A stretch of 64,000 nt of DNA from Desulfovibrionaceae bacterium (GTDB taxonomy: Bacteria > Desulfobacterota > Desulfovibrionia > Desulfovibrionales > Desulfovibrionaceae). The notes under the pieces were generated by a model that did no database searches, had not been told where the DNA came from, and saw only the letters and a program-made list of their open reading frames with translations. The DNA lies in NCBI GenBank assembly GCA_015709205.1, contig JACCQO010000006.1, positions 94,422 through 158,421 on the forward strand, read 5' to 3'. A program made the position numbers and the translations under genes. How positions within the stretch are numbered: the first letter of the stretch is position 1; each line of letters begins with the position of its first letter. Positions 1-64,000 of this stretch are shown here, in pieces.

Positions 1-110
1 CGCACGACCTTGTTTTTCATGACGTTGTCGTACACGGGTCCGGCCAGGGCCAGGGACGCGGTCACCAGGAGCATGGTCGCGGCCATGAGGCAGGTTTTCA
101 ACACGCGCAT
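1..110 (-). CDS. Amino-acid ABC transporter substrate-binding protein, N-terminal fragment (runs off the window)
   Basis: Only the first 36 codons are present. They start at ATG (108-110, read on the minus strand) behind a GGAGG Shine-Dalgarno at about 116-120. The translation begins MRVLKTCLMAATMLLVTASL and ends its hydrophobic stretch at LALA/GP, a clean Sec signal peptide with a likely cleavage site after residue 23. The gene follows a polar amino-acid ABC ATPase on the same strand with about 80 bases between them. That arrangement suggests the periplasmic binding protein of the same importer. The ligand cannot be judged from this fragment, and the product call rests mainly on context. Confidence 0.6.
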   Translation of the reverse strand, partial: MRVLKTCLMAATMLLVTASLALAGPVYDNVMKNKVV

Positions 111-165
111 AGTGTCCTCCAAATGGTTGAGGTGTCGGTTGTGGTGAACCATCCGTACCATATTC

Positions 166-184
166 GGCCCGCTTGTGGCGGGCC
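166..184 (-). other. Intercistronic hairpin between ATPase gene and binding-protein gene
   Basis: GGCCCGC and GCGGGCC form a perfect 7-bp stem around a 5-base loop, just after the ATPase stop codon and before the binding-protein start. No T tract follows, so this is more likely an mRNA-processing or stabilising hairpin, or a weak attenuator, than a full terminator. Confidence 0.4.
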
Positions 185-192
185 GTTCGGGT

Positions 193-921
<729 letters not shown>

Positions 922-1655
922 AATTCACTCCCCTTCCTGGTCTGGCCTTCGAAAAAAGACAGATAGTCCTAGCAAACCAGAGAGGTCGGGGCAACGGCAA
1001 ATTTTGTCTCTATTTCCATACTTGCTCAAAAATGTTGAAGGAATTCATCTGAAGGCGCGTTGCGTTTTTTGTTGAAAACAGGGCGCGCAGGGGCGGGAGG
1101 CCGCGCGGGAAGCGGCGGCGCGGAAAAGGGCGGAGCCGGATTGCGCATCGTGCGGCGCACACGCGAAGCGCCAACCGGATTGGCGGGGGACGGCTTTGCC
1201 CTGGACGCTGCGCACGGTTCGCCAACCAAGTGGGCATGTCCCCCCTCCTCGCGGGGCATGTGGCCTTTGCGCGTCGGGTTCGGCACGGTTGCACCCGCCC
1301 GTAACCGGCTTGTTTGCTTGCGGCAACCTCGGCTGGCTTAATTCTTGCTTTTTTGCTACCGAAAGGCGGAAGCCCCCGGCATATTCATGCCGGGATGTCC
1401 GCGCCTGGAATGGTGGTCGTTTCCTGGGTTTTTTTCGGGCGGATTCCGGCGCGGTTCCGCACGGCCCGGGCCGTTGCCGGCCAGGCCGGGATTGCAGGAT
1501 GATCGCAGGATGGTTGAGGCTGTGTCGGCCGATTCGGGTGGCCCTTGGCATGGTGCCGGGGCGCGGGGCCCGGGTCGGCATGAAATCCCTTCGGCGTGCG
1601 CTGGTCGAAACCGGGCGAATCGTTCGATCCGCACACCCAACGGCAAGGAGCACAT
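922..1655. other. 734-base intergenic region without a convincing gene
   Basis: This stretch separates the divergent ABC locus (minus) and the small secreted protein gene (plus). The ORFs crossing it on both strands are Arg/Pro/Ala-rich, lack Shine-Dalgarno sequences and resemble no family. An AT-richer patch at about 940-1080 is the likely promoter zone of the ABC operon on the minus strand. A weak -35/-10 pair (TTCCTT, 17 bases, TATGGA on the minus strand) can be drawn there but is not convincing. I see no RNA gene in it. Confidence 0.5.
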
Positions 1656-1967
1656 ATGCGCACTCTGTCCCCCATTTTTGTCGCTTTCGCGGTGGCGGCC
1701 TTTTTCCTGTGTGTTCTGGTTCCAGTCAAGGCCTATAGCTACAACAACATGAGCATTTATCTGGCAAAGACTCTCTGCGCCGGCAATGCCTATAGGATGA
1801 ATGGCTGCTACGCGTACTTCGAGGGGCGTATCGCCTCCCGCAAGGGGGCCTCCGACTCCCTGGCGTATTGCAATGGGAAGTGCGACTCGTGGTATTCTGA
1901 TGCAAACAACGCAGTAGCCAGACAGACGTGCAGGAACGGCTGCGACATGATGCATTCGCACGAATAG
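1656..1967 (+). CDS. Small secreted six-cysteine protein (hypothetical)
   Basis: Translation most likely starts at ATG 1656, six bases after AAGGAG, giving 103 residues. The upstream in-frame start lacks a ribosome site. Residues 1-26 form a signal peptide or membrane anchor (MRTLSPIFVAFAVAAFFLCV, then LVPVKA). The mature part contains six cysteines: C41, C51, C72, C76, C92 and C96. The last four make two CX3C pairs 15 residues apart (CNGKC and CRNGC). This spacing suggests a disulfide-stapled helical hairpin in the periplasm or outside the cell. I do not recognise a family. The protein is monocistronic and lies next to two tRNA genes. The reading frame and start are well supported; the function is unknown. 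Confidence 0.65.
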   Translation: MRTLSPIFVAFAVAAFFLCVLVPVKAYSYNNMSIYLAKTLCAGNAYRMNGCYAYFEGRIASRKGASDSLAYCNGKCDSWYSDANNAVARQTCRNGCDMMHSHE

Positions 1968-2126
1968 CCGAGGCACGACGGGGCACGGTTGTCGGACTCC
2001 ACATGCCGGAGCCGTGTGACGGCAACGGCGTGTGGGCCTGTGTCCACGTCGCCGCCCCGCCCCCAGGGTGGGGGCCATCGTCAGGGGAGAGTGCGCCGGG
2101 TTCGAGAGAGCGCGTCGAGCAATGAA

Positions 2127-2160
2127 AAAGGCCCCGTGTCGTTTCCGACACGGGGCCTTT
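2127..2160 (-). terminator. Rho-independent terminator of tRNA-Lys
   Basis: A perfect 15-bp stem (2127-2141 with 2146-2160) is closed by a four-base loop that reads GAAA on the minus strand. In the minus direction it ends in CCTTTTTC, so it terminates the tRNA-Lys transcript. It could also stop transcription from the small secreted-protein gene on the plus strand, where the T run is weaker. Confidence 0.85.
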
Positions 2161-2167
2161 CGTTTTC

Positions 2168-2243
<76 letters not shown>

Positions 2244-2288
2244 GTGGTGCGACCGGCGCCGTTTGGCGTTCCCCGTCGCAGGAGTGGA

Positions 2289-2318
2289 CTTCTATGCGAT
2301 GGGACCCGGGGTTGTCAA
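2289..2318 (-). promoter_or_regulatory. Sigma70-type promoter of tRNA-Lys
   Basis: On the minus strand a perfect TTGACA (2318-2313) is followed after 18 bases by TAGAAG (2294-2289), about 45 bases before the mature tRNA 5' end. Long A and T runs upstream (about 2329-2350) could act as an UP element. Confidence 0.6.
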
Positions 2319-2503
2319 GCGCGAGTCGAAAAAAAGCGATTTTTTTTTCAACAACCTGAAAAAATGGCTGAAAATAGCCGATGACTGCCGACTTCCTGGA
2401 CACCGGACGGCGCGGAAAGTCCATCGAACCCGCCCGATTGCGCAAAGGCCCGTGTTTATGACCGTGCGCGGACCCGCCAGGGGCGGGCCAGACCGGAAAA
2501 CGA

Positions 2504-2533
2504 AAAGGCCCCCAGGTATTCCTGGGGGCCTTT
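2504..2533 (-). terminator. Rho-independent terminator of tRNA-Arg
   Basis: A 13-bp perfect stem (2504-2516 with 2521-2533) has a four-base loop and ends in CCTTTTCGTTTTC on the minus strand. It sits seven bases after the tRNA-Arg CCA end. Confidence 0.85.
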
Positions 2534-2540
2534 GTCTTCG

Positions 2541-2616
2541 TGGTGCGCCCGGCAAGATTCGAACTTGCGGCCTACGGATTCGTAGTCCGGCGCTCTATCC
2601 GCTGAGCTACGGGCGC
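2541..2616 (-). tRNA. tRNA-Arg (anticodon ACG)
   Basis: The minus strand gives a 76-base cloverleaf. GCGCCCG pairs with CGGGCGC, and ACCA is encoded at the 3' end. The anticodon loop is CTACGAA with ACG at 2583-2581, and the T loop is TTCGAAT. The first anticodon base is expected to be deaminated to inosine so that it reads CGU, CGC and CGA. The top pair of the anticodon stem is a C/T mismatch; the other four pairs are perfect. Confidence 0.95.
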
Positions 2617-2630
2617 GATCGAGAAAAAGG

Positions 2631-2659
2631 CTTTTACGGAGGTGGGCCGGTTTCGTCAA
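2631..2659 (-). promoter_or_regulatory. Sigma70-type promoter of tRNA-Arg
   Basis: On the minus strand TTGACG (2659-2654) is followed by a 17-base spacer and TAAAAG (2636-2631), placing the transcription start close to the tRNA 5' end at 2616. The layout matches the tRNA-Lys promoter next door. Confidence 0.65.
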
Positions 2660-2796
2660 CCCCTTCCTTACCCCTTTTCCATAATTTTTTGCAAATCCCC
2701 AATTTACCCCGTCGCGCGGCTCGCCCGCGGCCGCTCCGCAGCACCCGGTCCGCTCCGCAGCGCCCGCGCCTTCTCGGCCGCCCCGTCCCCCGTCCC

Positions 2797-4245
2797 CTAC
2801 GCCTCCTTCTGGCGCTTCAGGTGGCGGCTGAGCGCGGGCTGGGTGATGCCCAGGTAGCGCGAGGCGATGGACTGGTTGCCGCCCGAACGGCGCAGGGCCT
2901 CGCCGATGAGTTGCTCGCGCGCCTCGTGCAGCGTGGGCAGCGTGTCCACTCCCGTGAACACGTTGGCCTCGTCCCCGGCATCGCCGCTCTCCGTTCCGCC
3001 CTGCGTCCCGCCCTGGGCCTCGGCCTGGGTCGCGGCGTGCGCGAAAATGCGCTCCTTGATGGCCGTGAGCGACAGCACCCCGCCCTTGTGCTTGCCCACG
3101 GCGTCGAAAAGCATGGTCTGCAGCTCGCGCACGTTGCCCGGAAAGGCGTAGCTCGCGAGCAGCGAAAGCAGCTCCTTGGGCGCGCGCGGCGGCTTCTTGT
3201 CCAGCCGCGCCGCGGCCGTCTCCAGGAAGTGGTTCACCAGCAGCGGCAGATCCTCCTTGCGCTGGCGCAGGGGCGGGATGTGCACCATGTGCGTCTGCAG
3301 CCGGTAGAAGAGGTCGCGCCGGAAGGGGGGGCCGCCCGCCTCGGAGCGCAGGTCGCGGTGCGTGGCCACGACCACGCGCGCGCGGGCCTTCTGCGGCAGG
3401 TCCGAGCCCAGGGGGTAGTACTCGCCCTCCTGCAGCAGGCGCAGCAGGCGCACCTGCAGCGCCGGGGTCAGGTCGCCGATCTCGTCCAGGAACAGGGTGC
3501 CGCCCTCGGCGGTCTTGAGCAGCCCCTGGCGGTTGGCGTCCGCCCCGGTGAACGCGCCCTTGCGGTGCCCGAAGAGCGTGTCCGAAAAGCTCTGCTCGTC
3601 CAGCCCGGCCACGTTCACGGCCACGAGCTTGCCCTCGCGGCCGCTCAGGGCGTGGATGGCGCGCGCGATAAGCTCCTTGCCCACGCCGGTCTCGCCCGTG
3701 ACGAGCACGGCCTCGGGCGAGGTGGCGATGGCCTCCACGTACTGGAACAGCGAGAGCATGGCCGGGTTGCGCGTGATGATCCCGGCAAAGGCCTCGGGAT
3801 GCTCCAGCCGGTCCGTGAGCACGCGGTGCTTGAGCGCGCGGTTCTCGCGCACGATGCTCTGGTGCTCGTGCGCGCGCTGCACGCAGGAGACCAGCCGGAT
3901 CTTCTCCACGGGCTTGACCAGGTAGTCGAAGGCCCCGGCCTTCATGCACTCCACCGCGGTGGTCAGCTCGTCCAGGGCCGTGATCACGATGACCGACAGC
4001 TCCGGATGCGCCTCGCGGATGCTTTGCAGCAGGGTCTGGCCGCTGACGTAGGGCATGATCAGGTCCAGCAGGACCACGCCGATGTCGCGGTCCTGGTCGA
4101 GCTGGGCCATGACCTCGCGGCTGTCCTGGCACAGGAGCACGTCCTGGATTCCGCCGGAGAGCAGGGTCAGCCGGAAGCTTTCCAGCACGTCGCGTTCGTC
4201 GTCCACGACGAGTACCTTGAATTTTTCGAGCTCAATTTGCGCCAT
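2797..4245 (-). CDS. Sigma54-dependent response regulator (NtrC/DctD family)
   Basis: This 482-residue activator has the standard three-part build. An N-terminal receiver (about residues 8-125) carries acidic pocket D15-D16, phospho-acceptor D61 in LLDLIMP, and K111. A central AAA+ domain (about 155-390) has Walker A GETGVGKE, the GAFTGA loop that contacts sigma54, and Walker [15 protein letters not shown]-terminal Fis-type helix-turn-helix ends in QSIASRYLGITQPALSRHLK. Its start overlaps the kinase stop by 14 bases, so the two are translationally coupled. The pair is divergent from a canonical sigma54 promoter (7212-7226), which is its most likely target. It should switch on the lyase-TRAP operon when the kinase senses its ligand. 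Confidence 0.95.
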   Translation of the reverse strand: MAQIELEKFKVLVVDDERDVLESFRLTLLSGGIQDVLLCQDSREVMAQLDQDRDIGVVLLDLIMPYVSGQTLLQSIREAHPELSVIVITALDELTTAVECMKAGAFDYLVKPVEKIRLVSCVQRAHEHQSIVRENRALKHRVLTDRLEHPEAFAGIITRNPAMLSLFQYVEAIATSPEAVLVTGETGVGKELIARAIHALSGREGKLVAVNVAGLDEQSFSDTLFGHRKGAFTGADANRQGLLKTAEGGTLFLDEIGDLTPALQVRLLRLLQEGEYYPLGSDLPQKARARVVVATHRDLRSEAGGPPFRRDLFYRLQTHMVHIPPLRQRKEDLPLLVNHFLETAAARLDKKPPRAPKELLSLLASYAFPGNVRELQTMLFDAVGKHKGGVLSLTAIKERIFAHAATQAEAQGGTQGGTESGDAGDEANVFTGVDTLPTLHEAREQLIGEALRRSGGNQSIASRYLGITQPALSRHLKRQKEA

Positions 4246-6892
4246 GGTGCGTTCCCTGGTGTGCGTCCTTCTTCAGGGGGAAGGAGAGGGTGACGGTGGT
4301 GCCCCGGCCTTCGGCGGACAGGAAGTTCATGGTTCCGCCCAGGTCGTGGACGATGGTCGAGGACACGGCCAGGCCCAGGCCCGTTCCGCCGGTTTCGCGT
4401 TTGGTGGTGAAGAAGGGGTCCATGACCCGGGCGATGTTCTCCTCGGCGATGCCCACGCCCTGGTCCACGACCTCGACCACTGCCAGGGAGCGCGCCACGT
4501 CGGTGTGCGAGGTCACGCGGATGGAGCGGTCCGGGTCGGGCAGGGCCTGGCAGGCGTTCTGGATGATGTTGATGAGGACCTGCTCCAGACGCTGGAAGTT
4601 GCCCTGGATGAGCAGTTCGTCCTCCTGCAGGACCATCTCGAAGTGGTGGGTGCATTTCTTGATCATGCTCGAAAGCAGGATCTCGGAGGTGCGCAGCACG
4701 CGGTTCACGTCCACGGTCTCGGTGGTGCCGATGGATTCGCGGCGCGAGAACACGAGCAGTTCCTTGACGATGCGGCCGATGCGCCGCGAGCCGTCGAGGA
4801 TGCGGCCGTTGAGCGAGGGCAGCATGTCGCGCAGGGTGGAGTAGGGGATGCCGCCCATGACGAAGTCGCCGTTCTCCTCGTAGTACTCGTCGAGCACCAC
4901 CGCGGCCTCGCGCCAGACGTCGGAAAGGGTCTGGGCCGAGGAGAGGATGTAGGTGTTGGGATTGTTGATCTCGTGGGCCACGCCCGAGGTCAGGATGCCC
5001 ATGGCGATCATCCGGTCGGCCTCGAAGAGCTGCTGCTGCTGCTCGGCGGCCTCCTTTTCCGTGCGCACCATCTTGGTGATGTCCTCGTAGACGAAGACCA
5101 TCTCGGCCACGCGGCCCTCGGCGTCGAACATGGGCGCGATGCTCACGGACACGAGCACCTCGCGGCCGTCGGGCCAGCGCAGCATGCAGCGGTCGTTGCG
5201 CGTGATGCGCCGCCGGGACAGGGCGCGGGCCGTGGGCGTGTCCTCCGGGGCCATGGGCTCGCCGTCCAGGGTGCACACGTCGTAGCGCGGCCGGCTGTAG
5301 CCCCACGGGCTCTCCAGCAAGGGGTGGATGTCCAGGAGCTGCTCGGCGTGCGGGTTGGCGAAGCTGACGTTGCCGTCCATGTCGCAGAGCACGATGCTCG
5401 CCGGGCTGGTGGCCATGATCCGCGAGAGGATGTCGCGCTCGCGGCGCAGGGCCTCCACGGCCTCCTTCTTCTCGGTCACGTCCAGGCAGAAGCCTTCCAG
5501 GAACTGCTCGGAGCGGTCCGGATCGCGGGCCAGGCGGCAGGAGAGCGAGACCCAGATGGGCTCGCCGTTCTTCTTCAGATAGCGCGTCTCGAACCCGCTG
5601 AACTCCCGCTTTTCGTTGAGCAGTTGCAGCCAGACGTCGCGGTCGCGCGGATCCACGTAGATGTCGCGCATGTCCTGCACGGCGTCGATGAGGTCCGTGG
5701 GGCTGTCGTAGCCCAGGATGCGGGCCATGGACGGGCTGGCCTCGAAGAACCGGCCCTCGGGCGTGCTCTGGTAGACGCCCATGACCGCGTTCTCGAAGAT
5801 GCTGCGGTACTTCTCCTCGGTGCGGCGCAGCATCTGCTCGGTGCGCTTTCTGTGCAGCACGTTGGCGCCCAGGAAGAAGATCAGCGTGGCCAGCCCGCCG
5901 GTCACGGCCAGGCCCAGCTCCCACAGGAAGCGCTGCAGCGAGGGCAGCGGGTCCAGGGGCCGGTCGCGCTGGCAGGAGAGGATGGACCAGCCGGGGATGA
6001 ACAACGGCTCGCGCACGATGTTGTAGGTGTCGCGGTCCAGGCGCACGCGGTTGCCCGTGAGGTTGATGGGCAGGGGCTCGATGACGTCCAGGGCGAACTG
6101 GCGGGTGGAGGCCAGGGACTCCTGGGTTTCGGGCGGCAGGATGCGCAGGGAGTGCAGCATCCAGTCGGGCCGGTTGGTGGAGAGGATCACGCCGTCCGGG
6201 GAGACCATGGCCAGGGCCTCCTCGCGGGTGTTGAAGATGTCCTCGATCTCCATCATGTCGATCTTCATCACCAGCACGCCCTTGGGCGGTTCGTCGGCGC
6301 TCTTGATGATCGGCACGGCGATGTGGATGCCGCGCTTGTGCGTGAACGCGCCCACGGCCGGGTAGAGCGCGATCTCGCCGCGCATGGCCTGGTGGAAGTA
6401 GGGGCGGAAGTTGTAGTTCTTGCCCACGAGCAGGGCCTCCTGCGAATCCGCGCTGGCAAAGGTGCGGCCCGTGGGGTCCAGGGTGTAGATCAGCGCGGTG
6501 TCGGCCATCTCGTTGACCGTGTTCAGCAGCGCGCGCGTATCCAGGTTGTTCAGCGGCCGGTCGTACATCTGGATGATCGTGGGGTTCCTGGCCAGCCGCT
6601 TGGCCATCTGGATGCGCTCCTGGAGCGTCACCTTGATCTGCTGGGCGATGAGCTTGGTGGAAAGCTCGTGGCTCTTGCGCTTGTTTTCGAGCTGCAGCAG
6701 ATGGGCGGAACTGTACCCGGCGACGAAGAGGAAGGCGGACAGGAGCACGAGGAAGAGCAGGGTGCCGTGCAGGGGCGCGACCTTGCGCCGGGCGGCGTGG
6801 GAGCGGGCGCCGTCGCCGTGCGGCGCGGCCGGTCGGCCCGGGGTGGCGGCGTTCGCGGAAGCTGCGTTGGCGTCGGAAGGGTTCGTGCTCAT
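4232..6892 (-). CDS. DctB-like membrane sensor histidine kinase with two or three PAS domains
   Basis: The chosen ATG (6892) gives 886 residues; in-frame starts further upstream only add Arg-rich sequence without a signal. A hydrophobic helix at about 43-62 and a second at about 333-353 flank a periplasmic sensor. The sensor contains NYNFRPYF (159-166), a motif typical of DctB-type Cache sensors for C4-dicarboxylates and related acids. PAS domains follow (about 360-475, 487-610), then the dimerisation domain with phospho-accepting H640 (GVAHEINNP). The C-terminal ATPase has DQGVGI and TGLGLAVS. It should autophosphorylate and pass phosphate to the regulator that begins inside its last codons. 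Ligand assignment to a carboxylic acid is inferred from the DctB motif and the neighbouring TRAP genes. Confidence 0.93.
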   Translation of the reverse strand: MSTNPSDANAASANAATPGRPAAPHGDGARSHAARRKVAPLHGTLLFLVLLSAFLFVAGYSSAHLLQLENKRKSHELSTKLIAQQIKVTLQERIQMAKRLARNPTIIQMYDRPLNNLDTRALLNTVNEMADTALIYTLDPTGRTFASADSQEALLVGKNYNFRPYFHQAMRGEIALYPAVGAFTHKRGIHIAVPIIKSADEPPKGVLVMKIDMMEIEDIFNTREEALAMVSPDGVILSTNRPDWMLHSLRILPPETQESLASTRQFALDVIEPLPINLTGNRVRLDRDTYNIVREPLFIPGWSILSCQRDRPLDPLPSLQRFLWELGLAVTGGLATLIFFLGANVLHRKRTEQMLRRTEEKYRSIFENAVMGVYQSTPEGRFFEASPSMARILGYDSPTDLIDAVQDMRDIYVDPRDRDVWLQLLNEKREFSGFETRYLKKNGEPIWVSLSCRLARDPDRSEQFLEGFCLDVTEKKEAVEALRRERDILSRIMATSPASIVLCDMDGNVSFANPHAEQLLDIHPLLESPWGYSRPRYDVCTLDGEPMAPEDTPTARALSRRRITRNDRCMLRWPDGREVLVSVSIAPMFDAEGRVAEMVFVYEDITKMVRTEKEAAEQQQQLFEADRMIAMGILTSGVAHEINNPNTYILSSAQTLSDVWREAAVVLDEYYEENGDFVMGGIPYSTLRDMLPSLNGRILDGSRRIGRIVKELLVFSRRESIGTTETVDVNRVLRTSEILLSSMIKKCTHHFEMVLQEDELLIQGNFQRLEQVLINIIQNACQALPDPDRSIRVTSHTDVARSLAVVEVVDQGVGIAEENIARVMDPFFTTKRETGGTGLGLAVSSTIVHDLGGTMNFLSAEGRGTTVTLSFPLKKDAHQGTHHGAN

Positions 6893-6974
6893 GGTGTGTC
6901 GGCTCTCGGGTCTGCGGCGCATGGCGCGTTCCGGCCGTTGTGCCGCGCGGCCGCGCGTTTCCCGCAAGAGGGAA

Positions 6975-7002
6975 AATATAGCATACCGTGCAAAAGTGTA
7001 CA
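6975..7002 (-). promoter_or_regulatory. Probable sigma70 promoter of the kinase-regulator operon
   Basis: On the minus strand TGTACA (7002-6997) and TATATT (6980-6975) are separated by 16 bases, ending about 83 bases before the kinase ATG. The -35 lies inside the inverted repeat at 6991-7017, which would allow autoregulation. Confidence 0.4.
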
Positions 7003-7017
7003 GTCCTATGACTTTTG
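6991..7017. promoter_or_regulatory. Inverted repeat CAAAAGT-N13-ACTTTTG, candidate regulator site
   Basis: CAAAAGT at 6991-6997 is matched by ACTTTTG at 7011-7017. The right arm continues into TGTAAT, which is also the right half of the palindrome at 7119-7132. It lies about 200 bases upstream of the sigma54 promoter, within range for an enhancer-binding protein. Confidence 0.4.
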
Positions 7018-7118
7018 TAATAGCAATGCCCTGCGGCATGCGCCCGGGCCGCGGGCGGTTCGATGCAGGCGGCACGGCATCTGAGCGGGCCTCTCCGGCC
7101 CGGCCGCCACGAGGGCGT

Positions 7119-7132
7119 ATTACATCTGTAAT
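7119..7132. promoter_or_regulatory. Palindrome ATTACATCTGTAAT, candidate upstream activator site
   Basis: A perfect 6+6 palindrome (ATTACA, two bases, TGTAAT) centred about 93 bases upstream of the sigma54 -24 element. That is the usual distance for NtrC-type enhancer sites. The divergent DctD-like regulator is the obvious candidate to bind it. Confidence 0.55.
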
Positions 7133-7133
7133 G

Positions 7134-7180
7134 AATCCGCAACATGGCTCCGAAGCGGGCCTAGTTGCGGATTTTTTTTT
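7134..7180 (+). terminator. Strong rho-independent terminator lying upstream of a promoter
   Basis: AATCCGCAAC (7134-7143) pairs with GTTGCGGATT (7164-7173), an inner GGC/GCC stem lies between, and a run of T follows directly. The orientation is plus, but no plus-strand gene lies upstream: the neighbour is the divergent kinase. The terminator sits between the enhancer palindrome and the sigma54 promoter. It either insulates that promoter from stray transcription or ends a small RNA. Confidence 0.7.
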
Positions 7181-7211
7181 ATTTCAAACTGTTGCCGTCA
7201 GAATGGAGAGC

Positions 7212-7226
7212 TGGCACGGCCCTTGC
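7212..7226 (+). promoter_or_regulatory. Canonical sigma54 (-24/-12) promoter of the lyase-TRAP operon
   Basis: TGGCACG, four bases, TTGC is an exact match to the sigma54 consensus with correct GG-to-GC spacing. It ends 34 bases before the lyase ATG. It sits downstream of two candidate enhancer sites and divergent from a gene for a sigma54 activator. Confidence 0.92.
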
Positions 7227-7259
7227 CTAAGGGGGGGAAACCACAAGGAGTACTTTCTC

Positions 7260-8123
7260 ATGAAAAAAACGACTCGTCTTCGCAATCTACTCGCGGCCAA
7301 GGAACTGCTCGTCGCCCCCGGCGCCTACGACATGCTCAGCGCCAAGATCATCGAGGCGGTGGGGTACAACGCCGTCTACCTGACCGGCTACGGACAGTCC
7401 GCCAGCGTGCTGGGCCAGCCCGATGTGGGCCTGCTGACCATGAGCGAGATGGCGAAACGCGCCGCGGACATGGCCGAGGCCGTGGATGTGCCCATCCTGG
7501 CCGACGGCGACACCGGTTACGGCAACCCCCTCAACGTCATGCGCACCGTGCGCGAATACGAGAAGGCCGGCGTCTGCGCCATCCAGCTCGAAGACCAGGT
7601 CTTCCCCAAGAAGTGCGGCCACATGCTCGGTCGCAAGGTCATCCCGGCCGAGGAGATGGTCCAGAAGATCAAGGCCGCGTGCGATGCGCGCATGGACGAT
7701 GACTTCGTGATCATCGCCCGCACCGACGCCCGCACCAACTTCGGTCTGGACGCCGCCCTGGAGCGCGCCGCCCTGTACAAGGAAGCTGGCGCGGACCTGC
7801 TCTTCGTCGAGTCCCCGGAGAACGAGGACGAGATGCGCAAGATCAACCAGGCGTTCCCCGAGGCCTTCACCCTGGCCAACATGCTCGAGGGCGGGCGCAC
7901 TCCCATGCCCACCGTGGCCGAGATGGAGGAAATGGGCTTCAACATCGCCATCTACTGCACCGGGCCGCTCTACGCGGCGGCCAAGGCTGTCCAGACCTAT
8001 ATGGAGGTACTCAAGAAGGAAGGAACGACCAAGAGCATCTGGAAGGATCTGCTGACCTTCCAGGAGTTCAACTCGTTCATCGGGCTGCCGCAGTACTACG
8101 AGATGGAAAAGAAGTACGCGTAG
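7260..8123 (+). CDS. Isocitrate lyase/PEP mutase-family carbon-carbon lyase
   Basis: ATG 7260 lies nine bases after AAGGAG (7245-7250) and gives 287 residues, the normal size of this TIM-barrel family. Metal-binding aspartates fall in ADGDTGYGN (81-89). The active-site loop KKCGH (117-121) carries the catalytic cysteine found in isocitrate, 2-methylisocitrate and 2,3-dimethylmalate lyases. This cysteine argues for C-C bond cleavage of a substituted malate or citrate rather than phosphonate chemistry. The gene is first in an operon with the dctPQM-type TRAP genes, 30 bases ahead of dctP. The lyase therefore probably cleaves the imported acid into a 2-oxo or dicarboxylic acid plus a smaller unit. 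The exact substrate cannot be read from sequence. Confidence 0.85.
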   Translation: MKKTTRLRNLLAAKELLVAPGAYDMLSAKIIEAVGYNAVYLTGYGQSASVLGQPDVGLLTMSEMAKRAADMAEAVDVPILADGDTGYGNPLNVMRTVREYEKAGVCAIQLEDQVFPKKCGHMLGRKVIPAEEMVQKIKAACDARMDDDFVIIARTDARTNFGLDAALERAALYKEAGADLLFVESPENEDEMRKINQAFPEAFTLANMLEGGRTPMPTVAEMEEMGFNIAIYCTGPLYAAAKAVQTYMEVLKKEGTTKSIWKDLLTFQEFNSFIGLPQYYEMEKKYA

Positions 8124-8153
8124 GCACTTTCATCAACCCAAGAGGAGGAGACC

Positions 8154-9128
8154 ATGTTGCACGTCACACGGCGTCTGTTCGTCGTTGTCATCGCCTGCGT
8201 CCTGCTGGCCCTGCCGGGTGTCAGCCAGGCCAAAACGACCTTTAAGCTGGGGCACATTTCGCCCCTGGATCACCATTATCACACCGGTTCGGTGATGTTC
8301 GCCGACCTGGTGAACAAGAAGACCAACGGCGAGATCGAGATCAAGATCTTCCCGGCCAACCAGTTGGGCAAGCAGCGCGAGGTGGTCGAAGGCGCGCAGC
8401 TCGGCACCGTGGACATGGTCCTGACCTCCGACGTGCTCCTGTCGAGCTTCGAGCCGAGCATGGGCGTCCTGAACATGCCCTTCCTGTTCCGCGACATCAA
8501 TCATGTCGGCACGGTGCTCGACGGCAAGGTCGGCCAGATGCTCTCCGACAACCTGGCCAAGAAGGGCCTGGTCGTGCTCGGCTACTGGGAGAACGGCTTC
8601 CGCCACATCACCAACTCCAAGCAGCCCATCAACAAGCCCGAGGATCTGGCGGGCCTGAAGATCCGCACGCCCAGCGGCTACATCTTCATCGACACCTTCA
8701 AGGCCTTCGGCGCCTCCCCGACGCCCATGGCCTTCGGCGAGCTGTACTCCGCCCTGCAGCTGGGCACCGTGGACGGCCAGGAGAACCCCCTGGCCCACGT
8801 GGAGCACCAGAAGTTCTACGAAGTGCAGAAGTACCTGTCGCTGACCAACCACATCCACGTCAGCGAGCCGCTGGTCATGAGCAAGATCATCTACGACACG
8901 CTCGCCCCCGAGCAGCAGAAGATCCTGCACGAGTGCGCCCAGGAAGTGGCCGTGTGGATGCGCAAGGAAGTGGGCAAGCTCGAAGCCGGCCAGCTCGAGG
9001 ACCTGAAGACCAAGATGACCGTGAACACCGCGGACTACGCCGCTTTCGAGAAGGCCGCGGAGGCCGTCTACAAGCAGCACGAGGACCAGTTCGGCGCGAT
9101 GATTCGGGAGATCAAGGCCGTCAAGTAG
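8154..9128 (+). CDS. dctP: TRAP transporter periplasmic substrate-binding protein (DctP family)
   Basis: This 324-residue protein starts behind a strong GAGGAGGAG ribosome site. Residues 1-26 are a Sec signal peptide ending GVSQA, and the mature protein begins KTTFKLGHISP. The conserved LKIRTPSG segment supplies the arginine that clamps the ligand carboxylate in DctP proteins. Other family signatures are FGELYSALQLGTVDGQENPL and SEPLVMSK. It captures a carboxylic acid in the periplasm and delivers it to DctQM. A perfect GC palindrome follows the gene (9166-9187). This likely stabilises the upstream mRNA so that binding protein is made in excess of the membrane subunits. Confidence 0.93.
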   Translation: MLHVTRRLFVVVIACVLLALPGVSQAKTTFKLGHISPLDHHYHTGSVMFADLVNKKTNGEIEIKIFPANQLGKQREVVEGAQLGTVDMVLTSDVLLSSFEPSMGVLNMPFLFRDINHVGTVLDGKVGQMLSDNLAKKGLVVLGYWENGFRHITNSKQPINKPEDLAGLKIRTPSGYIFIDTFKAFGASPTPMAFGELYSALQLGTVDGQENPLAHVEHQKFYEVQKYLSLTNHIHVSEPLVMSKIIYDTLAPEQQKILHECAQEVAVWMRKEVGKLEAGQLEDLKTKMTVNTADYAAFEKAAEAVYKQHEDQFGAMIREIKAVK

Positions 9129-9165
9129 GCCGTGTGGCATAGGAGTACCTCCATATACCCGGCAC

Positions 9166-9187
9166 GGGGGGCGGTCGACCGCCCCCC
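9166..9187 (+). other. Intercistronic GC hairpin between dctP and dctQ
   Basis: A perfect 22-base palindrome forms a 9-bp stem of GGGGGGCGG with CCGCCCCCC and a TCGA loop. There is no T tract. It lies between the binding-protein stop and the dctQ ribosome site, as expected for an mRNA-stabilising or partial-termination element that sets subunit ratios. Confidence 0.65.
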
Positions 9188-9217
9188 GGCCGGCCCCGAC
9201 CGCGAAAGGAGTGCGCG

Positions 9218-9718
9218 ATGCAATTGCTGCGAACGGTCAACGGATTTTTCAACAAGTATATCACCACATTCATTACGGCGATTTTCGGCATCATGACCGT
9301 CGTCATCTTCGTCCAGGTCTTCTGCCGCTACGTGCTCAACGACGCGCTGTCCTGGTCCGACGAACTGGCTCGGTATCTGTTCATCTGGCTCACGTTCCTC
9401 GGAGCGTCCGTGGCCTTTTACGACGACACGCACATCAAGGTGACCCTGTTCGTGGATTCCATCCGCAACCCGAAGCTGCGCGCGGGTATCTACGCCCTGG
9501 CCGACGCCCTGTGCCTCTGGTTCCTGTGGGTTTTCGTGCAGGACGGCTTCGTGGTCTCCTCGCGCGTCCTGGCGCTGGGGCAGCTGTCCTCGTCCATGGA
9601 GTTCATCCCGGTGGGCGTGGTCTATCTGGCCGTGCCCCTGGGCAGCCTGTTCATGGGCCTGAACGTCATCTACCACGGGATCAAGCATCTTCAGACCGCC
9701 TTCGGCAAGGAAGCATAG
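9218..9718 (+). CDS. dctQ: TRAP transporter small membrane subunit (DctQ family)
   Basis: The protein has 166 residues and four hydrophobic helices (about 15-38, 50-68, 90-112 and 130-152), as in other DctQ proteins. It contains the family stretch FVQVFCRYVLNDALSWSDEL followed by ARYLFIWLTFLGA. The start follows AAAGGAG. DctQ forms the membrane scaffold with DctM. The gene is separated from dctM by ten bases, so the two are co-translated. Confidence 0.93.
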   Translation: MQLLRTVNGFFNKYITTFITAIFGIMTVVIFVQVFCRYVLNDALSWSDELARYLFIWLTFLGASVAFYDDTHIKVTLFVDSIRNPKLRAGIYALADALCLWFLWVFVQDGFVVSSRVLALGQLSSSMEFIPVGVVYLAVPLGSLFMGLNVIYHGIKHLQTAFGKEA

Positions 9719-9728
9719 GGGGTAGGCA

Positions 9729-11006
9729 ATGGGAACCACGCTGTTTCTCAGTTTCTTCGTTCTGGTCGTGCTGGGCGTGCCCATCGCCGTGGCCCTGGGG
9801 CTTTCCTCCCTGGTGGCGCTGCTGCTGCACAGCCACGTGCCTTTGATGGTGCTCGTGCAGAAGGCCTACGGTGGCGTGGACTCCTTCACGCTCATGGCCA
9901 TTCCCTTCTTCATCCTCGCGGGCAACATCATGTCCACGGGCGGCGTCTCGGCGCGGCTGGTCAACCTGGCCAGCTGCTTCTTCGGGCGTTTCACCGGCGG
10001 CCTGGCCCACGTGGCCACCGCGGCCTGCACCTTCTTCGGCGCCATCTCCGGCTCGGCCCCGGCGACCACCGCGGCCATCGGCTCGGTGATGATCGGCCCC
10101 ATGCGCCAGAAGGGCTACTCCAAGCCCTTTTCCGCGGCCTGCGTGGCCGCCTCGGGAACCATCGGCCTGCTCATCCCCCCGAGCATCACCATGGTGCTCT
10201 ACGGCGTGGTCACGGGCGCGTCCGTGGGCAAGCTCTTCCTCGGCGGGGTGGTCCCCGGCCTGCTCATGAGCGCGGCGCTCATGGCCGCCAACTACGTGGT
10301 GGCCAAGCGCAACGGCTACGGCAGCGAGGCCAAGGTCGGCGTGGCCCAGACCTTCAAGGCCGTGAAGGACTCCTCCCTGGCCCTGCTCATGCCCCTGATC
10401 ATTCTCGGCGGCATCTACGGCGGCGTGTTTACGCCCACCGAGGCCGCGGTCGTGGCCGTGGCCTACGGCCTGTTCGTGGGCATGTTCATCTACCGCCAGC
10501 TCAAGGTGAAGGACGTCTGGAACGTGCTCCAGGCCACGGCCAAGAGCACGGCGATCATCATGATCCTGGTGGCCACGGCGCACTGCTTCAGCTACCTGAT
10601 GGCCAGCGAGCAGATTCCGCAGGCCCTGACCGACGCCCTGCTGGGCTTCTCGCGCGATCCTGAGGTTCTGCTTATCCTCATCTGCTTCTCCCTGCTGGTG
10701 GTGGGCACCTTCCTGGACAACGCCGTGGCCGTGGTGCTCATGGCCCCGATCTTCTACCCCGTGATCGTCTCCGCGGGCATCGATCCGGTCTACTTCGGCG
10801 TGCTGCTCGTGCTGACCCTGTCCATCGGCCAGATCACCCCGCCGGTGGGGCTGTGCCTCTTCGTGGCCTGCAACATCGGCGACGTGAGCATCGAGAAGCT
10901 CTCCGTCGCGGTGGTGCCCTACCTGCTGGTGTTGCTCGTGGTCATGTTCATTCTCATCTTCTTCCCGGACCTGGTGCTGTTCATACCCAACCACATGATG
11001 CAGTAG
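9729..11006 (+). CDS. dctM: TRAP transporter large permease (DctM family)
   Basis: This 425-residue protein has about twelve hydrophobic segments and is the sodium-coupled transport subunit. Family landmarks are the N-terminal PIAVALGLSSLVALLL, AIPFFILAGNIMS, FFGAISGSAPATTAAIGSVM (Na+/substrate region) and LTLSIGQITPPVGLCLFVA near the C-terminus. It ends the sigma54-driven operon; a GC-rich hairpin lies 55 bases after the stop. The complete PQM set plus a lyase and a DctB/DctD-type pair makes this a self-contained uptake and use module. Confidence 0.95.
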   Translation: MGTTLFLSFFVLVVLGVPIAVALGLSSLVALLLHSHVPLMVLVQKAYGGVDSFTLMAIPFFILAGNIMSTGGVSARLVNLASCFFGRFTGGLAHVATAACTFFGAISGSAPATTAAIGSVMIGPMRQKGYSKPFSAACVAASGTIGLLIPPSITMVLYGVVTGASVGKLFLGGVVPGLLMSAALMAANYVVAKRNGYGSEAKVGVAQTFKAVKDSSLALLMPLIILGGIYGGVFTPTEAAVVAVAYGLFVGMFIYRQLKVKDVWNVLQATAKSTAIIMILVATAHCFSYLMASEQIPQALTDALLGFSRDPEVLLILICFSLLVVGTFLDNAVAVVLMAPIFYPVIVSAGIDPVYFGVLLVLTLSIGQITPPVGLCLFVACNIGDVSIEKLSVAVVPYLLVLLVVMFILIFFPDLVLFIPNHMMQ

Positions 11007-11060
11007 CTCGTCTCGGCACGTGCCCGCGCACTCTCCCCGGTGCGGAACGTGCAGCCTTAC

Positions 11061-11089
11061 GCGCGGGCGGGAATCGGTCCCGCCCGCGC
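11061..11089 (+). terminator. Probable terminator of the lyase-TRAP operon
   Basis: A 12-bp perfect stem (11061-11072 with 11078-11089) has a five-base loop and is followed by TTCCATTT. The T tract is broken, so termination may be partly Rho-dependent. Confidence 0.55.
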
Positions 11090-11317
11090 TTCCATTTGCG
11101 GGATGGGGGACGGCTTACCTCCTGAACGCGCCGCCATGGGCGGCACCGGGCCCGGTGCGGCAGCGCCGGGCCCCTCGCGTTGCGGTCGTCCTGGTCCGCC
11201 GTTCCGTCGCTCCATCGCCCCCCGTCCTCCCGTCCCCTTGTCCATCGTCTTGACGCGCTCCGCATTCGGGACGTATCCCGGGAGAGTGGCGGAAGGTGCG
11301 AAACCGAGGAGAACGGT

Positions 11318-11770
11318 ATGAAACAATGGCTTTCCGTACCGGGTCTGGCGGCCCTGGCGTTCGTGCTCCTGGCGGTGCTCGCGGCCCTGAGCCTCTGTCC
11401 GGTTTCCTGCCCGGCCGAGGACGCCGGTCCGCGGGCCGGGCTGCTGGCCGCACCCCACGCTGGGGATGCGGGCGAGCCGGGCGACAAGGACCAGACCGAA
11501 CGGCCCGAGGGCTACGCCTGTCCCGACGAACTCAAGTGCCGCCAGCGGATGATGGACAACTACGGCAACGTCAGCCAGCAGACCATCGGGACTCTGCACG
11601 CGGCCAGCTGCTATAGCTTTCCCGTGGGCTGCCGGCCCTGGCACTGCAAGGGCGACACGACCACCTGGGAATACTGGCAGGCCCGCTGCGACGAGAAGTT
11701 CCCGTCCTGCAAGGACGACCACGCGGGCTACACCGAGCCCTTCTGTACGCCGCATTTCGTGACCTATTAG
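11318..11770 (+). CDS. Secreted or membrane-anchored cysteine-rich protein (hypothetical)
   Basis: ATG 11318 follows GAGGAGAACGGT and gives 150 residues; the longer in-frame version adds Arg/Ser-rich sequence without a ribosome site. Residues 1-31 form a hydrophobic export signal (MKQWLSVPGLAALAFVLLAV then LAALSLCP). C27 and C31 lie near its end but no classical lipobox is evident. An acidic, Gly/Pro-rich linker (32-65) leads to a compact C-terminal part with eight cysteines (C68, C74, C98, C105, C110, C124, C131, C143) and several tryptophans. The even number suggests four disulfides in an extracytoplasmic domain. I recognise no family. It stands alone between a TRAP operon and a convergent small-protein gene. 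Confidence 0.6.
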   Translation: MKQWLSVPGLAALAFVLLAVLAALSLCPVSCPAEDAGPRAGLLAAPHAGDAGEPGDKDQTERPEGYACPDELKCRQRMMDNYGNVSQQTIGTLHAASCYSFPVGCRPWHCKGDTTTWEYWQARCDEKFPSCKDDHAGYTEPFCTPHFVTY

Positions 11771-11827
11771 ACGTGCCGCCTTTCGGGGCCCCGGGCGCGG
11801 CGCGTTCCGCTCCGCTTATGAAAAAGA

Positions 11828-11862
11828 CATCGGCCGTCTCCCGCATGGGGAAACGGCCGATG
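11828..11862 (-). terminator. Terminator between two convergent small-protein genes
   Basis: CATCGGCCGT (11828-11837) pairs with ACGGCCGATG (11853-11862), with an extra CCC/GGG pairing inside. On the minus strand it is followed by TCTTTTTC, so it mainly serves the minus-strand gene. The plus side ends in CTCGTTTC and may work weakly. Confidence 0.7.
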
Positions 11863-11899
11863 CTCGTTTCATGGGCCCGCGCCGGGCGTCGCCGCCTTG

Positions 11900-12334
11900 T
11901 TAGCGGCAGAGGGCGTCCCACACGGTCCAGTAGTTGGCGGCCGTGCCGCCGGGCTGGGCCACGATGCCGACCATGGCCTGGCAGTTGGAGTTGCAGCCCA
12001 CGTCGGCCTGGCTCCCCGCCGAAGGGGTGAGTTGGGTTTCGGGCATCTTGGGGCCCGAGGCCGTGACGCGCACCTTGAAGACGCCGGAGAGCCCGGGCGT
12101 GCAAAGCGTCTGCCGGGGGGCGTCGGACGTGATGGCCCCGGTCCAGTTGCCGTCCTTCTGGGTGATTTCGATGCGCCAGGCGGTGACGGCGTGGGCCGTG
12201 TCGTTCTGGGGCGAGACATAGCCCCAGAAGCAGGCTCCGGGCGTCGTGGGCGCGGGGTCGGCCGCAAGGGCCGGGGCGGCGCAGAGCGCCATTCCGATCA
12301 GGACGAGCGCGACGAGACGGCATACACGTTTCAT
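11900..12334 (-). CDS. Small periplasmic or secreted protein (hypothetical)
   Basis: ATG 12334 sits behind GGGAGGCACC and gives 144 residues. The signal peptide MKRVCRLVALVLIGMALCAA plus PALA is cleaved before ADPAPTT. The mature domain of about 119 residues is rich in Thr, Gly and Val, with the look of a small beta-sandwich (FWGYVSPQN, TAWRIEITQ, SGVFKVRVTASG). It has five cysteines (C35, C78, C114, C118, C143), of which CNSNC is a CX3C pair. No family is recognised. It is convergent with the cysteine-rich protein gene at 11318-11770 and shares the terminator between them. Both may be envelope proteins, but a functional link is not shown. Confidence 0.6.
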   Translation of the reverse strand: MKRVCRLVALVLIGMALCAAPALAADPAPTTPGACFWGYVSPQNDTAHAVTAWRIEITQKDGNWTGAITSDAPRQTLCTPGLSGVFKVRVTASGPKMPETQLTPSAGSQADVGCNSNCQAMVGIVAQPGGTAANYWTVWDALCR

Positions 12335-12405
12335 GGTGCCTCCCGAGGTTGGGGTGGTGCGCCGGACCGTGGCGGCACGGCGCGGATGAACGGCGATCAT
12401 GACCG

Positions 12406-12432
12406 TTTATACCGGTTTTGCTATAGCGTCAA
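12406..12432 (-). promoter_or_regulatory. Possible promoter of the small periplasmic protein gene
   Basis: On the minus strand TTGACG (12432-12427) and TATAAA (12411-12406) are good hexamers, but the spacer is only 15 bases. It lies about 72 bases upstream of the ATG. Confidence 0.4.
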
Positions 12433-12490
12433 TGAGGGTGACGCGATTGCATGGTCCGGCCCGTAAACCCGCCGTGCGGGCCGGTGCCGC

Positions 12491-13213
12491 TTACAGGCTC
12501 GGCTCCGGAGCCGAATCCGTGCGGTCGGGGGCCGGGTGGGAGACGGCAGGATTGGCCGGCAGAGGGGCGAAGCCCTGGCAGCCGATGCGCTCGGTCTGTT
12601 CGTGGGACAGGGGAAAGCTGCGGCACTTGAAGGGCCGGACGGCGTGGATGCGGCACAGGGCGCGGCCCTCGCGGTAGCGGCCCAGCCAGGGGCAGCGCGT
12701 GAGCCATTTGCCCGTGACCGGGTGCACCCAGGCCTTGTACAGGGTGTAGTCGGGCCGCTCCACGCGGGCCACGAAGCGCAGGATGCGCGTCAGCCCGAGC
12801 CGTTGCCAGGCCTCGACTTCCTCCACGGACACGTGGCCCTGCCAGGCGTCGCGGAACATCGTGCAGCACTTGCCGCACTCGCGGCAGGAAAAGCCCGGAT
12901 GCGGCAGCAGGAGTACGTTGGCGGCCTGCAGGGCCACCAGGGCCGGATCCTGGCGCAGCACGGCCGCGGCGTCGGCAATGGCGCCGCGCGTGTCGGCCGC
13001 GCGGTCCTGGTCGTGGAAGTGGTAGGCCGGGTGCGGATAGACCAGGCTCTCGCCGTTCTCGGGCGAGGTGGCCACGGTCCGGACTCCGCCGCTGCGCGGA
13101 TCGGTCAGGTCGCGCAGGGTGAAGCCGCGCTTGAGCAGGTATTTTTCCAGGCCCGACAGGGTCGGGCCGGTGACGAATGCGTCCGCGACGCGAACGCCGA
13201 GGGGGTCGGACAT
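12491..13213 (-). CDS. YkgJ-family cysteine-cluster protein (putative Fe/Zn-binding)
   Basis: The start MSDPLGVRVA (13213) gives 240 residues; the longer form adds 21 Arg/Ser residues. The defining cluster is SCRECGKCCTMF (about 109-120), followed by CPWLG, LCRIHAVRPFKCRSFP and a late cysteine in RIGCQGF. This is the usual set of seven or eight cysteines that bind a metal or Fe-S centre in the YkgJ (CxxCxxCC) family. Roughly 100 residues precede the cluster, longer than minimal YkgJ proteins. The biochemical role of the family is not established. The gene is monocistronic, and Desulfovibrionales genomes commonly carry several such genes. Confidence 0.75.
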   Translation of the reverse strand: MSDPLGVRVADAFVTGPTLSGLEKYLLKRGFTLRDLTDPRSGGVRTVATSPENGESLVYPHPAYHFHDQDRAADTRGAIADAAAVLRQDPALVALQAANVLLLPHPGFSCRECGKCCTMFRDAWQGHVSVEEVEAWQRLGLTRILRFVARVERPDYTLYKAWVHPVTGKWLTRCPWLGRYREGRALCRIHAVRPFKCRSFPLSHEQTERIGCQGFAPLPANPAVSHPAPDRTDSAPEPSL

Positions 13214-13783
13214 GAGGATTTTCCGCTGGAAAGAGGGAAGACGACGCCAGGAACCGCCGCAGCGCCCTGGGGCCACGCCGGAAACGCCGGAAGAAGGCGG
13301 AAGGTCAGAGGAAATCGTCGGTACGACAGGTGTAGTGGATCATGCGATCCGTTCCCGGAATCGGAAGTTTTGCGCATCTAACGCCGCGGCCCGGGGGCCG
13401 TCAAGGGGTTCGTTGCGGACCCGGCGCAAGGCGTGCGGAACGGCGCTGGCGGCGGTCGGCGGCACGGCGGTGGTGGCGGAAACTCGGGAAAGACGTCGGG
13501 CGCGGGTGAACATACGGCGGAAGCGGCGCAAAGACGGCGGCGGCATGCACCGGACACGAACCGTCCGGCATCGGAGGATGCTGCAGGGGCAGACGGCCGG
13601 GACCGCACAGGCCCGGCGCGCGACCGCCTGATCAAGAAGCCCGGCCGGACCGAGAAGCACGTCCTGGCCGAAAATCACGGCCGGACCGGAAGAGGCGATC
13701 GGACAGACTGAGAAAAGAGGGGCGCGTCTGGGGCGGTGCCCCCGCATCGGCCGATCCCGGCACCCGGAGCCGGGATCCTTGCG
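13214..13783. other. 570-base region without a supportable gene
   Basis: The region is very GC-rich. Its short ORFs are Arg/Gly-rich, without ribosome sites or family features. The only structure I see is the hairpin at 13753-13777 downstream of the 28-codon gene. The segment 13214-13370 presumably holds the promoter of the YkgJ gene. Confidence 0.5.
13753..13777 (-). terminator. Hairpin after the 28-codon membrane peptide gene
   Basis: GATCCCGGC (13753-13761) pairs perfectly with GCCGGGATC (13769-13777) across a seven-base loop, seven bases after the gene ends. The T tract is missing on the minus strand, so termination activity is uncertain. Confidence 0.4.
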
Positions 13784-13870
13784 CTACTTGCTCCTGCTCT
13801 GGCGGACGAAAAACATCACGCCGATAGCGACCAGGACCACAAGCAGCCCGATGGGGAGTAGGTAATCCAT
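13784..13870 (-). CDS. 28-residue single-span membrane peptide
   Basis: The reading frame is ATG 13870 to TAA 13784 and encodes MDYLLPIGLLVVLVAIGVMF followed by FVRQSRSK. AGGAG lies about seven bases before the ATG, an excellent ribosome site. The peptide is one hydrophobic helix (residues 4-21) with an acidic N-terminus and a basic C-terminal tail, so N-out/C-in is expected by the positive-inside rule. It resembles bacterial small membrane proteins that bind and tune a larger membrane partner, but no partner is adjacent. The gene is divergent from the tetR gene with about 290 bases between them. The tight ribosome site and ideal helix make it more than a chance ORF. Confidence 0.6.
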   Translation of the reverse strand: MDYLLPIGLLVVLVAIGVMFFVRQSRSK

Positions 13871-14163
13871 GACGCATCTCCTGCTGTCCATCTTGTCGCG
13901 GCGATCGCTCCCGCCCCGCCTTCGGGCTTGGCCCGCGGCCCCGGCGTGGGGTCTTATGGGTGGACCGCGTCTCCGCGTGTTCTTCACTTCACAAGAGAAG
14001 GCTAGCACTCTTTTTTATGAAAGTGAATACTCGCATCGGCTTGAATTCAGATTTTTCTGTGGTATGTGTGCCGGGAGCGGATCGCGCGGCGGCGCGCGGG
14101 GTTGGTCCGGAGCCGCACCCGGTTCCGGAGTCTTCGCCCGGCCGCGCGACCGGTGAGGAGCAC

Positions 14164-14766
14164 ATGCGCAGCAGACGTCGGGAAGAGATCATCGCCGCGG
14201 CCACGCGGCTGTTCGCCGAAAGGGGCTACGACGCCACGCCCGTCTCCGAGATCGCCCGTTCCGCGGGGATTTCCGAGGGCGGGCTGTTTCGTCATTTTCC
14301 CAACAAGGAGTCCCTGCTCACGACCATCTTCCGCCAGGTGCGCGAGACGTTCCTGGGCGACCTGGACAAGGGGTTCCGCTTCGACCCGCAGGAGAGCGGC
14401 CTGGACATGCTCCTGCGCCTGCTGACCCAGTACTGCCATTTCTACGAGGAGCGCGAACTGGAGTTCGACTGCATCCACCGCAACAACCCCTTCCTCATGC
14501 CCGGCGTGGGCGGGGCCTGCCGCGAGGAGATGCAGCGCATCCACGACAAGATGCTCGAACAGCTGCGCATCGCCGTGGCCCTGGGCATGGGCGACGGCAC
14601 GGTCCGCTCCACGGACGTGGACGCCGCGGCCCACCTGGCCCTGTCCCTGCTCTGGGGCAGCGTGCGCATGCGCCTCTACGCCAACCTGCACATCAAGGAC
14701 CTGGAAACCCACCTGCTGGAGTTCGCCCGCAGGGCCCTGGCCGCGGCGGAGCCGGAACTCCCCTAG
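14164..14766 (+). CDS. TetR/AcrR-family transcriptional regulator
   Basis: ATG 14164 follows GAGGAG closely and gives 200 residues, the normal TetR size. The N-terminal helix-turn-helix covers about residues 5-50 (IIAAATRLFAERGYDATPVS, then EIARSAGISEGGLFRHFPNK). The C-terminal ligand domain is variable and has conserved-looking aromatic and cysteine residues (YCHFYEERELEFDCIHRN). TetR proteins usually repress their own or a neighbouring gene until a small hydrophobic ligand binds. Its direct neighbour on the same strand is a VOC-family gene 85 bases downstream. AT-rich sequence at about 13980-14040 upstream is the likely operator and promoter region, but no clear palindrome stands out. Confidence 0.9.
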   Translation: MRSRRREEIIAAATRLFAERGYDATPVSEIARSAGISEGGLFRHFPNKESLLTTIFRQVRETFLGDLDKGFRFDPQESGLDMLLRLLTQYCHFYEERELEFDCIHRNNPFLMPGVGGACREEMQRIHDKMLEQLRIAVALGMGDGTVRSTDVDAAAHLALSLLWGSVRMRLYANLHIKDLETHLLEFARRALAAAEPELP

Positions 14767-14850
14767 GACGCTCCGGTCCGCCGCCCCTTCGAACCTCGGC
14801 CGTGCGCGCCGCCCGGCGGCGCGACCCGCGCCCCAACCCGTGGAGGAACC

Positions 14851-15339
14851 ATGGGCATCACCTTCAGCGGACCGGCGATCCTGGTCCGTGACATGACCGC
14901 TGCGCGCGGCTTCTACGAGAACCTGTTGGATCAGACGGTCCTGTTCGAGGTCGGCGGGGCCTATGTGGCCTACGTGGGCGGCCTGTGCCTGTGGCAGGTG
15001 GAGGGCGCACTGTCCATGATCCGGGGCTGGGAGGGCGGCGCGGCGGTGCCGGAGTCCGGTCCCGGCGGCATGGAGCTGTATTTCGAGGCCGAGGACGTGG
15101 ACGGGGCCTGGGCGCGGATGGCGGCGGCCGGGGTGCGCGCGGTGCACCCGGTCCTGGAGCAGCCCTGGAGCCAGCGCTGTTTTCGCGTGCTGGACCCCGA
15201 GGATCGGCTCATCGAGGTAGCCGAGCCCATGGGCGCTGTGGCGCGGCGGCTGCTGGAGTCCGGCCTGACCCCGGAGGAGGTGGCCGCGCGCACCATGCTG
15301 CCCGTGGCCATGGTCCGCGGCCTGGGCCCGAAGGACTGA
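14851..15339 (+). CDS. VOC-superfamily (glyoxalase/dioxygenase fold) protein
   Basis: This 162-residue protein has one vicinal-oxygen-chelate module of two beta-alpha-beta-beta-beta units. The first is AILVRDMTAARGFYENLL followed by DQTVLFEVGG; the second is MELYFEAEDVDGAWARM, ending FRVLDPEDRLIEVAEPMG. The terminal LIEVAEP carries a glutamate at a usual metal-ligand position. The last 35 residues (RRLLESGLTPEEVAARTMLP) form a helical tail not needed for the fold and reminiscent of a small DNA- or protein-binding helix pair. A strong hairpin follows. Activity is unknown; possibilities include glyoxalase-like isomerisation, ring cleavage or drug binding. It may be controlled by the upstream TetR protein. 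Confidence 0.8.
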   Translation: MGITFSGPAILVRDMTAARGFYENLLDQTVLFEVGGAYVAYVGGLCLWQVEGALSMIRGWEGGAAVPESGPGGMELYFEAEDVDGAWARMAAAGVRAVHPVLEQPWSQRCFRVLDPEDRLIEVAEPMGAVARRLLESGLTPEEVAARTMLPVAMVRGLGPKD

Positions 15340-15360
15340 ACCGCGCGCGCGGCGCACGCG

Positions 15361-15397
15361 GACGGCCGGGCGCGGAGTGCTTCCGCGCCCGGCCGTC
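15361..15397 (+). terminator. Terminator after the VOC gene
   Basis: A perfect 16-bp GC-rich stem (15361-15376 with 15382-15397) with a five-base loop is followed by TGGTTTGGG. The stem is very stable although the T run is short. Confidence 0.6.
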
Positions 15398-15541
15398 TGG
15401 TTTGGGGCTCGGGGAGGCGGCCCGGGCCTGCGGGGCCGGACAGCTCCGCCGGGACGCTCGGCGCCCCGCGGTGGGAATCCGTCTCCGGGCCTGCCTTCCC
15501 CTGCCGGCGGTCTTTGCCGTCGGGCCGGTCCTTTTCCGCGC

Positions 15542-16870
15542 TTAGTATTCCCCTTCCGGATCGATGCCGAACTTCTCCCACTGCGCGGCCGCGGTGGCCT
15601 CGGCCCTCTCCAGTTCCTCGCCCTCCAGCGGGTCGATGACCAGGGCCTCGGCCACCAGCTGCCAGATGTACTTCACCTCGTAATTGAGGCCCTCGTAGAA
15701 CTTGGGCAGCCGCTTCATGATCTGGTCGCGGCAGTTGGAGCAGCCGACCACGACCACGTCCGCGCCCGTGCGCCGGATCTGGTCCACCTTGAAGCGGCCG
15801 TGGTAGGCGGCCTGCTCCTCGAAGGGCATGGGCCACATGCCGCCGCCCGCGCCGCAGCAGTAGTTGGCCTCGCGGTTGGGGGTCATCTCCACGAAGTCGT
15901 CCACGCACTGGTTGATGATCCAGCGCGGCTCGTCGAAGAAGGCGTCGCCGAAGTGCTTGAGCAGTTCGCGGCCGTGTTTGCAGGAGTCGTGCCACGTGAA
16001 GGTCTTGCCCGCGTGCACGGACTTGTCCAGCTTGATGCGCCCCTCGCTGATGATCTCGCGCAGGTATTCGTAGAGATAGATGAAGTTGATCTGGTTCTCC
16101 GGGTTCTCGGAGAAGCAGCGCTTCAGGCCGGTGCGGCAGCCGTAGGACCCGCCGCCGCAGTCGGGCATGATCATGCGCTTGATCTTCTTTTCCTTCACGT
16201 AGTTGATCTTGCGCATGGCCAGCTCGCGCGAGCCGTCGTAGTTGCCGGAGAACAGCGCCCAGTCCACGGCCTCCCAGCCCTCGCTGGGCACGGTCCACTT
16301 GGAGCGCGCGGCGTAGAAGACCTTCCACCACCAGAACTGGTCCTCGTAGTCGCCGTAGACCTCCTTGGAATTGGGGAAGAAGAGGATGTCCGCGTTCTCC
16401 ACGTCCACGGGCACGTAGAACCCCGGGCACTCCTCCTCGGCCAGCTCCACGCCCAGCTCGGCCATGCCCTGGAGGTAGTCCTCCCTGGCGATGGCCAGGT
16501 TGTTGCCGGTGAGCAGGTTGTTCATGGCCCCCTTGTGCAGGGTGCCGGGCACGGCCTCGCGGTCGCGCAGGTGCTTCATGTGCGCGAGGATGGGCACGAT
16601 GTCGATGCCCATGGGGCAGGACAGGGTGCAGCGGCCGCAGCCCGTGCACAGCCAGGGAAAGTTGGATTTGACGACCTCGTCCACCATGCCCAGGGTGAGC
16701 ATGCGCAGGACCTTGCGGGTGTTCCATTCCTCGTTGCCGGGCGCGCCCGAGGAGGGGCAGCCTGCGGAGCAGCTGCCGCAGGACATGCACCGGCTCAGGT
16801 CCAGCTTGGCCAGGTGGGCGCGGATTTCCGAGGGCAGCTCCCGCGGGGTGACCACCTCTAAGGCTTCCAT
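15542..16870 (-). CDS. HdrD/DsrK-like iron-sulfur oxidoreductase
   Basis: ATG 16870 follows AAGGAG; the protein is 442 residues. Two ferredoxin-type [4Fe-4S] motifs come first (CMSCGSCSAGCP about 28-39, CTGCGRCTLSCP about 75-86), with later cysteines in a CCG-type region. A partly degenerate first copy is MPDCGGGSYGCRTG, and a good second copy is WHDSC, NYCCGAGGG and VVGCSNCRDQ. The build matches the HdrD/DsrK group, which handles disulfide or sulfur chemistry at a noncubane cluster. No membrane helix is evident. It is the last gene of the hdr cluster, separated from usp by 112 bases. It may dock to the Hdr complex as an electron output, though its real partner is unknown. Confidence 0.85.
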   Translation of the reverse strand: MEALEVVTPRELPSEIRAHLAKLDLSRCMSCGSCSAGCPSSGAPGNEEWNTRKVLRMLTLGMVDEVVKSNFPWLCTGCGRCTLSCPMGIDIVPILAHMKHLRDREAVPGTLHKGAMNNLLTGNNLAIAREDYLQGMAELGVELAEEECPGFYVPVDVENADILFFPNSKEVYGDYEDQFWWWKVFYAARSKWTVPSEGWEAVDWALFSGNYDGSRELAMRKINYVKEKKIKRMIMPDCGGGSYGCRTGLKRCFSENPENQINFIYLYEYLREIISEGRIKLDKSVHAGKTFTWHDSCKHGRELLKHFGDAFFDEPRWIINQCVDDFVEMTPNREANYCCGAGGGMWPMPFEEQAAYHGRFKVDQIRRTGADVVVVGCSNCRDQIMKRLPKFYEGLNYEVKYIWQLVAEALVIDPLEGEELERAEATAAAQWEKFGIDPEGEY

Positions 16871-16982
16871 GGCCGACTCCTTTGCGCCGCCTGGGCCCGG
16901 GCCGGGATGCGGCCCGGGCGCGGCGCGGTATGCGCGCGGTAGGCGCGCGGTCGGGGGCGCGGCCGGGCCGCGCCCCGTGCGG

Positions 16983-17915
16983 CTACGCCGGTGCGTGTTC
17001 CCTGGTGTCCACCACATCGCCGGACTGGTCGTACATCAGGCCGCAGCGCAGGTCGAAGTGGCGGTTGATGCTCATGGTCGGGCACAGGGAGTTGAGCGAG
17101 ACCTGGGCCACGGTGGAGCCCAGGAAGGCCTCCTCGGGGTCGGTGTCCTTGCTGTGGTGGGCCATGAGGATCAGGTCCACCCGCTCCATGCGCGCGATCT
17201 TGAGGATCTCCATGGACGGGCGGCCCTCCCAGCACTCGTAGGTGAGGTTCTCCATGCCCGCCAGCCGCGCGCCGTACTCCTCGACCATGCGCTGCTTGCA
17301 GTCGGCGATGCGCCGCGTGATCTCCTCCTGTCCCAGGTCGCTCGCGTCCAGGGCGTGGAAGAGGATCATCCGCGCCTTGTACTGCCGGGCGAGCTGCGCG
17401 CCGTACTGCACGGCGCACTCGGCCTGCTCGGAAAAGTCCGTGGCGCAGAGGATGGTGTCGAACTTCTGCTCGCCGTAGGGCGCGTCGCGGGTGACGATCA
17501 TCACCGGGCAACGGGCCTTGCGGCTGACGCGTTCCAGGGTGCTGCCGGCCATGCCCCACATCTTGGAGCGCTTCTCGGCGTACTCCTTGGTGTGCGGGCC
17601 CATGATGATCAGGTCCGCGTTGACCTTGCGCGCCACGCGCAGGATCTCGTTGTGCGGCATGCCGGGGACCACGTGGATGCCGTAGTCCGCGAGGCCCTTG
17701 AGCTTCTCGCTGTAGAACGTGCGGATGTTCTCCTTGATGCGTTCGGTCTCGCCGCTGGCCTCCAGATGGCGCACCTGGCCCCATCCCTGTTCCATGCCGG
17801 TCACGTGCAGGATGGTCAGCTTGGCCTCGAAACGCTGGGCAAAGGCGAAGGCCTTGTCGGCCGCGCATTCGCAGACTTCGGACGGGGTGACCGCGAGAAC
17901 GATGTCCTTAAACAT
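16983..17915 (-). CDS. Tandem universal stress protein (two UspA domains)
   Basis: This 310-residue protein has two UspA domains, about 1-145 (start MFKDIVLAVTPSE, then DLIIMGPHTKEYAEKRSKMW) and about 152-290 (FDTILCATDFSEQAECAVQY, DLILMAHHSK). Both keep parts of the ATP-binding signature: GMAGSTLERV in the first and FLGSTVAQVSL in the second (G-S-T). The ribosome site is GGAGG. The gene lies inside the hdr operon, 33 bases after hdrB and before the dsrK-like gene. Usp proteins bind nucleotides and modulate stress responses. Being embedded in an electron-transfer operon suggests it responds to energy state for that complex, which is inference. Confidence 0.9.
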   Translation of the reverse strand: MFKDIVLAVTPSEVCECAADKAFAFAQRFEAKLTILHVTGMEQGWGQVRHLEASGETERIKENIRTFYSEKLKGLADYGIHVVPGMPHNEILRVARKVNADLIIMGPHTKEYAEKRSKMWGMAGSTLERVSRKARCPVMIVTRDAPYGEQKFDTILCATDFSEQAECAVQYGAQLARQYKARMILFHALDASDLGQEEITRRIADCKQRMVEEYGARLAGMENLTYECWEGRPSMEILKIARMERVDLILMAHHSKDTDPEEAFLGSTVAQVSLNSLCPTMSINRHFDLRCGLMYDQSGDVVDTREHAPA

Positions 17916-17948
17916 GGCTGATACCTCCTGCTAGAGGGTTGTTGTCCG

Positions 17949-18896
17949 TTACGCGGGCTCGGTTTCGGGCTCCGCTTGGGGCTCGGCTTGCGGCGCGTCG
18001 GCAAAGCGCCGGGCCACCTTGTCGCGGAAGCGGCGCGTGAGCTCCATGTTGCGCGCGAGCAGCAGCGCCTCCTCGTCCAGGCCGAAGGCCAGCCCCATGA
18101 GCTGCGGCAGGTAGGCCACGGCCACGCGCTCGCCGCCGCCCACGGCGGCCAGGGCCTCGGACTGGTAGGCCTCCAGGTTCATCTGGCACATGGGGCAGAC
18201 CGTGACGATGACGTCCGCGCCCTGGGCGTCGAGCAGGATGCGGCCCGTGGAGCGCAGGGCGACCTCCTTCTTGGTGGCCATGAGCGAGGCCCCGCAGCAG
18301 CGCGCGCCCGAGGACCACGCGTAGGTCTCGGCCCCCAGGGCCTCGATGAGCGGCTCCATGGAGCGCGGGTGCTCGGGGTCGTCGAACTTGGGGTAGGGCC
18401 GGAGGATCTGGCAGCCGTAGTAGGGCGCGACCACCAGGCCCTTGAGCGGAGCGATGACGGCCTCGCGCACCGCGTCCGCGCCCACGTCGTTGACCAGCAC
18501 GTCGAGCAGGTGGCGCACCCGCGCCGCGCCGGACCAGTGCATGTCCTCCACGGCCAGGACCTCGTTGATGTTTCCGGCCAGGGCGCGGTCGCGCCCGGCC
18601 TCCTCGCCCACGCGCAGCAGGTTCAGGTAGCAGGCCGCGCAGGGCACGAGCACGTCCGGCACCCGGGCATCGCGCCCGGCCGAGGCCGCGGCGCGCTCCA
18701 CCAGGGCCAGGTTGCGCGCGGGCAGGGTGTAGGTCAGCAGGCGGCTCACGGACTCCACGGCGCTCGCGCCGCAGCAGGTCCAGTCCTCGATCTCCTCGAC
18801 CTGCGCGCCCAGGTCGGCCATGACCAGCCGGGTGGACGCGTCGTACTCGCGCGCGCTCTCGGTGAGCGAACAGCCGGGGTAGTAGGCGTACTTCAT
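17949..18896 (-). CDS. hdrB: Heterodisulfide reductase subunit B-like protein
   Basis: The 315-residue protein starts at ATG 18896, which overlaps the hdrC stop by four bases. Two CCG domains are clear. The first has YYPGCSLTESAREYD (C9), WTCCGAS (about 40-44) and VPCAACYLN. The second has YYGCQILRP, ARCCGASLM and TVCPMCQMN. Such paired motifs bind the two noncubane [4Fe-4S] clusters that reduce disulfides in HdrB. The C-terminal 40 residues end in a Pro/Glu/Ala-rich tail. It is the expected catalytic subunit of the complex encoded here. The substrate in a bacterium is not known; a thiol/disulfide carrier or protein disulfide is likely. Confidence 0.92.
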   Translation of the reverse strand: MKYAYYPGCSLTESAREYDASTRLVMADLGAQVEEIEDWTCCGASAVESVSRLLTYTLPARNLALVERAAASAGRDARVPDVLVPCAACYLNLLRVGEEAGRDRALAGNINEVLAVEDMHWSGAARVRHLLDVLVNDVGADAVREAVIAPLKGLVVAPYYGCQILRPYPKFDDPEHPRSMEPLIEALGAETYAWSSGARCCGASLMATKKEVALRSTGRILLDAQGADVIVTVCPMCQMNLEAYQSEALAAVGGGERVAVAYLPQLMGLAFGLDEEALLLARNMELTRRFRDKVARRFADAPQAEPQAEPETEPA

Positions 18897-19525
18897 GGCT
18901 TTTCCTCCATTTCCCTGACCTTTGCGAAGAGCGGGCCCAACCGGCCGCGCTGCGGGGATCCGTGCAGCCCGGCCTTGCCCTTGGCCAGCATGCGCAGCCC
19001 CAGGGGCATGAACGAGAAGGGCGCCAGGGGGTCGCGCAGGGCCACGAAGTAGTGGGCCATGAGGTCGGTCTCGTTGACGCGGCCCAGGCGCCGCACGTTG
19101 TCCACGAAGGTCGCGTAGAAGGCCCCGTGCCTGCGCTGGCCTGGCCCGCCGCGCAGGATGGAGGCGCGCTTGAGCGCGGCCATGGCCCGGGTCAGCGGCA
19201 GCCCGCGCGGGCAGCGCAGGGTGCAGCCGTAGCACGAGGAACAGAGGTAGAAGGTCTTGGAGTCCATGACCTCGTCGGCGTAGCCGTGCAGCAGCAGCCG
19301 CCACATCCGGCGCGGGGTCAGGTCCATGGCGAACTGGTTGGGGCACGAGGCCGAGCAGGTGCCGCACTGCATGCACCCGGCGACCATGTGCCGGACCTCG
19401 TCCAGGGCCGCCTCGAGGGCCTGGGCGCGAGGATCGGGCGCGGGGGCCGGGGCGGCCGCCGGTGCCCGGGGGGCCTCGGGAGCCTTGGCCGTTGCGGCGT
19501 CGGCGTGTTCGGTTGCGGGAGCCAT
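18893..19525 (-). CDS. hdrC: Heterodisulfide reductase subunit C-like ferredoxin protein
   Basis: The 210-residue protein has two [4Fe-4S] motifs, CMQCGTCSASCPNQ (about 51-64) and CSSCYGCTLRCPRG (about 95-108). A helical C-terminal part resembles HdrC. The first 40 residues are an Ala/Pro linker (APEAPRAPAAAPAPAPDP), unusual for HdrC and probably unstructured. GAAGGAG precedes the start. HdrC normally wires HdrA to HdrB, and its stop codon overlaps the hdrB start, so 1:1 synthesis is expected. Confidence 0.92.
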   Translation of the reverse strand: MAPATEHADAATAKAPEAPRAPAAAPAPAPDPRAQALEAALDEVRHMVAGCMQCGTCSASCPNQFAMDLTPRRMWRLLLHGYADEVMDSKTFYLCSSCYGCTLRCPRGLPLTRAMAALKRASILRGGPGQRRHGAFYATFVDNVRRLGRVNETDLMAHYFVALRDPLAPFSFMPLGLRMLAKGKAGLHGSPQRGRLGPLFAKVREMEEKP

Positions 19526-19540
19526 GCGCTTCTCCTTCGC

Positions 19541-22500
19541 TTACGCGGGGTCTTCGGTTGGGCCCGTGTCGGCGGCGTCCGGGGCCGCGGTCGCGGGTTC
19601 GGGGTCGCTTTCGGGCGTGGCGGCCGCCGGGGCCGGGGCCGTGCGCGGCGTGGGCAGGTTGCCCAGGGCCGCGTCGATGACGCTCATGACCTGCACGTCC
19701 GTGAAGCCGCGCAGGACGGAAGCGCCGTTGGGGCAGGCCGCGGCGCAGGAGCCGCAGCCCTGGCAGAGCAGTTCGTCGACCACGATGCGGTCGCGGTCCA
19801 GGTCCAGGCTGCGCGCGCCGTAGGGGCAGACGTCGATGCACCGGCCGCAGCGCGAGCACAGGGAGTCGCGCACCTCGGCGACCACCGAGCCGCAGACCAG
19901 CCGCTTTTCCGAGAGCACGCGCACGGCGCGCTGGGCCGCGGCCTTGGCCGAGGCCACGGTCTCGCCCATGGAGCCCGGCGCGCGCGCCAGGCCGCAGACG
20001 AACACGCCCTGCTTGAGGAAGTCCACGGGCCGCCACTTGTAGTCGGCCTCCTGGAAGAACCCGTTGGCGTCCAGGTGCACGCCGAAGATCTCGGCCAGCT
20101 CCCAGTTCTCGTTGGGCTCGATGCCCGTGGACAGGGCCAGGAGGTCCGCATGCACGCGGATGGGCGCGGCCAGCACCGGGTCGTAGGCCGTGATCACCGG
20201 CCTGCCGTCCTCGAATTCCACCTGCGGCCGGTTCTCCGGCGAATAGCGCACGAAGATGGCCCCGGCCTCGCGGGCCTTGGTGTAGTACTGCTCGGAGAAG
20301 CCGTAGCTCATGATGTCGCGGTAGAAGACGTAGACCGGCAGGTCCGGGGCGCGCTCCTTGAGCAGGAGCAGGTTCTTGAGCATCCCGGCGCAGCAGACCC
20401 GGCTGCAGTAGTTGCGGTGTTCGTCGCGCGAGCGCCAGCACTGCATCATGGCCACGCCCGACAGCGCCGAGGCGTCGATCTCGCCCGAAGCCAGCCGCTG
20501 TTCCAGTTCCAGCTGGGTGAGCACGGACTTGTGCACCCGGAAGCCGTAGTCGTAGATGCGCGATTCGTGGCCGCCGGTGGCCAGCACCGTGACCCCGTGT
20601 TCCACCGGGGCCGAGCCCTCGTCCAGGGACACGACCGAGAAGAAGCGCCCGGCGCGGCCCATGGACAGGGCCACGCGCGCGTCGGTGTGCACGGTGATGT
20701 TCGGGTGCCGCGTGACCTGGCCCACCAGGTCCTCCATGAAGCGCACGGGATCCTGGCCGGAGAGGGTGCGGCGCAGCTTCATGGCCGTGCCGCCCAGGTG
20801 CTCGGCCTCCTCCACCAGGGTCACGGGGTAGCCGTGGTCCGCGATGGCCATGGCCGCGGTCATGCCCGCGAGGCCGCCGCCGACCACCAGGGCCGCGCGG
20901 GTGACCTCCTGGGGCTCGGGCAGGGGCGAGGGGTCCGCGCCCATGAGGCGCATCAGGGACATGTGCACGCGGGTGAAGACGTCCTCCTCGGCGCGTTCCC
21001 GGACGGCGGCGTCCGTGGGGTGCTTGGTGCTCATGGCGCCCATGACCAGGGAGTGCACGTCGACCACGTCCATGAGCGCGGGGTTCAGGCCGATGGCCGC
21101 GCCCAGTTCGCGCAACCGCGGCACGTAGGCGTAGGGCATGCACGCGCCGATGAGGATGCGGTTGGGCTCCAGTTCGGCGGCCGCCTCGGCCACGGCCTTC
21201 CAGCCTTCGCCCGTGCAGGCGTTGTCAACGCGCATGACCCGGACCACGGACTCCACGCCCTCCAGGCGGCGGGCCAGGTCGTCCACGTCCAGGGCGCGGT
21301 CCAGGGTCGGGCAGGAGGAGCACAGGGCCGCCAGGATGCGCGGCTGCTCGCGGGAGACGTCGCGGTAGCGCGGTTCGGGCTCGGGCCCGCGGTCCTTGAT
21401 GGGCGCGAAGAGGTTGACCAGGCGCGAGGCGTTGCAGGCCGCGGCCCCGGACTGGATGACCGATTCCGCGATGTCGCGCGGCTGGCCGAAGGCCCCGCCC
21501 GCGAACACGCCCACGCGGCTGGTGCGCGCGGGTTCGAAGTAGTCCGTGGCGCAGAAGCCCCACTCGTTGGTCTCGATCCCCGCGGCGCGGGCCAGCCGCT
21601 GCATGGCCTTGGGCGGCCGAGCGCCCACGGCAAGCACGAGCATGTCGAAGGTCTCGGTGGTGATCCTGCCCGCGTCGTCCACGTACTGCACGCGCAGCGC
21701 GGCCGGATCGTCGGGGTCGGGCAGCACGGTGTGCAGCCGCGCGGGCACGAAGCGCACGCCGTTGGACTCGGCCGTGTCGCGGTAGGACTGGTACTCCTTC
21801 CCGAACACGCGCATGTCCATGTAGAAGACCGTGCACTCGGCCGGACCGCCCTTGCGCCCGAAGGTGCGCTTGCGCGCCAGGTTGGCCTCCTTGAGCGAGA
21901 TCATGCAGCAGACCGAGGAACAGTAGTCGGCCTTCTTCTGCAGGTCGCGCGAGCCCACGCACTGCAGCCAGGCGATGCGCTTGAGCTCCTGGCCGTCGTG
22001 ACGGGCGAGCCGCCCGCCGGACGGTCCCGTCGACGAGCACATCCGCTCGAATTCCAGGGAGGTGACCACGCCCGGCAGGCGGCCGTAGCCCAGGGTCTGG
22101 CCCGCGCCGTGCAGCGGGTCGCCCGGGTCGTAGCAGTCGAACCCGGCGGCCAGCACCACGGCGGCCACGTCCACCTCGATGCGCTCCTCGCTGACCAGGC
22201 GCATGTAGAGCTTGTCCAGCCAGGGCACCAGGGTCGCGGGGTTCAGGGGGCCCACCACGTAGTCGCGCGCACCGAGGTCCACCAGGGCGCGGGCCTCGTG
22301 CTCGCGCTCGGGCGGGCAGGAGGCCACCACGGGCAGGGTGGGCCGGATCTCCTGGGCGCGCTCCAGCAGCCGCTCGGCGTCCGGATCGTCGATGCGCACG
22401 TCGATGACCAGCAGGCGGATGGTCTCGTCCTTGGCCAGGGTGTCCAGGGCTTCCTGGCCGGTCTTGGCGTGGAGGAAGGGGAAGTTCTGGTGCTTGAACC

Positions 22501-23119
22501 ACCCGGCCAGGCGTTCGGCCGCGTCGGGCCGGGGGCTGGCCACCAGGATGCGGAAGTCCTTGCGCTCGCTGAAGCGGAAGTCGATGGCCCGGGTCGGGCA
22601 GGCGTCGTGGCACTGCCAGCAGCGCTCGCAGGAATCCAGGTCCACCACGTAGTGGTTGGGGATGGCGTGGGGCACGGGCAGGTGCACGGCGGTGCGCTGC
22701 GTGAGCCCGGCGTTGAATTCGTGCGGCACGCTCACCGGGCAGGCCTCGGCGCACAGGCCGCAGCCGATGCACTTTTCCGGATCCACGAAGCTGGACTGCC
22801 TGGAGAGCACGGCCTTGAAGGTGCCGGGCTCGCCGGAAAGCTCCAGCAGATCGGTGTGCAGCAGGATGTCGATGTTCTTGTGGAAGAGCCCCTTGCGCAT
22901 GCAGAACTGGCTGGAGGAATCGCGCTCGGTCAGGGGCAGCATCTTGCACATGCCGCAGTGGTCGTTGGGGAACTGGTAGTCGAGCTGGGCCAGGAGCCCG
23001 CCGATGTGCGGGCGGGTGTCCGTGAGGACCACCTTGCGGCCCGTCTCGGCCAGGTCCAGGGCGGCGCGAATGCCGCCGATGCCGGCTCCCACCACCAGGG
23101 CGTCGTAACTCTTGTTCAT
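19541..23119 (-). CDS. Giant HdrA-like protein: two fused HdrA units with an inserted receiver-like domain
   Basis: At 1192 residues this is nearly double a normal HdrA. Unit 1 (1-590) has an FAD site VVGAGIGG (9-16), CGMC (55-58) and two [4Fe-4S] motifs (C117-C127, C164-C174). Residues about 188-305 then fold by pattern as a CheY-like receiver: ILVASPRPDA, RLLVIDVRI with D240, S267, and YVVGPLNP. Acidic pocket residues (now S195/P196) and the lysine (G290) are lost. The FAD domain resumes at VAAVVLAAGFDCYDP. Unit 2 starts with an HdrA N-terminal-like segment (LCSSCPTLD, ACTGEGW, IGACMPY), then a second FAD site VVGGGLAG (745-752), and ends in two ferredoxin motifs (C1088-C1098, C1119-C1129). 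It should carry two flavins and at least four clusters. Confidence 0.9.
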   Translation of the reverse strand: MNKSYDALVVGAGIGGIRAALDLAETGRKVVLTDTRPHIGGLLAQLDYQFPNDHCGMCKMLPLTERDSSSQFCMRKGLFHKNIDILLHTDLLELSGEPGTFKAVLSRQSSFVDPEKCIGCGLCAEACPVSVPHEFNAGLTQRTAVHLPVPHAIPNHYVVDLDSCERCWQCHDACPTRAIDFRFSERKDFRILVASPRPDAAERLAGWFKHQNFPFLHAKTGQEALDTLAKDETIRLLVIDVRIDDPDAERLLERAQEIRPTLPVVASCPPEREHEARALVDLGARDYVVGPLNPATLVPWLDKLYMRLVSEERIEVDVAAVVLAAGFDCYDPGDPLHGAGQTLGYGRLPGVVTSLEFERMCSSTGPSGGRLARHDGQELKRIAWLQCVGSRDLQKKADYCSSVCCMISLKEANLARKRTFGRKGGPAECTVFYMDMRVFGKEYQSYRDTAESNGVRFVPARLHTVLPDPDDPAALRVQYVDDAGRITTETFDMLVLAVGARPPKAMQRLARAAGIETNEWGFCATDYFEPARTSRVGVFAGGAFGQPRDIAESVIQSGAAACNASRLVNLFAPIKDRGPEPEPRYRDVSREQPRILAALCSSCPTLDRALDVDDLARRLEGVESVVRVMRVDNACTGEGWKAVAEAAAELEPNRILIGACMPYAYVPRLRELGAAIGLNPALMDVVDVHSLVMGAMSTKHPTDAAVRERAEEDVFTRVHMSLMRLMGADPSPLPEPQEVTRAALVVGGGLAGMTAAMAIADHGYPVTLVEEAEHLGGTAMKLRRTLSGQDPVRFMEDLVGQVTRHPNITVHTDARVALSMGRAGRFFSVVSLDEGSAPVEHGVTVLATGGHESRIYDYGFRVHKSVLTQLELEQRLASGEIDASALSGVAMMQCWRSRDEHRNYCSRVCCAGMLKNLLLLKERAPDLPVYVFYRDIMSYGFSEQYYTKAREAGAIFVRYSPENRPQVEFEDGRPVITAYDPVLAAPIRVHADLLALSTGIEPNENWELAEIFGVHLDANGFFQEADYKWRPVDFLKQGVFVCGLARAPGSMGETVASAKAAAQRAVRVLSEKRLVCGSVVAEVRDSLCSRCGRCIDVCPYGARSLDLDRDRIVVDELLCQGCGSCAAACPNGASVLRGFTDVQVMSVIDAALGNLPTPRTAPAPAAATPESDPEPATAAPDAADTGPTEDPA

Positions 23120-23159
23120 GGTTCGCTCCTGCGGCTTGCTCCCGCTCGTTTGGCGTGGT

Positions 23160-24323
23160 TCAGTCCGTTCCGCCCGTGACCTCGGCGAACTCCTTCTCCC
23201 GGAACACGGTCAGCGGCGGGGCCTCCTCGGCGTTGCGGCCCGCCTCGTAGCCGAAGGCCCGCTGGGTGCGGTCGCCCACCAGGCGGAAGAGCTCCATGAC
23301 CGGCACTCCGTTGGGGCAGGCGTTGGAACACTGGCCGCAGCCCACGCACGAAAGGGACATGTGCGAAAGGCGCGTGAGGTGGAAGAAGAGGGTGTCCGTG
23401 GGCATGCGCAACTGGCCGTTCTTGCGCGCCCAGCCCATGTACTGCCAGGGCTTGTGGTCGAAGACGTCGGTGAGGAAGACGCACTCCTTGCAGTAGCAGA
23501 CCGGGCAGGCCGCGCGACAGTTGTAGCAGCTGATGCAGTTGGAGAGGTAAGCGCCCAGCTTGCCCAGGCTTTCGGTGGCCGTGGCGGTCTCGGCGAACAT
23601 GGTGTCGCGGTACTCGCTGCGCGCGGCGATCAGCTCTTCCAGCGCGCTTTCGCGTGCCTGGGCGTGGGCCGGATCGGTATCGGAAAGGGCCAGCCGGTTG
23701 AGCAGCCCCTCGCCGCGCGGCGTGTTGGCCGTGATCAGCAGCCGCTGGCCCGTGTCCACGCCGAAGAGCCCGATGTTCAGGTCCGCGCCGCCGGCTGCCG
23801 GGTGCTCGCAGGCCTTGCAGGCGCGGGCCAGGGTGTAGCCCTCGCCGTCGGTGAGTCCCTTGGAGGCCGCGGCCAGGAAGGCCAGGGTGGCTTCGTCGGG
23901 AGCGCGCGAGGCGATGAACCGGGGGTAGTCGGCGTTGGGATAGGCCCCGTAGCAGTCGAAGCCGATGAGAATGACGTTGTCCATGGCCCCCTGGTTGAGC
24001 TTGACCAGTTCGGTGAAGGCGCGCACCTCGCAGGGGCGCAGCACCGCCGCCAGGCTTCCTTCGCCCTCGCCGCGCGTCAGGCGGGAGACGAGCCGGGCCG
24101 CGTTCAGGGGAAAGGACGGGGCCAGGGGGTCGGTGGTCTCCAGCAGGGCGGGGTCCGTGACCAGGGTGGGCATGACCGCGCCCTGGGGGCCGCCGTTGGC
24201 CGAGAGATGCTTGCCCGCGAGCACGCCGCCGGCCAGCCCCTCGGTGAGCAGGCGCGCCAGGAATTCGCGCAGGGCCTTGGTCGGGTTCGCGTCCCGGACT
24301 TCCAGGCTGACTGTGGTCGCCAT
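23160..24323 (-). CDS. FrhB/FdhB-like beta subunit (flavin and Fe-S electron input module)
   Basis: This 387-residue protein starts after GGAGGAAG. The N-terminal two thirds match the FrhB/FdhB family fold (AAVLRPCEVRAFTELVKLNQ then GAMDNVILIGFDCYGAYP). The clustered cysteines CISCYNCRAACPVCYCKECV (about 261-280) and a ferredoxin motif CVGCGQCSNACPNG (about 325-338) follow. In methanogens this subunit binds FAD and oxidises or reduces F420; in formate dehydrogenases it links to the catalytic subunit. Sulfate reducers are not known for F420 dependence, so NAD(P)H, ferredoxin or a formate dehydrogenase partner is more likely. No catalytic formate dehydrogenase or hydrogenase is encoded nearby. 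The gene sits between mvhD and the giant hdrA with gaps of 36-40 bases. Confidence 0.87.
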   Translation of the reverse strand: MATTVSLEVRDANPTKALREFLARLLTEGLAGGVLAGKHLSANGGPQGAVMPTLVTDPALLETTDPLAPSFPLNAARLVSRLTRGEGEGSLAAVLRPCEVRAFTELVKLNQGAMDNVILIGFDCYGAYPNADYPRFIASRAPDEATLAFLAAASKGLTDGEGYTLARACKACEHPAAGGADLNIGLFGVDTGQRLLITANTPRGEGLLNRLALSDTDPAHAQARESALEELIAARSEYRDTMFAETATATESLGKLGAYLSNCISCYNCRAACPVCYCKECVFLTDVFDHKPWQYMGWARKNGQLRMPTDTLFFHLTRLSHMSLSCVGCGQCSNACPNGVPVMELFRLVGDRTQRAFGYEAGRNAEEAPPLTVFREKEFAEVTGGTD

Positions 24324-24359
24324 GTCTTCCTCCAGCAGTGCCGTCGCGCGCGCGACGGG

Positions 24360-24782
24360 TCAGATGACCATCATCCGGCTCGTTTCGCCGGGCCCCAGCT
24401 CGCGGATGTCCTCCACCAGCTCGTTGACCGTCTCCGCGAACTCGTTGCCCTCGCTCGCGCCCACCCAGGTGAGCTTCACGCGGCGTTCGTCCACGCCGAA
24501 GCCCGTGAGGATCTCCTTGAGGAGCTTGACGCGGCGGCGCGCCTTGTAGTTGCCGTTGATGTAGTGGCAGTCGCCCGGGTGGCAGCCGCTGATGAGCACG
24601 GCGTCCGCCCCGCCGAGCAGGGCCTTGAGCACGTACTTGGGATCGACCATGCCCGTGCACATCATGCGCACCAGGCGCACGTTGGGCGACTGGATCATGC
24701 GCGCGGTGCCCGCCAGGTCGGCGGCCGTGTACGTGCACCAGTTGCAGACGAAGGCCACGATGGTCGGTTCGAAGCGTTCCAT
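24360..24782 (-). CDS. mvhD: MvhD-like [2Fe-2S] electron-transfer subunit
   Basis: The 140-residue protein has the standard MvhD length and cysteines: FVCNWCTYTAAD (C13, C16), MMCTGMV and SGCHPGDCHY. MvhD carries a [2Fe-2S] cluster and passes electrons into the FAD of HdrA. No in-frame TGA is present, so this copy uses cysteine where some relatives use selenocysteine. It follows the first hdrA by 31 bases and precedes the FrhB-like gene. This is the order expected if electrons enter by FrhB, cross MvhD and reach HdrA. Confidence 0.93.
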   Translation of the reverse strand: MERFEPTIVAFVCNWCTYTAADLAGTARMIQSPNVRLVRMMCTGMVDPKYVLKALLGGADAVLISGCHPGDCHYINGNYKARRRVKLLKEILTGFGVDERRVKLTWVGASEGNEFAETVNELVEDIRELGPGETSRMMVI

Positions 24783-24813
24783 GGAGTGTCTCCCTTTGTT
24801 CGGCGGGTTGCGG

Positions 24814-26868
24814 TCAGGCCTGGGCCTCGGCCGTCTCGGTTTCCTCGGCGCCGTTCGCGGCTCCGGCGGTCCCGGGTTCCGGTTCGGTCACCGGAATGCG
24901 CACCGGCGCGAGCAGGCCGTCCAGTTCGGCGAAGATCTCCTTTTCCGTGAAGTGGCGGATCTGGGCCGCGCCGCTGGGGCAGGCCCCGGCGCAGGAGCCG
25001 CAGCCCTTGCACATGGCCTCGTTGACCACGCTCACGCCCCGGCGCGCGTCGAACTCGATGGCCGAGTAGGCGCACAGGCCGATGCAGGTCTTGCAGCCGA
25101 TGCACACGTCCGGGTCGATGTGCGAGACCGTGGGCGAGATGGTCACCTTGCCGCGCGCGGCCAGGGCCAGGGCCTGGGCCGCCGCGCCCGCGGCGTGGGC
25201 CACGGCGTCGGGAATGTCCTTGGGCCCCTGGCAGGTCCCGGCCAGGAAGATGCCGTCCGTGGCCGTGGACACGGGGCCGAGCTTGGGGTGCTCCTCCAGG
25301 AAGAAGCCGTCGAGTCCCTGGCTGATGCCGAAGACGCGGGCCACCTCGGCCACGTCCGCGCGGGGCTCCATGGCCGTGCAGAGCACGACCATGTCCACGG
25401 GCACGCGGATCGTGCGGGCCAGCAGGGTGTCCTCGCCGATGACAATGAGCTTGCCTTCCTCCTCCGGGGTCAGCGCCTGGTCCGTGACCTCGGCGGGGCG
25501 GCCCCGGATGAAGGTCACGCCCTCCTCCTGCACGCGGCGCAGGAACTCCTCGTAGCCCTTCCCGAAGCAGCGCAGGTCGATGTAGAAATTGTAGACCCTG
25601 GTGGCGTGGCCGACCTTGTCCTTGATCAGGTGGTCGTACTTGAGCGCGTACATGCAGCACACGCGCGAACAGTACTCGTGATGGTTCACGTCGCGGCTGC
25701 CCACGCAGTGGATGATGGCCACGGACTCGGGCTTTTGGCCGTTCTTCATCACGATCTTGCCGCCCGTGGGGCCCACGGCGTTGTTCAGCCGTTCGAACTG
25801 CAGCCCGGTGTAGACCTCGGGGAAGCGGCCGAAGCCGTACTGGCCCAGGGGGGTGGGGTCGAGGGTGTCGAAGCCCGTGGCCAGCACGATGGTCCCGATG
25901 TCCAGCTCCACCTCGCGTTCCCGCTGCTCGAAGTCGATGGCCCCGGAGGGACAGAACTTGGCGCACACGCCGCACTTCTTGCCGTTGAGCACGCGGCAGG
26001 CCGAGGCGTCGATGACCGGCTTGTTGGGCACGGCCTGGGGCGAGTTGCGGTGGATGGCGCGGCGCTGGGCGAGGCCCTCCTCGAATTCGCTGTCCACTTT
26101 GGTCGGGCATTTCTCCAGGCACAGCCCGCAGCCCGTGCACTTGTCCATGTCCACGTAGCGGGGCTTGAGGCGCACCGTGGCCTTGTAGTTGCCCACGAAC
26201 CCGCTGACCTCCTTGACCTCGGCCCAGGTCATCAGGTTGATGTTCGGCTCCTGGGACACGGCGACCATCTTGGGCGTGGAGATGCAGGCCGCGCAGTCCA
26301 GGGTGGGAAAGGTCTTGTCGAACTGGGCCATGTGCCCGCCGATGGAGGGCGAGCGCTCCACAAGGTGCACGCGGTGGCCCGAGCGGGAGATGTCCAGGGC
26401 GGCCTGGATGCCCGCGATGCCCGCGCCGACCACGAGCACGTCCGGGTGCACGTTCTCTTCGCGCGAGTAGAGTTCCTCGTGCCAGTTGACGCGGTCCACG
26501 GCCGCGGCCACAAGGCGCATGGCCTTGGCCGTGGCCTCTACCGGGTCCGGATGCACCCACGAACAGTGCTCGCGGATGCAGGTCATCTGGAAGAGGAAGG
26601 GATTGAGCCCGGCGCGCAGCACGGCGTTCTGGAAGGTCTTCTCGTGCAGCCGCGGCGAGCAGGAGGCCACCACCACCCGGTTGAGCCCGAGCTGGCGGAT
26701 GTCGTTGATGATCATGTCCTGCCCGGGGTCCGAGCACATGAACTTGTAGTCGCGGCCCACGACCACGCCGCGCAGCCGCTGTGCGAACTCGGCCACCTTG
26801 GGGGAGTCCACCCTGGGGTAGATGTTCGATCCGCAGTGGCATACGTACACGCCGATTCGGTTGGCCAT
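24814..26868 (-). CDS. hdrA: Heterodisulfide reductase subunit A-like flavoprotein (canonical)
   Basis: ATG 26868 after AAGGAG gives 684 residues, a normal HdrA size. Residues 1-135 form the N-terminal domain (GVYVCHCGSNI, VVASCSPRLHEKTF). The FAD site VVGAGIAG is at 146-153, with DCAACISTPKM about 191-201. Ferredoxin motifs are CTGCGLCLEKCP (about 234-245) and KKCGVCAKFCP (about 288-298), followed by HdrA motifs HCVGSRDVN, EYCSRVCCMYALK and C-terminal CIGCKTCIGLC and CKGCGSCAGACPSG. HdrA carries the bifurcating FAD in methanogen complexes. The last 25 residues are Glu/Ala-rich. It is first in the operon, just downstream of the divergent regulatory region. With the giant HdrA, the operon supplies three HdrA flavin sites. 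Confidence 0.93.
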   Translation of the reverse strand: MANRIGVYVCHCGSNIYPRVDSPKVAEFAQRLRGVVVGRDYKFMCSDPGQDMIINDIRQLGLNRVVVASCSPRLHEKTFQNAVLRAGLNPFLFQMTCIREHCSWVHPDPVEATAKAMRLVAAAVDRVNWHEELYSREENVHPDVLVVGAGIAGIQAALDISRSGHRVHLVERSPSIGGHMAQFDKTFPTLDCAACISTPKMVAVSQEPNINLMTWAEVKEVSGFVGNYKATVRLKPRYVDMDKCTGCGLCLEKCPTKVDSEFEEGLAQRRAIHRNSPQAVPNKPVIDASACRVLNGKKCGVCAKFCPSGAIDFEQREREVELDIGTIVLATGFDTLDPTPLGQYGFGRFPEVYTGLQFERLNNAVGPTGGKIVMKNGQKPESVAIIHCVGSRDVNHHEYCSRVCCMYALKYDHLIKDKVGHATRVYNFYIDLRCFGKGYEEFLRRVQEEGVTFIRGRPAEVTDQALTPEEEGKLIVIGEDTLLARTIRVPVDMVVLCTAMEPRADVAEVARVFGISQGLDGFFLEEHPKLGPVSTATDGIFLAGTCQGPKDIPDAVAHAAGAAAQALALAARGKVTISPTVSHIDPDVCIGCKTCIGLCAYSAIEFDARRGVSVVNEAMCKGCGSCAGACPSGAAQIRHFTEKEIFAELDGLLAPVRIPVTEPEPGTAGAANGAEETETAEAQA

Positions 26869-26965
26869 GGGGCGCTCCTTTGGCTTGGGACGGGTTCCGT
26901 TCTCTCGCATCCCAAAGACCAAGAAGCGTACCGGCTTTTATAATCCCTTTTTTCCCGATTGGTTA

Positions 26966-26984
26966 CTTGCAAAAACGGGCACCC
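26966..26984 (-). promoter_or_regulatory. Sigma54-like element upstream of the hdr operon (imperfect)
   Basis: On the minus strand GGTGCCCG, then TTTTTGC, gives GG and GC elements, but with 11 instead of 10 bases between them. It lies about 100 bases upstream of hdrA and about 100 bases downstream of the inverted repeat at 27080-27103, where a sigma54 promoter would be expected. The spacing defect keeps confidence low. Confidence 0.3.
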
Positions 26985-27079
26985 CAACCCCGCCCGTTTT
27001 GGGGGAAATACGTCCGGCGGGGCGAGACTTTTCTTGTTTTTCAAGACGTGTCGCGCCAGGGGAACGCGCACAGGTGTAA

Positions 27080-27103
27080 AATGCCCTGTTCAAGCAGGGC
27101 ATT
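27080..27103. promoter_or_regulatory. Perfect inverted repeat AATGCCCTG-N6-CAGGGCATT, candidate activator site
   Basis: Nine-base arms at 27080-27088 and 27095-27103 are exact reverse complements around a six-base spacer. The site is in the divergent region between hdrA and the kinase-activator operon. Its length and two-fold symmetry suit a dimeric Fis-type domain such as that of the sigma54 activator at 29324-30886. No T tract follows on either strand, so it is not a terminator. Confidence 0.6.
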
Positions 27104-27331
27104 GAGCGTGATTTTCCGCTGCCGGGCCGGGCTGCCGGACCTTGCGCGAACGTCTCGGAAAACGGGACGCGCCGGGCCCCGGCCCGCGCGGCGCGCGTCT
27201 TGGAAAAGTGGAAGCAGAGAAAAACGATACGGTTGCGCGGGGAATGGGGGCGTGGTACAGTCGCCCAAAAAACGGCCGCCGCCTCGCCGTGGGCGGGTGC
27301 GGTTTCGGTCGCGTGCGCAGGCGGTGTCTCC

Positions 27332-29314
27332 ATGGAGACCATCTTCAAGGAACTGTTCAGCGCCACCACGGACCTCGCCCTGCTCGTGGATCGCCAGGGA
27401 GTGATCCTGGCCAGCAATCCGGCCATGGCCCGGCGGCTGCGCCTGACGCCCGACGAACTGTTGGGCGAGAACATCTTCGACTTTTTTCCCCTGGAACACG
27501 CCCTGCGCCGCAAGCGCTACCTGGACCTCGTGCTGGAGACGGCCCAGACCGTGACCTTCGAGGAACTGTCGCACCTGGGCGGGGTGCTCGAGGTGCGGCT
27601 TACGCCCGTGTCCTCGGAGTCCGGCCAGGTGCGTTCCGTGGTCGTGCTCGCGCGCGACATCACCGAGCGCAAGCAGGCCGAGGAGGAGCGCATCCGGCTG
27701 GTCACGGCCATCGAGCAGGCCGCCGAGGCGATCATCATTCTGGAGAGCGACTTCAGCATCGCCTTCATCAACCAGACCTTCGAGGCCATGACCGGCTATT
27801 CCCAGAGCGAGATCCGCGGGCAGTCCATCGCCGCGCTCTACCAGGGCGCCAACCAGCAGCGCCAGTTCCGCATGCTCGTGGAAACCCTGGAGGCCGGGGA
27901 CGTGTGGACCGGCCGCTCCTACAATACGCGCAAGGATGGCACGGTCTTCCAGTGCGAGAAGACCGTCTCGCCCATCCGCGGCCAGCGCGGCGTGGCCCTG
28001 GGCTACGTCAGCCTCTGGCGCGACGTGACCGACACGGCCGAGTTGGAGCGCCAGCTGCGCACGGCTCAGAAGATGGAGGCCATCGGCACCCTGGCCGGGG
28101 GCATCGCCCACGACTTCAACAACGTGCTCGCGCCGATCATGCTCCACGCCGAGCTCGGCCTGGAGGCCCTGGACGAGGACCATCCGGTGCGCGCCTCGTT
28201 CGCCGAGATCCTCGCGGCGGCCGAGCGCGCCTCGGCCCTGGTGGAGCAGATCCTCAACCTTGGCCGCCGCCGCGAGGGCGACGAGCCCGTGCCCTTCCGC
28301 CTCTCCAGCATCGTGCGCGAGTGCGTCAAGCTGCTGCGGCCCTCGCTGCCCGCGACCATCCGCATCGACTTTCAGGACGCCAGCGGCGACGGGCTGATCC
28401 TGGCCGACCCCACTCAGGCCCACCAGGTGGTCATGAACCTGTGTACCAACGCGGCCCACGCCATGCGCAACAAGGGCGGGGTGCTCGGGCTATCGGTGGC
28501 CGAGCGCGACGTGCGCGACGAGGACTTTCCGGCCTATCCGGAACTGGTCTCGGGCCGCTACGTGGAGTTGGCCGTTTCGGACACCGGCACGGGCATGACC
28601 CCGGAATTCATCGAAAAGATCTTCGACCCCTTCTTCACCACCAAGCGCAACGGCTCGGGCTCCGGCCTGGGGCTGGCCGTGGTGCGCAACATCGTCACCT
28701 GGCAGGGCGGGGCCGTGCGCGTGCAGAGCGAGCCCGGCGCGGGCAGCACCTTCCGCGTGTTTCTGCCCCTGGCCCCGGAATGGGTCGGGGCCGAGGGCGA
28801 GGGCGCTGTGCGGCGCGAACGGCCCACGGGCACGGAATGCGTGCTCCTGGCCGACGACGACCGCGCGCTCACGGCCTCGGTGCGCATGGCCCTGGAGAGC
28901 CTGGGCTACCACGTGACCGTGGCCCGCGACGGCGACGAGGCCCTGGAGCGCTTCCGCCAGTCGCCCGAGGGCTTCGACCTGGTGCTGGCGGACGTGACCA
29001 TGCCGGGCATGACCGGCGTGGACCTGGCGCGCGAGCTGCTGCGCGAGCGGCCGGACCTGGCCGTGGTCCTGACCTCGGGCTACACGGAACTGACCTCGCC
29101 CGAGGAGGCGCGCTCCCTGGGGGTCCGCTCCTTTCTCAAGAAACCGTGCTCCATCGACGAACTGGCGCGCGTCGTGCGCGACGCCCTGGACGCGCGGCAC
29201 GGATCGGGCGCGTCCAACGGGCCCGCCGGAGCTTCCGGGGCCGGGAGGGGGGCGGGGCCCGCAGGGACCGGGGGCTCTGCGGGGCCGCCCGCGCCGCGCG
29301 GCGGCGGGGCATAG
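27332..29314 (+). CDS. Cytoplasmic hybrid histidine kinase (PAS-PAS-HisKA-HATPase-receiver)
   Basis: METIFKELFS at 27332 is the best start (660 residues); longer forms add an unconserved tail. There is no membrane helix. PAS domains lie at about 6-115 and 124-235, and phospho-accepting H260 is in GGIAHDFNNV. The ATPase domain contains DTGTGMTPEFIEKIFDPFFT and GSGLGLAVV. A C-terminal receiver (about 505-625) has LLADDDRA, LVLADVTMPG and the lysine in FLKKPCSI. The HDFNNVLAP motif places it in the NtrB/hybrid group. The tail is Gly/Ala-rich. It is divergent from the hdr operon and nine bases ahead of a sigma54 activator gene. It should sense an intracellular cue, perhaps redox, and control that operon. 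Confidence 0.93.
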   Translation: METIFKELFSATTDLALLVDRQGVILASNPAMARRLRLTPDELLGENIFDFFPLEHALRRKRYLDLVLETAQTVTFEELSHLGGVLEVRLTPVSSESGQVRSVVVLARDITERKQAEEERIRLVTAIEQAAEAIIILESDFSIAFINQTFEAMTGYSQSEIRGQSIAALYQGANQQRQFRMLVETLEAGDVWTGRSYNTRKDGTVFQCEKTVSPIRGQRGVALGYVSLWRDVTDTAELERQLRTAQKMEAIGTLAGGIAHDFNNVLAPIMLHAELGLEALDEDHPVRASFAEILAAAERASALVEQILNLGRRREGDEPVPFRLSSIVRECVKLLRPSLPATIRIDFQDASGDGLILADPTQAHQVVMNLCTNAAHAMRNKGGVLGLSVAERDVRDEDFPAYPELVSGRYVELAVSDTGTGMTPEFIEKIFDPFFTTKRNGSGSGLGLAVVRNIVTWQGGAVRVQSEPGAGSTFRVFLPLAPEWVGAEGEGAVRRERPTGTECVLLADDDRALTASVRMALESLGYHVTVARDGDEALERFRQSPEGFDLVLADVTMPGMTGVDLARELLRERPDLAVVLTSGYTELTSPEEARSLGVRSFLKKPCSIDELARVVRDALDARHGSGASNGPAGASGAGRGAGPAGTGGSAGPPAPRGGGA

Positions 29315-29323
29315 GCGGACGCC

Positions 29324-30886
<1,563 letters not shown>

Positions 30887-31013
30887 GGCCGGACACGACC
30901 TCGGGCCGGACGCCGCCGCGAACCGGGCCGCCGGGCCGGACCGCCACGTGCCGTGGGCCGGGACGCCGGGTTCGCCCCGGCCCCTGGCCGCGGATCGGTC
31001 CAGGCCCTCGGGC

Positions 31014-31454
31014 CTAGATCGGGCGGATGGTCAACACCGGAATCGGCGAGGTCTTGACCACCTTTTCCGCCACCGATCCGAAAAGAATGCGGTCCACGCC
31101 CTTGCGGCCGTGCGTGCCCAGGATGATGAGCTGCGCGCCCTCGGCCTTGGCCGTCTCGATGATGCCCTCCGGAGCGTAGCCCTTCTTGACCTTGCCCTTG
31201 GCCTCCACGTCCTGGAAATGCTCGTCCAGGCAGGCCTTCATCTTCTCCTTGGCCCCGTGGGCGATGGAGCGCACCACGCATTCGATGTCGCCCTGGGAGA
31301 CATAGAGCTGGGCGTACTGGTTGAGCTTGGGGGCCACGTAGACGAGGACCACGTTGGCGCCCGTGAGCTTGGCCAGGTAGGCCGCGTGCTTGGCCACCAC
31401 GGGGGTCATCTCCGAGAAGTCGACGCCACAGAGAATGGTGCGGATGGGGATCAT
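31014..31454 (-). CDS. Universal stress protein (single UspA domain)
   Basis: ATG 31454 behind GGAGGAG gives 146 residues, a standard single-domain Usp. Motifs are ILCGVDFSEM at the N-terminus and the ATP-binding LIILGTHGRKGVDRILFGSV followed by AEKVVKTSPIPVLTI, with intact G-2X-G-9X-G-S type spacing. Longer in-frame extensions are Arg/Ser-rich and are rejected. The gene is convergent with the sigma54 activator gene, with about 130 bases between their stops. Role: cytoplasmic, ATP-binding, stress or energy-state response. Confidence 0.92.
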   Translation of the reverse strand: MIPIRTILCGVDFSEMTPVVAKHAAYLAKLTGANVVLVYVAPKLNQYAQLYVSQGDIECVVRSIAHGAKEKMKACLDEHFQDVEAKGKVKKGYAPEGIIETAKAEGAQLIILGTHGRKGVDRILFGSVAEKVVKTSPIPVLTIRPI

Positions 31455-31777
31455 GAGCTCCTCCTGCTGGTTGTGCGTTCCGGCTGAGGCCGGAGGCACG
31501 AGGGCCGCCCCGACGGCGATCGGCCTCTTCCCGTACCCGGTTGGGAATTCGCAAGGAGTGTGCCGATGCGAAATCGGCAAACCGTTTTGCAATGCGATGA
31601 AATAATGGCATAAAAAATCCGCTTTTTCGGACTGCGTTGGCCGGGGGTGTCGGTTTTTGTGACACTTCGTCCATTCGCCGGACACGGCTTCGACCGCGCG
31701 GGCCCCTGGGAAATCGTTTGAGCCCGGCGGGCGAATGCAGTATGAAGTCCGGTGGACGCAACAGCCCCAAAGGACCC
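31455..31777. promoter_or_regulatory. Divergent regulatory region between usp and the sensor-MFS gene
   Basis: This 323-base region contains an AT-rich core (about 31565-31630), a GCAAA/TTTGC dyad at 31577-31590 and GTGTC-N9-GACAC at 31647-31665. Both dyads could be regulator sites. No confident -35/-10 pair can be chosen. Confidence 0.4.
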
Positions 31778-34213
31778 ATGAAGACATCCACTCTGCGACG
31801 TATACAGCTCCTCGTCGTCTCCCTGTTGATCCTCGTGCTGGCGCAGGGGTTCAACGCCAGCCTGTCGGTCTCCTCCTTCGAGAAGATCTACCGGACCTCG
31901 CTCATCTCCATCTACCGCATGCTCGGCCACGACCTGCAGCGGCACGTGGAGGGTGCGATCCGTTTCGGCAAGCCGCTGTCCAAGTTCCTGGGCCTGGACA
32001 ACCTGGTGCGCTCGCGCGCGGCCCAGTATCCGGCCGTGGCCGACGTGCTCGTGGCCCTGCCCGACGGCGCGGTGGTGCACAGTCTCAAGCCCGGGCGCGC
32101 CGGGCGCAACCTGTCCGAGTTCGTGCCCGTGCGCTTCTCCGCCGCGCAGGCCCGCGACGCGCATTTTTCGCCCAAGCCCGTGACCGTGGGCGGCGACGTC
32201 TACGTGCTCACGCCCCTGCGCGGCAAGCAGGGCACCTGGGAAGGCACCATCGCGGTCTCCTTCCCCGAGTCCCTGCTCGACGCCAAGCTGCACGCCCAGG
32301 TGCGCAGCAGCCTCGTGGACCTGGCCTGGATGACCGGGCTGGCCGCGCTCGTCCTGCTTCTGGGGCTTTTCGTCTTCGTCCCCGTGGGCGCGGACGGATC
32401 GATCAGCCGCAAGCGGGTCTTCCTGGTCCTGGCAGTGGTCCTGGGCGCCGCCCAGGTGCTCAGTTCCTGGTCCACGGTGCGCCAGTTCTCGGACAACTAC
32501 CGCGCCGTGGTCCTGGAGCAGACGCGCTCCCTGGCCTCCATCCTGCGCGGCGACGTGGAGTTCTTCCTGTCCAAGGGCATCCGCATCGACCGGCTGCGGC
32601 GCATCGACTTCATGTTCGGCGAGATCGTGGACGCGGATCCGGAAATCGAGGACATCCGCATCCTGGACGCCGACGCCAGGCCCCTCTACATGGCCGACCG
32701 CCAGGGCGCCGTGGACCTCGCCGCGCCCGGGGCCCAGGCGCGCGCCAAGACCGCCGCCAGCCCGGACTACGACGTGTTCATGACCCTGCAGGCCACGGAC
32801 CGGGACACCGGCGCGCGCGAACGCAAGGGCGTGCTGCGCGTGCACCTCTCCAAGCCCTACATGGACTCGGTGATCCGCTCCATCGTGCTCGACTGCGCCA
32901 CCGTGGCCGTGCTCTCGCTCATGCTCCTGTCCGAACTGATCGTCTTCCTCTCCGTGTTCCTGGGCGAGGGCATGCGCCGCAGCGGCGCGCCGCCGCGGGA
33001 CGCGGAGTTCGGCACCTACGGCGTGGTCCGGCCCATCGTCTTCATCCTCCTGGTGGCCACGTCCCTGTCCCATTCGTTCCTGCCGCTGTACATGGAGGAG
33101 CTCTACCAGCCGCTCCTGGGCCTGTCGCACGAGATGGTCGTGGGATTGCCGATCTCGGCCGAGATGCTCTGCGCCGGACTGATGATCGGCGTGTCCGGGG
33201 CCTGGATCGACCGGCGCGGCTGGCACGAGCCGTTTCTCGCGGGGTTGCTTCTGTGCGCGGTGGGTTCGCTCCTCTCGGCCCTGGCCGGGGGGCAGATCGC
33301 GCTGATCCTGGCGCGCGGGGCCTTCGGCCTGGGCTACGGGCTGGCCTGGATGGCCGGGCAGGGGTTCGTGATCAACCACACGGACTCGGCCACCAAGGCG
33401 CGCGGCATGGCCTGTTTCGTGGCCGCGGTCTATTCCGGCAGCATCTGCGGCGCGGCCACCGGCGGCATGCTCGCCGAGCGCATCGGCTATTCCCATGTGT
33501 TTCTGGCGGCCATGGGCGTGTGCCTGTTCGGCTTCGTCTTCACCATGCTGCTCATGCGCGGCTATTTCCGCCGTCCGCAGCGCACCGGCGCGGGCTGGGC
33601 CATCGACTTCCGGGCCATCCGGCAGCTGATGTGCAACCGCAACGTGGTCCTGCTGCTCGTGGCCCGGTCCATTCCCACGGCTGTTGCGCTCATCGGCTTC
33701 CTCTACTACTTCTGTCCCATCTACCTGGATTCCTATGGCTTCTCCCAGGCGAACATCGCCCGCGTGCTGATGGTCTTCGGCCTGTTCATGATCTACGTGG
33801 CCCCGCTCATGAGCCGCTGGGTGGACCGCTCGGCGCGCAAGAAGCCGTTCATCGTGGGCGCCGGCCTGCTGGGCGGAGCGGGGCTGGCCTCCTTCTTCGT
33901 GCTCGACGGCATGGTCGGCGTGCTCGCGGCCGTGACCCTGTTCAGCCTGTCCTTCAGCTTCGCCTCCTCCTCGCACGTGGTCTTCTTCCTGAACCTGGAG
34001 CGGACCATGTCCGTGGGCGCGGGCGAGGCCATGGGCGCGTACCGCGCCCTGGAGAAGATCGGCCAGGTCCTCGGGCCCATCGCCGTGGCCGCGTTCTTCG
34101 GCCTGGCGGGCGTGGAAAAGGGCGTGGCCTGGCTCGGCGTGGCGACCATGGCCGCGACCCTGCTCTTCGCCCTGGGCGCGCGCGAACCCTCGCCCGGACG
34201 GGGCCGGGGGTAG
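31778..34213 (+). CDS. Sensor-MFS fusion: two extracytoplasmic domains followed by a major facilitator transporter
   Basis: MKTSTLRRIQ (31778, after AAAGGA) gives 811 residues. Helix 1 (about 8-28) leads to a first external domain (about 30-185). Then come two helices (about 190-212 and 222-242), a second external domain (about 245-365), and a helix (about 368-395). A complete MFS module of about 12 helices follows from about 415. MFS landmarks are GAWIDRRGWHEPF (loop 2-3), ARGAFGLGYGLAWMAGQGFV, and SRWVDRSARKKPF in the second half. No kinase, HAMP or cyclase domain is present. The N-terminal half looks like a tandem Cache/PDC-like sensor by its helix-domain-helix layout, which is inference. 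Transported substrate is unknown; the next gene is six bases downstream. Confidence 0.8.
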   Translation: MKTSTLRRIQLLVVSLLILVLAQGFNASLSVSSFEKIYRTSLISIYRMLGHDLQRHVEGAIRFGKPLSKFLGLDNLVRSRAAQYPAVADVLVALPDGAVVHSLKPGRAGRNLSEFVPVRFSAAQARDAHFSPKPVTVGGDVYVLTPLRGKQGTWEGTIAVSFPESLLDAKLHAQVRSSLVDLAWMTGLAALVLLLGLFVFVPVGADGSISRKRVFLVLAVVLGAAQVLSSWSTVRQFSDNYRAVVLEQTRSLASILRGDVEFFLSKGIRIDRLRRIDFMFGEIVDADPEIEDIRILDADARPLYMADRQGAVDLAAPGAQARAKTAASPDYDVFMTLQATDRDTGARERKGVLRVHLSKPYMDSVIRSIVLDCATVAVLSLMLLSELIVFLSVFLGEGMRRSGAPPRDAEFGTYGVVRPIVFILLVATSLSHSFLPLYMEELYQPLLGLSHEMVVGLPISAEMLCAGLMIGVSGAWIDRRGWHEPFLAGLLLCAVGSLLSALAGGQIALILARGAFGLGYGLAWMAGQGFVINHTDSATKARGMACFVAAVYSGSICGAATGGMLAERIGYSHVFLAAMGVCLFGFVFTMLLMRGYFRRPQRTGAGWAIDFRAIRQLMCNRNVVLLLVARSIPTAVALIGFLYYFCPIYLDSYGFSQANIARVLMVFGLFMIYVAPLMSRWVDRSARKKPFIVGAGLLGGAGLASFFVLDGMVGVLAAVTLFSLSFSFASSSHVVFFLNLERTMSVGAGEAMGAYRALEKIGQVLGPIAVAAFFGLAGVEKGVAWLGVATMAATLLFALGAREPSPGRGRG

Positions 34214-34219
34214 GGCGTC

Positions 34220-35986
34220 GTGCCCGGCTCCGGCTCCCGGCGCGCACCGTCGGCCCCCGGCCCCGGCTCCGGCTTAGGATCCGGCTCCGGATCCGGCGAT
34301 CCGGGCGCTTCGTGCGTGACCCGTCCCAACTGTTCCTCCGGTTCGGCCATTCCCGACCATCCGGTGCTGCGCCATGCCGTGCGGCTCGTGCCCGCCCTGG
34401 GCGAAATGCTCGCACGCCACGGCGAAAAGACCCTGGTGGAATACGATCGCCATCTGCTGCGCTGGTCTCCGGACCCGGTGCAGCCGCCCGACGACTTTTG
34501 CGCCGAGGTCGCGGCCCTGGCCGGGGATCTGCTCGGCCCGGCGGCGGCCGAGGCCGCGCGCGCGGCCCTGGCCCGCGCGCCCGTGGTCGTCACCGGCCCG
34601 CACCACGGCTTCGACACCATGCCCGTGACCGTGCAGGGCACCCTGGCCTTTTCCCTGGGCGTAGCAGGGAAGGGCGGCGACGGCGGCGCCCTGTTCGTGC
34701 TCGGGTCGGGCAACGTGCCGCTCAGCAACTACACCACGCCCGGCGGCCTGGCCCTGGCGCGGTCGCGCGCCGGGGGCCAGGGGCAGGGTTCTGGGCAGGG
34801 GCCTTGGGGTACGGACGCCGGGGCGCACACGCGCGTGCATTTTTTCCCGGCGGCCGAGCGCGCACGGCTGGTGCGCGGCTGTGGCCCGCTGGACGAGCGC
34901 ATGGTCGAGCGGGCGCGCCGTCGGGTGCAGGCCCTGTTCCAGGAAGGCACCCTGACCCTGGCGGAAAAGCGCGGCGTGGACGCGCTGCTGGCCGAGGTCT
35001 TCGGCGCGCCCGAGGTCCTGGCCCGTTCCTCGCTCTCGGCCCAGGCCACGGTGGCGGCCGCGTCGCTCTGGACGCGGCTGCGCGCCGACGCGGCGCGGCC
35101 GCGCCTGCTGCACCTGGAAAAGGACGAGATCGTCTGTCGGCTGCTGCGCCGGGATCTCGAACAGAGCGCGTCGCTGGCGCACCGGGTCTTTTTCGACGCG
35201 CGGCTGCGCGCGCGGGTGGTGGCGCTGCTGGACGGGGCCTACGGATGCTGGTCCGTGCAGCGGCTGGAGGCCCTGTCGGACCAGGAGGGTTCCTCGGGAC
35301 ACGTTTTCTCAGGGCACGGTTCCTCGGGGCACGACCCGGCCCCGGGGGGCTACGGCACGGCGTTTTTCTGGGGGTTGGACGAACGCGGGGCGCGCGTGCC
35401 CATGCTCCTGGACGAGCCGGAGCGCGGCGAGCCCGTGCTGCGGCCCGCGCCCGCGCCCGAGGGTGCGGTCGGGCTGCCCGAGCCCGTGCCCTTTACGCCC
35501 GAGGGGCTGGGCCGGGCCCTGGAGGCGCGCGCGCTGCTGCCCAACCTCTTCACCACCTTCCTGACCGTGGGCTTTGCGCGCGGGGTGCGCTGCGTGGGCG
35601 GGCAGTTGCAGGCCGGGTACCTGCCGGTGATGCGCGAGGCCCTGGCCGAGGCCCTGGCCGCCACGGGGGCGGCCGCGGACGCTGCGCGCGTGGCCGCGCT
35701 GCCCGTGCGCGCCGTGACCACCGGGCTCATGGGCGTGCTGCGCGGCGACCCGGCCGGGACCGGGCGCATGGCCGGGGCCGTGGAGATGGCCCTGGCGGGC
35801 GGCCTGGACGGAGCGGCCCTGGCGCGGCTGGGGCGGCTTTCCGTGGGCCGCGCCGTGCTCGCTGGCATGCTGGAGATGTATCCGGTGCTCGCGGCCCCGG
35901 CCGAGCGGCTGGAGAACTGGGAGGCGGACCTGCGCGCCGCCGTGGCCCGCGAGGCCGGGGACGGCCTGGTGCTCCTGCCGGAGTAG
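34220..35986 (+). CDS. Unrecognised 588-residue protein, partner of the sensor-MFS gene
   Basis: The frame opens at GTG 34220, six bases after the MFS stop. The first 43 residues are Gly/Ser/Pro repeats, so the true start may be later. The folded part begins at about IPDHPVLRHAVRLVPALGEM. A notable segment is VVVTGPHHGFDTMPVTVQGT, followed by FVLGSGNVPLSNYTTPGGL; the paired histidines and GSGN could form a catalytic or ligand site. A second region has LLHLEKDEIVCRLLRRDLEQ, and the C-terminus has LLPNLFTTFLTVGFARGVRC. There is no signal peptide or membrane helix, so it should be cytoplasmic. I recognise no family. Tight coupling to the transporter suggests it acts on the transported compound. 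Confidence 0.7.
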   Translation: MPGSGSRRAPSAPGPGSGLGSGSGSGDPGASCVTRPNCSSGSAIPDHPVLRHAVRLVPALGEMLARHGEKTLVEYDRHLLRWSPDPVQPPDDFCAEVAALAGDLLGPAAAEAARAALARAPVVVTGPHHGFDTMPVTVQGTLAFSLGVAGKGGDGGALFVLGSGNVPLSNYTTPGGLALARSRAGGQGQGSGQGPWGTDAGAHTRVHFFPAAERARLVRGCGPLDERMVERARRRVQALFQEGTLTLAEKRGVDALLAEVFGAPEVLARSSLSAQATVAAASLWTRLRADAARPRLLHLEKDEIVCRLLRRDLEQSASLAHRVFFDARLRARVVALLDGAYGCWSVQRLEALSDQEGSSGHVFSGHGSSGHDPAPGGYGTAFFWGLDERGARVPMLLDEPERGEPVLRPAPAPEGAVGLPEPVPFTPEGLGRALEARALLPNLFTTFLTVGFARGVRCVGGQLQAGYLPVMREALAEALAATGAAADAARVAALPVRAVTTGLMGVLRGDPAGTGRMAGAVEMALAGGLDGAALARLGRLSVGRAVLAGMLEMYPVLAAPAERLENWEADLRAAVAREAGDGLVLLPE

Positions 35987-36032
35987 GGCGTCCTGCGCAC
36001 GGGTCCGGCGGCTCCGCCAAGACGCCAATGAA

Positions 36033-36056
36033 AAAGGCCGACGTTCGTCGGCCTTT
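36033..36056 (+). terminator. Bidirectional terminator after the 588-residue protein gene
   Basis: AAAGGCCGACG (36033-36043) pairs with CGTCGGCCTTT (36046-36056). CCTTTTTTTTCG follows on the plus strand, and the A run upstream gives a T run on the minus strand. It serves the plus-strand operon and the convergent binding-protein gene. Confidence 0.88.
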
Positions 36057-36101
36057 CCTTTTTTTTCGTCGTTGTCCCGCGCGGGGTGCGGAGCGGCGGG
36101 G

Positions 36102-37361
36102 CTACTTGCCGCCGATGGAGTCGTAGATCTCGTCGGCCGCGGAGAGCAGGTCCATGGGCGGGTCGAAGCCGATGGCCTCGGCCTCGGCCAGGTTGATGGC
36201 GATGGTCGGCGGGTGCTCGAAGATCATGGACAGGGCGCGCGGCTTGGTCCCGCGCAGCATGGCCGCGATGGCCCGGGCGTGGAAGCGGCCCGGGTGGACC
36301 ATGCCCGCCTTGGAGATGGACAGGAGCACGCCCTCCTTGACCTCCTTGGACCCGGCCTGGGAAAAGGTCGGGATGGAGTGGGCCGTGAGCGGGGCGAGCA
36401 GGGCGGGCAGGCTGTGCGAGTTCACGCCGCGCTGCACCGTGATGTAGACCGCGTCCACCTTGTCGGCCAGTTCCTTGTGGCAGGCGATGACGCTGGCTTC
36501 GGCCTCGGCCACGTCGGGCACGTTGTTCTTGGTCAGGCAGGAGACGATCTTGAAGCCGCGCTCGGCCGCGACCTTTTCCACGTCGCTCACCGCGGCGTAG
36601 CTGCGGCCCTCCACCGTGTCCTCGAAGGTGATGCCCAGGGTGCGGAAGCCGATGATGTCGTGAAAGAGCTCCACCTGGCGCTGGAAGCGCGTGGCGTCCA
36701 CCAGGGCGTGCAGGTTGTCGTGGCCGGAATCCTCGGGGCTGGTCACGATGCCCGCCTTGATCGGGTCGGAGGTGGAGAGGACCTCGATGGGCGTCTTGAC
36801 CGGGGCGTCGGCCAGGTCTTGTCCGGCCCAGGTGCCCATGGCGATGACCAGATCGACCTTGCCCGCCTTGAGCGCGGCCACGACCGTTTTCAGGGTCGCT
36901 GCGCGGCGTGCCTTGTCCCAGTCCGAAGTCCAGAAGGCGTCCTTGGGAAATTCCAGGTAGTCGCTTTTGGCGTCCGTGGCCAGCGCGTTCCAGACCCCGC
37001 GCGTGTCGCCCGCGTCCGTGGTCGCGGGCAGGTCCATGGGCTCCATCCAGCCCAGTTCGGCCAGCCCCGCCACCGTGGCCTTGAGCGTGTCCTGGTAGTC
37101 CACGTAGGGGCCGCCCTCCATGTAGCCGATGCGCCACTTGCCGTTCTTGGGCTTGACCGGCGTGGTCTGCTCGGCCCCGTCGGCGGCGTGGGCCGCGGGC
37201 GCGAGACAGGTCGCGGCCGCCAGGAACAGAACCCCCAGAAACAGGACTCCCAGATACAGGGCTCCCTGGTACGGGGAGGCCCCGCGGGTTCCCAGGGGCG
37301 GGGTTTCCCGGCGTCTGGCCGGGCGGGTTGGCGGAAGAAGACGGCACGGACGGGCGGACAT
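36102..37361 (-). CDS. ABC-transporter substrate-binding protein (ABC_sub_bind/TrpX-like), orphan
   Basis: ATG 37361 gives 419 residues. A basic N-terminus and a hydrophobic stretch at about 35-60 (ALYLGVLFLGVLFLAAATCL then APAAHA) form an unusually long export signal. The mature protein has two Rossmann-like lobes typical of the periplasmic-binding fold (KWRIGYMEGG, LVIAMGTWAGQDLADAPVKT, TLGITFEDTVEGRSYAAVSD, AVYITVQRGVN, PTFSQAGSKEV). It resembles the DUF534/TrpX-like group, whose members bind aromatic or other small ligands. No permease or ATPase gene adjoins it, so it is an orphan here. It is divergent from the racemase-family gene, with shared regulatory sequence between them. Confidence 0.82.
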   Translation of the reverse strand: MSARPCRLLPPTRPARRRETPPLGTRGASPYQGALYLGVLFLGVLFLAAATCLAPAAHAADGAEQTTPVKPKNGKWRIGYMEGGPYVDYQDTLKATVAGLAELGWMEPMDLPATTDAGDTRGVWNALATDAKSDYLEFPKDAFWTSDWDKARRAATLKTVVAALKAGKVDLVIAMGTWAGQDLADAPVKTPIEVLSTSDPIKAGIVTSPEDSGHDNLHALVDATRFQRQVELFHDIIGFRTLGITFEDTVEGRSYAAVSDVEKVAAERGFKIVSCLTKNNVPDVAEAEASVIACHKELADKVDAVYITVQRGVNSHSLPALLAPLTAHSIPTFSQAGSKEVKEGVLLSISKAGMVHPGRFHARAIAAMLRGTKPRALSMIFEHPPTIAINLAEAEAIGFDPPMDLLSAADEIYDSIGGK

Positions 37362-37416
37362 GGGGCATCTCGCGGGTTGAAGTGGACGGGGCAGGCCGCA
37401 ACGGCAGACCCGAATA

Positions 37417-37445
37417 AGTATAAAGAAATGGCACTTGTCCCGCAA
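37417..37445 (-). promoter_or_regulatory. Possible sigma70 promoter of the orphan binding-protein gene
   Basis: On the minus strand TTGCGG (37445-37440), a 17-base spacer and TATACT (37422-37417) are present, about 56 bases before the ATG. It overlaps the sigma54-like element read on the other strand. Confidence 0.45.
37429..37444 (+). promoter_or_regulatory. Sigma54-like promoter upstream of the racemase-family gene
   Basis: TGGCAC, then CCGCA, with correct GG-to-GC spacing. The -24 box is perfect and the -12 box has CC in place of TT. It lies about 125 bases before the ATG. A TTGACA at 37484-37489 without a good -10 is an alternative. Confidence 0.4.
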
Positions 37446-37568
37446 CCGCGATATGCTGGAAACGGCCGTGCTCCGCGGGGGGTTTGACAATCCGCGATGT
37501 TTCGTAAAGAGTATCGGCATGTTGTCATGCCGTAGGGACGCGGCGGGCAGGAGGATGGATCCAGCATC

Positions 37569-38225
37569 ATGAAGACCATCGCCGTTATGGGCGGCACCCG
37601 GTTCGATACGGGCATCGGTTGCCGTCTCGTGGAGTCGTTGGGCGCCCGTGCGCTCCCCGTTCCGATCATGGGCGCGCCCTCGGAACAGAACGCCATGCAA
37701 TACGCCCGCCCGGCCACGCTGCACGCGGCCGTGCAGGACCACTGCGCGGAACTGGTGGGCCAGGGCGTGGGCTCGCTGCTGCTTTTTTGCAATTCCCTGT
37801 CCGTGTCCATCGACACGGACCGTTTGGCGCTGGGCAGCGGGCTGCGCGTGGTCACGCCGCTCACGGCCCTGCCCGCCCTGGCCGGACGCTGGGACCGCTT
37901 CCTGGTCCTGGGGGCCAATGCCAAGAGCGTGGCGGGCATCGAGAAGATCCTCTACGGCCTGCGGGAGGACGTGCGCGTGCAGAGCTACGCCAGCCTGGCC
38001 ATGGTCGAGCTCATCGAGAGCGGGGCCGCGCCCGCGGAGGTCTGGGAGCGCTCGGGCGGCGACGCCCTGCTGGAACTGGCCCGCCGGGGCGGGGCCGAAT
38101 GCCTGGTCCTGGGCTGTACGCACCTGACGGCCATCGCCGATTTCCTGGCCGGGATCAGCCCGGTGCCCGTGGCCGACACCGGGCGCATGGCCGCGGAGCT
38201 GCTGCTGGACAGGACCCCGGGGTAG
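37569..38225 (+). CDS. Aspartate/glutamate racemase-family protein
   Basis: This 218-residue protein has the two-domain Asp/Glu racemase fold. The two catalytic cysteines are both in place: C74 in LLFCNSLS and C183 in VLGCTHLTAIADF, together with MGGTRFDTGIG near the N-terminus and the domain-2 motif FLVLGANAKSVA. Having both cysteines supports cofactor-independent racemisation of an amino acid (aspartate, glutamate or a related acid). Hydantoin racemase or maleate isomerase-like activity is also possible. It is monocistronic or leads into the SpoIIE gene about 95 bases downstream. Sharing a control region with a divergent binding-protein gene hints that both concern the same small molecule. 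Confidence 0.85.
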   Translation: MKTIAVMGGTRFDTGIGCRLVESLGARALPVPIMGAPSEQNAMQYARPATLHAAVQDHCAELVGQGVGSLLLFCNSLSVSIDTDRLALGSGLRVVTPLTALPALAGRWDRFLVLGANAKSVAGIEKILYGLREDVRVQSYASLAMVELIESGAAPAEVWERSGGDALLELARRGGAECLVLGCTHLTAIADFLAGISPVPVADTGRMAAELLLDRTPG

Positions 38226-38319
38226 GGCGGCCGGTCGTTTCGTCGGGCACCCCGGCCCGAACGGCGTGGCGCATCCGCTCCGGGCGACGGCGCCCGATAC
38301 TCACAGCGTGGGAGCGAAC

Positions 38320-40362
38320 GTGTTCAAGTCCCTGAAGGCAAAGATTTTCGTCATGGTCGGGGCCATTCTGTTGCTGGTGGCCGTGCTCGTGATCCTGCTG
38401 ACCAAGCGCGACGTGGAGGATGCCATGTTCCGCGCCGAGGACCGCTCGGCGCGCAACGTGCTCAACCTCGTCACCCTGGACATCCAGGGCCGCTACCGCA
38501 ACCTGCTCAAGGACAACATCGCCTCCATCGGCTCGCGCAAGGCGCGGCTGGCCAACCTGAGCGACGTGGTCGTCTCCGGGCTCAGGCGCCACGCGGCCCT
38601 GGCCGCCCAGGGGCTGGTCGGCCCGGCGCGCGCCCGGACCATGGCCCTGGAATGGCTGAGGGACCTGCGCTACGGCGACGGCGAGTACTTCTTCGTCTAC
38701 GGCCCGGACTTCAAGGCCCTGGCCTACCCGGACCCGGCCATGCTCGGCCGCGACCTGACCGCCTACAAGGACATGAAGGGCCGCAGCGTGGTCAAGGCCA
38801 TGTACGAGGACGCGCGCCGCTACGGCGCGACCTTCTCCACCTTCCGCTGGCCCGCGGCCGACGGCGCGCGCACCGTGAAGAAGTTCGGCATCTTCACCTA
38901 CTTTCCGCAGTGGGACTGGATCGTGGCCTCGGCCGTGGACATCGAGGCCTTCGAGGCCGAGCGCGACCGCAACCTGGCGGACATCGTCCGCGTCCTGGGC
39001 TCGAGCATGGGGGAGATCAAGGTCGCGGACACGGGCTTCGTCTTTCTCTTCGACCGCGACGGCAAGCTGCTCGTGAGCCCGCCCGAGGGTCACGAAACCA
39101 TGCTCGCGGCCGTGAACGCGGCCACGGGGCATCCGTTGCTCAAGGATATCGAGGAGGCCGTCGCGCATCCCGAGAAACAGCCCCTGGTCTTCACCCTGGC
39201 GGGCGAGGACCACGAACGCGAGGCCTACGTCAGCTATTTCAAACCGCTCAAGTGGTACGTGGTGGCCACGGCCTACCTGCACGAGATCCAGGGCCCGGCC
39301 AAGCGGCTGATCACGCACCAGACGGCGATCATCCTGGCCGTGTTCGTGCTCAGCCTGCTCGTGGCCTATGCCGTGGCCTCGCGCATCGCCCGGCCCCTGG
39401 GGCGGCTGGCGGGCTACGCCAAGGCCCTGCCTGAGCAGGACCTGACCGCCGAGCCCGAGGGCGAATCGCCCATCGCCGACCTGCCGCGCGTGCTCCATGA
39501 CGAGGTCGGGCGTCTGGCGCAGTCCTTCCTGTTCATGGAGGATTCCCTGCGCGCCAACGTGCGCAGCCTGATGGAGACCACGGCGGCCAAGGAGCGCATC
39601 GAGAGCGAGCTGTCCATCGCCCACGACATCCAGATGGGCCTGCTGCCGAAAATCTTCCCGCCCTTTCCCGAGCGCAACGAGTTCGACATCTTCGCCAGCC
39701 TCGCGCCGGCCAAGGAGGTCGGCGGCGACCTCTACGACCTGTTCCTCATCGACGACGACCATCTCTGCTTCGTGGTCGGCGACGTCTCCGGCAAGGGCGT
39801 GCCCGCGGCCCTGTTCATGGCCATCACCAAGACCCTGGTGAACAACGCGGGGACCGAGGCGCGCGGCAAGGGGCCCGCGGACCCGATGGACCCGGCTGTC
39901 ATGATGGGCGCCATCAACAACGTGCTCAGCCGCGACAACCCCAACTGCATGTTCGTCACCCTGATCGTGGCGATCATGACCATCAGCACCGGCGAGGTGA
40001 TCTACTCCAACGGCGGGCACAACCTGCCCGTGCTGCTGCGCCGCGGCGGCGGCGCGGAGTACGTGGCCGGGGTCAGCGGGCCCATGGTCGGAGCCATGGA
40101 GGACCTGGACTACAATCCCCTGCACCTGACGCTCGCGCCCGGAGAAGCGCTGCTGCTGTATTCCGACGGCGTGACCGAGGCCATGACCGAGGACCTGAAG
40201 CTCTTCAGCGACGAGCGGCTTGTGGAGATGTGCGGCGGGTTGATCGACCTCGGGGCCCAGGAGGTGGTGGACGCCGTGGTCGGGGCGGTCAAGGCCCATG
40301 CGGGCGAGGCCGAGCAGTCCGACGACATCACGGTGCTGTGCCTGCGATATAAAGGGATCTAG
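38320..40362 (+). CDS. Membrane-bound Cache-HAMP-SpoIIE (PP2C) serine phosphatase
   Basis: The best start is GTG 38320, just after GGGAG (680 residues); an earlier GTG lacks a ribosome site. Helix 1 (about 8-28) and helix 2 (about 340-362) flank a large periplasmic double-Cache domain. The first Cache half has DGEYFFVYGPDFKALAYPDP and the second has DTGFVFLFDRDGKLLVSPPE. HAMP follows (SRIARPLGRLAGYAKALPEQ), then the phosphatase from about 430. It has metal-binding aspartates in GGDLYDLF, GDVSGKGVPAALFM, NGGHNLP and SDGVTEAM, and ends EQSDDITVLCLRY. It should dephosphorylate an anti-sigma antagonist in response to an external ligand. No antagonist or STAS gene is adjacent. Confidence 0.92.
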   Translation: MFKSLKAKIFVMVGAILLLVAVLVILLTKRDVEDAMFRAEDRSARNVLNLVTLDIQGRYRNLLKDNIASIGSRKARLANLSDVVVSGLRRHAALAAQGLVGPARARTMALEWLRDLRYGDGEYFFVYGPDFKALAYPDPAMLGRDLTAYKDMKGRSVVKAMYEDARRYGATFSTFRWPAADGARTVKKFGIFTYFPQWDWIVASAVDIEAFEAERDRNLADIVRVLGSSMGEIKVADTGFVFLFDRDGKLLVSPPEGHETMLAAVNAATGHPLLKDIEEAVAHPEKQPLVFTLAGEDHEREAYVSYFKPLKWYVVATAYLHEIQGPAKRLITHQTAIILAVFVLSLLVAYAVASRIARPLGRLAGYAKALPEQDLTAEPEGESPIADLPRVLHDEVGRLAQSFLFMEDSLRANVRSLMETTAAKERIESELSIAHDIQMGLLPKIFPPFPERNEFDIFASLAPAKEVGGDLYDLFLIDDDHLCFVVGDVSGKGVPAALFMAITKTLVNNAGTEARGKGPADPMDPAVMMGAINNVLSRDNPNCMFVTLIVAIMTISTGEVIYSNGGHNLPVLLRRGGGAEYVAGVSGPMVGAMEDLDYNPLHLTLAPGEALLLYSDGVTEAMTEDLKLFSDERLVEMCGGLIDLGAQEVVDAVVGAVKAHAGEAEQSDDITVLCLRYKGI

Positions 40363-40469
40363 CGAATTGCCGATCATGGTGGCAAAGGGGCGGCGCAGCC
40401 GGCCCGCGCACGACCGTCTTCGCGGCGGGGCGCGGTCCGTTCCGGCGCGCCCCCGGCACAGGTGAATCC

Positions 40470-40703
40470 ATGGCGGTCATCCTTTCGGACATAGTCACCC
40501 AGGGCGGCACCAAGATCGTCGCCCAGTCCATCCGGCTGCGTGCGCAACTGACGCACCGGCTCATGGTCGCCGACCAGATCGTGGCCGCCTATCTTTGGTC
40601 CAAGCAGGTCACGGATCAGTACCCCAACATGGTCAATACCGCGGTCCAGACCACGGTATCCCACGAATACGCCATCGGACTGCTCAAGAATCTCAAGGTC
40701 TGA
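40470..40703 (+). CDS. Small helical protein (hypothetical, 77 aa)
   Basis: AGGTGA lies six bases before the ATG. The sequence MAVILSDIVTQGGTKIVAQS continues with amphipathic helical stretches (IRLRAQLTHRLMVADQIVAA and HEYAIGLLKNLKV). It contains no cysteine, signal peptide or membrane helix. The protein is basic at its N-terminal half and ends in a helix. It lies 107 bases after the SpoIIE-type phosphatase gene on the same strand. No family is recognised, though the clean ribosome site and normal amino-acid composition support expression. Confidence 0.6.
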   Translation: MAVILSDIVTQGGTKIVAQSIRLRAQLTHRLMVADQIVAAYLWSKQVTDQYPNMVNTAVQTTVSHEYAIGLLKNLKV

Positions 40704-40883
40704 CGGGTGCCGGGCGCTTCTTGCGCGGCGAGGGCCTTGAACCCGTCGCGGACCCGCGCTACACTGGGGCGTCCCGGTCACGCGCCCGCGCTCCCACACG
40801 CCACGATCCGGCGTCCGGAGCGCGCCGCCGCCCGCGCAGAGCGGCGCACGCGCGCGCCGGGACCACGTTCCGGGGGTCTTGCG

Positions 40884-41102
40884 ATGTTCCTGCGTTTCGT
40901 CGTCCGCGCCGCCCATTCCAAGTGCGGTCCCATCACCATCCAGGCGTCCAGCGCCGACGAGGCCGCCGCGCTCTACCACGAGTGCTGCGGCTACGATGAC
41001 GACGCCATCCTGGTCTGGCACAAGCAGGACTACCATCTGAGCCCTGAACGGCGGCCGCCGCCGCTGCGTTTCGAGAGCTCCAAGCTGCCCCATTCGGACT
41101 GA
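40884..41102 (+). CDS. Small protein (hypothetical, 72 aa)
   Basis: The likely start MFLRFVVRAA (40884) follows a GGGGG stretch. The upstream extension is Arg/Pro-rich and unlikely to be real. The protein reads as a compact alpha/beta sequence: FVVRAAHSKCGPITIQASSA, then DEAAALYHECCGYDDDAILV, then WHKQDYHL. Three cysteines (C14, C34, C35) include a CC pair. The C-terminal tail is Pro/Arg-rich. It lies 180 bases after the preceding small gene. No family is recognised; coding status rests on composition and a weak ribosome site. Confidence 0.5.
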   Translation: MFLRFVVRAAHSKCGPITIQASSADEAAALYHECCGYDDDAILVWHKQDYHLSPERRPPPLRFESSKLPHSD

Positions 41103-41277
41103 GCGGCGCGGCCCGGGGCGGGAAATGTGTTCGGCAACGCCTGAAAAACACTCCCGAACACCTTAACAACGCAAGTTTTCTGTGGCATGACAGAAGCGCG
41201 AGTGGGCGCGCAGGTCTGCACAAATCCCGGGGGGGATTCCTTTACCCATGGTCTTTTGATGGGGCAACACCCTGATT
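41103..41277 (+). promoter_or_regulatory. Upstream region of the efflux operon
   Basis: This AT-richer segment has no gene. A weak sigma54-like match TGGCATG-N4-AAGC occurs at 41183-41197 (the -12 box is poor). No clear sigma70 promoter can be assigned. Confidence 0.3.
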
Positions 41278-42969
41278 ATGAAAGTTTTTTTTGAAGACAC
41301 CCCTGCGACGGGCAGTGCGCTTCCGGCTTGTCGCCCGGTCGCCTCGGGCCGTCGGGGGCGGGGCAGGACTTTGGCCGTCGCGGTGCTGGCCGTGGCGCTG
41401 GCGCTGCCGGTCCTGGCGCAACCGGTCGTGGCGCGCGCCGCGGAGACCGGCCCGGCCGGAGGCGCCGCCAACGCCACCATCCGCATGACCCTGCAGGACG
41501 CGGTCATGCTCGCGGTGCGCAACAACCGCTCCATCCAGTCCACCTACCTCTCCGACGTGCTCAACAAGTTCGACGTGATGCAGGACCTGATCAAGTTCCG
41601 GCCCAACCTGAACTTCGACGGCACGGCCACGGCCTCGGGCACCAACACCTATACCGACGGCCAGGGCTCGGACGTGGACGATTATTCCGAGGCCCAGGGC
41701 GTGACTTCCAAGCTCCAGGGCGAGGTGACCCAGAAGGTGGACACCGGCGGCCAGCTCACCTTCACCTGGGCCGAGCAGCACAACTGGAACTGGGACGACA
41801 AGGCCGGCACGCACACCACCACCGAGGACGGCATCTCCTCCTGGACCGTGGAGCTCACCCAGCCGCTGCTCAAGGGCGCGGGCGTGGAGCTCAACCGCGC
41901 CTCGGTGGAGCGCGCCCGGCTTACCGAGATCGAGCGCAAGCTCGGCCTGCGCGATTCCGTGGCCAGCAGCGTGCTCCAGGCCATTTCCTACTACTACACC
42001 TACCTGCAGTCCTATCGGCAGGTGGAGATCTCCAAGGCCTCCCTGGAGCGCACGCGCCAGAACTACGAGACCAACCAGCTGCTCATCCAGGCCGGGCGCA
42101 TGGCCGCGGTGGATATCGTGCAGACCGAGCTGGAAATCGCCTCCCAGGAACTGGACTACGAGTCCATCCTCAATACCTTGGACCAGAACCGGCTGGCGCT
42201 TCTGGATTTTCTGGATCTGGACAAGTCCACGCGGGTCGCTCCCGTGGAGGAGGTCACCCTGCAGGAGGAGACCCCGGTGCTCTCCCGCTGCATGGAGCTG
42301 GCGCGCAGGAACTACACGGCCTTCATCACGGCCCGTGACAACGTGCGCCGTGCCGAATTGACCATGCTCGAGGCCGAGGACGCGCAGAAGTGGTCCCTGG
42401 ACCTTACGGGCCGCTACACCGAGCAGTACAACGGCCGGGCCTCGAACACGGACTACCGCCAGAACGAGATGTACGGCGAGGTGGCCTTCACCCTGCCCTT
42501 CGAGGTCTACGGCGACCGCTATTTCACCAAGAAGCGCCAGCTCGTGGCCGCGCGCGTGGGGCTCAAGCAGAGCCATCTGTCGCTCACGGACGCCGAGGTC
42601 TCCATGAGCACGACCGTGCAGAACGCGGTGCGCAACGTGAACTCCAACCTCAAGCAGGTCGGCCTGGCCAAACGGCGCACCGAGCTGGCCCAGCGGCAGC
42701 TCGAGATCGAGAACGTCAAGCTCAAGACCGGGCGCACCACCAACTTCCAGCTCCTGTCCTACGAACAAAGCCTGCGCGACGCGCAGAACTCCGAAGTCAG
42801 CGCCATCATCACCTATCTCAATTCGCTCTATTCCCTGGACCAGATCCTCGGAACCCTGCTGGACACCTGGTCCATCGAATACAAGGACGACGTGGAGCGG
42901 CTTTCCAGGGAATACATGGGCGAGACCGTGTACGACCGCTACAAGATAGGCCGCGAGGACGTCGAATAG
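41278..42969 (+). CDS. TolC-family outer-membrane efflux protein
   Basis: At 563 residues this protein is somewhat longer than TolC. Residues 1-54 make a long export signal (hydrophobic LAVAVLAVALALPVLAQPVV). The mature part shows the two-fold repeat of the outer membrane efflux family. Repeat 1 has MTLQDAVMLAVRNNRSIQST and long coiled-coil helices such as NYETNQLLIQAGRMAAVDIV followed by QTELEIASQELDYESIL. Repeat 2 runs from CMELARRNYTAFITARDNVR to KLKTGRTTNFQLLSYEQSLR. It should form the trimeric channel-tunnel for the MacAB-like pump encoded next (37 bases downstream). The start has no strong ribosome site, but no better start is available. Confidence 0.9.
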   Translation: MKVFFEDTPATGSALPACRPVASGRRGRGRTLAVAVLAVALALPVLAQPVVARAAETGPAGGAANATIRMTLQDAVMLAVRNNRSIQSTYLSDVLNKFDVMQDLIKFRPNLNFDGTATASGTNTYTDGQGSDVDDYSEAQGVTSKLQGEVTQKVDTGGQLTFTWAEQHNWNWDDKAGTHTTTEDGISSWTVELTQPLLKGAGVELNRASVERARLTEIERKLGLRDSVASSVLQAISYYYTYLQSYRQVEISKASLERTRQNYETNQLLIQAGRMAAVDIVQTELEIASQELDYESILNTLDQNRLALLDFLDLDKSTRVAPVEEVTLQEETPVLSRCMELARRNYTAFITARDNVRRAELTMLEAEDAQKWSLDLTGRYTEQYNGRASNTDYRQNEMYGEVAFTLPFEVYGDRYFTKKRQLVAARVGLKQSHLSLTDAEVSMSTTVQNAVRNVNSNLKQVGLAKRRTELAQRQLEIENVKLKTGRTTNFQLLSYEQSLRDAQNSEVSAIITYLNSLYSLDQILGTLLDTWSIEYKDDVERLSREYMGETVYDRYKIGREDVE

Positions 42970-43006
42970 CCCCCGCCCGCCGGGGGCTCAACCACTGGGA
43001 GACCAC

Positions 43007-44854
43007 ATGCTCGACGGGACCGCCTTCTACAAGGGCATCCTCGACAACATGACCGACGGGGTCATGGCCCTGGACTTCAGCGGCCAGATCATCATGTTCA
43101 ATCCCGCGGCCAGCGAGGTGCTGGGGCTGACGGCCGACCAGGTGCTGGGGCGCCGCTTCGCCGAAGTCTTCATGATGGAGCTCGAGGGCAACGACGACTT
43201 CAACCAGACCGTGCTCGACGCCATCTACAAGTCCGGCGTGGGCGAGACGGCCGAGGTCGCCTTCCAGCGGCCCGACGGCGAGGCCAAGTCGCTTTCCGTG
43301 GTCTCCTCCTATCTCACGGGCGAGGGAGCCGGGTCCGGGGCGGACGGCGAGGCCGGGCAGGGCGGCGAAAGCCAGGGCGTCATCGTGGTCTTTCACGACA
43401 TCACCGCCACCAAGCTCATGCAGGAGCAGGAACAGGAACTGCACCGCAAGATCCGCGACGCCTCGCTGAAGATGGAGGAGACCAACCGCGACCTCAAGGC
43501 CGCGCTCAAGAAGGTCCAGGTCATCCGCATGGCGGCCACGCTCTTCGTGCTCGTGCTTTTTTTGGGCATCGGCTTCTGGGCCTGGGCCAACACCTCCATC
43601 GTCTCGCGCCTGGGGGCCATGACCTCCTCGTCCTCCTCGGACCAGAAGACCCTGCCCACGGTTCCCGTGGTCGAGCAGCCCGTCACCAACTCCATCTCCC
43701 TGGTCGGCAACCTGGAGCCCATCAAGGAAGTCAATGTGGTCAGCCCCTTCTCGGGCAAGATTCGGGAAAAGATGTTCGAGTACGGCGACGCCGTGAAGAA
43801 GGGCGACCTGTTGTTGCGCATGGACACCTCGGAGATCGAGGTCAAGCTGCGCGACGCCGAATCCGCCTACATCACCGCGCGCCAGGAGTACGAGGACAAG
43901 GTCAACTGGTCCCAGGGCAGCGAGGTGGCCCGCGCCAAGCGCACCCTGGCCAGCGCCAAGGCCCGCCTGGACACCGCGGCGCGCAAGCTGGACGAGACCC
44001 AGTTGCTCTACGACAAGGGCATCGTGCCCCAGACCGAGCTGGAGAGCGCCCAGGAGTCGCTGCAGAGCGCCAAGATGGAGTTCCACTCCTCCCAGGACGA
44101 CCTCAACTCCACCCAGGTCAAGGGCAATGCGGAGAACGTGAACATCGCCCGGCTCAAGCTGGCCAACGCGCGCACCCAGTTCGAGACGCTCAAGGAGGAG
44201 ATGCAGCGCTTCGAGGTCTACGCCCCGGTTTCGGGCATCGTTGTCAAGCCCCAGGACCAGGGCAACGACAAGGCCAAGATCGTGGAGCGCGGCGTATCCT
44301 TCAACAAGGACGACATCCTCCTGGCCGTGGGCGACCTCGAGGGCCTCGCGGTCAAGGCCGAGGTCGACGAGGTGGACATCAGCCGGATCATGTACGGCCA
44401 GAAGGTCACCGTGTCCGGCGACGCCTTCCCGTCCATGGAGCTCACCGGCCGAGTCAGCTTCATCTCCTCCCAGGCCTCCAAGGGCCAGCAGAGCGGGGTG
44501 CCCATGTTCGACGTGCGCGTGGTCATCGACAAGCTCACGCCCGAGCACCAGCGCATGATCCGCCTGGGCATGACCGCCAACCTGCAGGTCGTGGTCTACG
44601 AGAACCCCAAGGCCCTGATGGTGCCCATCTCGGCCGTGCGCTCGGACATGGGCCGCCACTACGTGGTCGTGGAGACGGCCCCGGGCGTCACCGAGGAGGT
44701 CACGGTCAAGACCGGCATGACGACCATCGACTCCGTGGAGATTCTCGGCGGCGTGGGGGCCGGGCAGAAGGTCGTGCTCGGTCCGGGCGGGGGCATGGTC
44801 GGCATGCCCATGTCCGGCGGCGCTCCGGGCGGCCCCCCCATGCCCATCCAGTAG
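43007..44854 (+). CDS. PAS-domain-fused MacA/HlyD-type efflux adaptor
   Basis: The 615-residue protein begins with a cytoplasmic PAS domain (about 1-135: DNMTDGVMALDFSGQIIMFN, AASEVLGLTADQVLGRRFAE, GVIVVFHDITATK). A coiled coil follows (about 136-170, EQEQELHRKIRDASLKMEET), then one membrane helix (about 174-195). The rest is a periplasmic membrane-fusion protein: lipoyl/barrel start VVSPFSGKIREKMFEYGDAV, a long helical hairpin (about 265-400), and lipoyl end YAPVSGIVVKP. A beta-barrel and membrane-proximal domain follow (VKAEVDEVDISRIMYGQKVT, IRLGMTANLQVVV). The C-terminus is Gly/Met/Pro-rich. Ordinary MacA proteins have only a few residues before the helix. There is no kinase domain, so the PAS must act on the pump itself or on the cytoplasmic ATPase. 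Confidence 0.9.
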   Translation: MLDGTAFYKGILDNMTDGVMALDFSGQIIMFNPAASEVLGLTADQVLGRRFAEVFMMELEGNDDFNQTVLDAIYKSGVGETAEVAFQRPDGEAKSLSVVSSYLTGEGAGSGADGEAGQGGESQGVIVVFHDITATKLMQEQEQELHRKIRDASLKMEETNRDLKAALKKVQVIRMAATLFVLVLFLGIGFWAWANTSIVSRLGAMTSSSSSDQKTLPTVPVVEQPVTNSISLVGNLEPIKEVNVVSPFSGKIREKMFEYGDAVKKGDLLLRMDTSEIEVKLRDAESAYITARQEYEDKVNWSQGSEVARAKRTLASAKARLDTAARKLDETQLLYDKGIVPQTELESAQESLQSAKMEFHSSQDDLNSTQVKGNAENVNIARLKLANARTQFETLKEEMQRFEVYAPVSGIVVKPQDQGNDKAKIVERGVSFNKDDILLAVGDLEGLAVKAEVDEVDISRIMYGQKVTVSGDAFPSMELTGRVSFISSQASKGQQSGVPMFDVRVVIDKLTPEHQRMIRLGMTANLQVVVYENPKALMVPISAVRSDMGRHYVVVETAPGVTEEVTVKTGMTTIDSVEILGGVGAGQKVVLGPGGGMVGMPMSGGAPGGPPMPIQ

Positions 44855-44862
44855 GAGGCGAC

Positions 44863-45534
<672 letters not shown>

Positions 45535-45537
45535 GCC

Positions 45538-46740
45538 ATGCAGATCGGAGCGAATTTCAAGGAGGCCGTGACCAGCCTCTACGGATCCAAGCAGCGCACC
45601 ATCCTGGCCCTGCTCGGCATCGTCATCGGCATCGGCTCGGTCATCGCGATGGTCTCCATCGGCACCATCGTGCAGGAGGAGGCCCTGCGCCAGTTCATGG
45701 ACATGGGCACGGACATCCTCTCCCTGCGCAAGGAATACCAGGGCGGGGATTCGGGCTTCGGCATGCGCACGACCAGCGCCGAGCTGACCCTGGAGCTCGT
45801 CAACGACATCCCCACCTACTGCTCCCAGGTCGCCACCGTGGCCCCGTACACCTCGGAGTACGGCACCATGAAGCACGAGGGCAAGAAGGAGAGCATCCCG
45901 GCCCTGGGCATCACCCCCACCTTTCCGGACCTGAACAAGCTCCACCTCAAGCAGGGCCGTTACCTCACGGACCTGGACAAGAACGAGTATTTCTGCGTGA
46001 TCGGCGAAAAGGTCGAAGGGTTGTTGCGCTCCTACGGCGTGACCGAGCTCGTCGGCGCGCAGCTCTATTTCAAGGATAAGCTCTTCACCGTGGTCGGGGT
46101 CATCGACAAGGTCAACATGGGCACCATGCGGCCCTACGAGACCAACGAGGGCATCCTGATTCCCTTTTCCACGCTCACGCGCCTGACGGGCAAGAAGACC
46201 GTGCAGTCGGCCATCGCGCGCATGACGCCCAGCGGCGACCACATGCTGGCCACGCGGCAGATCACCAACTACGTGCGCATGAAGAATCCCAAGCTTTCCG
46301 TGCGCGTGCGCAGCGCCGAGGAGATCATCGCCCAGATGCAGAAGCAGATGCAGCTCTTCACCCTGCTGCTCGGGGCCATCGGCTCCATTTCGCTGATCGT
46401 TGGCGGCGTGGGCGTGATGAACGTAATGCTCGTGTCCGTGGCCGAGCGCAAGAAGGAGATCGGCATCCGCCGCGCCCTGGGTGCGCGCCAGGGCGACATC
46501 CAGGGCCAGTTCATCATCGAGTCCCTGACGCTGTGCCTGGTGGGCGGGTTGCTGGGCATCGGCCTGGGCGTGGGGGCCTCCTACATCATCTCCCGGTTTT
46601 CGGACTGGCAGTTCATGGTCTCCTATTCCGCCATCGTGCTCGGGGTGGGCGTGTCCGCGGGCGTGGGCCTGTTCTTCGGCTACTACCCGGCGCGCCAGGC
46701 CTCCCGGCTCAATCCCATCGACGCCCTGCGGGGGTCGTAA
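45538..46740 (+). CDS. MacB-type ABC transporter permease (FtsX/MacB core)
   Basis: This 400-residue protein has one helix near the N-terminus (about 22-42, ILALLGIVIGIGSVIAMVSI). A periplasmic domain of about 220 residues follows, then three helices at the C-terminus (about 275-300, 328-352 and 362-385). Conserved FtsX-type segments are SIGTIVQEEALRQFMDMGTD, the pre-helix VGGVGVMNVMLVSVAERKKE, IGIRRALGARQGDI (coupling region) and the end YYPARQASRLNPIDALR. This is the membrane half of a MacB-like pump, which does not move substrate across the inner membrane but pushes periplasmic cargo into the outer channel. Cargo may be a peptide, lipid or virulence-type metabolite; the sequence does not say. 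Confidence 0.94.
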   Translation: MQIGANFKEAVTSLYGSKQRTILALLGIVIGIGSVIAMVSIGTIVQEEALRQFMDMGTDILSLRKEYQGGDSGFGMRTTSAELTLELVNDIPTYCSQVATVAPYTSEYGTMKHEGKKESIPALGITPTFPDLNKLHLKQGRYLTDLDKNEYFCVIGEKVEGLLRSYGVTELVGAQLYFKDKLFTVVGVIDKVNMGTMRPYETNEGILIPFSTLTRLTGKKTVQSAIARMTPSGDHMLATRQITNYVRMKNPKLSVRVRSAEEIIAQMQKQMQLFTLLLGAIGSISLIVGGVGVMNVMLVSVAERKKEIGIRRALGARQGDIQGQFIIESLTLCLVGGLLGIGLGVGASYIISRFSDWQFMVSYSAIVLGVGVSAGVGLFFGYYPARQASRLNPIDALRGS

Positions 46741-46772
46741 GTCCGCGCCGCGCGCGGCCTTCGGAGAGGTCC

Positions 46773-47777
46773 ATGCAGTTGTTCACGCAGCGGGCGGCCT
46801 GTGCCGCCCGTTCGTTTTTCGCTCCCTGTTTCGACGTTTCGTGGGGCCGTGTCCGGCGTGCGGCCGCAGCCCCGGTCCTGGCTCTGGCCTTGGCCCTGGC
46901 GCTGGCGCTGCCCGTGTCTCCGGCCGCGGCGCGCACCCTGCGCATGGGCATCCTCCCGGTGCTGGACACCCTGCCGCTGCAGGTGGCCGCGCGCGACGGG
47001 CTCTTTGCCGCGCACGGGCTGGACGTGGAGCTGGTGCCCTTCGCCAGCGCCATGGAGCGCGACACGGCCATGCAGAGCGGCCGCCTGGACGGCTATTTCG
47101 GCGACATGATCGCCACCTTCCTGCTCATCCAGGCGGGCGTGCCCATGCGCATGGTCGCGGTGTCCTACCGTTCCGAACCCGGCCAGCCCATGTTCGGCCT
47201 GCTGCGCGCGCCCGCGGGGCAGGGCGGGGCCGCGGCCGACGTTCCGGACAGGCCCCTGCGCACGGGCATCTCCAAGAACTCGATCATGGAATACCTCCTG
47301 GGCCGCATGGCCGCCGCCGGTCCGGCGGCCGAGCTGCGCTTCGAGCCCACGGAGGTCCGCAAGATTCCCATCCGGCTGCAGATGCTGCTCACGGGCCAGC
47401 TCGACGTCGCACTGCTGCCCGAGCCCCTGGCCAGCCTGGCGCGCGCCAGGGGGGCGCGGCCCGTGACCACGGACGAGAAACTGGGCATGGTCCTCACCGT
47501 GCTCTGCCTGCACGAGTCCGTGCGCGACGACGTGGCCGCCTTTGTCGCGGCCTACGACGACGCGGTGCGGCGCATCGCGGCGGACCCCGACGGGCAGCGC
47601 GAACTGATGGTCGCGGCCTGCCGCGTGCCGCCGGACCTGGCCGCCGACTTCCCGGTGTACCGCTACCCCCTGTCGGCCGTGCCCGGCGAGGCGGACGTGG
47701 CCCCGGTGCAGGACTGGATGCTGGCGCGCGGCCTGCTCAGGAAGCCGTTGCCCTATGGCGCGCTGGTGGCGCGCTGA
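46773..47777 (+). CDS. NMT1/SsuA-type ABC substrate-binding protein
   Basis: ATG 46773 after GGAGAGG gives 334 residues, with a rather long N-terminus before the export signal (APVLALALALALALPVSPAA A). The mature protein starts RTLRMGILPVLDTLPLQVAA, typical of the NMT1/THI5-like fold that binds thiamine precursors, nitrate, taurine, sulfonates and related anions. LDGYFGDMIATFLLIQAGVP and LDVALLPEPLASLARARGAR line the two lobes. It is 33 bases after the MacB permease gene but belongs functionally with the ATPase and permease genes that follow. The ligand is undetermined. No lipobox is seen, so it should be soluble in the periplasm. Confidence 0.87.
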   Translation: MQLFTQRAACAARSFFAPCFDVSWGRVRRAAAAPVLALALALALALPVSPAAARTLRMGILPVLDTLPLQVAARDGLFAAHGLDVELVPFASAMERDTAMQSGRLDGYFGDMIATFLLIQAGVPMRMVAVSYRSEPGQPMFGLLRAPAGQGGAAADVPDRPLRTGISKNSIMEYLLGRMAAAGPAAELRFEPTEVRKIPIRLQMLLTGQLDVALLPEPLASLARARGARPVTTDEKLGMVLTVLCLHESVRDDVAAFVAAYDDAVRRIAADPDGQRELMVAACRVPPDLAADFPVYRYPLSAVPGEADVAPVQDWMLARGLLRKPLPYGALVAR

Positions 47778-47790
47778 CCGGGAGGCCGTG

Positions 47791-48711
47791 GTGCTGGAGG
47801 TCCGTGGACTGGAGAAATGGTACGCCCCGCCCGGCGCGCCCAGCGCCTGCGGCTGCGTCCCCGCGCGGCAGGTGCTCCGGGACGTCGATTTCCGCCTCTC
47901 GCGCGACCAGACCCTGGCCGTGGTCGGTCCCTCGGGCTGCGGCAAGACCACTTTGCTCTACGCCCTGTGCGGCCTGGCCCGGCCCGACGCCGGGCAGGTG
48001 CTCCTGGACGGCGAGCCCGTGCGCGGGCCCGGTCCTGGTTCCGGCCCCGGTTCGGGCGGAGAGATGGCCATCATCCTCCAGGACTACGGCCTGCTGCCCT
48101 GGAAGACCGTGCTGGAGAACGTGGCCCTGGGGCTGAAGATTCGCGGCGTGGGCCGGGCGGAGCGCAACGCGGAAGCCGCGCGCATCCTGGCCGACATGGG
48201 CCTGGCCGGGCGCGAGGCCGACTATCCGGCGCGGCTGAGCGGCGGAGAGCAGCAGCGCGTGGCCATCGCCCGGGCCTACGCCCTGCGGCCCAAGCTCCTG
48301 CTCATGGACGAGCCTTTTTCCTCGCTGGACGCCATCACCCGCGAACGGCTCCAGGAAACCCTGCTGGCGACCTGGCGGACGGCGGGCGTGCCCTTTCTGC
48401 TGGTCACGCACAGCGTGGAGGAGGCCGCCTTTCTGGGGCGGCGCATCCTGGTCATGGCCGGTTCCCCGGCGACCATCGTGGCCCGGTTCGACAACCCCGG
48501 CTGCGGCGCGCCCGGCTACCGCGGCGCGCCGGAGTTCTACGAGCGCGTGCGCGAGGTGCGCGCGGCCATGGACGCCTGGTGGCGGGGCGGCCCCGGCCCC
48601 AGCGAGGGGGAGGGCGAGGGCGGGACGGCGACCCCCGGCGCTCCGACGGGCCCGAACGCCGCGCAGGACGGTCCGGACGGTCCAGGGGCCCCAAACGGAG
48701 GGCGGCCGTGA
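47791..48711 (+). CDS. SsuB/TauB-type ABC transporter ATPase
   Basis: GTG 47791 (VLEVRGLEKWY) lies just after GGGAGG and matches family starts. GTG 47788 and ATG 47755 inside the previous gene are alternatives. The protein is 306 residues with Walker A GPSGCGKTT, Q-loop IILQDYGLLPWKTV, signature [15 protein letters not shown], Walker B LLLMDEPFSSLDA and switch LVTHSVEEA. DEPFSSLD is typical of the nitrate/sulfonate/taurine importer group. The last 45 residues are a Gly/Pro/Glu-rich tail (about 265-306) absent from most relatives. It pairs with the binding protein upstream and the permease whose GTG overlaps its stop. Confidence 0.93.
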   Translation: MLEVRGLEKWYAPPGAPSACGCVPARQVLRDVDFRLSRDQTLAVVGPSGCGKTTLLYALCGLARPDAGQVLLDGEPVRGPGPGSGPGSGGEMAIILQDYGLLPWKTVLENVALGLKIRGVGRAERNAEAARILADMGLAGREADYPARLSGGEQQRVAIARAYALRPKLLLMDEPFSSLDAITRERLQETLLATWRTAGVPFLLVTHSVEEAAFLGRRILVMAGSPATIVARFDNPGCGAPGYRGAPEFYERVREVRAAMDAWWRGGPGPSEGEGEGGTATPGAPTGPNAAQDGPDGPGAPNGGRP

Positions 48712-49463
48712 GATCGCGCAAGCTCGCCTATCTGCTTACCGTGCTCGTGCTCGGGCTGGCCTGGGAGCTGGTCTCCCTGCAGGTCTCCTCTGTCGTGCTG
48801 CCGCCGCCGCTGGACGCGGTGTCGGCCTTTGGCCGCGCCCTGGGCACGGCCGCCTTCTGGGTCGATTTCGCGGCCAGCACGGTGCGCGCGGTCAGCGCCA
48901 TGGCCGTGGCCTGGTGCGCGGGCTTTCCCCTGGGCGTGCTCATGGGCGCCTCGCGCCGTGTGGACGCCGTGCTTTCCCCCCTGGTCTTCCTCACCTATCC
49001 GGTGCCCAAGATCGTGCTCCTGCCCGTGGCCTTCCTGCTGCTGGGCCTGGGCGACGCGCCCAAGATCGCGATCATCAGCCTGATCCTCGGCTACCAGGTG
49101 CTCGTGACCACGCGCGACGGCGTGCGCGGCGTGCACCCCAAGTACGTGGACTCGGTGCGCTCCCTGGGCGCCGGGCCGTGGCGCGTGGCCTGGGAGGTGC
49201 ACGTGCCCGCGGCCCTGCCGCACGGCTTCACGGCCCTGCGGCTCAACTCGGGCGTGTCCGTGGCCGTGCTCTTCCTGGTGGAGTCCTTTGCCACGCAGCA
49301 CGGCCTGGGCTACCTGATCATGGATGCCTGGGGCCGCATGGACTACCTGTCCATGTTCACGGGCATCTTCGGCATGAGCCTGCTGGGCGTGCTGCTCTAC
49401 GAGGCCGCCAATCTGCTGGAGCGGCGCGTGTGCGCCTGGCGCTTCGTGCGCTCGGTGCGCTGA
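48708..49463 (+). CDS. SsuC/TauC-type ABC transporter permease
   Basis: GTG 48708 overlaps the ATPase TGA (GTGA), giving 251 residues and about six helices. The cytoplasmic coupling segment is typical of binding-protein-dependent permeases: YVDSVRSLGAGPWRVAWEVH then VPAALPHGFTALR (the EAA loop), followed by LGYLIMDAWGRMDYLSMFTG, a signature of the SsuC/TauC/NrtB group. The start VRSRKLAYLLTVLVLGLAWE leads directly into helix 1. It completes a three-gene importer with no enzyme gene beside it, so the ligand stays open (sulfonate, nitrate or pyrimidine-like anion). Confidence 0.93.
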   Translation: MRSRKLAYLLTVLVLGLAWELVSLQVSSVVLPPPLDAVSAFGRALGTAAFWVDFAASTVRAVSAMAVAWCAGFPLGVLMGASRRVDAVLSPLVFLTYPVPKIVLLPVAFLLLGLGDAPKIAIISLILGYQVLVTTRDGVRGVHPKYVDSVRSLGAGPWRVAWEVHVPAALPHGFTALRLNSGVSVAVLFLVESFATQHGLGYLIMDAWGRMDYLSMFTGIFGMSLLGVLLYEAANLLERRVCAWRFVRSVR

Positions 49464-49503
49464 GCGTGGGGGAGGGCGGCCGTCCGGGGCCGCGGCGGCG
49501 AAA

Positions 49504-49525
49504 AAACGCCCCTGACGGGGCGTTT
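49504..49525 (-). terminator. Terminator between convergent importer and VKOR genes
   Basis: AAACGCCCC (49504-49512) pairs with GGGGCGTTT (49517-49525) across a four-base loop. On the minus strand TTTTTT follows, so it mainly ends the VKOR gene; it may also stop the plus-strand importer operon. Confidence 0.82.
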
Positions 49526-49547
49526 GTGGTGCGGGCCGATGTCGGGG

Positions 49548-50522
49548 CTATTCGCAGGCCGGGTTGGGGTCGTTTTCCGAGCAGCCCTTGAAGGTTTCCT
49601 TGCCCTTGAGGAAGTCCAGGTCGCCGGAACCGTTCGAACTCCTTTTCGAGGCGGAGCCGCCCGGCGAGACGGCCGCCGCGCCGCCGCCCAGCCCGCCCGA
49701 GGGGCGGCCGTTGACGATCAGCAGGGGGATCTTGGACGCGCCCATGCGCGTCAGGGCCACGCGGTTGCGGAACAGGCGGATGTGCAGCAGCAGCCGGTCC
49801 CAGAGCCCGTCGTGTTCGGCGTGGTCGGCATCCTCGGCCAGGCAGGCCTTGAAGGCCCGGCGCATGTCCTGGCCGTCCTGCAGGTCGCAGTACAGGGCCT
49901 GGATGCGGTCGTAGTCCCCGGCGCCCTCGGCCACGGGGAACAGGGCGGCCTGGTCGGAGCGGTTTTCCAGGATCTCGAAGACCGTTTCCTTGCAGGCCGG
50001 GCAACTCGGGGAGAAGAAGACCTTCAGGGGCGCGTCGGCCGTGCCGTGGATGGCCCAGGGCCCGGCGGCCTCCTGGGCCACGGCGAACAGGCTCGGCGAG
50101 AAGAGGAACAGCCAGACCAGCAGCAGGAACCGGGCTCCGCCCGGAAAGCGGCTTCGGCCCGAGGCCAGCACGAGCACGATGCAGGCCATGAGCGCGGCCA
50201 CGATGAGGCAGTTCACGCACGAGACCGACACGGACATGATGCCCAGGAAGGCGAGGTCGCCGGTGAGCAGCAGGCAGGCCAGGCCGTAGGCCAGGGGCGT
50301 CCAGCCGAAGAGCAGGGTCAGGGCCAGCAGGCCGAAATTCGCCGCGCCCCACCACCAGAGGGAGACCCCGAGGAGCTCGAAGCCCTTGAAGAGTTCGCAG
50401 CCGTCGGTGACGCACAGGGCGTCCGCGCCGCCCTGCCCGGCGACGATGCAGAACACGGTCCCGGCGGCGGCCAGAAGAAAGCCCAGCCAACGCGATTCGG
50501 AGGAGAGGAAATTGCGTGCCAT
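49548..50522 (-). CDS. VKOR-thioredoxin fusion, disulfide-forming membrane protein
   Basis: MARNFLSSES (50522) gives 324 residues. The N-terminal half has four or five helices and the vitamin-K-epoxide-reductase cysteines: C37 and C42 (CVTDGCELF) and the CVNC pair (C102, C105). The C-terminal part is a thioredoxin-like periplasmic domain with CPAC (C164, C167) and later FKACLAED, IPLLIVNGRPSG. VKOR homologues reoxidise a DsbA-like partner and hand electrons to quinone, replacing DsbB; here partner and enzyme are on one chain. The C-terminal tail is Gly/Ser-rich. The gene could fold the many secreted Cys-rich proteins of this organism, three of which are encoded in this window. Confidence 0.87.
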   Translation of the reverse strand: MARNFLSSESRWLGFLLAAAGTVFCIVAGQGGADALCVTDGCELFKGFELLGVSLWWWGAANFGLLALTLLFGWTPLAYGLACLLLTGDLAFLGIMSVSVSCVNCLIVAALMACIVLVLASGRSRFPGGARFLLLVWLFLFSPSLFAVAQEAAGPWAIHGTADAPLKVFFSPSCPACKETVFEILENRSDQAALFPVAEGAGDYDRIQALYCDLQDGQDMRRAFKACLAEDADHAEHDGLWDRLLLHIRLFRNRVALTRMGASKIPLLIVNGRPSGGLGGGAAAVSPGGSASKRSSNGSGDLDFLKGKETFKGCSENDPNPACE

Positions 50523-50713
50523 GGCGCTCGGTGGTTGGGGTGGACGAGGCGGCCCTTGCGGCTGCGGCTCCCGTATGGCTTGCCCCGTATCCTTTCTGGT
50601 GTCAACCGGTTGGGGGCATGCTGCGGCGGGCGCGTATTGACACGCCCACGCGCCCGGCGGTATCCGCAACAAGGTATCGGAAGCCCTGAAGCAACGTTTC
50701 GGAGTGCGAGAAC

Positions 50714-52096
50714 GTGGTCGATCGTCCCCCAACCATTGTCCTGCTGGCCCACGAAAACGAGAAGGTCCGCGAGTCCCTGACCCTGCTGCTGAAGCGTTCC
50801 GGCGCGCGCGGCGTGGCCTCCACGGGCACGGTCAAGGGCGCGTGGAAGGGGCTTCTCTCGGGCCGCGTGCACGTCGCCTTCGTCAGCTGGGCCCTTCTCG
50901 CGGCCGGGGATTTCACCCTCCTGCGCGCGCGGCGCAAGCAGCCCGCGGCGCTGGCCGTGCCCTTGGTCGCGGTCTTCGGCGAAAGGACGCCCGCCTCCCT
51001 GGACAAGCTGCTTTCGGGCGGCGTGGCCGCCTACGTGCGCTCGCCCTACGAGGCGCGCGGCCTGGCCGAGGCTCTGGACGCGGCCCTGAATTCGGCCTCG
51101 CGGCAGGCTCCGGCTTCCGCCCCCGCTTTCGCAAAAGACCAGGCCAAGGCCCATTTCCTCAAGGGCTACGGCATGCTCAAGCAGGAGCGCTACGACGAGG
51201 CCATGGCCGCCTTCACCAGGGCCGTGCAGACCTACGAGCTCTTTCCCGAGGCCTACCGCGGCGCGGCCAAGGCCTCCAGCGAGCAGGGCGACGACGAGGG
51301 CGCGGGCCGCTTCCTGCACAAGGCCGCCGAAACCTGCGTCTATCTGGAGCGCGACGACGAGGCCGAGGAGCTCTACGATGCGGTCATGAACGTCGCGCCC
51401 AAGGCCCCGGACCCCTTCAAGACCGCGGCCGCGCGGCTGCGCGAGGACGGGCGGCTGGACCGCGCCGCGCGGGCCTACGAGCGCGCCTTCAGCCACTCCC
51501 CCAAGGACGACGAGGTCGTGGCCGGGCTCTCGCGCACCTACCTGGACATGGGCGAGCGCGAGAAGGCCGAGGAGTTCCTGCGCGACGTGCTCGGCATGGA
51601 GGGCGAGTTCCCCCTGGCCGCCGAGACCTTCCTGGACATCACGGGCCAGGACTTTTACGGCAAGGCCGACGGGGACGCGGGCACCATGCAGATCCTTGGC
51701 GACCTCAAGGGCGTCAAGGCCGGGCCGAACACGCGTGGTGCCGCGCGGCTGCCCATGGCCGACCTCTCCCTGCGCATCGCCAAGCACAAGGACCTCTTCT
51801 CCGTGGTGGACGCCTCGGTCACCGGCGTCGGCTTCAAGCCCATGAGCTCGACCTTCACCGTGGGCGAACAACTGCGTTTCGACCTCATCGCCATGGGCGA
51901 CCCCAAGCTGAAGAAGCTGGAGGCCGTGGTGCGCCGTGTCACGGACGCGGTGGTCGGCTGCGAATACGTCAAGCTCGGCTCCAAGCAGCGCAAGACGCTC
52001 ACCGCCATGTTCGGCGTGGACGAGACGGCGCGGGCAGCACGTGAGGCCGGGGCGCGCAACGGCGCGCCCGGCGAACCGGGCCGCGACGCGGCCTGA
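50714..52096 (+). CDS. Pseudo-receiver, TPR and PilZ domain protein
   Basis: GTG 50714 follows GGAGTGCGAGAAC and gives 460 residues. The first 125 residues follow the receiver pattern (IVLLAHENEKVRESLTLLLK, VHVAFVSWALL, AAYVRSPYEA). S58 replaces the phospho-acceptor aspartate and R109 the lysine, so it should not be phosphorylated. About five TPR-like helix pairs follow (about 142-300; FLKGYGMLKQERYDEAMAAF). The C-terminal domain (about 340-440) has RGAAR (341-345) and DASVTGVGF (366-374), matching the RxxxR and D/NxSxxG motifs of PilZ c-di-GMP receptors. It probably couples c-di-GMP to a protein complex such as motility or secretion machinery. It is monocistronic and convergent with the Co/Ni transporter genes. 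Confidence 0.82.
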   Translation: MVDRPPTIVLLAHENEKVRESLTLLLKRSGARGVASTGTVKGAWKGLLSGRVHVAFVSWALLAAGDFTLLRARRKQPAALAVPLVAVFGERTPASLDKLLSGGVAAYVRSPYEARGLAEALDAALNSASRQAPASAPAFAKDQAKAHFLKGYGMLKQERYDEAMAAFTRAVQTYELFPEAYRGAAKASSEQGDDEGAGRFLHKAAETCVYLERDDEAEELYDAVMNVAPKAPDPFKTAAARLREDGRLDRAARAYERAFSHSPKDDEVVAGLSRTYLDMGEREKAEEFLRDVLGMEGEFPLAAETFLDITGQDFYGKADGDAGTMQILGDLKGVKAGPNTRGAARLPMADLSLRIAKHKDLFSVVDASVTGVGFKPMSSTFTVGEQLRFDLIAMGDPKLKKLEAVVRRVTDAVVGCEYVKLGSKQRKTLTAMFGVDETARAAREAGARNGAPGEPGRDAA

Positions 52097-52157
52097 ACCG
52101 TCTTCCTTTCTTTTTCGTTGTCTGTGTTGCGGGCGCGGGGCCCGCGCCGCGCGGCGG

Positions 52158-53018
52158 CTAGCGTGGTTCCGGTTCGTTTGCGGAATCGGCCGCCGGGGCG
52201 TGCGCGTGTTCGCCGTCGTGCGCATGGGCATGGGCGTGCTCGTGGGGCACGCCTTCGGCGTGGTCGCCGGTGGGGTGCACGCCGTTGCCGTGCACGTGGG
52301 GCATGTCGCCGTGGGCGTGCACGTGGGCGTGGGTGTGCACGGCCATGGTCCGGTTTTCGATGCGCCCGTTCTTCATGCTGAAGGTGCCCGAGGTGGTCTG
52401 GGACAGGAAGTCCAGGTCGTGGGAGATGACGAACAGGGCCACGTCCAGGTTGCCGAGGATGCCGATGAGCCGCCCGCGCGTGGCCGGATCCAGGTCGTTG
52501 GTCGGCTCGTCCAGGAGCAGGGCCTCGGGCCGCATGGCCAGGATCGTGGCCAGGGCCACGAGCTTCTTCTCGCCGCCCGAGAGCTTGTGGGTGATGCGCT
52601 CCTCGAAGCCGGAGAGGCCGAGCAGGTCAAGGGTTTCGGCGGCGCGCTCGCGGGCCTGGCGCGGGGTCAGGCCCAGGTTCAGCGGTCCGAAGGCCACGTC
52701 CTCGAGCACCGTGGGGTTGAAGAGCTGGTCGTCGCTGTTCTGGAAGAGCAGCCCCAGGCCGCGGCGCAGGTTCCTGAGATCCTCGGCCGTGGCCACGGGC
52801 GCGCCCTTGAAGCGCATCTCGCCGTGGTCCGGGCGCGTCAGGCCCATGATCACGTTGAAGAGCGTGGTCTTGCCGCAGCCGTTGGGCCCGATGAGCCCGG
52901 CGCGCATCTGCGGGGCAAAGGCGAAGTCCAGGCCGTCGAGCACGGTGCGCGGCGCGGCCCCGGGATGCGCGGGGTAGCGGCAGGTCACGGAACGCAGTTC
53001 GAAGAGCGGTGTGGTCAT
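52158..53018 (-). CDS. cbiO: Cobalt/nickel ECF transporter ATPase with His-rich C-terminal tail (CbiO/NikO)
   Basis: The 286-residue ATPase has Walker A GPNGCGKTT, Q-loop LLFQNSDDQLFNPT (typical of CbiO), signature LSGGEKKLVALATIL, Walker B LLLDEPTNDLDP and switch VISHDLDFL. The last 60 residues contain about 16 histidines in runs such as HTHAHVHAHGDMPHVHG and HEHAHAHAHDGEHAHA, an obvious Ni/Co/Zn-binding tail. Such a tail could buffer imported metal or gate ATPase activity. Its ATG overlaps the CbiQ stop by four bases. No CbiM/NikM gene adjoins. Confidence 0.92.
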   Translation of the reverse strand: MTTPLFELRSVTCRYPAHPGAAPRTVLDGLDFAFAPQMRAGLIGPNGCGKTTLFNVIMGLTRPDHGEMRFKGAPVATAEDLRNLRRGLGLLFQNSDDQLFNPTVLEDVAFGPLNLGLTPRQARERAAETLDLLGLSGFEERITHKLSGGEKKLVALATILAMRPEALLLDEPTNDLDPATRGRLIGILGNLDVALFVISHDLDFLSQTTSGTFSMKNGRIENRTMAVHTHAHVHAHGDMPHVHGNGVHPTGDHAEGVPHEHAHAHAHDGEHAHAPAADSANEPEPR

Positions 53019-53776
53019 GGTGTCGCCTGCAGGATGTTCCAGGCCGCGAGGGCCAGGGTCGCGGCGAGCATGAGCGCGCCGTAGGCCGCATCGGCCCGGC
53101 GCAGGGCGTATTCGTCCAGGGAGCGGAACGCGCCGTCGAACCCGCGCAGGACCATGGCGCGCTGCACGCGCTCGGCGCGGTCCAGGCTGCGCACCAGGAG
53201 CATGGCCGTCATGTGCGCATAGGTGCGGTAGGTGTGCAGGTTCGTGGCCGGGGCGAAGCCGCGGATGCGCGCGGCCGTGGACAGGCGCGAGAACTCCTGG
53301 CGCAGCACGTGCACGTAGCGGTAGGTGAAGAGCAGGAGCTGGCACAGGGTCGCGGGCACGCCCAGGGACCGCAGGGCCGCGCCCAGGGCGGGCAGCGGCG
53401 TGGTCGTGACCAGGGCGATGAAGGCCAGGCCGATGGCGTTGCATTTGAGCGTGATGGCCAGGGCCACGCGTAGCCCGGCGGCGGAGAAGTCCACGGGCCC
53501 CAGGGAGAAGGCGGGCGCGCCGCCGTAGGTGGCGGGCACCACGGCCCAGATGAAGACGATGAACCCGTTGATGGCGGCCAGGCGCCCCAGCACGGGGGCG
53601 AGCGGCAGCCGCGCCTGCAGCGCCCAGAACGCGGCGGGCGCGAGCGCGGCGGCGGCCGCCGCGGGCGAGGTCAGCACGGCCACGACCACGGAGAAGACCG
53701 CGGCCACCACCAGCTTCATGCGCGGGTCGGCGCGGTGCAGGTAGGAATCGCCGTGGCTGAAGGGTTCGTCAAACAT
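53015..53776 (-). CDS. cbiQ: Cobalt/nickel ECF transporter T component (CbiQ/NikQ)
   Basis: The 253-residue protein has about five helices and starts MFDEPFSHGDSYLHRADPRM, a typical CbiQ N-terminus. The cytoplasmic coupling motifs with Ala-Arg-Gly are present as AARIRGFAP and VLRGFDGAF. It links the ATPase to the metal-binding S component. The ribosome site is CGGAGCG. Upstream lie a usp gene and no S component, so the CbiM protein must be encoded elsewhere, or the pair is incomplete. Confidence 0.92.
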   Translation of the reverse strand: MFDEPFSHGDSYLHRADPRMKLVVAAVFSVVVAVLTSPAAAAAALAPAAFWALQARLPLAPVLGRLAAINGFIVFIWAVVPATYGGAPAFSLGPVDFSAAGLRVALAITLKCNAIGLAFIALVTTTPLPALGAALRSLGVPATLCQLLLFTYRYVHVLRQEFSRLSTAARIRGFAPATNLHTYRTYAHMTAMLLVRSLDRAERVQRAMVLRGFDGAFRSLDEYALRRADAAYGALMLAATLALAAWNILQATP

Positions 53777-53923
53777 GAAACGCTCCGGTCGGCCGCGTCG
53801 CACGCGGCGTCGGGTCTGGGATGCGATGTCCGTCCGTTTGTACGGACTCGGTCCGGAAAACGCAAACGATTCCGCGCGCGGTAACACCGGTCGGTCCGGT
53901 CCGGCCGCGATGCGCGCGCGGCC

Positions 53924-54811
53924 CTACTTGCAGACCCACATGGAGAAGTTGTCCAGGGTGCGCAGGAGCACGCCGCTCAGGGAGGCGGGGAAGAGCTTCT
54001 GCAGCGCATCGGGCGGGCCCGAGGCGCGGCCCACGGCGACCACGGCGTAGTGCCCGGTCTCCAGCTCGCGCTCGATGGCCCCGGAGATGCGCCGCGCCGA
54101 GAGCACCTTTTCGCGCACGCGCTCGCGCGCCATGCCGTTTTCCAGCAGCGCCGCGCGCGTGGCCTCCATGATCCGGCGGATGTTTTTCGTCTCCTCCTCG
54201 GAGTCGGACGTGGCCACGTGCAGGACGGTCACCGTGTGCCCGGGCGCGTCGGCCAGAAGAAAGCCGATGTGGTCGGCCATGCGCAGGGACTGGGGCGAGC
54301 CGTCGGCGCACAGGAGCACGTGGCGGCCCGCGTCGGGCAGGGGACGGCGGCAGATCCAGATGGGAAAGTCCACCTCCTGCCAGAGCATGCGGCGGCTCAC
54401 GCTGTCGGTCATGATCGCCTCGGTCCAGACCGAGGCGCGCCGGCTGCCCATGACCACGGCGTCGTAGAGCCCGCGCTGCGCCTCACGGATGATGTCGCGG
54501 GTCACGTCCGCGTGCGAGGTGACCAGCTTGGCCTCGACCTGTTCGGGCGCGAAGCCCTGCTCCAGGAGCCATTCGCGCGAGCGCGCGAGCAGGGCGTGGG
54601 CGCGCTCCCGCTGGGCGTGCTCGATGCCGTGCTGGGTCACGGTGAATCCTTCCTGGGCCAGCTGCGCGGCGCTGATCGCGGCCTCGCCCGAGGCGGCGAA
54701 GAAAAGCGTGAGGCGCAGGTCCGGACGCGGCCCCAGGAACGCGGCCACGAAGCGCAGGGTGTCCGACGTGCCCGGCTCGTTGCCCAGGGCCAGAAGAAGC
54801 TGTTTTTCCAC
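53924..54811 (-). CDS. Tandem universal stress protein (two UspA-like domains)
   Basis: GTG 54811 (VEKQLLLALGNEPG) follows GGGGGA, giving 295 residues; the longer ATG form adds an Arg/Ser-rich leader. Domain 1 is about 1-150 (TLRFVAAFLGPRPDLRLTLF, YDAVVMGSRRASVWTEAIMT). Domain 2 is about 160-290 (VLLCADGSPQSLRMADHIGF, YAVVAVGRASGP). Neither has a perfect ATP-binding signature: domain 1 has VMGSRR in place of the usual G-2X-G-9X-G-S pattern. The protein may thus be nucleotide-free or redox/ligand-sensing. It lies upstream of cbiQ on the same strand, about 150 bases away. Confidence 0.85.
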   Translation of the reverse strand: MEKQLLLALGNEPGTSDTLRFVAAFLGPRPDLRLTLFFAASGEAAISAAQLAQEGFTVTQHGIEHAQRERAHALLARSREWLLEQGFAPEQVEAKLVTSHADVTRDIIREAQRGLYDAVVMGSRRASVWTEAIMTDSVSRRMLWQEVDFPIWICRRPLPDAGRHVLLCADGSPQSLRMADHIGFLLADAPGHTVTVLHVATSDSEEETKNIRRIMEATRAALLENGMARERVREKVLSARRISGAIERELETGHYAVVAVGRASGPPDALQKLFPASLSGVLLRTLDNFSMWVCK

Positions 54812-55153
54812 AGTGGTCCCCCGGAGAGATGGTCGGGGCGACGCGGAGCGGGCCGCGACGTCCGTTCGTCCGGCCATGCCGATCCGGCCGTTGCGACCCG
54901 TTCGCTGCGGCCTGCGCACCACCGCCTGTGCGCCGCCCTGCGGCCATGGTAGCGCATTTTTGAAGGATAGTGAACGGTTCCGGTTGGTTCTTGGGGCGGA
55001 AAGCGCGGCGCGGCGCGTCCGCCGGGGGCTGGCGCGCGCGGCCGGTCTTTGGTATCAGACCACGACCGGCTGCGTCCGGAGCAGGCCCGCCCGGCCGGGA
55101 CTCGACGGGCCGGGATCCGCTCGGCAGCGTCGGATCACCACAAGGAAACCACC

Positions 55154-55744
55154 ATGCCCCGCACCATCACGCCCCAGCGGCTGGCCCGCATCCGCTCCGT
55201 GCTCGCCCGCCGCCAGCCGGACCTGACCCTCGTGCTCTCCAACATCCACGACCCGCACAACGTCTCGGCCATCTACCGCAGCTGCGACGCCTTCGGCGTG
55301 CACACCGTGCACCTGCACTACACGACCACGGCCTTTCCGGCCCTGGGGCGCAAGTCCTCGGCCTCGGCGCGCAAGTGGGTGCGCACCGTGCGCCACGACG
55401 ATGCGCGCGCCATGATCGACGGGCTCAAGGCCGAGGGCTGCCAGGTGCTGGCCACGGGGTTCAGCGCCACGGCGCGGCCCGTGCTGGACTTCGACTTCAC
55501 GCGGCCCACGGCCGTGATCCTGGGCAACGAGCACGACGGCGTGGAGCCCGAGCTCAAGGAGCTGGCCACGGACGAGATCTACATCCCCATGCAGGGCATG
55601 ATCCAGTCGCTGAACGTTTCCGTGGCTGCGGCCGTGACCCTGTTCGAGGCCTGGCGGCAGCGCTGGGAGGCCGGGTTCTACGGGACCCCCCGGCTGGACG
55701 CGGCCGCCTACGAGGCCGCCGTGGAGGAGTGGGCCGCCAAATAG
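55154..55744 (+). CDS. trmH: tRNA (guanosine-2'-O)-methyltransferase, TrmH/SpoU family
   Basis: ATG 55154 follows AAGGAAACCACC and gives 196 residues. SPOUT knot motifs are clear: LTLVLSNIHDPHNVSAIYRS (motif 1), AVILGNEHDGVEPEL (motif 2) and MQGMIQSLNVSVAAAVTLFE (motif 3, SAM-binding knot). KSSASARKWV is a TrmH-like basic segment. The size and RITPQRLARIRSVLA-like N-terminus (MPRTITPQRLARIRSVLARR) point to TrmH, which methylates G18 in the tRNA D-loop. It is monocistronic with an excellent terminator. Confidence 0.9.
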   Translation: MPRTITPQRLARIRSVLARRQPDLTLVLSNIHDPHNVSAIYRSCDAFGVHTVHLHYTTTAFPALGRKSSASARKWVRTVRHDDARAMIDGLKAEGCQVLATGFSATARPVLDFDFTRPTAVILGNEHDGVEPELKELATDEIYIPMQGMIQSLNVSVAAAVTLFEAWRQRWEAGFYGTPRLDAAAYEAAVEEWAAK

Positions 55745-55806
55745 CACTCCGCCGGATTGCGCGCTGTAGTGCGATCCCTCGCCGCGTTGTCCGATACGCC
55801 TGACTG

Positions 55807-55840
55807 CGCCCGCGCCGCTTTTGCGGCGCGGGCGTTTTTT
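55807..55840 (+). terminator. Terminator after trmH
   Basis: CGCCCGCGCCGC (55807-55818) pairs with GCGGCGCGGGCG (55823-55834) across TTTT and is followed by six T. It is a textbook rho-independent terminator. Confidence 0.92.
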
Positions 55841-55916
55841 GCGCGCGGGAATTCGCACGGCGCGGGGGAGGTGGGACATGTTGACAAACCCCTCGGCTTC
55901 GGCATAACCATTTGGC

Positions 55917-56627
55917 ATGAGTGGGAAATTCATCCGCTATTCCGTGATCACGCCCACGCGCGGCAACCGGCCGCGTGCCCTGGCCCTGGCCATCGCCTCG
56001 GTGGCCGTCGCCGCGTTCGCGGCCTTCGACGAGGGGGATTTTCCCGTGGAGATGCTCGTGGGCTTCGACGGGACGAGCCCCGTGCTGCCCGACGGCATGC
56101 CGCCGGGGGCGGCCGGGACCCCGGGCGGTCCCGGCTTCGTGCGCGCCTTTGGCCTACCGCACGGCGGCAACTACGGCAACGCCGTGCGCCGGGCCCTGAT
56201 CAAGGCCGCCCGAGGCGAGCGGTTTCTCTTTCTGGACGACGACAACGCCCTGACGCCGGAGGCTTTCCGCGTCTACGAGGCCCATCCGGACGCCGATCTG
56301 GTGGTCGCGCGCATCGATACCTCGCGCGCCTTTGACGTGTCCTTTCTGCCGCGCGACGACGGAACCGACCCCATCCGGCCCGCGAACGTGGACCCGCTGT
56401 GCCTGTGCGTGGCGCGCGAGCTGCTCGTGACGCGTTGCGGCGGCTGGGGCACCGAGGGGCGCTACGAATCCGACTACCGCAACATCCTGCGTTATGCGCG
56501 CCGCGCCCGGCGCATGGAGACGGACGCCGCCGTCGTGGGCGTGTACGACGCGGGCGCGCACCTGGACCCCGGGGCGCGCAACCCCCGCCAGGAGCGGCGT
56601 TCGTGCGAGGTAGGCGGGCCGGATTGA
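55917..56627 (+). CDS. Family 2-like glycosyltransferase (GT-A fold)
   Basis: This 236-residue protein begins MSGKFIRYSVITPTRGNRPR, a GT-A nucleotide-binding start, and has the DXD-type metal site FLFLDDDNALTPEAFRVYEA near residues 103-120. YGNAVRRALIKAARGERFLF is the usual helix before that site. The C-terminal third (GWGTEGRYESDYRNILRYAR) carries the catalytic-base region ESDY. It has no membrane helix. The acceptor and sugar are unknown. It is tail-to-tail with a larger glycosyltransferase gene, and with two more at this locus suggests a small glycan- or protein-glycosylation cluster. Confidence 0.8.
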   Translation: MSGKFIRYSVITPTRGNRPRALALAIASVAVAAFAAFDEGDFPVEMLVGFDGTSPVLPDGMPPGAAGTPGGPGFVRAFGLPHGGNYGNAVRRALIKAARGERFLFLDDDNALTPEAFRVYEAHPDADLVVARIDTSRAFDVSFLPRDDGTDPIRPANVDPLCLCVARELLVTRCGGWGTEGRYESDYRNILRYARRARRMETDAAVVGVYDAGAHLDPGARNPRQERRSCEVGGPD

Positions 56628-56681
56628 CGGAAGAGCCGGAACGGCCAAGCGGAACAGGCGAGACGGGCGGGAGACGGGAAG

Positions 56682-58325
56682 CTAGGCGCTTTCGGGGGCG
56701 AAGCGGGCGTAGAGTTCGGCCAGCCGCGCATCCAGATCGGTCAGGGCGGCCTCGTGGTCGATGCGCGCCAGTTCGGCCTTTTGCGCGTCGTCGTAGAGGT
56801 GTTCCAGCTTGATCTTGTTGCCCAGGACGTGTCCGGCCCTGGCCGGGTCCGTGGCCTGGCGCAGGCTGGAATGCTGCATGTGCGGCACGGCCAGGCGGCC
56901 CTCGTAGAACGCGGGCATGCCTGCCAGGGCGGAGCGCAGGTCGCGTTCCAGGTCGTCGAACTGGCTGGGGCCGAAGCGCAGGTCGAACCGCCCGGCGCGC
57001 TCCAGGGCCGCCGCGCCGACCAGGTGGCAGCAGCCCGTGACCGACAGGCACGGCCGGGCGTAGGCGAACAGGGAGGTCTCGCGCGCGCCCAGGCCCGTGT
57101 CCGCCACAGGCAGCCCCTCGGCCATGTCCGCAAAGGGGGGGCGGCTGCGGGTGCCGGGAGCGAGCAGGTGGAAGTCCGCGGCCTGCAGCGCGCCGGGCGG
57201 CCGGTCGCCGACCACGCGGCAGCCCACGGCCCCGGCCCCGGGGTGCGCGCGCGCCGCGCCGAGCAGCCTTTCCAGCCAGTCCGGCGGCAGCAGGATGTCG
57301 TCGTCCAGAAACGCCAGCCACGGGCAGCGGCGCACTTCCTCCAGCGAAAGCAGCCAATTGCGCGCCGCGGGCGCGCCGATGTTCACGGGCAGCCGTTCGA
57401 TGCGCATGGCGGGGCCGCGCCGTTCGCGCTCGGCCGCGAGCAGGGCGGCGGTGTCGTCCGTGGAGCCGTTGTCCAGCACCACGAGCCGCGCCGCGCCCGT
57501 GCGCGAGGCGCGCAGATGGTCCAGGGCGCGGGCCAGGGGCCCGGCCTTGTTCCAGGTGTAGAGCAGCAGGCAGACCTCGTCGGCGTCGTGCGGCGCGGCG
57601 GAAGCGGGTTCCCCCTGCGCGCGCAGCAGGGTGGAGAGGGTCAGGGCCAGGTTCACGTGCCAGGGCGCGGCGCGCCAGAGTTCGGCATACAGGGCCACGG
57701 CCCGGTCCGCGTCGCCGCGCGCCAGGGTCAGGCGCGCCAGGGCCGCCGCGCGCCACCAGCCGAACACGGCAGGCGCGGCCAGGACCAGGGGCTCGGCCTC
57801 GTCCGCTGGCAGGGCCAGCAGGGCCCATTCCGCGCGCAGCCGCGCGCACAGGGCGGCCAGGGGGGACGGAGAGGCCGTGGGCTCGCCGGACACCGCGCCG
57901 GGTGCGCATTCCAGGGGCGCGAGCAGGGCCAGGGCCGCGTCGAAGTCTCCCGCATCCAGGGCCGCGCCGAATTCTTGCGCCAGCAGGGAGAGCGGGCCGG
58001 GGGCGGTGCTGTCGGCGTCGGCCGGGCCCTCGTCGGCCAGCGTGCTGCGCAGGTGCGCGCACAGGGCCGCGGTTTCGGGCGGCAGGACCGCGCCCAGGGG
58101 CCCGGCCAGCCCGTCCAGCAACTCGCGGGCCAGGGGGCGTTGCTGCCAGGCCCAGTAGAGCAGGCAGGCCGCGGGCGCGGCCAGTTCGTCCCGGCCGTCG
58201 CGCACCGCGCGCAACGTTTCGTTTATGAGCCGCCCCTGGTTGGTCGCGCCCTCGGTGCCCAGCTTCCAGTTGGGCACGGCCGCGAGCAGGCGGCGGAGCG
58301 GGGCGTGGTCGAGGGCGGCGCGCAT
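56682..58325 (-). CDS. Two-domain glycosyltransferase with helical-repeat N-terminus (paralogue A)
   Basis: ATG 58325 after GGGAG gives 547 residues. The N-terminal 260 residues are Ala/Leu-rich helices with TPR-like character (AAVFGWWRAAALARLTLARG, WHVNLALTLSTLLRAQ). The GT2 domain starts at about 268: VCLLLYTWNKAGPLARALDH, LVVLDNGSTDDTAALL, LPVNIGAPAARNWLLSLEEV, metal site AFLDDDILLPPDWLERLLG and acceptor part VTGCCHLVGAAALERAGRFD. C-terminal residues (RFGPSQFDDLERDL) form the catalytic-base helix. It is clearly homologous to the divergent gene at 58690 across the GT core. Such tetratricopeptide-GT2 proteins often glycosylate flagellin or other surface proteins, but no flagellar gene is nearby. 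Confidence 0.85.
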   Translation of the reverse strand: MRAALDHAPLRRLLAAVPNWKLGTEGATNQGRLINETLRAVRDGRDELAAPAACLLYWAWQQRPLARELLDGLAGPLGAVLPPETAALCAHLRSTLADEGPADADSTAPGPLSLLAQEFGAALDAGDFDAALALLAPLECAPGAVSGEPTASPSPLAALCARLRAEWALLALPADEAEPLVLAAPAVFGWWRAAALARLTLARGDADRAVALYAELWRAAPWHVNLALTLSTLLRAQGEPASAAPHDADEVCLLLYTWNKAGPLARALDHLRASRTGAARLVVLDNGSTDDTAALLAAERERRGPAMRIERLPVNIGAPAARNWLLSLEEVRRCPWLAFLDDDILLPPDWLERLLGAARAHPGAGAVGCRVVGDRPPGALQAADFHLLAPGTRSRPPFADMAEGLPVADTGLGARETSLFAYARPCLSVTGCCHLVGAAALERAGRFDLRFGPSQFDDLERDLRSALAGMPAFYEGRLAVPHMQHSSLRQATDPARAGHVLGNKIKLEHLYDDAQKAELARIDHEAALTDLDARLAELYARFAPESA

Positions 58326-58689
58326 GGGGCTCCCGGAGCCGCGCCGGGCGCGGCGGAAAAGGATTGGCGATGGCGCGCGCGGCAGGCCGGTGGCTTTCGG
58401 TGCGGCTTGCGGCTTGAAGAACACCGGCCTTGTGGGCTAGGCTCGCGTCAGTCGTGGAATAGTGAAGTCGAACCGGTGCGTTGTCAATGGCCGCGCCCGT
58501 GCGGCCCGGCGCGGCGTTTTCTCCCGGCGGCGGATCGCCCCGGCGACGAACGGGCCGCAGCCGCGCAGTCGCGCGCACCTGCCCGCTCCGGTCCCGGCGT
58601 GGCCCGACCACGTCGGAGCGCGGCCGTGGGGCCGCTGCGATTCAGCTGGAATTCTTCAGGAACGTCGGCGCTTCATTCGAGGACGGATC

Positions 58690-60459
58690 GTGCGCGCACT
58701 GCCCATTCCCACCCAGGACCGGACCCTGGCCGAATTGCTGCTCGCGGGCTGCTGCGGCCCGGCGCATCTGACGGCCATTGCCGACCGCGCCCGGGTGGTC
58801 GCCCGCCAGAGTGCGCCGCGCTCCGGGGCCGGTAGCCCCGAAGCCCCCGATATCCCAGGCAGCCTTGATCCCGAGGCGGCGACCTGCGCCGTTCTGGCGC
58901 GGGACGCGGCCCTGGCGGCCTGGGAGGCCGATCCCCTGGACGCGGCGCGGGCCGCGCGGGTTTCGCCCGAATTGGCCGGGGCGTCGGAACGGGGCACGGA
59001 CGGCCTGCGCGCGGTCCTGGCGGCCGTGGCCGGGACCGCCGCGCCCGCCGGTGCGCGCGAGTACGCGGCCCTGGCCGCCACGCGCGACGCGGACGCGGTG
59101 CGCGGGTGCCTGGACCGGGAGCTGGCGCGGACTCCGGGGAACCTGTTCTGGCTGCGCCAGACCGTGGCCCACGGGCTCTACCAGGGGGAGTTCGACCGCG
59201 TGCTCGCGGCGCTGCGCGGGGCGCGGGGCGCGGATCCCGCGCCCGCCGTGGTCCCCCTGTTGGACCGGCTGGCGGGCGAGGCCATGCTCATGGCCGGCGA
59301 CCCGGAAGCCGCCCGGTTCCTTTTGCAACAATCCCTGGATTTCCTGCCCTTGCCCGCCACCCTGGAGCGGCTGGCCGAGGCAGGGCGGCGGTGCGGCGAC
59401 CGCGACGCCGCCCTGGCCGCGTTGCGCGCCGCGCTGAACGCGCGGCCCTGGAACGTGTCTGCGACCCTGGCCGCGCACGACCTGGCCCGGGGCACGGACC
59501 GCGCTCTCTGCGCCCCGCCCGGACGCGGCGTCGTGCTCTTCTACACCTGGAACAAGGCCGAGGACCTGGACCGCGCCCTGGCGGCGGTCTTTGCCGCCGA
59601 GCTTTACGGCGCGCGCGTGGTCGTGCTGGACAACGGCTCCACGGACGCCACGCCCGACGTGCTCGCGGCCTGGGCCGCGCGTTGCGGCGAGCGCCTTTCC
59701 GTGCTGCGCCTGCCCGTGAACGTGGGTGCGCCCGCTGCGCGCAACTGGCTGCTTTCCTTAAAGGAGGTCCGCTCCGCGGACTGGGCCGCGTACATGGACG
59801 ACGACGCCCTGGTGGAGCCGGACTGGCTGGGCCGCCTGGGCGCGGCCGTGCGCGCCTATCCGGCGGCCGGGGCGTGGGGCGCGCGCGTGGTGGACGGCGC
59901 GCGGCCGCACGTGTTCCAGAGCGCGGACCTCTTCCTGTTCGACCCGCCCGGCCCCGGGTCCGGAGCCGGGCGGGGTGGGGCCCGGGAGGGCCTACGGAAC
60001 GACGCGGACCCGGAGCAACGGCTTTTCCGTGTGGGCGGGCTGCACGCCCAGGTCCTGGACGTGGGCCAATTCCGCCACCTGCGGCCCTGCGCCTCGGTCA
60101 CGGGCTGCGTGCATCTCTTCAAGGCCTCGGTCCTGCTGGAAAACGGCGGCTTCGACGTGCGCTTTTCCCCGTCGCAGTACGACGACCTGGACCACGACCT
60201 GCGCCTGTGCCTGGCCGGGCGCGTTCCCGTGTTCCAGGGGCACGCGGCGGTGCGCCACGGCAAGCGCACGGGCGCGGCCGGGGTCCCGGGCGGCCCGGGC
60301 GATGCCGGAGCCCTGGGCAACATGTTCAAGCTGCAGGCCAAGCACACTCCCGAGACCGTGGCGCGCATCCGCGAGACGGTCTTCCGCGCCGCGCTGGAGG
60401 ACTACGCTGCCAAGGTCGCGGCGCTCGGTTCCGGCCCCTCCGGGCAGGGGCGCGGCTGA
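58690..60459 (+). CDS. Two-domain glycosyltransferase with helical-repeat N-terminus (paralogue B)
   Basis: GTG 58690 (VRALPIPTQDRTLAELLLAG), seven bases after GAGGA, is preferred over a much longer Arg-rich form; it gives 589 residues. The helical N-terminal half includes TPR-like GDRDAALAALRAALNARPWN. The GT2 core is GVVLFYTWNKAEDLDRALAA, VVVLDNGSTDATPDVL, LPVNVGAPAARNWLLSLKEV and metal site AAYMDDDALVEPDWLGRLG. The acceptor and base region is CASVTGCVHLFKASVLLENG, then VRFSPSQYDDLDHDLRLCL. A Gly-rich insertion (about 415-432) is absent from paralogue A. The shared segments with paralogue A show duplication of an ancestral gene, now divergently arranged with 364 bases between starts. Confidence 0.85.
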   Translation: MRALPIPTQDRTLAELLLAGCCGPAHLTAIADRARVVARQSAPRSGAGSPEAPDIPGSLDPEAATCAVLARDAALAAWEADPLDAARAARVSPELAGASERGTDGLRAVLAAVAGTAAPAGAREYAALAATRDADAVRGCLDRELARTPGNLFWLRQTVAHGLYQGEFDRVLAALRGARGADPAPAVVPLLDRLAGEAMLMAGDPEAARFLLQQSLDFLPLPATLERLAEAGRRCGDRDAALAALRAALNARPWNVSATLAAHDLARGTDRALCAPPGRGVVLFYTWNKAEDLDRALAAVFAAELYGARVVVLDNGSTDATPDVLAAWAARCGERLSVLRLPVNVGAPAARNWLLSLKEVRSADWAAYMDDDALVEPDWLGRLGAAVRAYPAAGAWGARVVDGARPHVFQSADLFLFDPPGPGSGAGRGGAREGLRNDADPEQRLFRVGGLHAQVLDVGQFRHLRPCASVTGCVHLFKASVLLENGGFDVRFSPSQYDDLDHDLRLCLAGRVPVFQGHAAVRHGKRTGAAGVPGGPGDAGALGNMFKLQAKHTPETVARIRETVFRAALEDYAAKVAALGSGPSGQGRG

Positions 60460-60642
60460 CGTGCGATGGCCCGGATTTCGGGGTCCTCACGCCGTGGCGC
60501 GGTCGGCACGCGCCGAAAGGGTCGCAACCCGGCTCCGTGCCTGTCTAAAAGTCCCTTCCTTATCAGCTTGTTATAGGAAATCTAGACTTTCTCTGCAGGG
60601 GGGATTGGCAACCCTCCTATATTAATGTAATGGGCTGTGGCG

Positions 60643-60685
60643 CACGCGGGGAGGACCGTACGGCGGTCCCCCCCGCGTGTGTTTT
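60643..60685 (+). terminator. Terminator upstream of the str operon
   Basis: A 16-bp GC-rich stem with one mismatch (60643-60658 with 60664-60679) and a five-base loop is followed by TGTTTT. It lies 180 bases after the glycosyltransferase gene and isolates that gene from the str operon. Confidence 0.75.
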
Positions 60686-60905
60686 CCCCCTGCCCGGGGC
60701 GAACGCGGTTCGTGCTTCGGTCCTCATGGGTCGCAGGAGCGGAAACCGGGTGGCTGCCTGGGCATGCATCTGCCGGGCCGTTGCGATCTTGGATCGGGCC
60801 TGGGAGATAGAACGGAACGGGGCGTGTTTGTTCAGGAAAAAAAAGCTTTGAAAAGAGACGACGGGCGAGTATTTTTATAGGCTCGAAAAAATGTCCGGCG
60901 AAAGC

Positions 60906-60934
60906 TTGACATCCAGGAAGCCTTAGAATAGTTC
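60906..60934 (+). promoter_or_regulatory. Sigma70 promoter of the str (rpsL) operon
   Basis: TTGACA (60906-60911) is a perfect -35; after 17 bases comes TAGTTC (60929-60934), a modest -10. A/T-rich sequence directly upstream suits a strong ribosomal promoter. The distance to the rpsL ATG is about 43 bases. Confidence 0.65.
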
Positions 60935-60977
60935 AGTCCGTCTTTGCAACCTAATCATAGTGTATGACGGAGGGCGT

Positions 60978-61349
60978 ATGCCGACCATCAACCAGCTCGT
61001 GAGAAAAGAGCGCAAGCTGCAGATCAAGCGGAAAAAGACTCCGGCCCTGCAGGCCTGCCCGCAACGCCGCGGCGTGTGCACCCGCGTGTACACGACGACC
61101 CCGAAGAAGCCGAACTCGGCCCTTCGCAAGGTCGCCCGCGTGCGCCTGACCAACGGCATCGAGGTCACTGCCTACATTCCGGGCGAGGGCCACAATCTGC
61201 AGGAGCACTCCGTGGTCATGATCCGGGGCGGCCGCGTCAAGGACCTTCCCGGTGTCCGCTACCACATCATCCGCGGCACGCTCGATACCGCGGGCGTTGC
61301 CGACCGCCGTCAGGGCCGTTCCAAGTACGGCGCCAAGCGGCCTAAGTAA
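60978..61349 (+). CDS. rpsL: 30S ribosomal protein S12
   Basis: ATG 60978 after GGAGG gives 123 residues, the standard length. [20 protein letters not shown] is the usual N-terminus, and [20 protein letters not shown] carries the streptomycin-contact region with wild-type-looking lysines. [11 protein letters not shown] is the standard C-terminus. S12 sits at the decoding centre of the 30S subunit. It leads the str operon, 23 bases before rpsG. Confidence 0.98.
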
Positions 61350-61372
61350 CAGGATTTTTACGGAGAGAAATC

Positions 61373-61843
61373 ATGCCGCGTAAAGGACCCATTCCCAAGA
61401 GAGAGATCCTGCCCGATCCGATCTACCACAGCCGTCTGGTGACCAAGTTCATCAACCGACTGATGAAGGACGGCGAGCGCAGTGTTGCGGAAAAGATCTT
61501 CTACAAGTCCCTGGAGAGCCTGGCTGACAAGACCAGCGAGGATCCCTTGAAGGCCTTCGAGAAGGCCCTGGACAATGTGAAGCCGCACATGGAAGTCAAG
61601 TCCCGCCGTGTGGGCGGCGCCACCTATCAGGTGCCCATGGAGGTCCGTCCGGATCGGCAGATCTCCCTGGCCATTCGGTGGCTCATCGGCTATTCGCGCC
61701 AACGCGGCGAAAAGGGCATGTCCCTGCGCCTGTCCAACGAGCTCGTGGACGCCTACAACAACCGTGGCGGCGCAGTGAAGAAACGAGAAGACACCCATCG
61801 CATGGCCGACGCCAACAAGGCGTTCGCCCATTATCGCTGGTAG
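61373..61843 (+). CDS. rpsG: 30S ribosomal protein S7
   Basis: The 156-residue protein starts [20 protein letters not shown] and ends with [12 protein letters not shown], typical of bacterial S7. GGAGAG lies before the ATG. It binds the 3' major domain of 16S rRNA, and in enterobacteria represses its own operon; whether that happens here is unknown. It is 15 bases ahead of fusA. Confidence 0.98.
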
Positions 61844-61858
61844 AGAAGGATTTCAGCA

Positions 61859-63931
61859 GTGGCACGGAAAGTACCCATTCCCCAGCAGCGCAACATCGGG
61901 ATCATGGCCCACATCGATGCGGGCAAGACCACGACGACCGAGCGCATTCTGTTCTACACGGGTGTCTCGCACAAGATCGGCGAGGTCCATGACGGCCAGG
62001 CCACCATGGACTGGATGGTGCAGGAGCAGGAACGCGGCATCACCATTACCTCGGCGGCCACGACCTGCTATTGGCGCGACCATCGCATCAACATCATCGA
62101 CACCCCCGGTCACGTGGACTTCACCATCGAGGTCGAGCGCGCCCTGCGCGTGCTGGACGGAGCCGTGGCCGTGTTCGACGCCGTGGCCGGCGTCGAGCCG
62201 CAGTCCGAGACCGTGTGGCGCCAGGCCGACCGGTACCACGTGCCGCGCATCTGTTTTGTCAACAAGATGGACCGCATCGGCGCGGACTTCTTCCGTTGCG
62301 TGGAGATGATCAAGACGCGCCTGAAGGCCAAGCCCATCCCCCTGCAGATTCCCATCGGCGCCGAGGACGGCTTCCGCGGCATGGTCGACCTCATCCGCGG
62401 CCACGCCATGATCTTCGACGACTCGACCATGGGCGCCAACTACGTGGTCGAAGAGGTTCCCGCCGACCTCAAGGACCAGTTCGACGCCATGCGTCTGGAG
62501 ATGCTCGAAGCCGTGGCCGAGGAGGACGAGGCCCTGCTGGAGAAGTACCTCGGCGGCGAGGAGCTGGAGCCCGAGGAACTCATCGCGGCCATCCGCAAGG
62601 CCACGGTCTCCCTGAACATCACCCCGGTGCTCTGCGGCACGGCCTTCCGCAACAAGGGCGTGCAGCCCGTGCTCGACGCGGTCGTGGACTACCTGCCTTC
62701 CCCGGACGAGGTGCCGCCCATGAAGGGCGTCAACCCCGACACCGAGGCCGAGGTCGAGTGCCATTGCGACGACGACGAGCCCCTGTCGGCCCTGGCCTTC
62801 AAGCTGGCCAGCGACCCCTACATCGGGCACCTGACCTTCCTGCGCATCTACTCGGGCCACGTCGAGTCCGGCATGACCGTGGTCAACTCGGCCACCGGCA
62901 AGAAGGAGCGCATCGGCCGCCTGCTGAAGATGCACGCCAACAAGCGCGAGGAAATCAAGTGGGCCGGCGCGGGCGACATCGTCGCCGCCGTGGGCCTGAA
63001 GAACACCGCCACCGGCCAGACCCTGTGCGACCCCGCCCACCCCGTGGTGCTGGAGTCCCTGGACATTCCCGAGCCGGTCATCGAGGTGGCCATCGAGCCC
63101 AAGAGCAAGGCCGACCGCGACTCGCTCACCGACGCCCTGGCTAAGCTGGCCAAGGAGGATCCCTCCTTCCGCGTGCACGGCGACGAGGAGACCGGCCAGA
63201 CGCTCATCGCCGGCATGGGCGAACTGCACCTGGAAATCATCGTCGACCGCCTCATCCGCGAGTTCGGCGTCAACGCCAACGTGGGCCGTCCGCAGGTCGC
63301 CTACCGCGAGACGATCACCCAGCCCTCCAAGGTCGACCACAAGTACGCCAAGCAGTCCGGCGGCCGCGGCCAGTACGGCCACGTGGTCATCGAGGTGGAG
63401 CCCAACCCGGAGAAGGGGTACGAGTTCGTCAACTCCATCACCGGCGGCGTCATTCCGCGCGAATACATTCCCGCGGTGGACAAGGGCATGCGCGACGCCC
63501 TGAAGAGCGGCGTGCTCGGCGGCTTCCCGGTGGTGGACGTGAAGGTCAACCTGGTCTTCGGTTCCTACCACGAGGTGGACTCCTCCGAGCAGGCCTTCTA
63601 CATCGCCGGTTCCATTGCCATCAAGGAGGCGATGCGCAAGGCTTCACCCGAGATGCTGGAGCCGATCATGGCCGTGGAAGTGGTCACGCCCGAGGAATAC
63701 CTCGGCGACGTCATGGGCGACCTGAACGGCCGCCGCGGCAAGGTCCAGAACATGGACGTGCGCTCCGGCTCCCAGGTCATCGACGCCCATGTGCCCCTTT
63801 CCACGATGTTCGGCTACGCCACGGACCTGCGGTCCAAGACCCAGGGACGCGCGACGTTCACCATGCAGTTCCATCACTACGAGCGGGTCCCTGCCGGGCT
63901 CGCCGACGAATTGATCAAGAAGAAAGCCTAG
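61859..63931 (+). CDS. fusA: Elongation factor G
   Basis: GTG 61859, behind AAGGA, gives 690 residues, a standard EF-G length. G-domain motifs are [19 protein letters not shown] (G1), the [18 protein letters not shown] stretch (G3) and [11 protein letters not shown] (G4). Domain IV has [20 protein letters not shown], and the C-terminus is [15 protein letters not shown] drives translocation and ribosome recycling. It sits in the conserved rpsL-rpsG-fusA-tuf order. Confidence 0.98.
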
Positions 63932-63947
63932 AGCAGGGAGAGCAGCC

Positions 63948-64000
63948 ATGGGCAAGGCAAAATTCGAGCGCAGCAAGCCGCATCTGAACATCGGCACCGT
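63948..64000 (+). CDS. tuf: Elongation factor Tu, N-terminal fragment (runs off the window)
   Basis: ATG 63948 follows GGGAG, and the 17 visible codons read MGKAKFERSKPHLNIGTV, the hallmark EF-Tu start just before its first GTP-binding loop. It follows fusA by 16 bases, so the str operon includes a tuf copy here. Confidence 0.93.
   Translation, partial: MGKAKFERSKPHLNIGT

What the first reader, a model, noticed from the sequence alone, without database searches (positions are those of the whole stretch)
19541..23119. Giant HdrA: two fused HdrA units with a receiver-like domain inserted in the first
The 1192-residue protein has two FAD signatures (residues 9-16 and 745-752) and an internal HdrA N-terminal-like segment (about 595-700). 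A segment at about 188-305 follows the CheY receiver pattern (DNA about 22205-22558). That segment keeps the central aspartate (D240) but has lost the acidic pair and the lysine, so it is probably a pseudo-receiver that binds a partner or nucleotide rather than phosphate. A signalling fold inside an electron-bifurcating flavoprotein suggests direct allosteric control of electron flow. Tandem or giant HdrA proteins exist in other anaerobes (for example Bam and Hdr-Flox type complexes), but I do not know of one described with this insertion.
Basis: partly seen in the sequence, partly recalled or inferred. Interest (0 to 1): 0.9.

Follow-up and report, generated by a model that had tools for sequence, protein, structure and literature searches.

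The report
Signalling receiver inside an electron-bifurcating HdrA
A large electron-splitting enzyme subunit of a sulfate-reducing bacterium carries a two-component signalling domain in its middle; here that domain has lost its phosphorylation residues, but in most relatives outside this order it is complete and often sits beside sensor kinases, so a cell-signalling switch may be wired into the enzyme itself.

Summary
The 1192-aa protein is two fused HdrA units with a receiver domain of about 118 residues between the inserted ferredoxin domain and the rest of the first flavin domain, where methanogen HdrA has three residues. AlphaFold gives a (βα)5 fold that matches solved receivers. The window's copy keeps one of five receiver hallmark residues (D240), so it is a pseudo-receiver. 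In a 60-row tree receiver-bearing tandem HdrA form one clade, apart from receiver-less, selenocysteine-type tandem HdrA. Outside the window's order the receiver is canonical: all five residues in 58 of 59 sequences, and more conserved than the enzyme around it. There a histidine kinase follows on the same strand within 4.5 kb in 20 of 33 loci, against 0 of 15 in the window's order. One lineage has the receiver also in a stress-protein gene of the same cluster. Best reading: HdrA became a phosphorylation-controlled output protein, and the window's lineage has lost phospho-control but kept the fold. That phosphorylation changes electron flow is inferred, not shown. No described receiver-HdrA turned up in the open-access text searched. 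New variant of a known kind.

The parts
19541..23119 (-). giant tandem HdrA with inserted pseudo-receiver, 1192 aa
22787..23119 (-). unit 1, first part of the thioredoxin-reductase-like FAD domain (res 1-111); C55 and C58 align with C194 and C197 of 5odc (counted by hand on the alignment)
22574..22786 (-). inserted ferredoxin domain of unit 1 (res 112-182), two 4Fe-4S Cys motifs
22205..22558 (-). pseudo-receiver (res 188-305), (ba)5 fold; D240 kept, S195/P196, C268 and G290 replace DD, T and K
21407..22189 (-). unit 1, second part of the FAD domain (res 311-571), with C387, C400, C404, C405
20939..21349 (-). HdrA N-terminal-like domain of unit 2 (res 591-727); C600, C635, C660 invariant in the 44-row alignment
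19913..20893 (-). unit 2 FAD domain (res 743-1069); no inserted ferredoxin and no Cys in the place of Cys197 (read from the sequence)
19709..19879 (-). C-terminal ferredoxin domain of unit 2 (res 1081-1137)
18893..19525 (-). HdrC-like gene
   Evidence: Fer4_8, Fer4_17
17949..18896 (-). HdrB-like gene, two CCG stretches
16983..17915 (-). tandem Usp gene; in a few relatives the Usp gene of the cluster carries a like receiver between its two Usp domains
15542..17017 (-). HdrD-like gene (4Fe-4S + CCG)
23160..24323 (-). FrhB/FdhB-like flavin and Fe-S subunit
   Evidence: PF04432 E 9.1e-7, 29.3 bits, cut-off 23.3
24360..24782 (-). MvhD (FlpD family)
24814..26868 (-). second, ordinary-size HdrA; start chosen by eye at MANRIGV, ORF runs to 26922
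27200..29314 (+). divergent hybrid histidine kinase (PAS-PAS-HisKA-HATPase-receiver), 704 aa
29324..30886 (+). sigma-54-type response regulator, 520 aa

Best explanation
The protein is the HdrA subunit of a soluble Hdr complex in which a receiver domain, most like those of sigma-54 (NtrC-type) response regulators, was inserted at the exit of the inserted ferredoxin domain, probably once. In relatives outside the window's order (which I take to be Desulfovibrionales) the receiver is complete, and I infer that histidine kinases encoded beside it phosphorylate it. Phosphorylation would move its a4-b5-a5 face, and a5 runs straight into the strand that re-enters the flavin domain, so it would gate electron passage between the bifurcating FAD and the inserted ferredoxin clusters. 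In Desulfovibrionales, including the window, phospho-control was lost: the domain keeps its fold and core and works, if at all, as a phosphorylation-independent docking or structural module, while the kinase next door lies beside a sigma-54 regulator. Shown by computation: insertion, fold, clade, intact versus degenerate hallmarks, gene neighbourhood. Inferred: phosphotransfer, gating, bifurcation by this complex, and any role of the window's copy.
For: Clean insertion: 5odc residues 145-311 and 315-500 align to query 6-182 and 312-505. Fold. One clade: 50 receiver-bearing of 60 rows on one side, SH-aLRT 100, receiver columns left out. Hallmarks: all five in 58 of 59 unique sequences outside the order, in 0 of 43 unique ones inside; after clustering at 90% identity 51 of 52 and 0 of 36. 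Of 25 loci fetched by other routes 10 have receivers not in the first set: the 8 from outside the order are intact and the 2 from the window's family degenerate, by my reading of the printed alignment. Conservation: among 31 intact sequences the receiver exceeds unit 1 (69.7 versus 63.4% identity, 423 of 465 pairs); among 16 degenerate ones it is far below (38.3 versus 66.1%, 0 of 120 pairs). Histidine kinase on the same strand within 4.5 kb downstream in 20 of 33 intact loci, 0 of 15 degenerate (20 of 31 and 0 of 15 after 90% clustering), against about 3% expected per locus from 15.1 HATPase domains per Mb in 7 genomes. In L106, L107 and L111 the kinase frame begins 77, 4 and 62 bases after the last hdrA codon, stop included. 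A like receiver lies between two Usp domains in the same cluster in 5 loci. Degenerate copies keep 19 of 25 core positions that I picked by eye at 95% hydrophobic or more.
Against: No biochemistry: neither phosphotransfer nor an effect on electron flow has been shown. The intact/degenerate groups were drawn after seeing the alignment, and the kinase contrast rests on one split of the tree, so the Fisher p of 6e-5 is not phylogenetically independent. 13 of 33 intact loci have no kinase found in that stretch (4 of the 33 have one there on the other strand), and one intact sequence (L099) has Gly for the phospho-Asp. Kinases were found with a home-made HMM of five seeds, all from intact loci. The link to sigma-54 receivers rests on 132 columns and SH-aLRT 89-90. 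[quoted passage not shown] Six of the 25 core positions picked are not hydrophobic (0.00 to 0.76).
Confidence: 0.6

Rival explanations
1. The receiver is a docking or localisation module: it tethers the Hdr complex to a kinase, the Usp proteins or other receivers without changing catalysis.
For: A like receiver occurs between two Usp domains of a neighbouring gene in 5 loci, two of them with identical receivers, which suggests a shared binding partner. In the window's order the fold persists without the phosphorylation residues.
Against: All five hallmark residues are kept in 58 of 59 intact sequences; pure docking would not need them.
Confidence: 0.2
2. Information runs the other way: HdrA is the sensor. 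Its redox state changes how the receiver takes or drains phosphate, and so reports electron flow to the kinase and the sigma-54 regulator.
For: Kinases lie in or beside many clusters and sigma-54 regulators beside some, and several in-cluster kinases have an N-terminal receiver of their own.
Against: Receivers normally act on the protein they are part of (general knowledge). The clusters also hold other receivers better suited as relay parts.
Confidence: 0.15
3. In the window's lineage the domain is a relic: a tolerated folded spacer with no function left.
For: It changes about 2.2 times faster than the HdrA around it (median of 92 pairs that differ by 1-15% in HdrA) and members keep 0 to 4 of 5 hallmarks.
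Against: The 65 places of the order scan show no stop inside it (the profile included the receiver, so copies without one would be missed), and most core positions are nearly fixed. 37 of 43 keep the Lys and 17 of 43 the Asp.
Confidence: 0.25

Closest known systems
HdrA of methanogen HdrABC complexes (5odc, 7bkb, 8rvu)
   Same: FAD domain, inserted ferredoxin, N- and C-terminal cluster domains; best structural matches of the full model
   Different: Two units in one chain with complementary domain loss, and a receiver where 5odc has residues 312-314
Fused HdrA3/HdrA4 of ANME archaea and the HdrA of Moorella MetFV-HdrABC (PMC9012536, passages)
   Same: Two HdrA units in one chain; the N-terminal domain in one unit and the Cys197 ligand in the other
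   Different: Order is reversed here against that given for HdrA3/4: Cys197 unit first, N-terminal-domain unit second. 'Receiver' does not occur in that paper's main text. ANME HdrA9-11 have an NfnB-like insert in the ferredoxin domain instead
Receiver-less, selenocysteine-type tandem HdrA of the same order
   Same: Nearest outgroup used, co-linear over both units, 34-41% identical over the part after the insert
   Different: No receiver (6-8 residues in its place in 10 of 10), and an in-frame TGA at the Cys197 position in 8 of 8 inspected
Response regulators with enzymatic outputs, including REC with thioredoxin reductase (PMC5847659, section 14 and passages)
   Same: A receiver joined to a thioredoxin reductase or another metabolic enzyme is known
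   Different: None of the fusions named in the parts read is an HdrA or an electron-bifurcating subunit
D. autotrophicum locus VIII, hdrL-hdrA4-hdrCB with fdhB (PMC2702500, passages)
   Same: Same kind of gene set; the Fig. 4 legend lists a CheY-like regulator, a response regulator and a histidine kinase among neighbours of its hdr loci
   Different: No receiver inside HdrA is mentioned in the passages read. I could not test the HdrA4 sequence itself

Membership tests
HdrA (bifurcating subunit) | FAD motif, inserted 2x[4Fe-4S] domain, Cys-rich cluster motif, N- and C-terminal cluster domains | tested here: met
   All present, spread over two units
HdrA (NCBIfam equivalog/exception models) | Score over the curated cut-off | tested here: not met
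   NF040770 637.8 of 1100 bits, NF041778 500.9 of 1400, NF041891 470.1 of 1300: HdrA-like, not a member of those defined subfamilies
HdrA (bifurcating subunit) | Flavin-based electron bifurcation activity | not testable with these tools
   needs purified complex
Receiver domain PF00072 | (ba)5 fold | tested here: met
Receiver domain PF00072 | Pfam gathering score | tested here: inconclusive
   Window copy 28.3 of 30.2 bits; two named relatives 103.4 and 111.3 bits
Phosphorylatable receiver | DD, D, T/S, K | tested here: not met
   Window keeps D240 only; met in 58 of 59 intact relatives
Pseudo-receiver (as defined in PMC12632262, passages) | Receiver lacking at least one of the five residues | tested here: met
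   4 of 5 lost
Response regulator of a two-component system | Phosphorylated by a cognate kinase, output changed | not testable with these tools
   only gene neighbourhood and residue conservation support it in relatives
Selenocysteine HdrA | In-frame TGA at the Cys197 position | tested here: not met
   Cys58 in the window; C58 invariant in the 44-row alignment

The most novel reading that the evidence does not exclude
HdrA itself is a response regulator. In many Desulfobacterota, membrane kinases with a c-heme-like periplasmic sensor (CxxCH in 9 of the 10 kinases of 740-800 aa found in these loci) phosphorylate a receiver built into the bifurcating subunit and, in one lineage, a copy of it in the Usp gene of the cluster. 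Periplasmic redox state would thus set within seconds how electrons are split in the cytoplasm. Desulfovibrionales have disconnected this switch and kept a pseudo-receiver.
Probability: 0.4. Interest if true: 0.87.

Novelty: new variant of a known kind. Interest (0 to 1): 0.72.

Why it matters
Electron bifurcation is central to the energy budget of many sulfate reducers and syntrophs, and I know of little on how cells adjust the split. A two-component phosphorylation switch inside the bifurcating subunit would be direct post-translational control of it, testable with purified parts. The natural contrast of intact receivers and pseudo-receivers in otherwise co-linear enzymes also gives a clean case for what a receiver does after it loses phosphorylation.

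Tried and rejected
Assembly or frame artefact: rejected, since co-linear open frames occur in many separate assemblies.

Insert as a normal HdrA segment: rejected. Chance resemblance: rejected by sequence, fold and intact homologues.

dN/dS to ask whether the window's receiver is still selected: synonymous sites are near saturation and GC is high, so the absolute ratios (0.75 receiver, 0.37 HdrA, medians of 772 degenerate pairs) are not trusted; only the relative rate of protein change is used.

First reading of the phylum scan (19 of 395 genomes): 4 of the 19 matched the receiver only and encode sigma-54 regulators, so 15 of 395 is the count of true cases. In the class scan (24 of 55) one hit, G689, spans only 1-171 of 236.

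Independence: 15 of the 25 loci turned out to repeat receivers of the first set (the window's own among them), so only the 10 new ones are used as a check. L135 and L160 have identical Usp receivers, and L135 and L143 identical HdrA receivers, so the five Usp-receiver loci stand for at most four organisms. The VVDDE motif is present in 4 of those 5; L136 did not match it.

Selections made: the tool returned 80 of 182 related loci; L120 (contig ends inside the receiver) was dropped, 79 used. Groups: L061-L080 with L002-L009, L031-L060 and the window (58 rows, 43 unique) versus L081-L140 (59). The order's name is inferred: 14 of the 20 titles of L061-L080 name a taxon that I place in Desulfovibrionales, 6 have wider titles; none of L081-L140 names one. 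Tree: 17 of 58, 33 of 59 and 10 receiver-less rows, chosen by hand for spread; 16 of 58 and 31 of 59; that script stopped with an error after printing these figures and its last part was rerun. A3 holds the window and 43 of the 54 full-length references printed. Kinase counts use only loci with enough flank: downstream 33 of 59 and 15 of 20; upstream 28 and 17 (9 and 11 with a kinase).

Papers: passages only of PMC2702500, PMC5109826, PMC4046663, PMC3739170, PMC10553843, PMC9012536, PMC12350162 and PMC12632262; passages and section 14 of PMC5847659. Other papers were seen as search listings. Appel et al. 2021 on HdrA modules was seen only as a reference.
Full report
Observation. The minus-strand ORF 19541-23119 encodes 1192 residues. 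Two FAD motifs lie at 9-16 and 745-752. Pfam finds Response_reg at 191-298 (E 2.1e-6, 28.3 bits, cut-off 30.2) among many flavin and ferredoxin families. A PDB sequence search hits HdrA chains first and receivers (AdeR) at 185-301 with E 2.4e-5.

Anatomy. Against 5odc HdrA, query 6-182 aligns to 145-311, 312-505 to 315-500, 591-690 to 2-101 and 904-1149 to 398-647. So unit 1 has no N-terminal domain, has the inserted ferredoxin, and holds C58, which aligns with C197 of 5odc. Unit 2 has the N-terminal domain (C600, C635, C660 invariant in the 44-row alignment) and the C-terminal ferredoxin, but no inserted ferredoxin. This is the complementary pattern from which PMC9012536 (passages) proposes that fused HdrA act as their own heterodimer, but in the reverse order. 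The receiver occupies the three-residue junction 312-314 of 5odc. AlphaFold of residues 183-316 gives five alternating strands and helices with pLDDT 86.0 and pTM 0.82; the 50 Foldseek matches listed in PDB are response-regulator or receiver entries, seven of them chains of the fusion entry 6oec. The full-length model (pLDDT 86.3, pTM 0.88) has the same fold in place, with helix 294-310 running straight into strand 311-323 of the flavin domain, and matches methanogen HdrA best.

Distribution. A profile of residues 105-345 finds the arrangement in 63 of 298 genomes of the order. With a wider profile it is in 15 of 395 genomes of the phylum, the other 4 of 19 hits being receiver-only, and in 24 of 55 genomes of one other class, one of these hits partial. 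A scan of named genomes gave 182 related loci, of which 80 were returned, among them Solidesulfovibrio alcoholivorans, Desulfonema magnum, Desulfoferrobacter suflitae and one Latescibacterota MAG.

Intact versus degenerate. In 59 unique sequences outside the order the acidic pair, Thr and Lys are present in 59 and the phospho-Asp in 58. In 43 unique sequences of the order the counts are: first acidic 28 D, second acidic 6 E, Asp 17, Thr/Ser 6, Lys 37; none keeps all five and the window keeps one. After clustering at 90% identity, all five are kept in 51 of 52 and 0 of 36. The two groups were drawn after the alignment was seen. As a check, 10 new receivers reached by other routes split as expected: 8 from outside the order intact, 2 from the window's family degenerate. 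Two named isolates score 103.4 and 111.3 bits for Response_reg. Conservation flips: among 31 intact sequences the receiver is the best conserved of the three parts compared (69.7% against 63.4% for unit 1 and 53.2% for unit 2), among 16 degenerate ones the worst (38.3% against 66.1% and 59.4%). Yet the degenerate copies keep 19 of 25 hand-picked core positions at 95% hydrophobic or more; the other six range from 0.00 to 0.76.

History. On a tree without the receiver columns, receiver-bearing HdrA are one side of a branch (100), those of the window's order one side (99), the others one side (96), and receiver-less tandem HdrA lie outside (100) (SH-aLRT only, quick search, 60 hand-chosen rows). 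The simplest story is one gain and one loss of phospho-control; the outgroup rows all come from this order. In the receiver tree HdrA receivers group together (89) next to sigma-54 regulator receivers (90), some of them from the same clusters. Five receivers found between two Usp domains (98 as a group, two of them identical) lie inside the HdrA receivers on branches of 80-85, not starred, so the cassette was probably copied within the cluster.

Neighbourhood. The common cluster order is HdrA, MvhD, FrhB/FdhB-like, giant HdrA, HdrC, HdrB, with a Usp gene in some loci. Outside the order a histidine kinase lies on the same strand within 4.5 kb downstream in 20 of 33 loci with enough flank (and on the other strand in 4), against 0 of 15 in the order; the order instead has an upstream kinase in 11 of 17 loci, intact loci in 9 of 28. 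In the window this is a 704-aa hybrid kinase and a sigma-54 regulator on the opposite strand. The chance level for one locus is about 3%, from 561 HATPase domains in 37.1 Mb of 7 genomes. In L106, L107 and L111 the kinase frame begins 77, 4 and 62 bases after the last hdrA codon (first possible start codon, stop included). Of 10 kinases of 740-800 aa in these loci 9 have a CxxCH motif near residue 120, followed by CxxxxCH; 8 of these 9 lie downstream on the same strand, L122 downstream on the other, and the tenth (L121, no motif) upstream. The one scanned has HAMP, PAS, HisKA and HATPase domains (L106). Heme binding is inferred.

Mechanism. [quoted passage not shown] Here those domains belong to unit 2, while the ferredoxin that carries the receiver belongs to unit 1. 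A receiver at that joint could change how the inserted ferredoxin meets the shuttle cluster or its external partner. This step is inference, and no solved complex holds a receiver there.

Literature. Searches brought up no paper that, in the listings and passages seen, describes a receiver in HdrA. The library lacks most subscription papers, supplements were not open to me, and domain databases may already list the architecture. REC fused to metabolic enzymes, including thioredoxin reductase, is known (PMC5847659), hence 'new variant of a known kind' rather than categorically new.

Noticed in passing
L011-L013, L016-L020 (receiver-less tandem HdrA): In-frame TGA exactly at the Cys197 position in 8 of 8 inspected, followed by similar DNA that may be a selenocysteine insertion element; the receiver clade has Cys there.
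   Followed up: partly
L113:12570-13991, L121:12668-13981, L135:12680-13990, L136:10836-12149, L160:1054-2376: Usp-receiver-Usp proteins in the cluster (domains confirmed by Pfam for L121); the receivers lie inside the HdrA receivers on the tree, L135 and L160 being identical.
   Followed up: partly
L085:2349-5732 and similar genes in other intact loci: The partner HdrA is about 1120-1150 aa with a GltD/NfnB-like insert (Fer4_20, Pyr_redox_2 in L085), like the HdrL and ANME HdrA9-11 of the literature; the window's partner (24814-26922) lacks it.
   Followed up: partly
L106:5274-7556 and eight like kinases: Sensor kinases with CxxCH and CxxxxCH motifs near residues 120 and 163 of the N-terminal sensor part, perhaps c-heme binding.
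   Followed up: partly
L085:1908-2303 and similar: A stand-alone CheY-like receiver just upstream of the HdrA operon in several intact loci.
   Followed up: no
window 31014-31787 (-): Another Usp gene close to the kinase/regulator pair.
   Followed up: no
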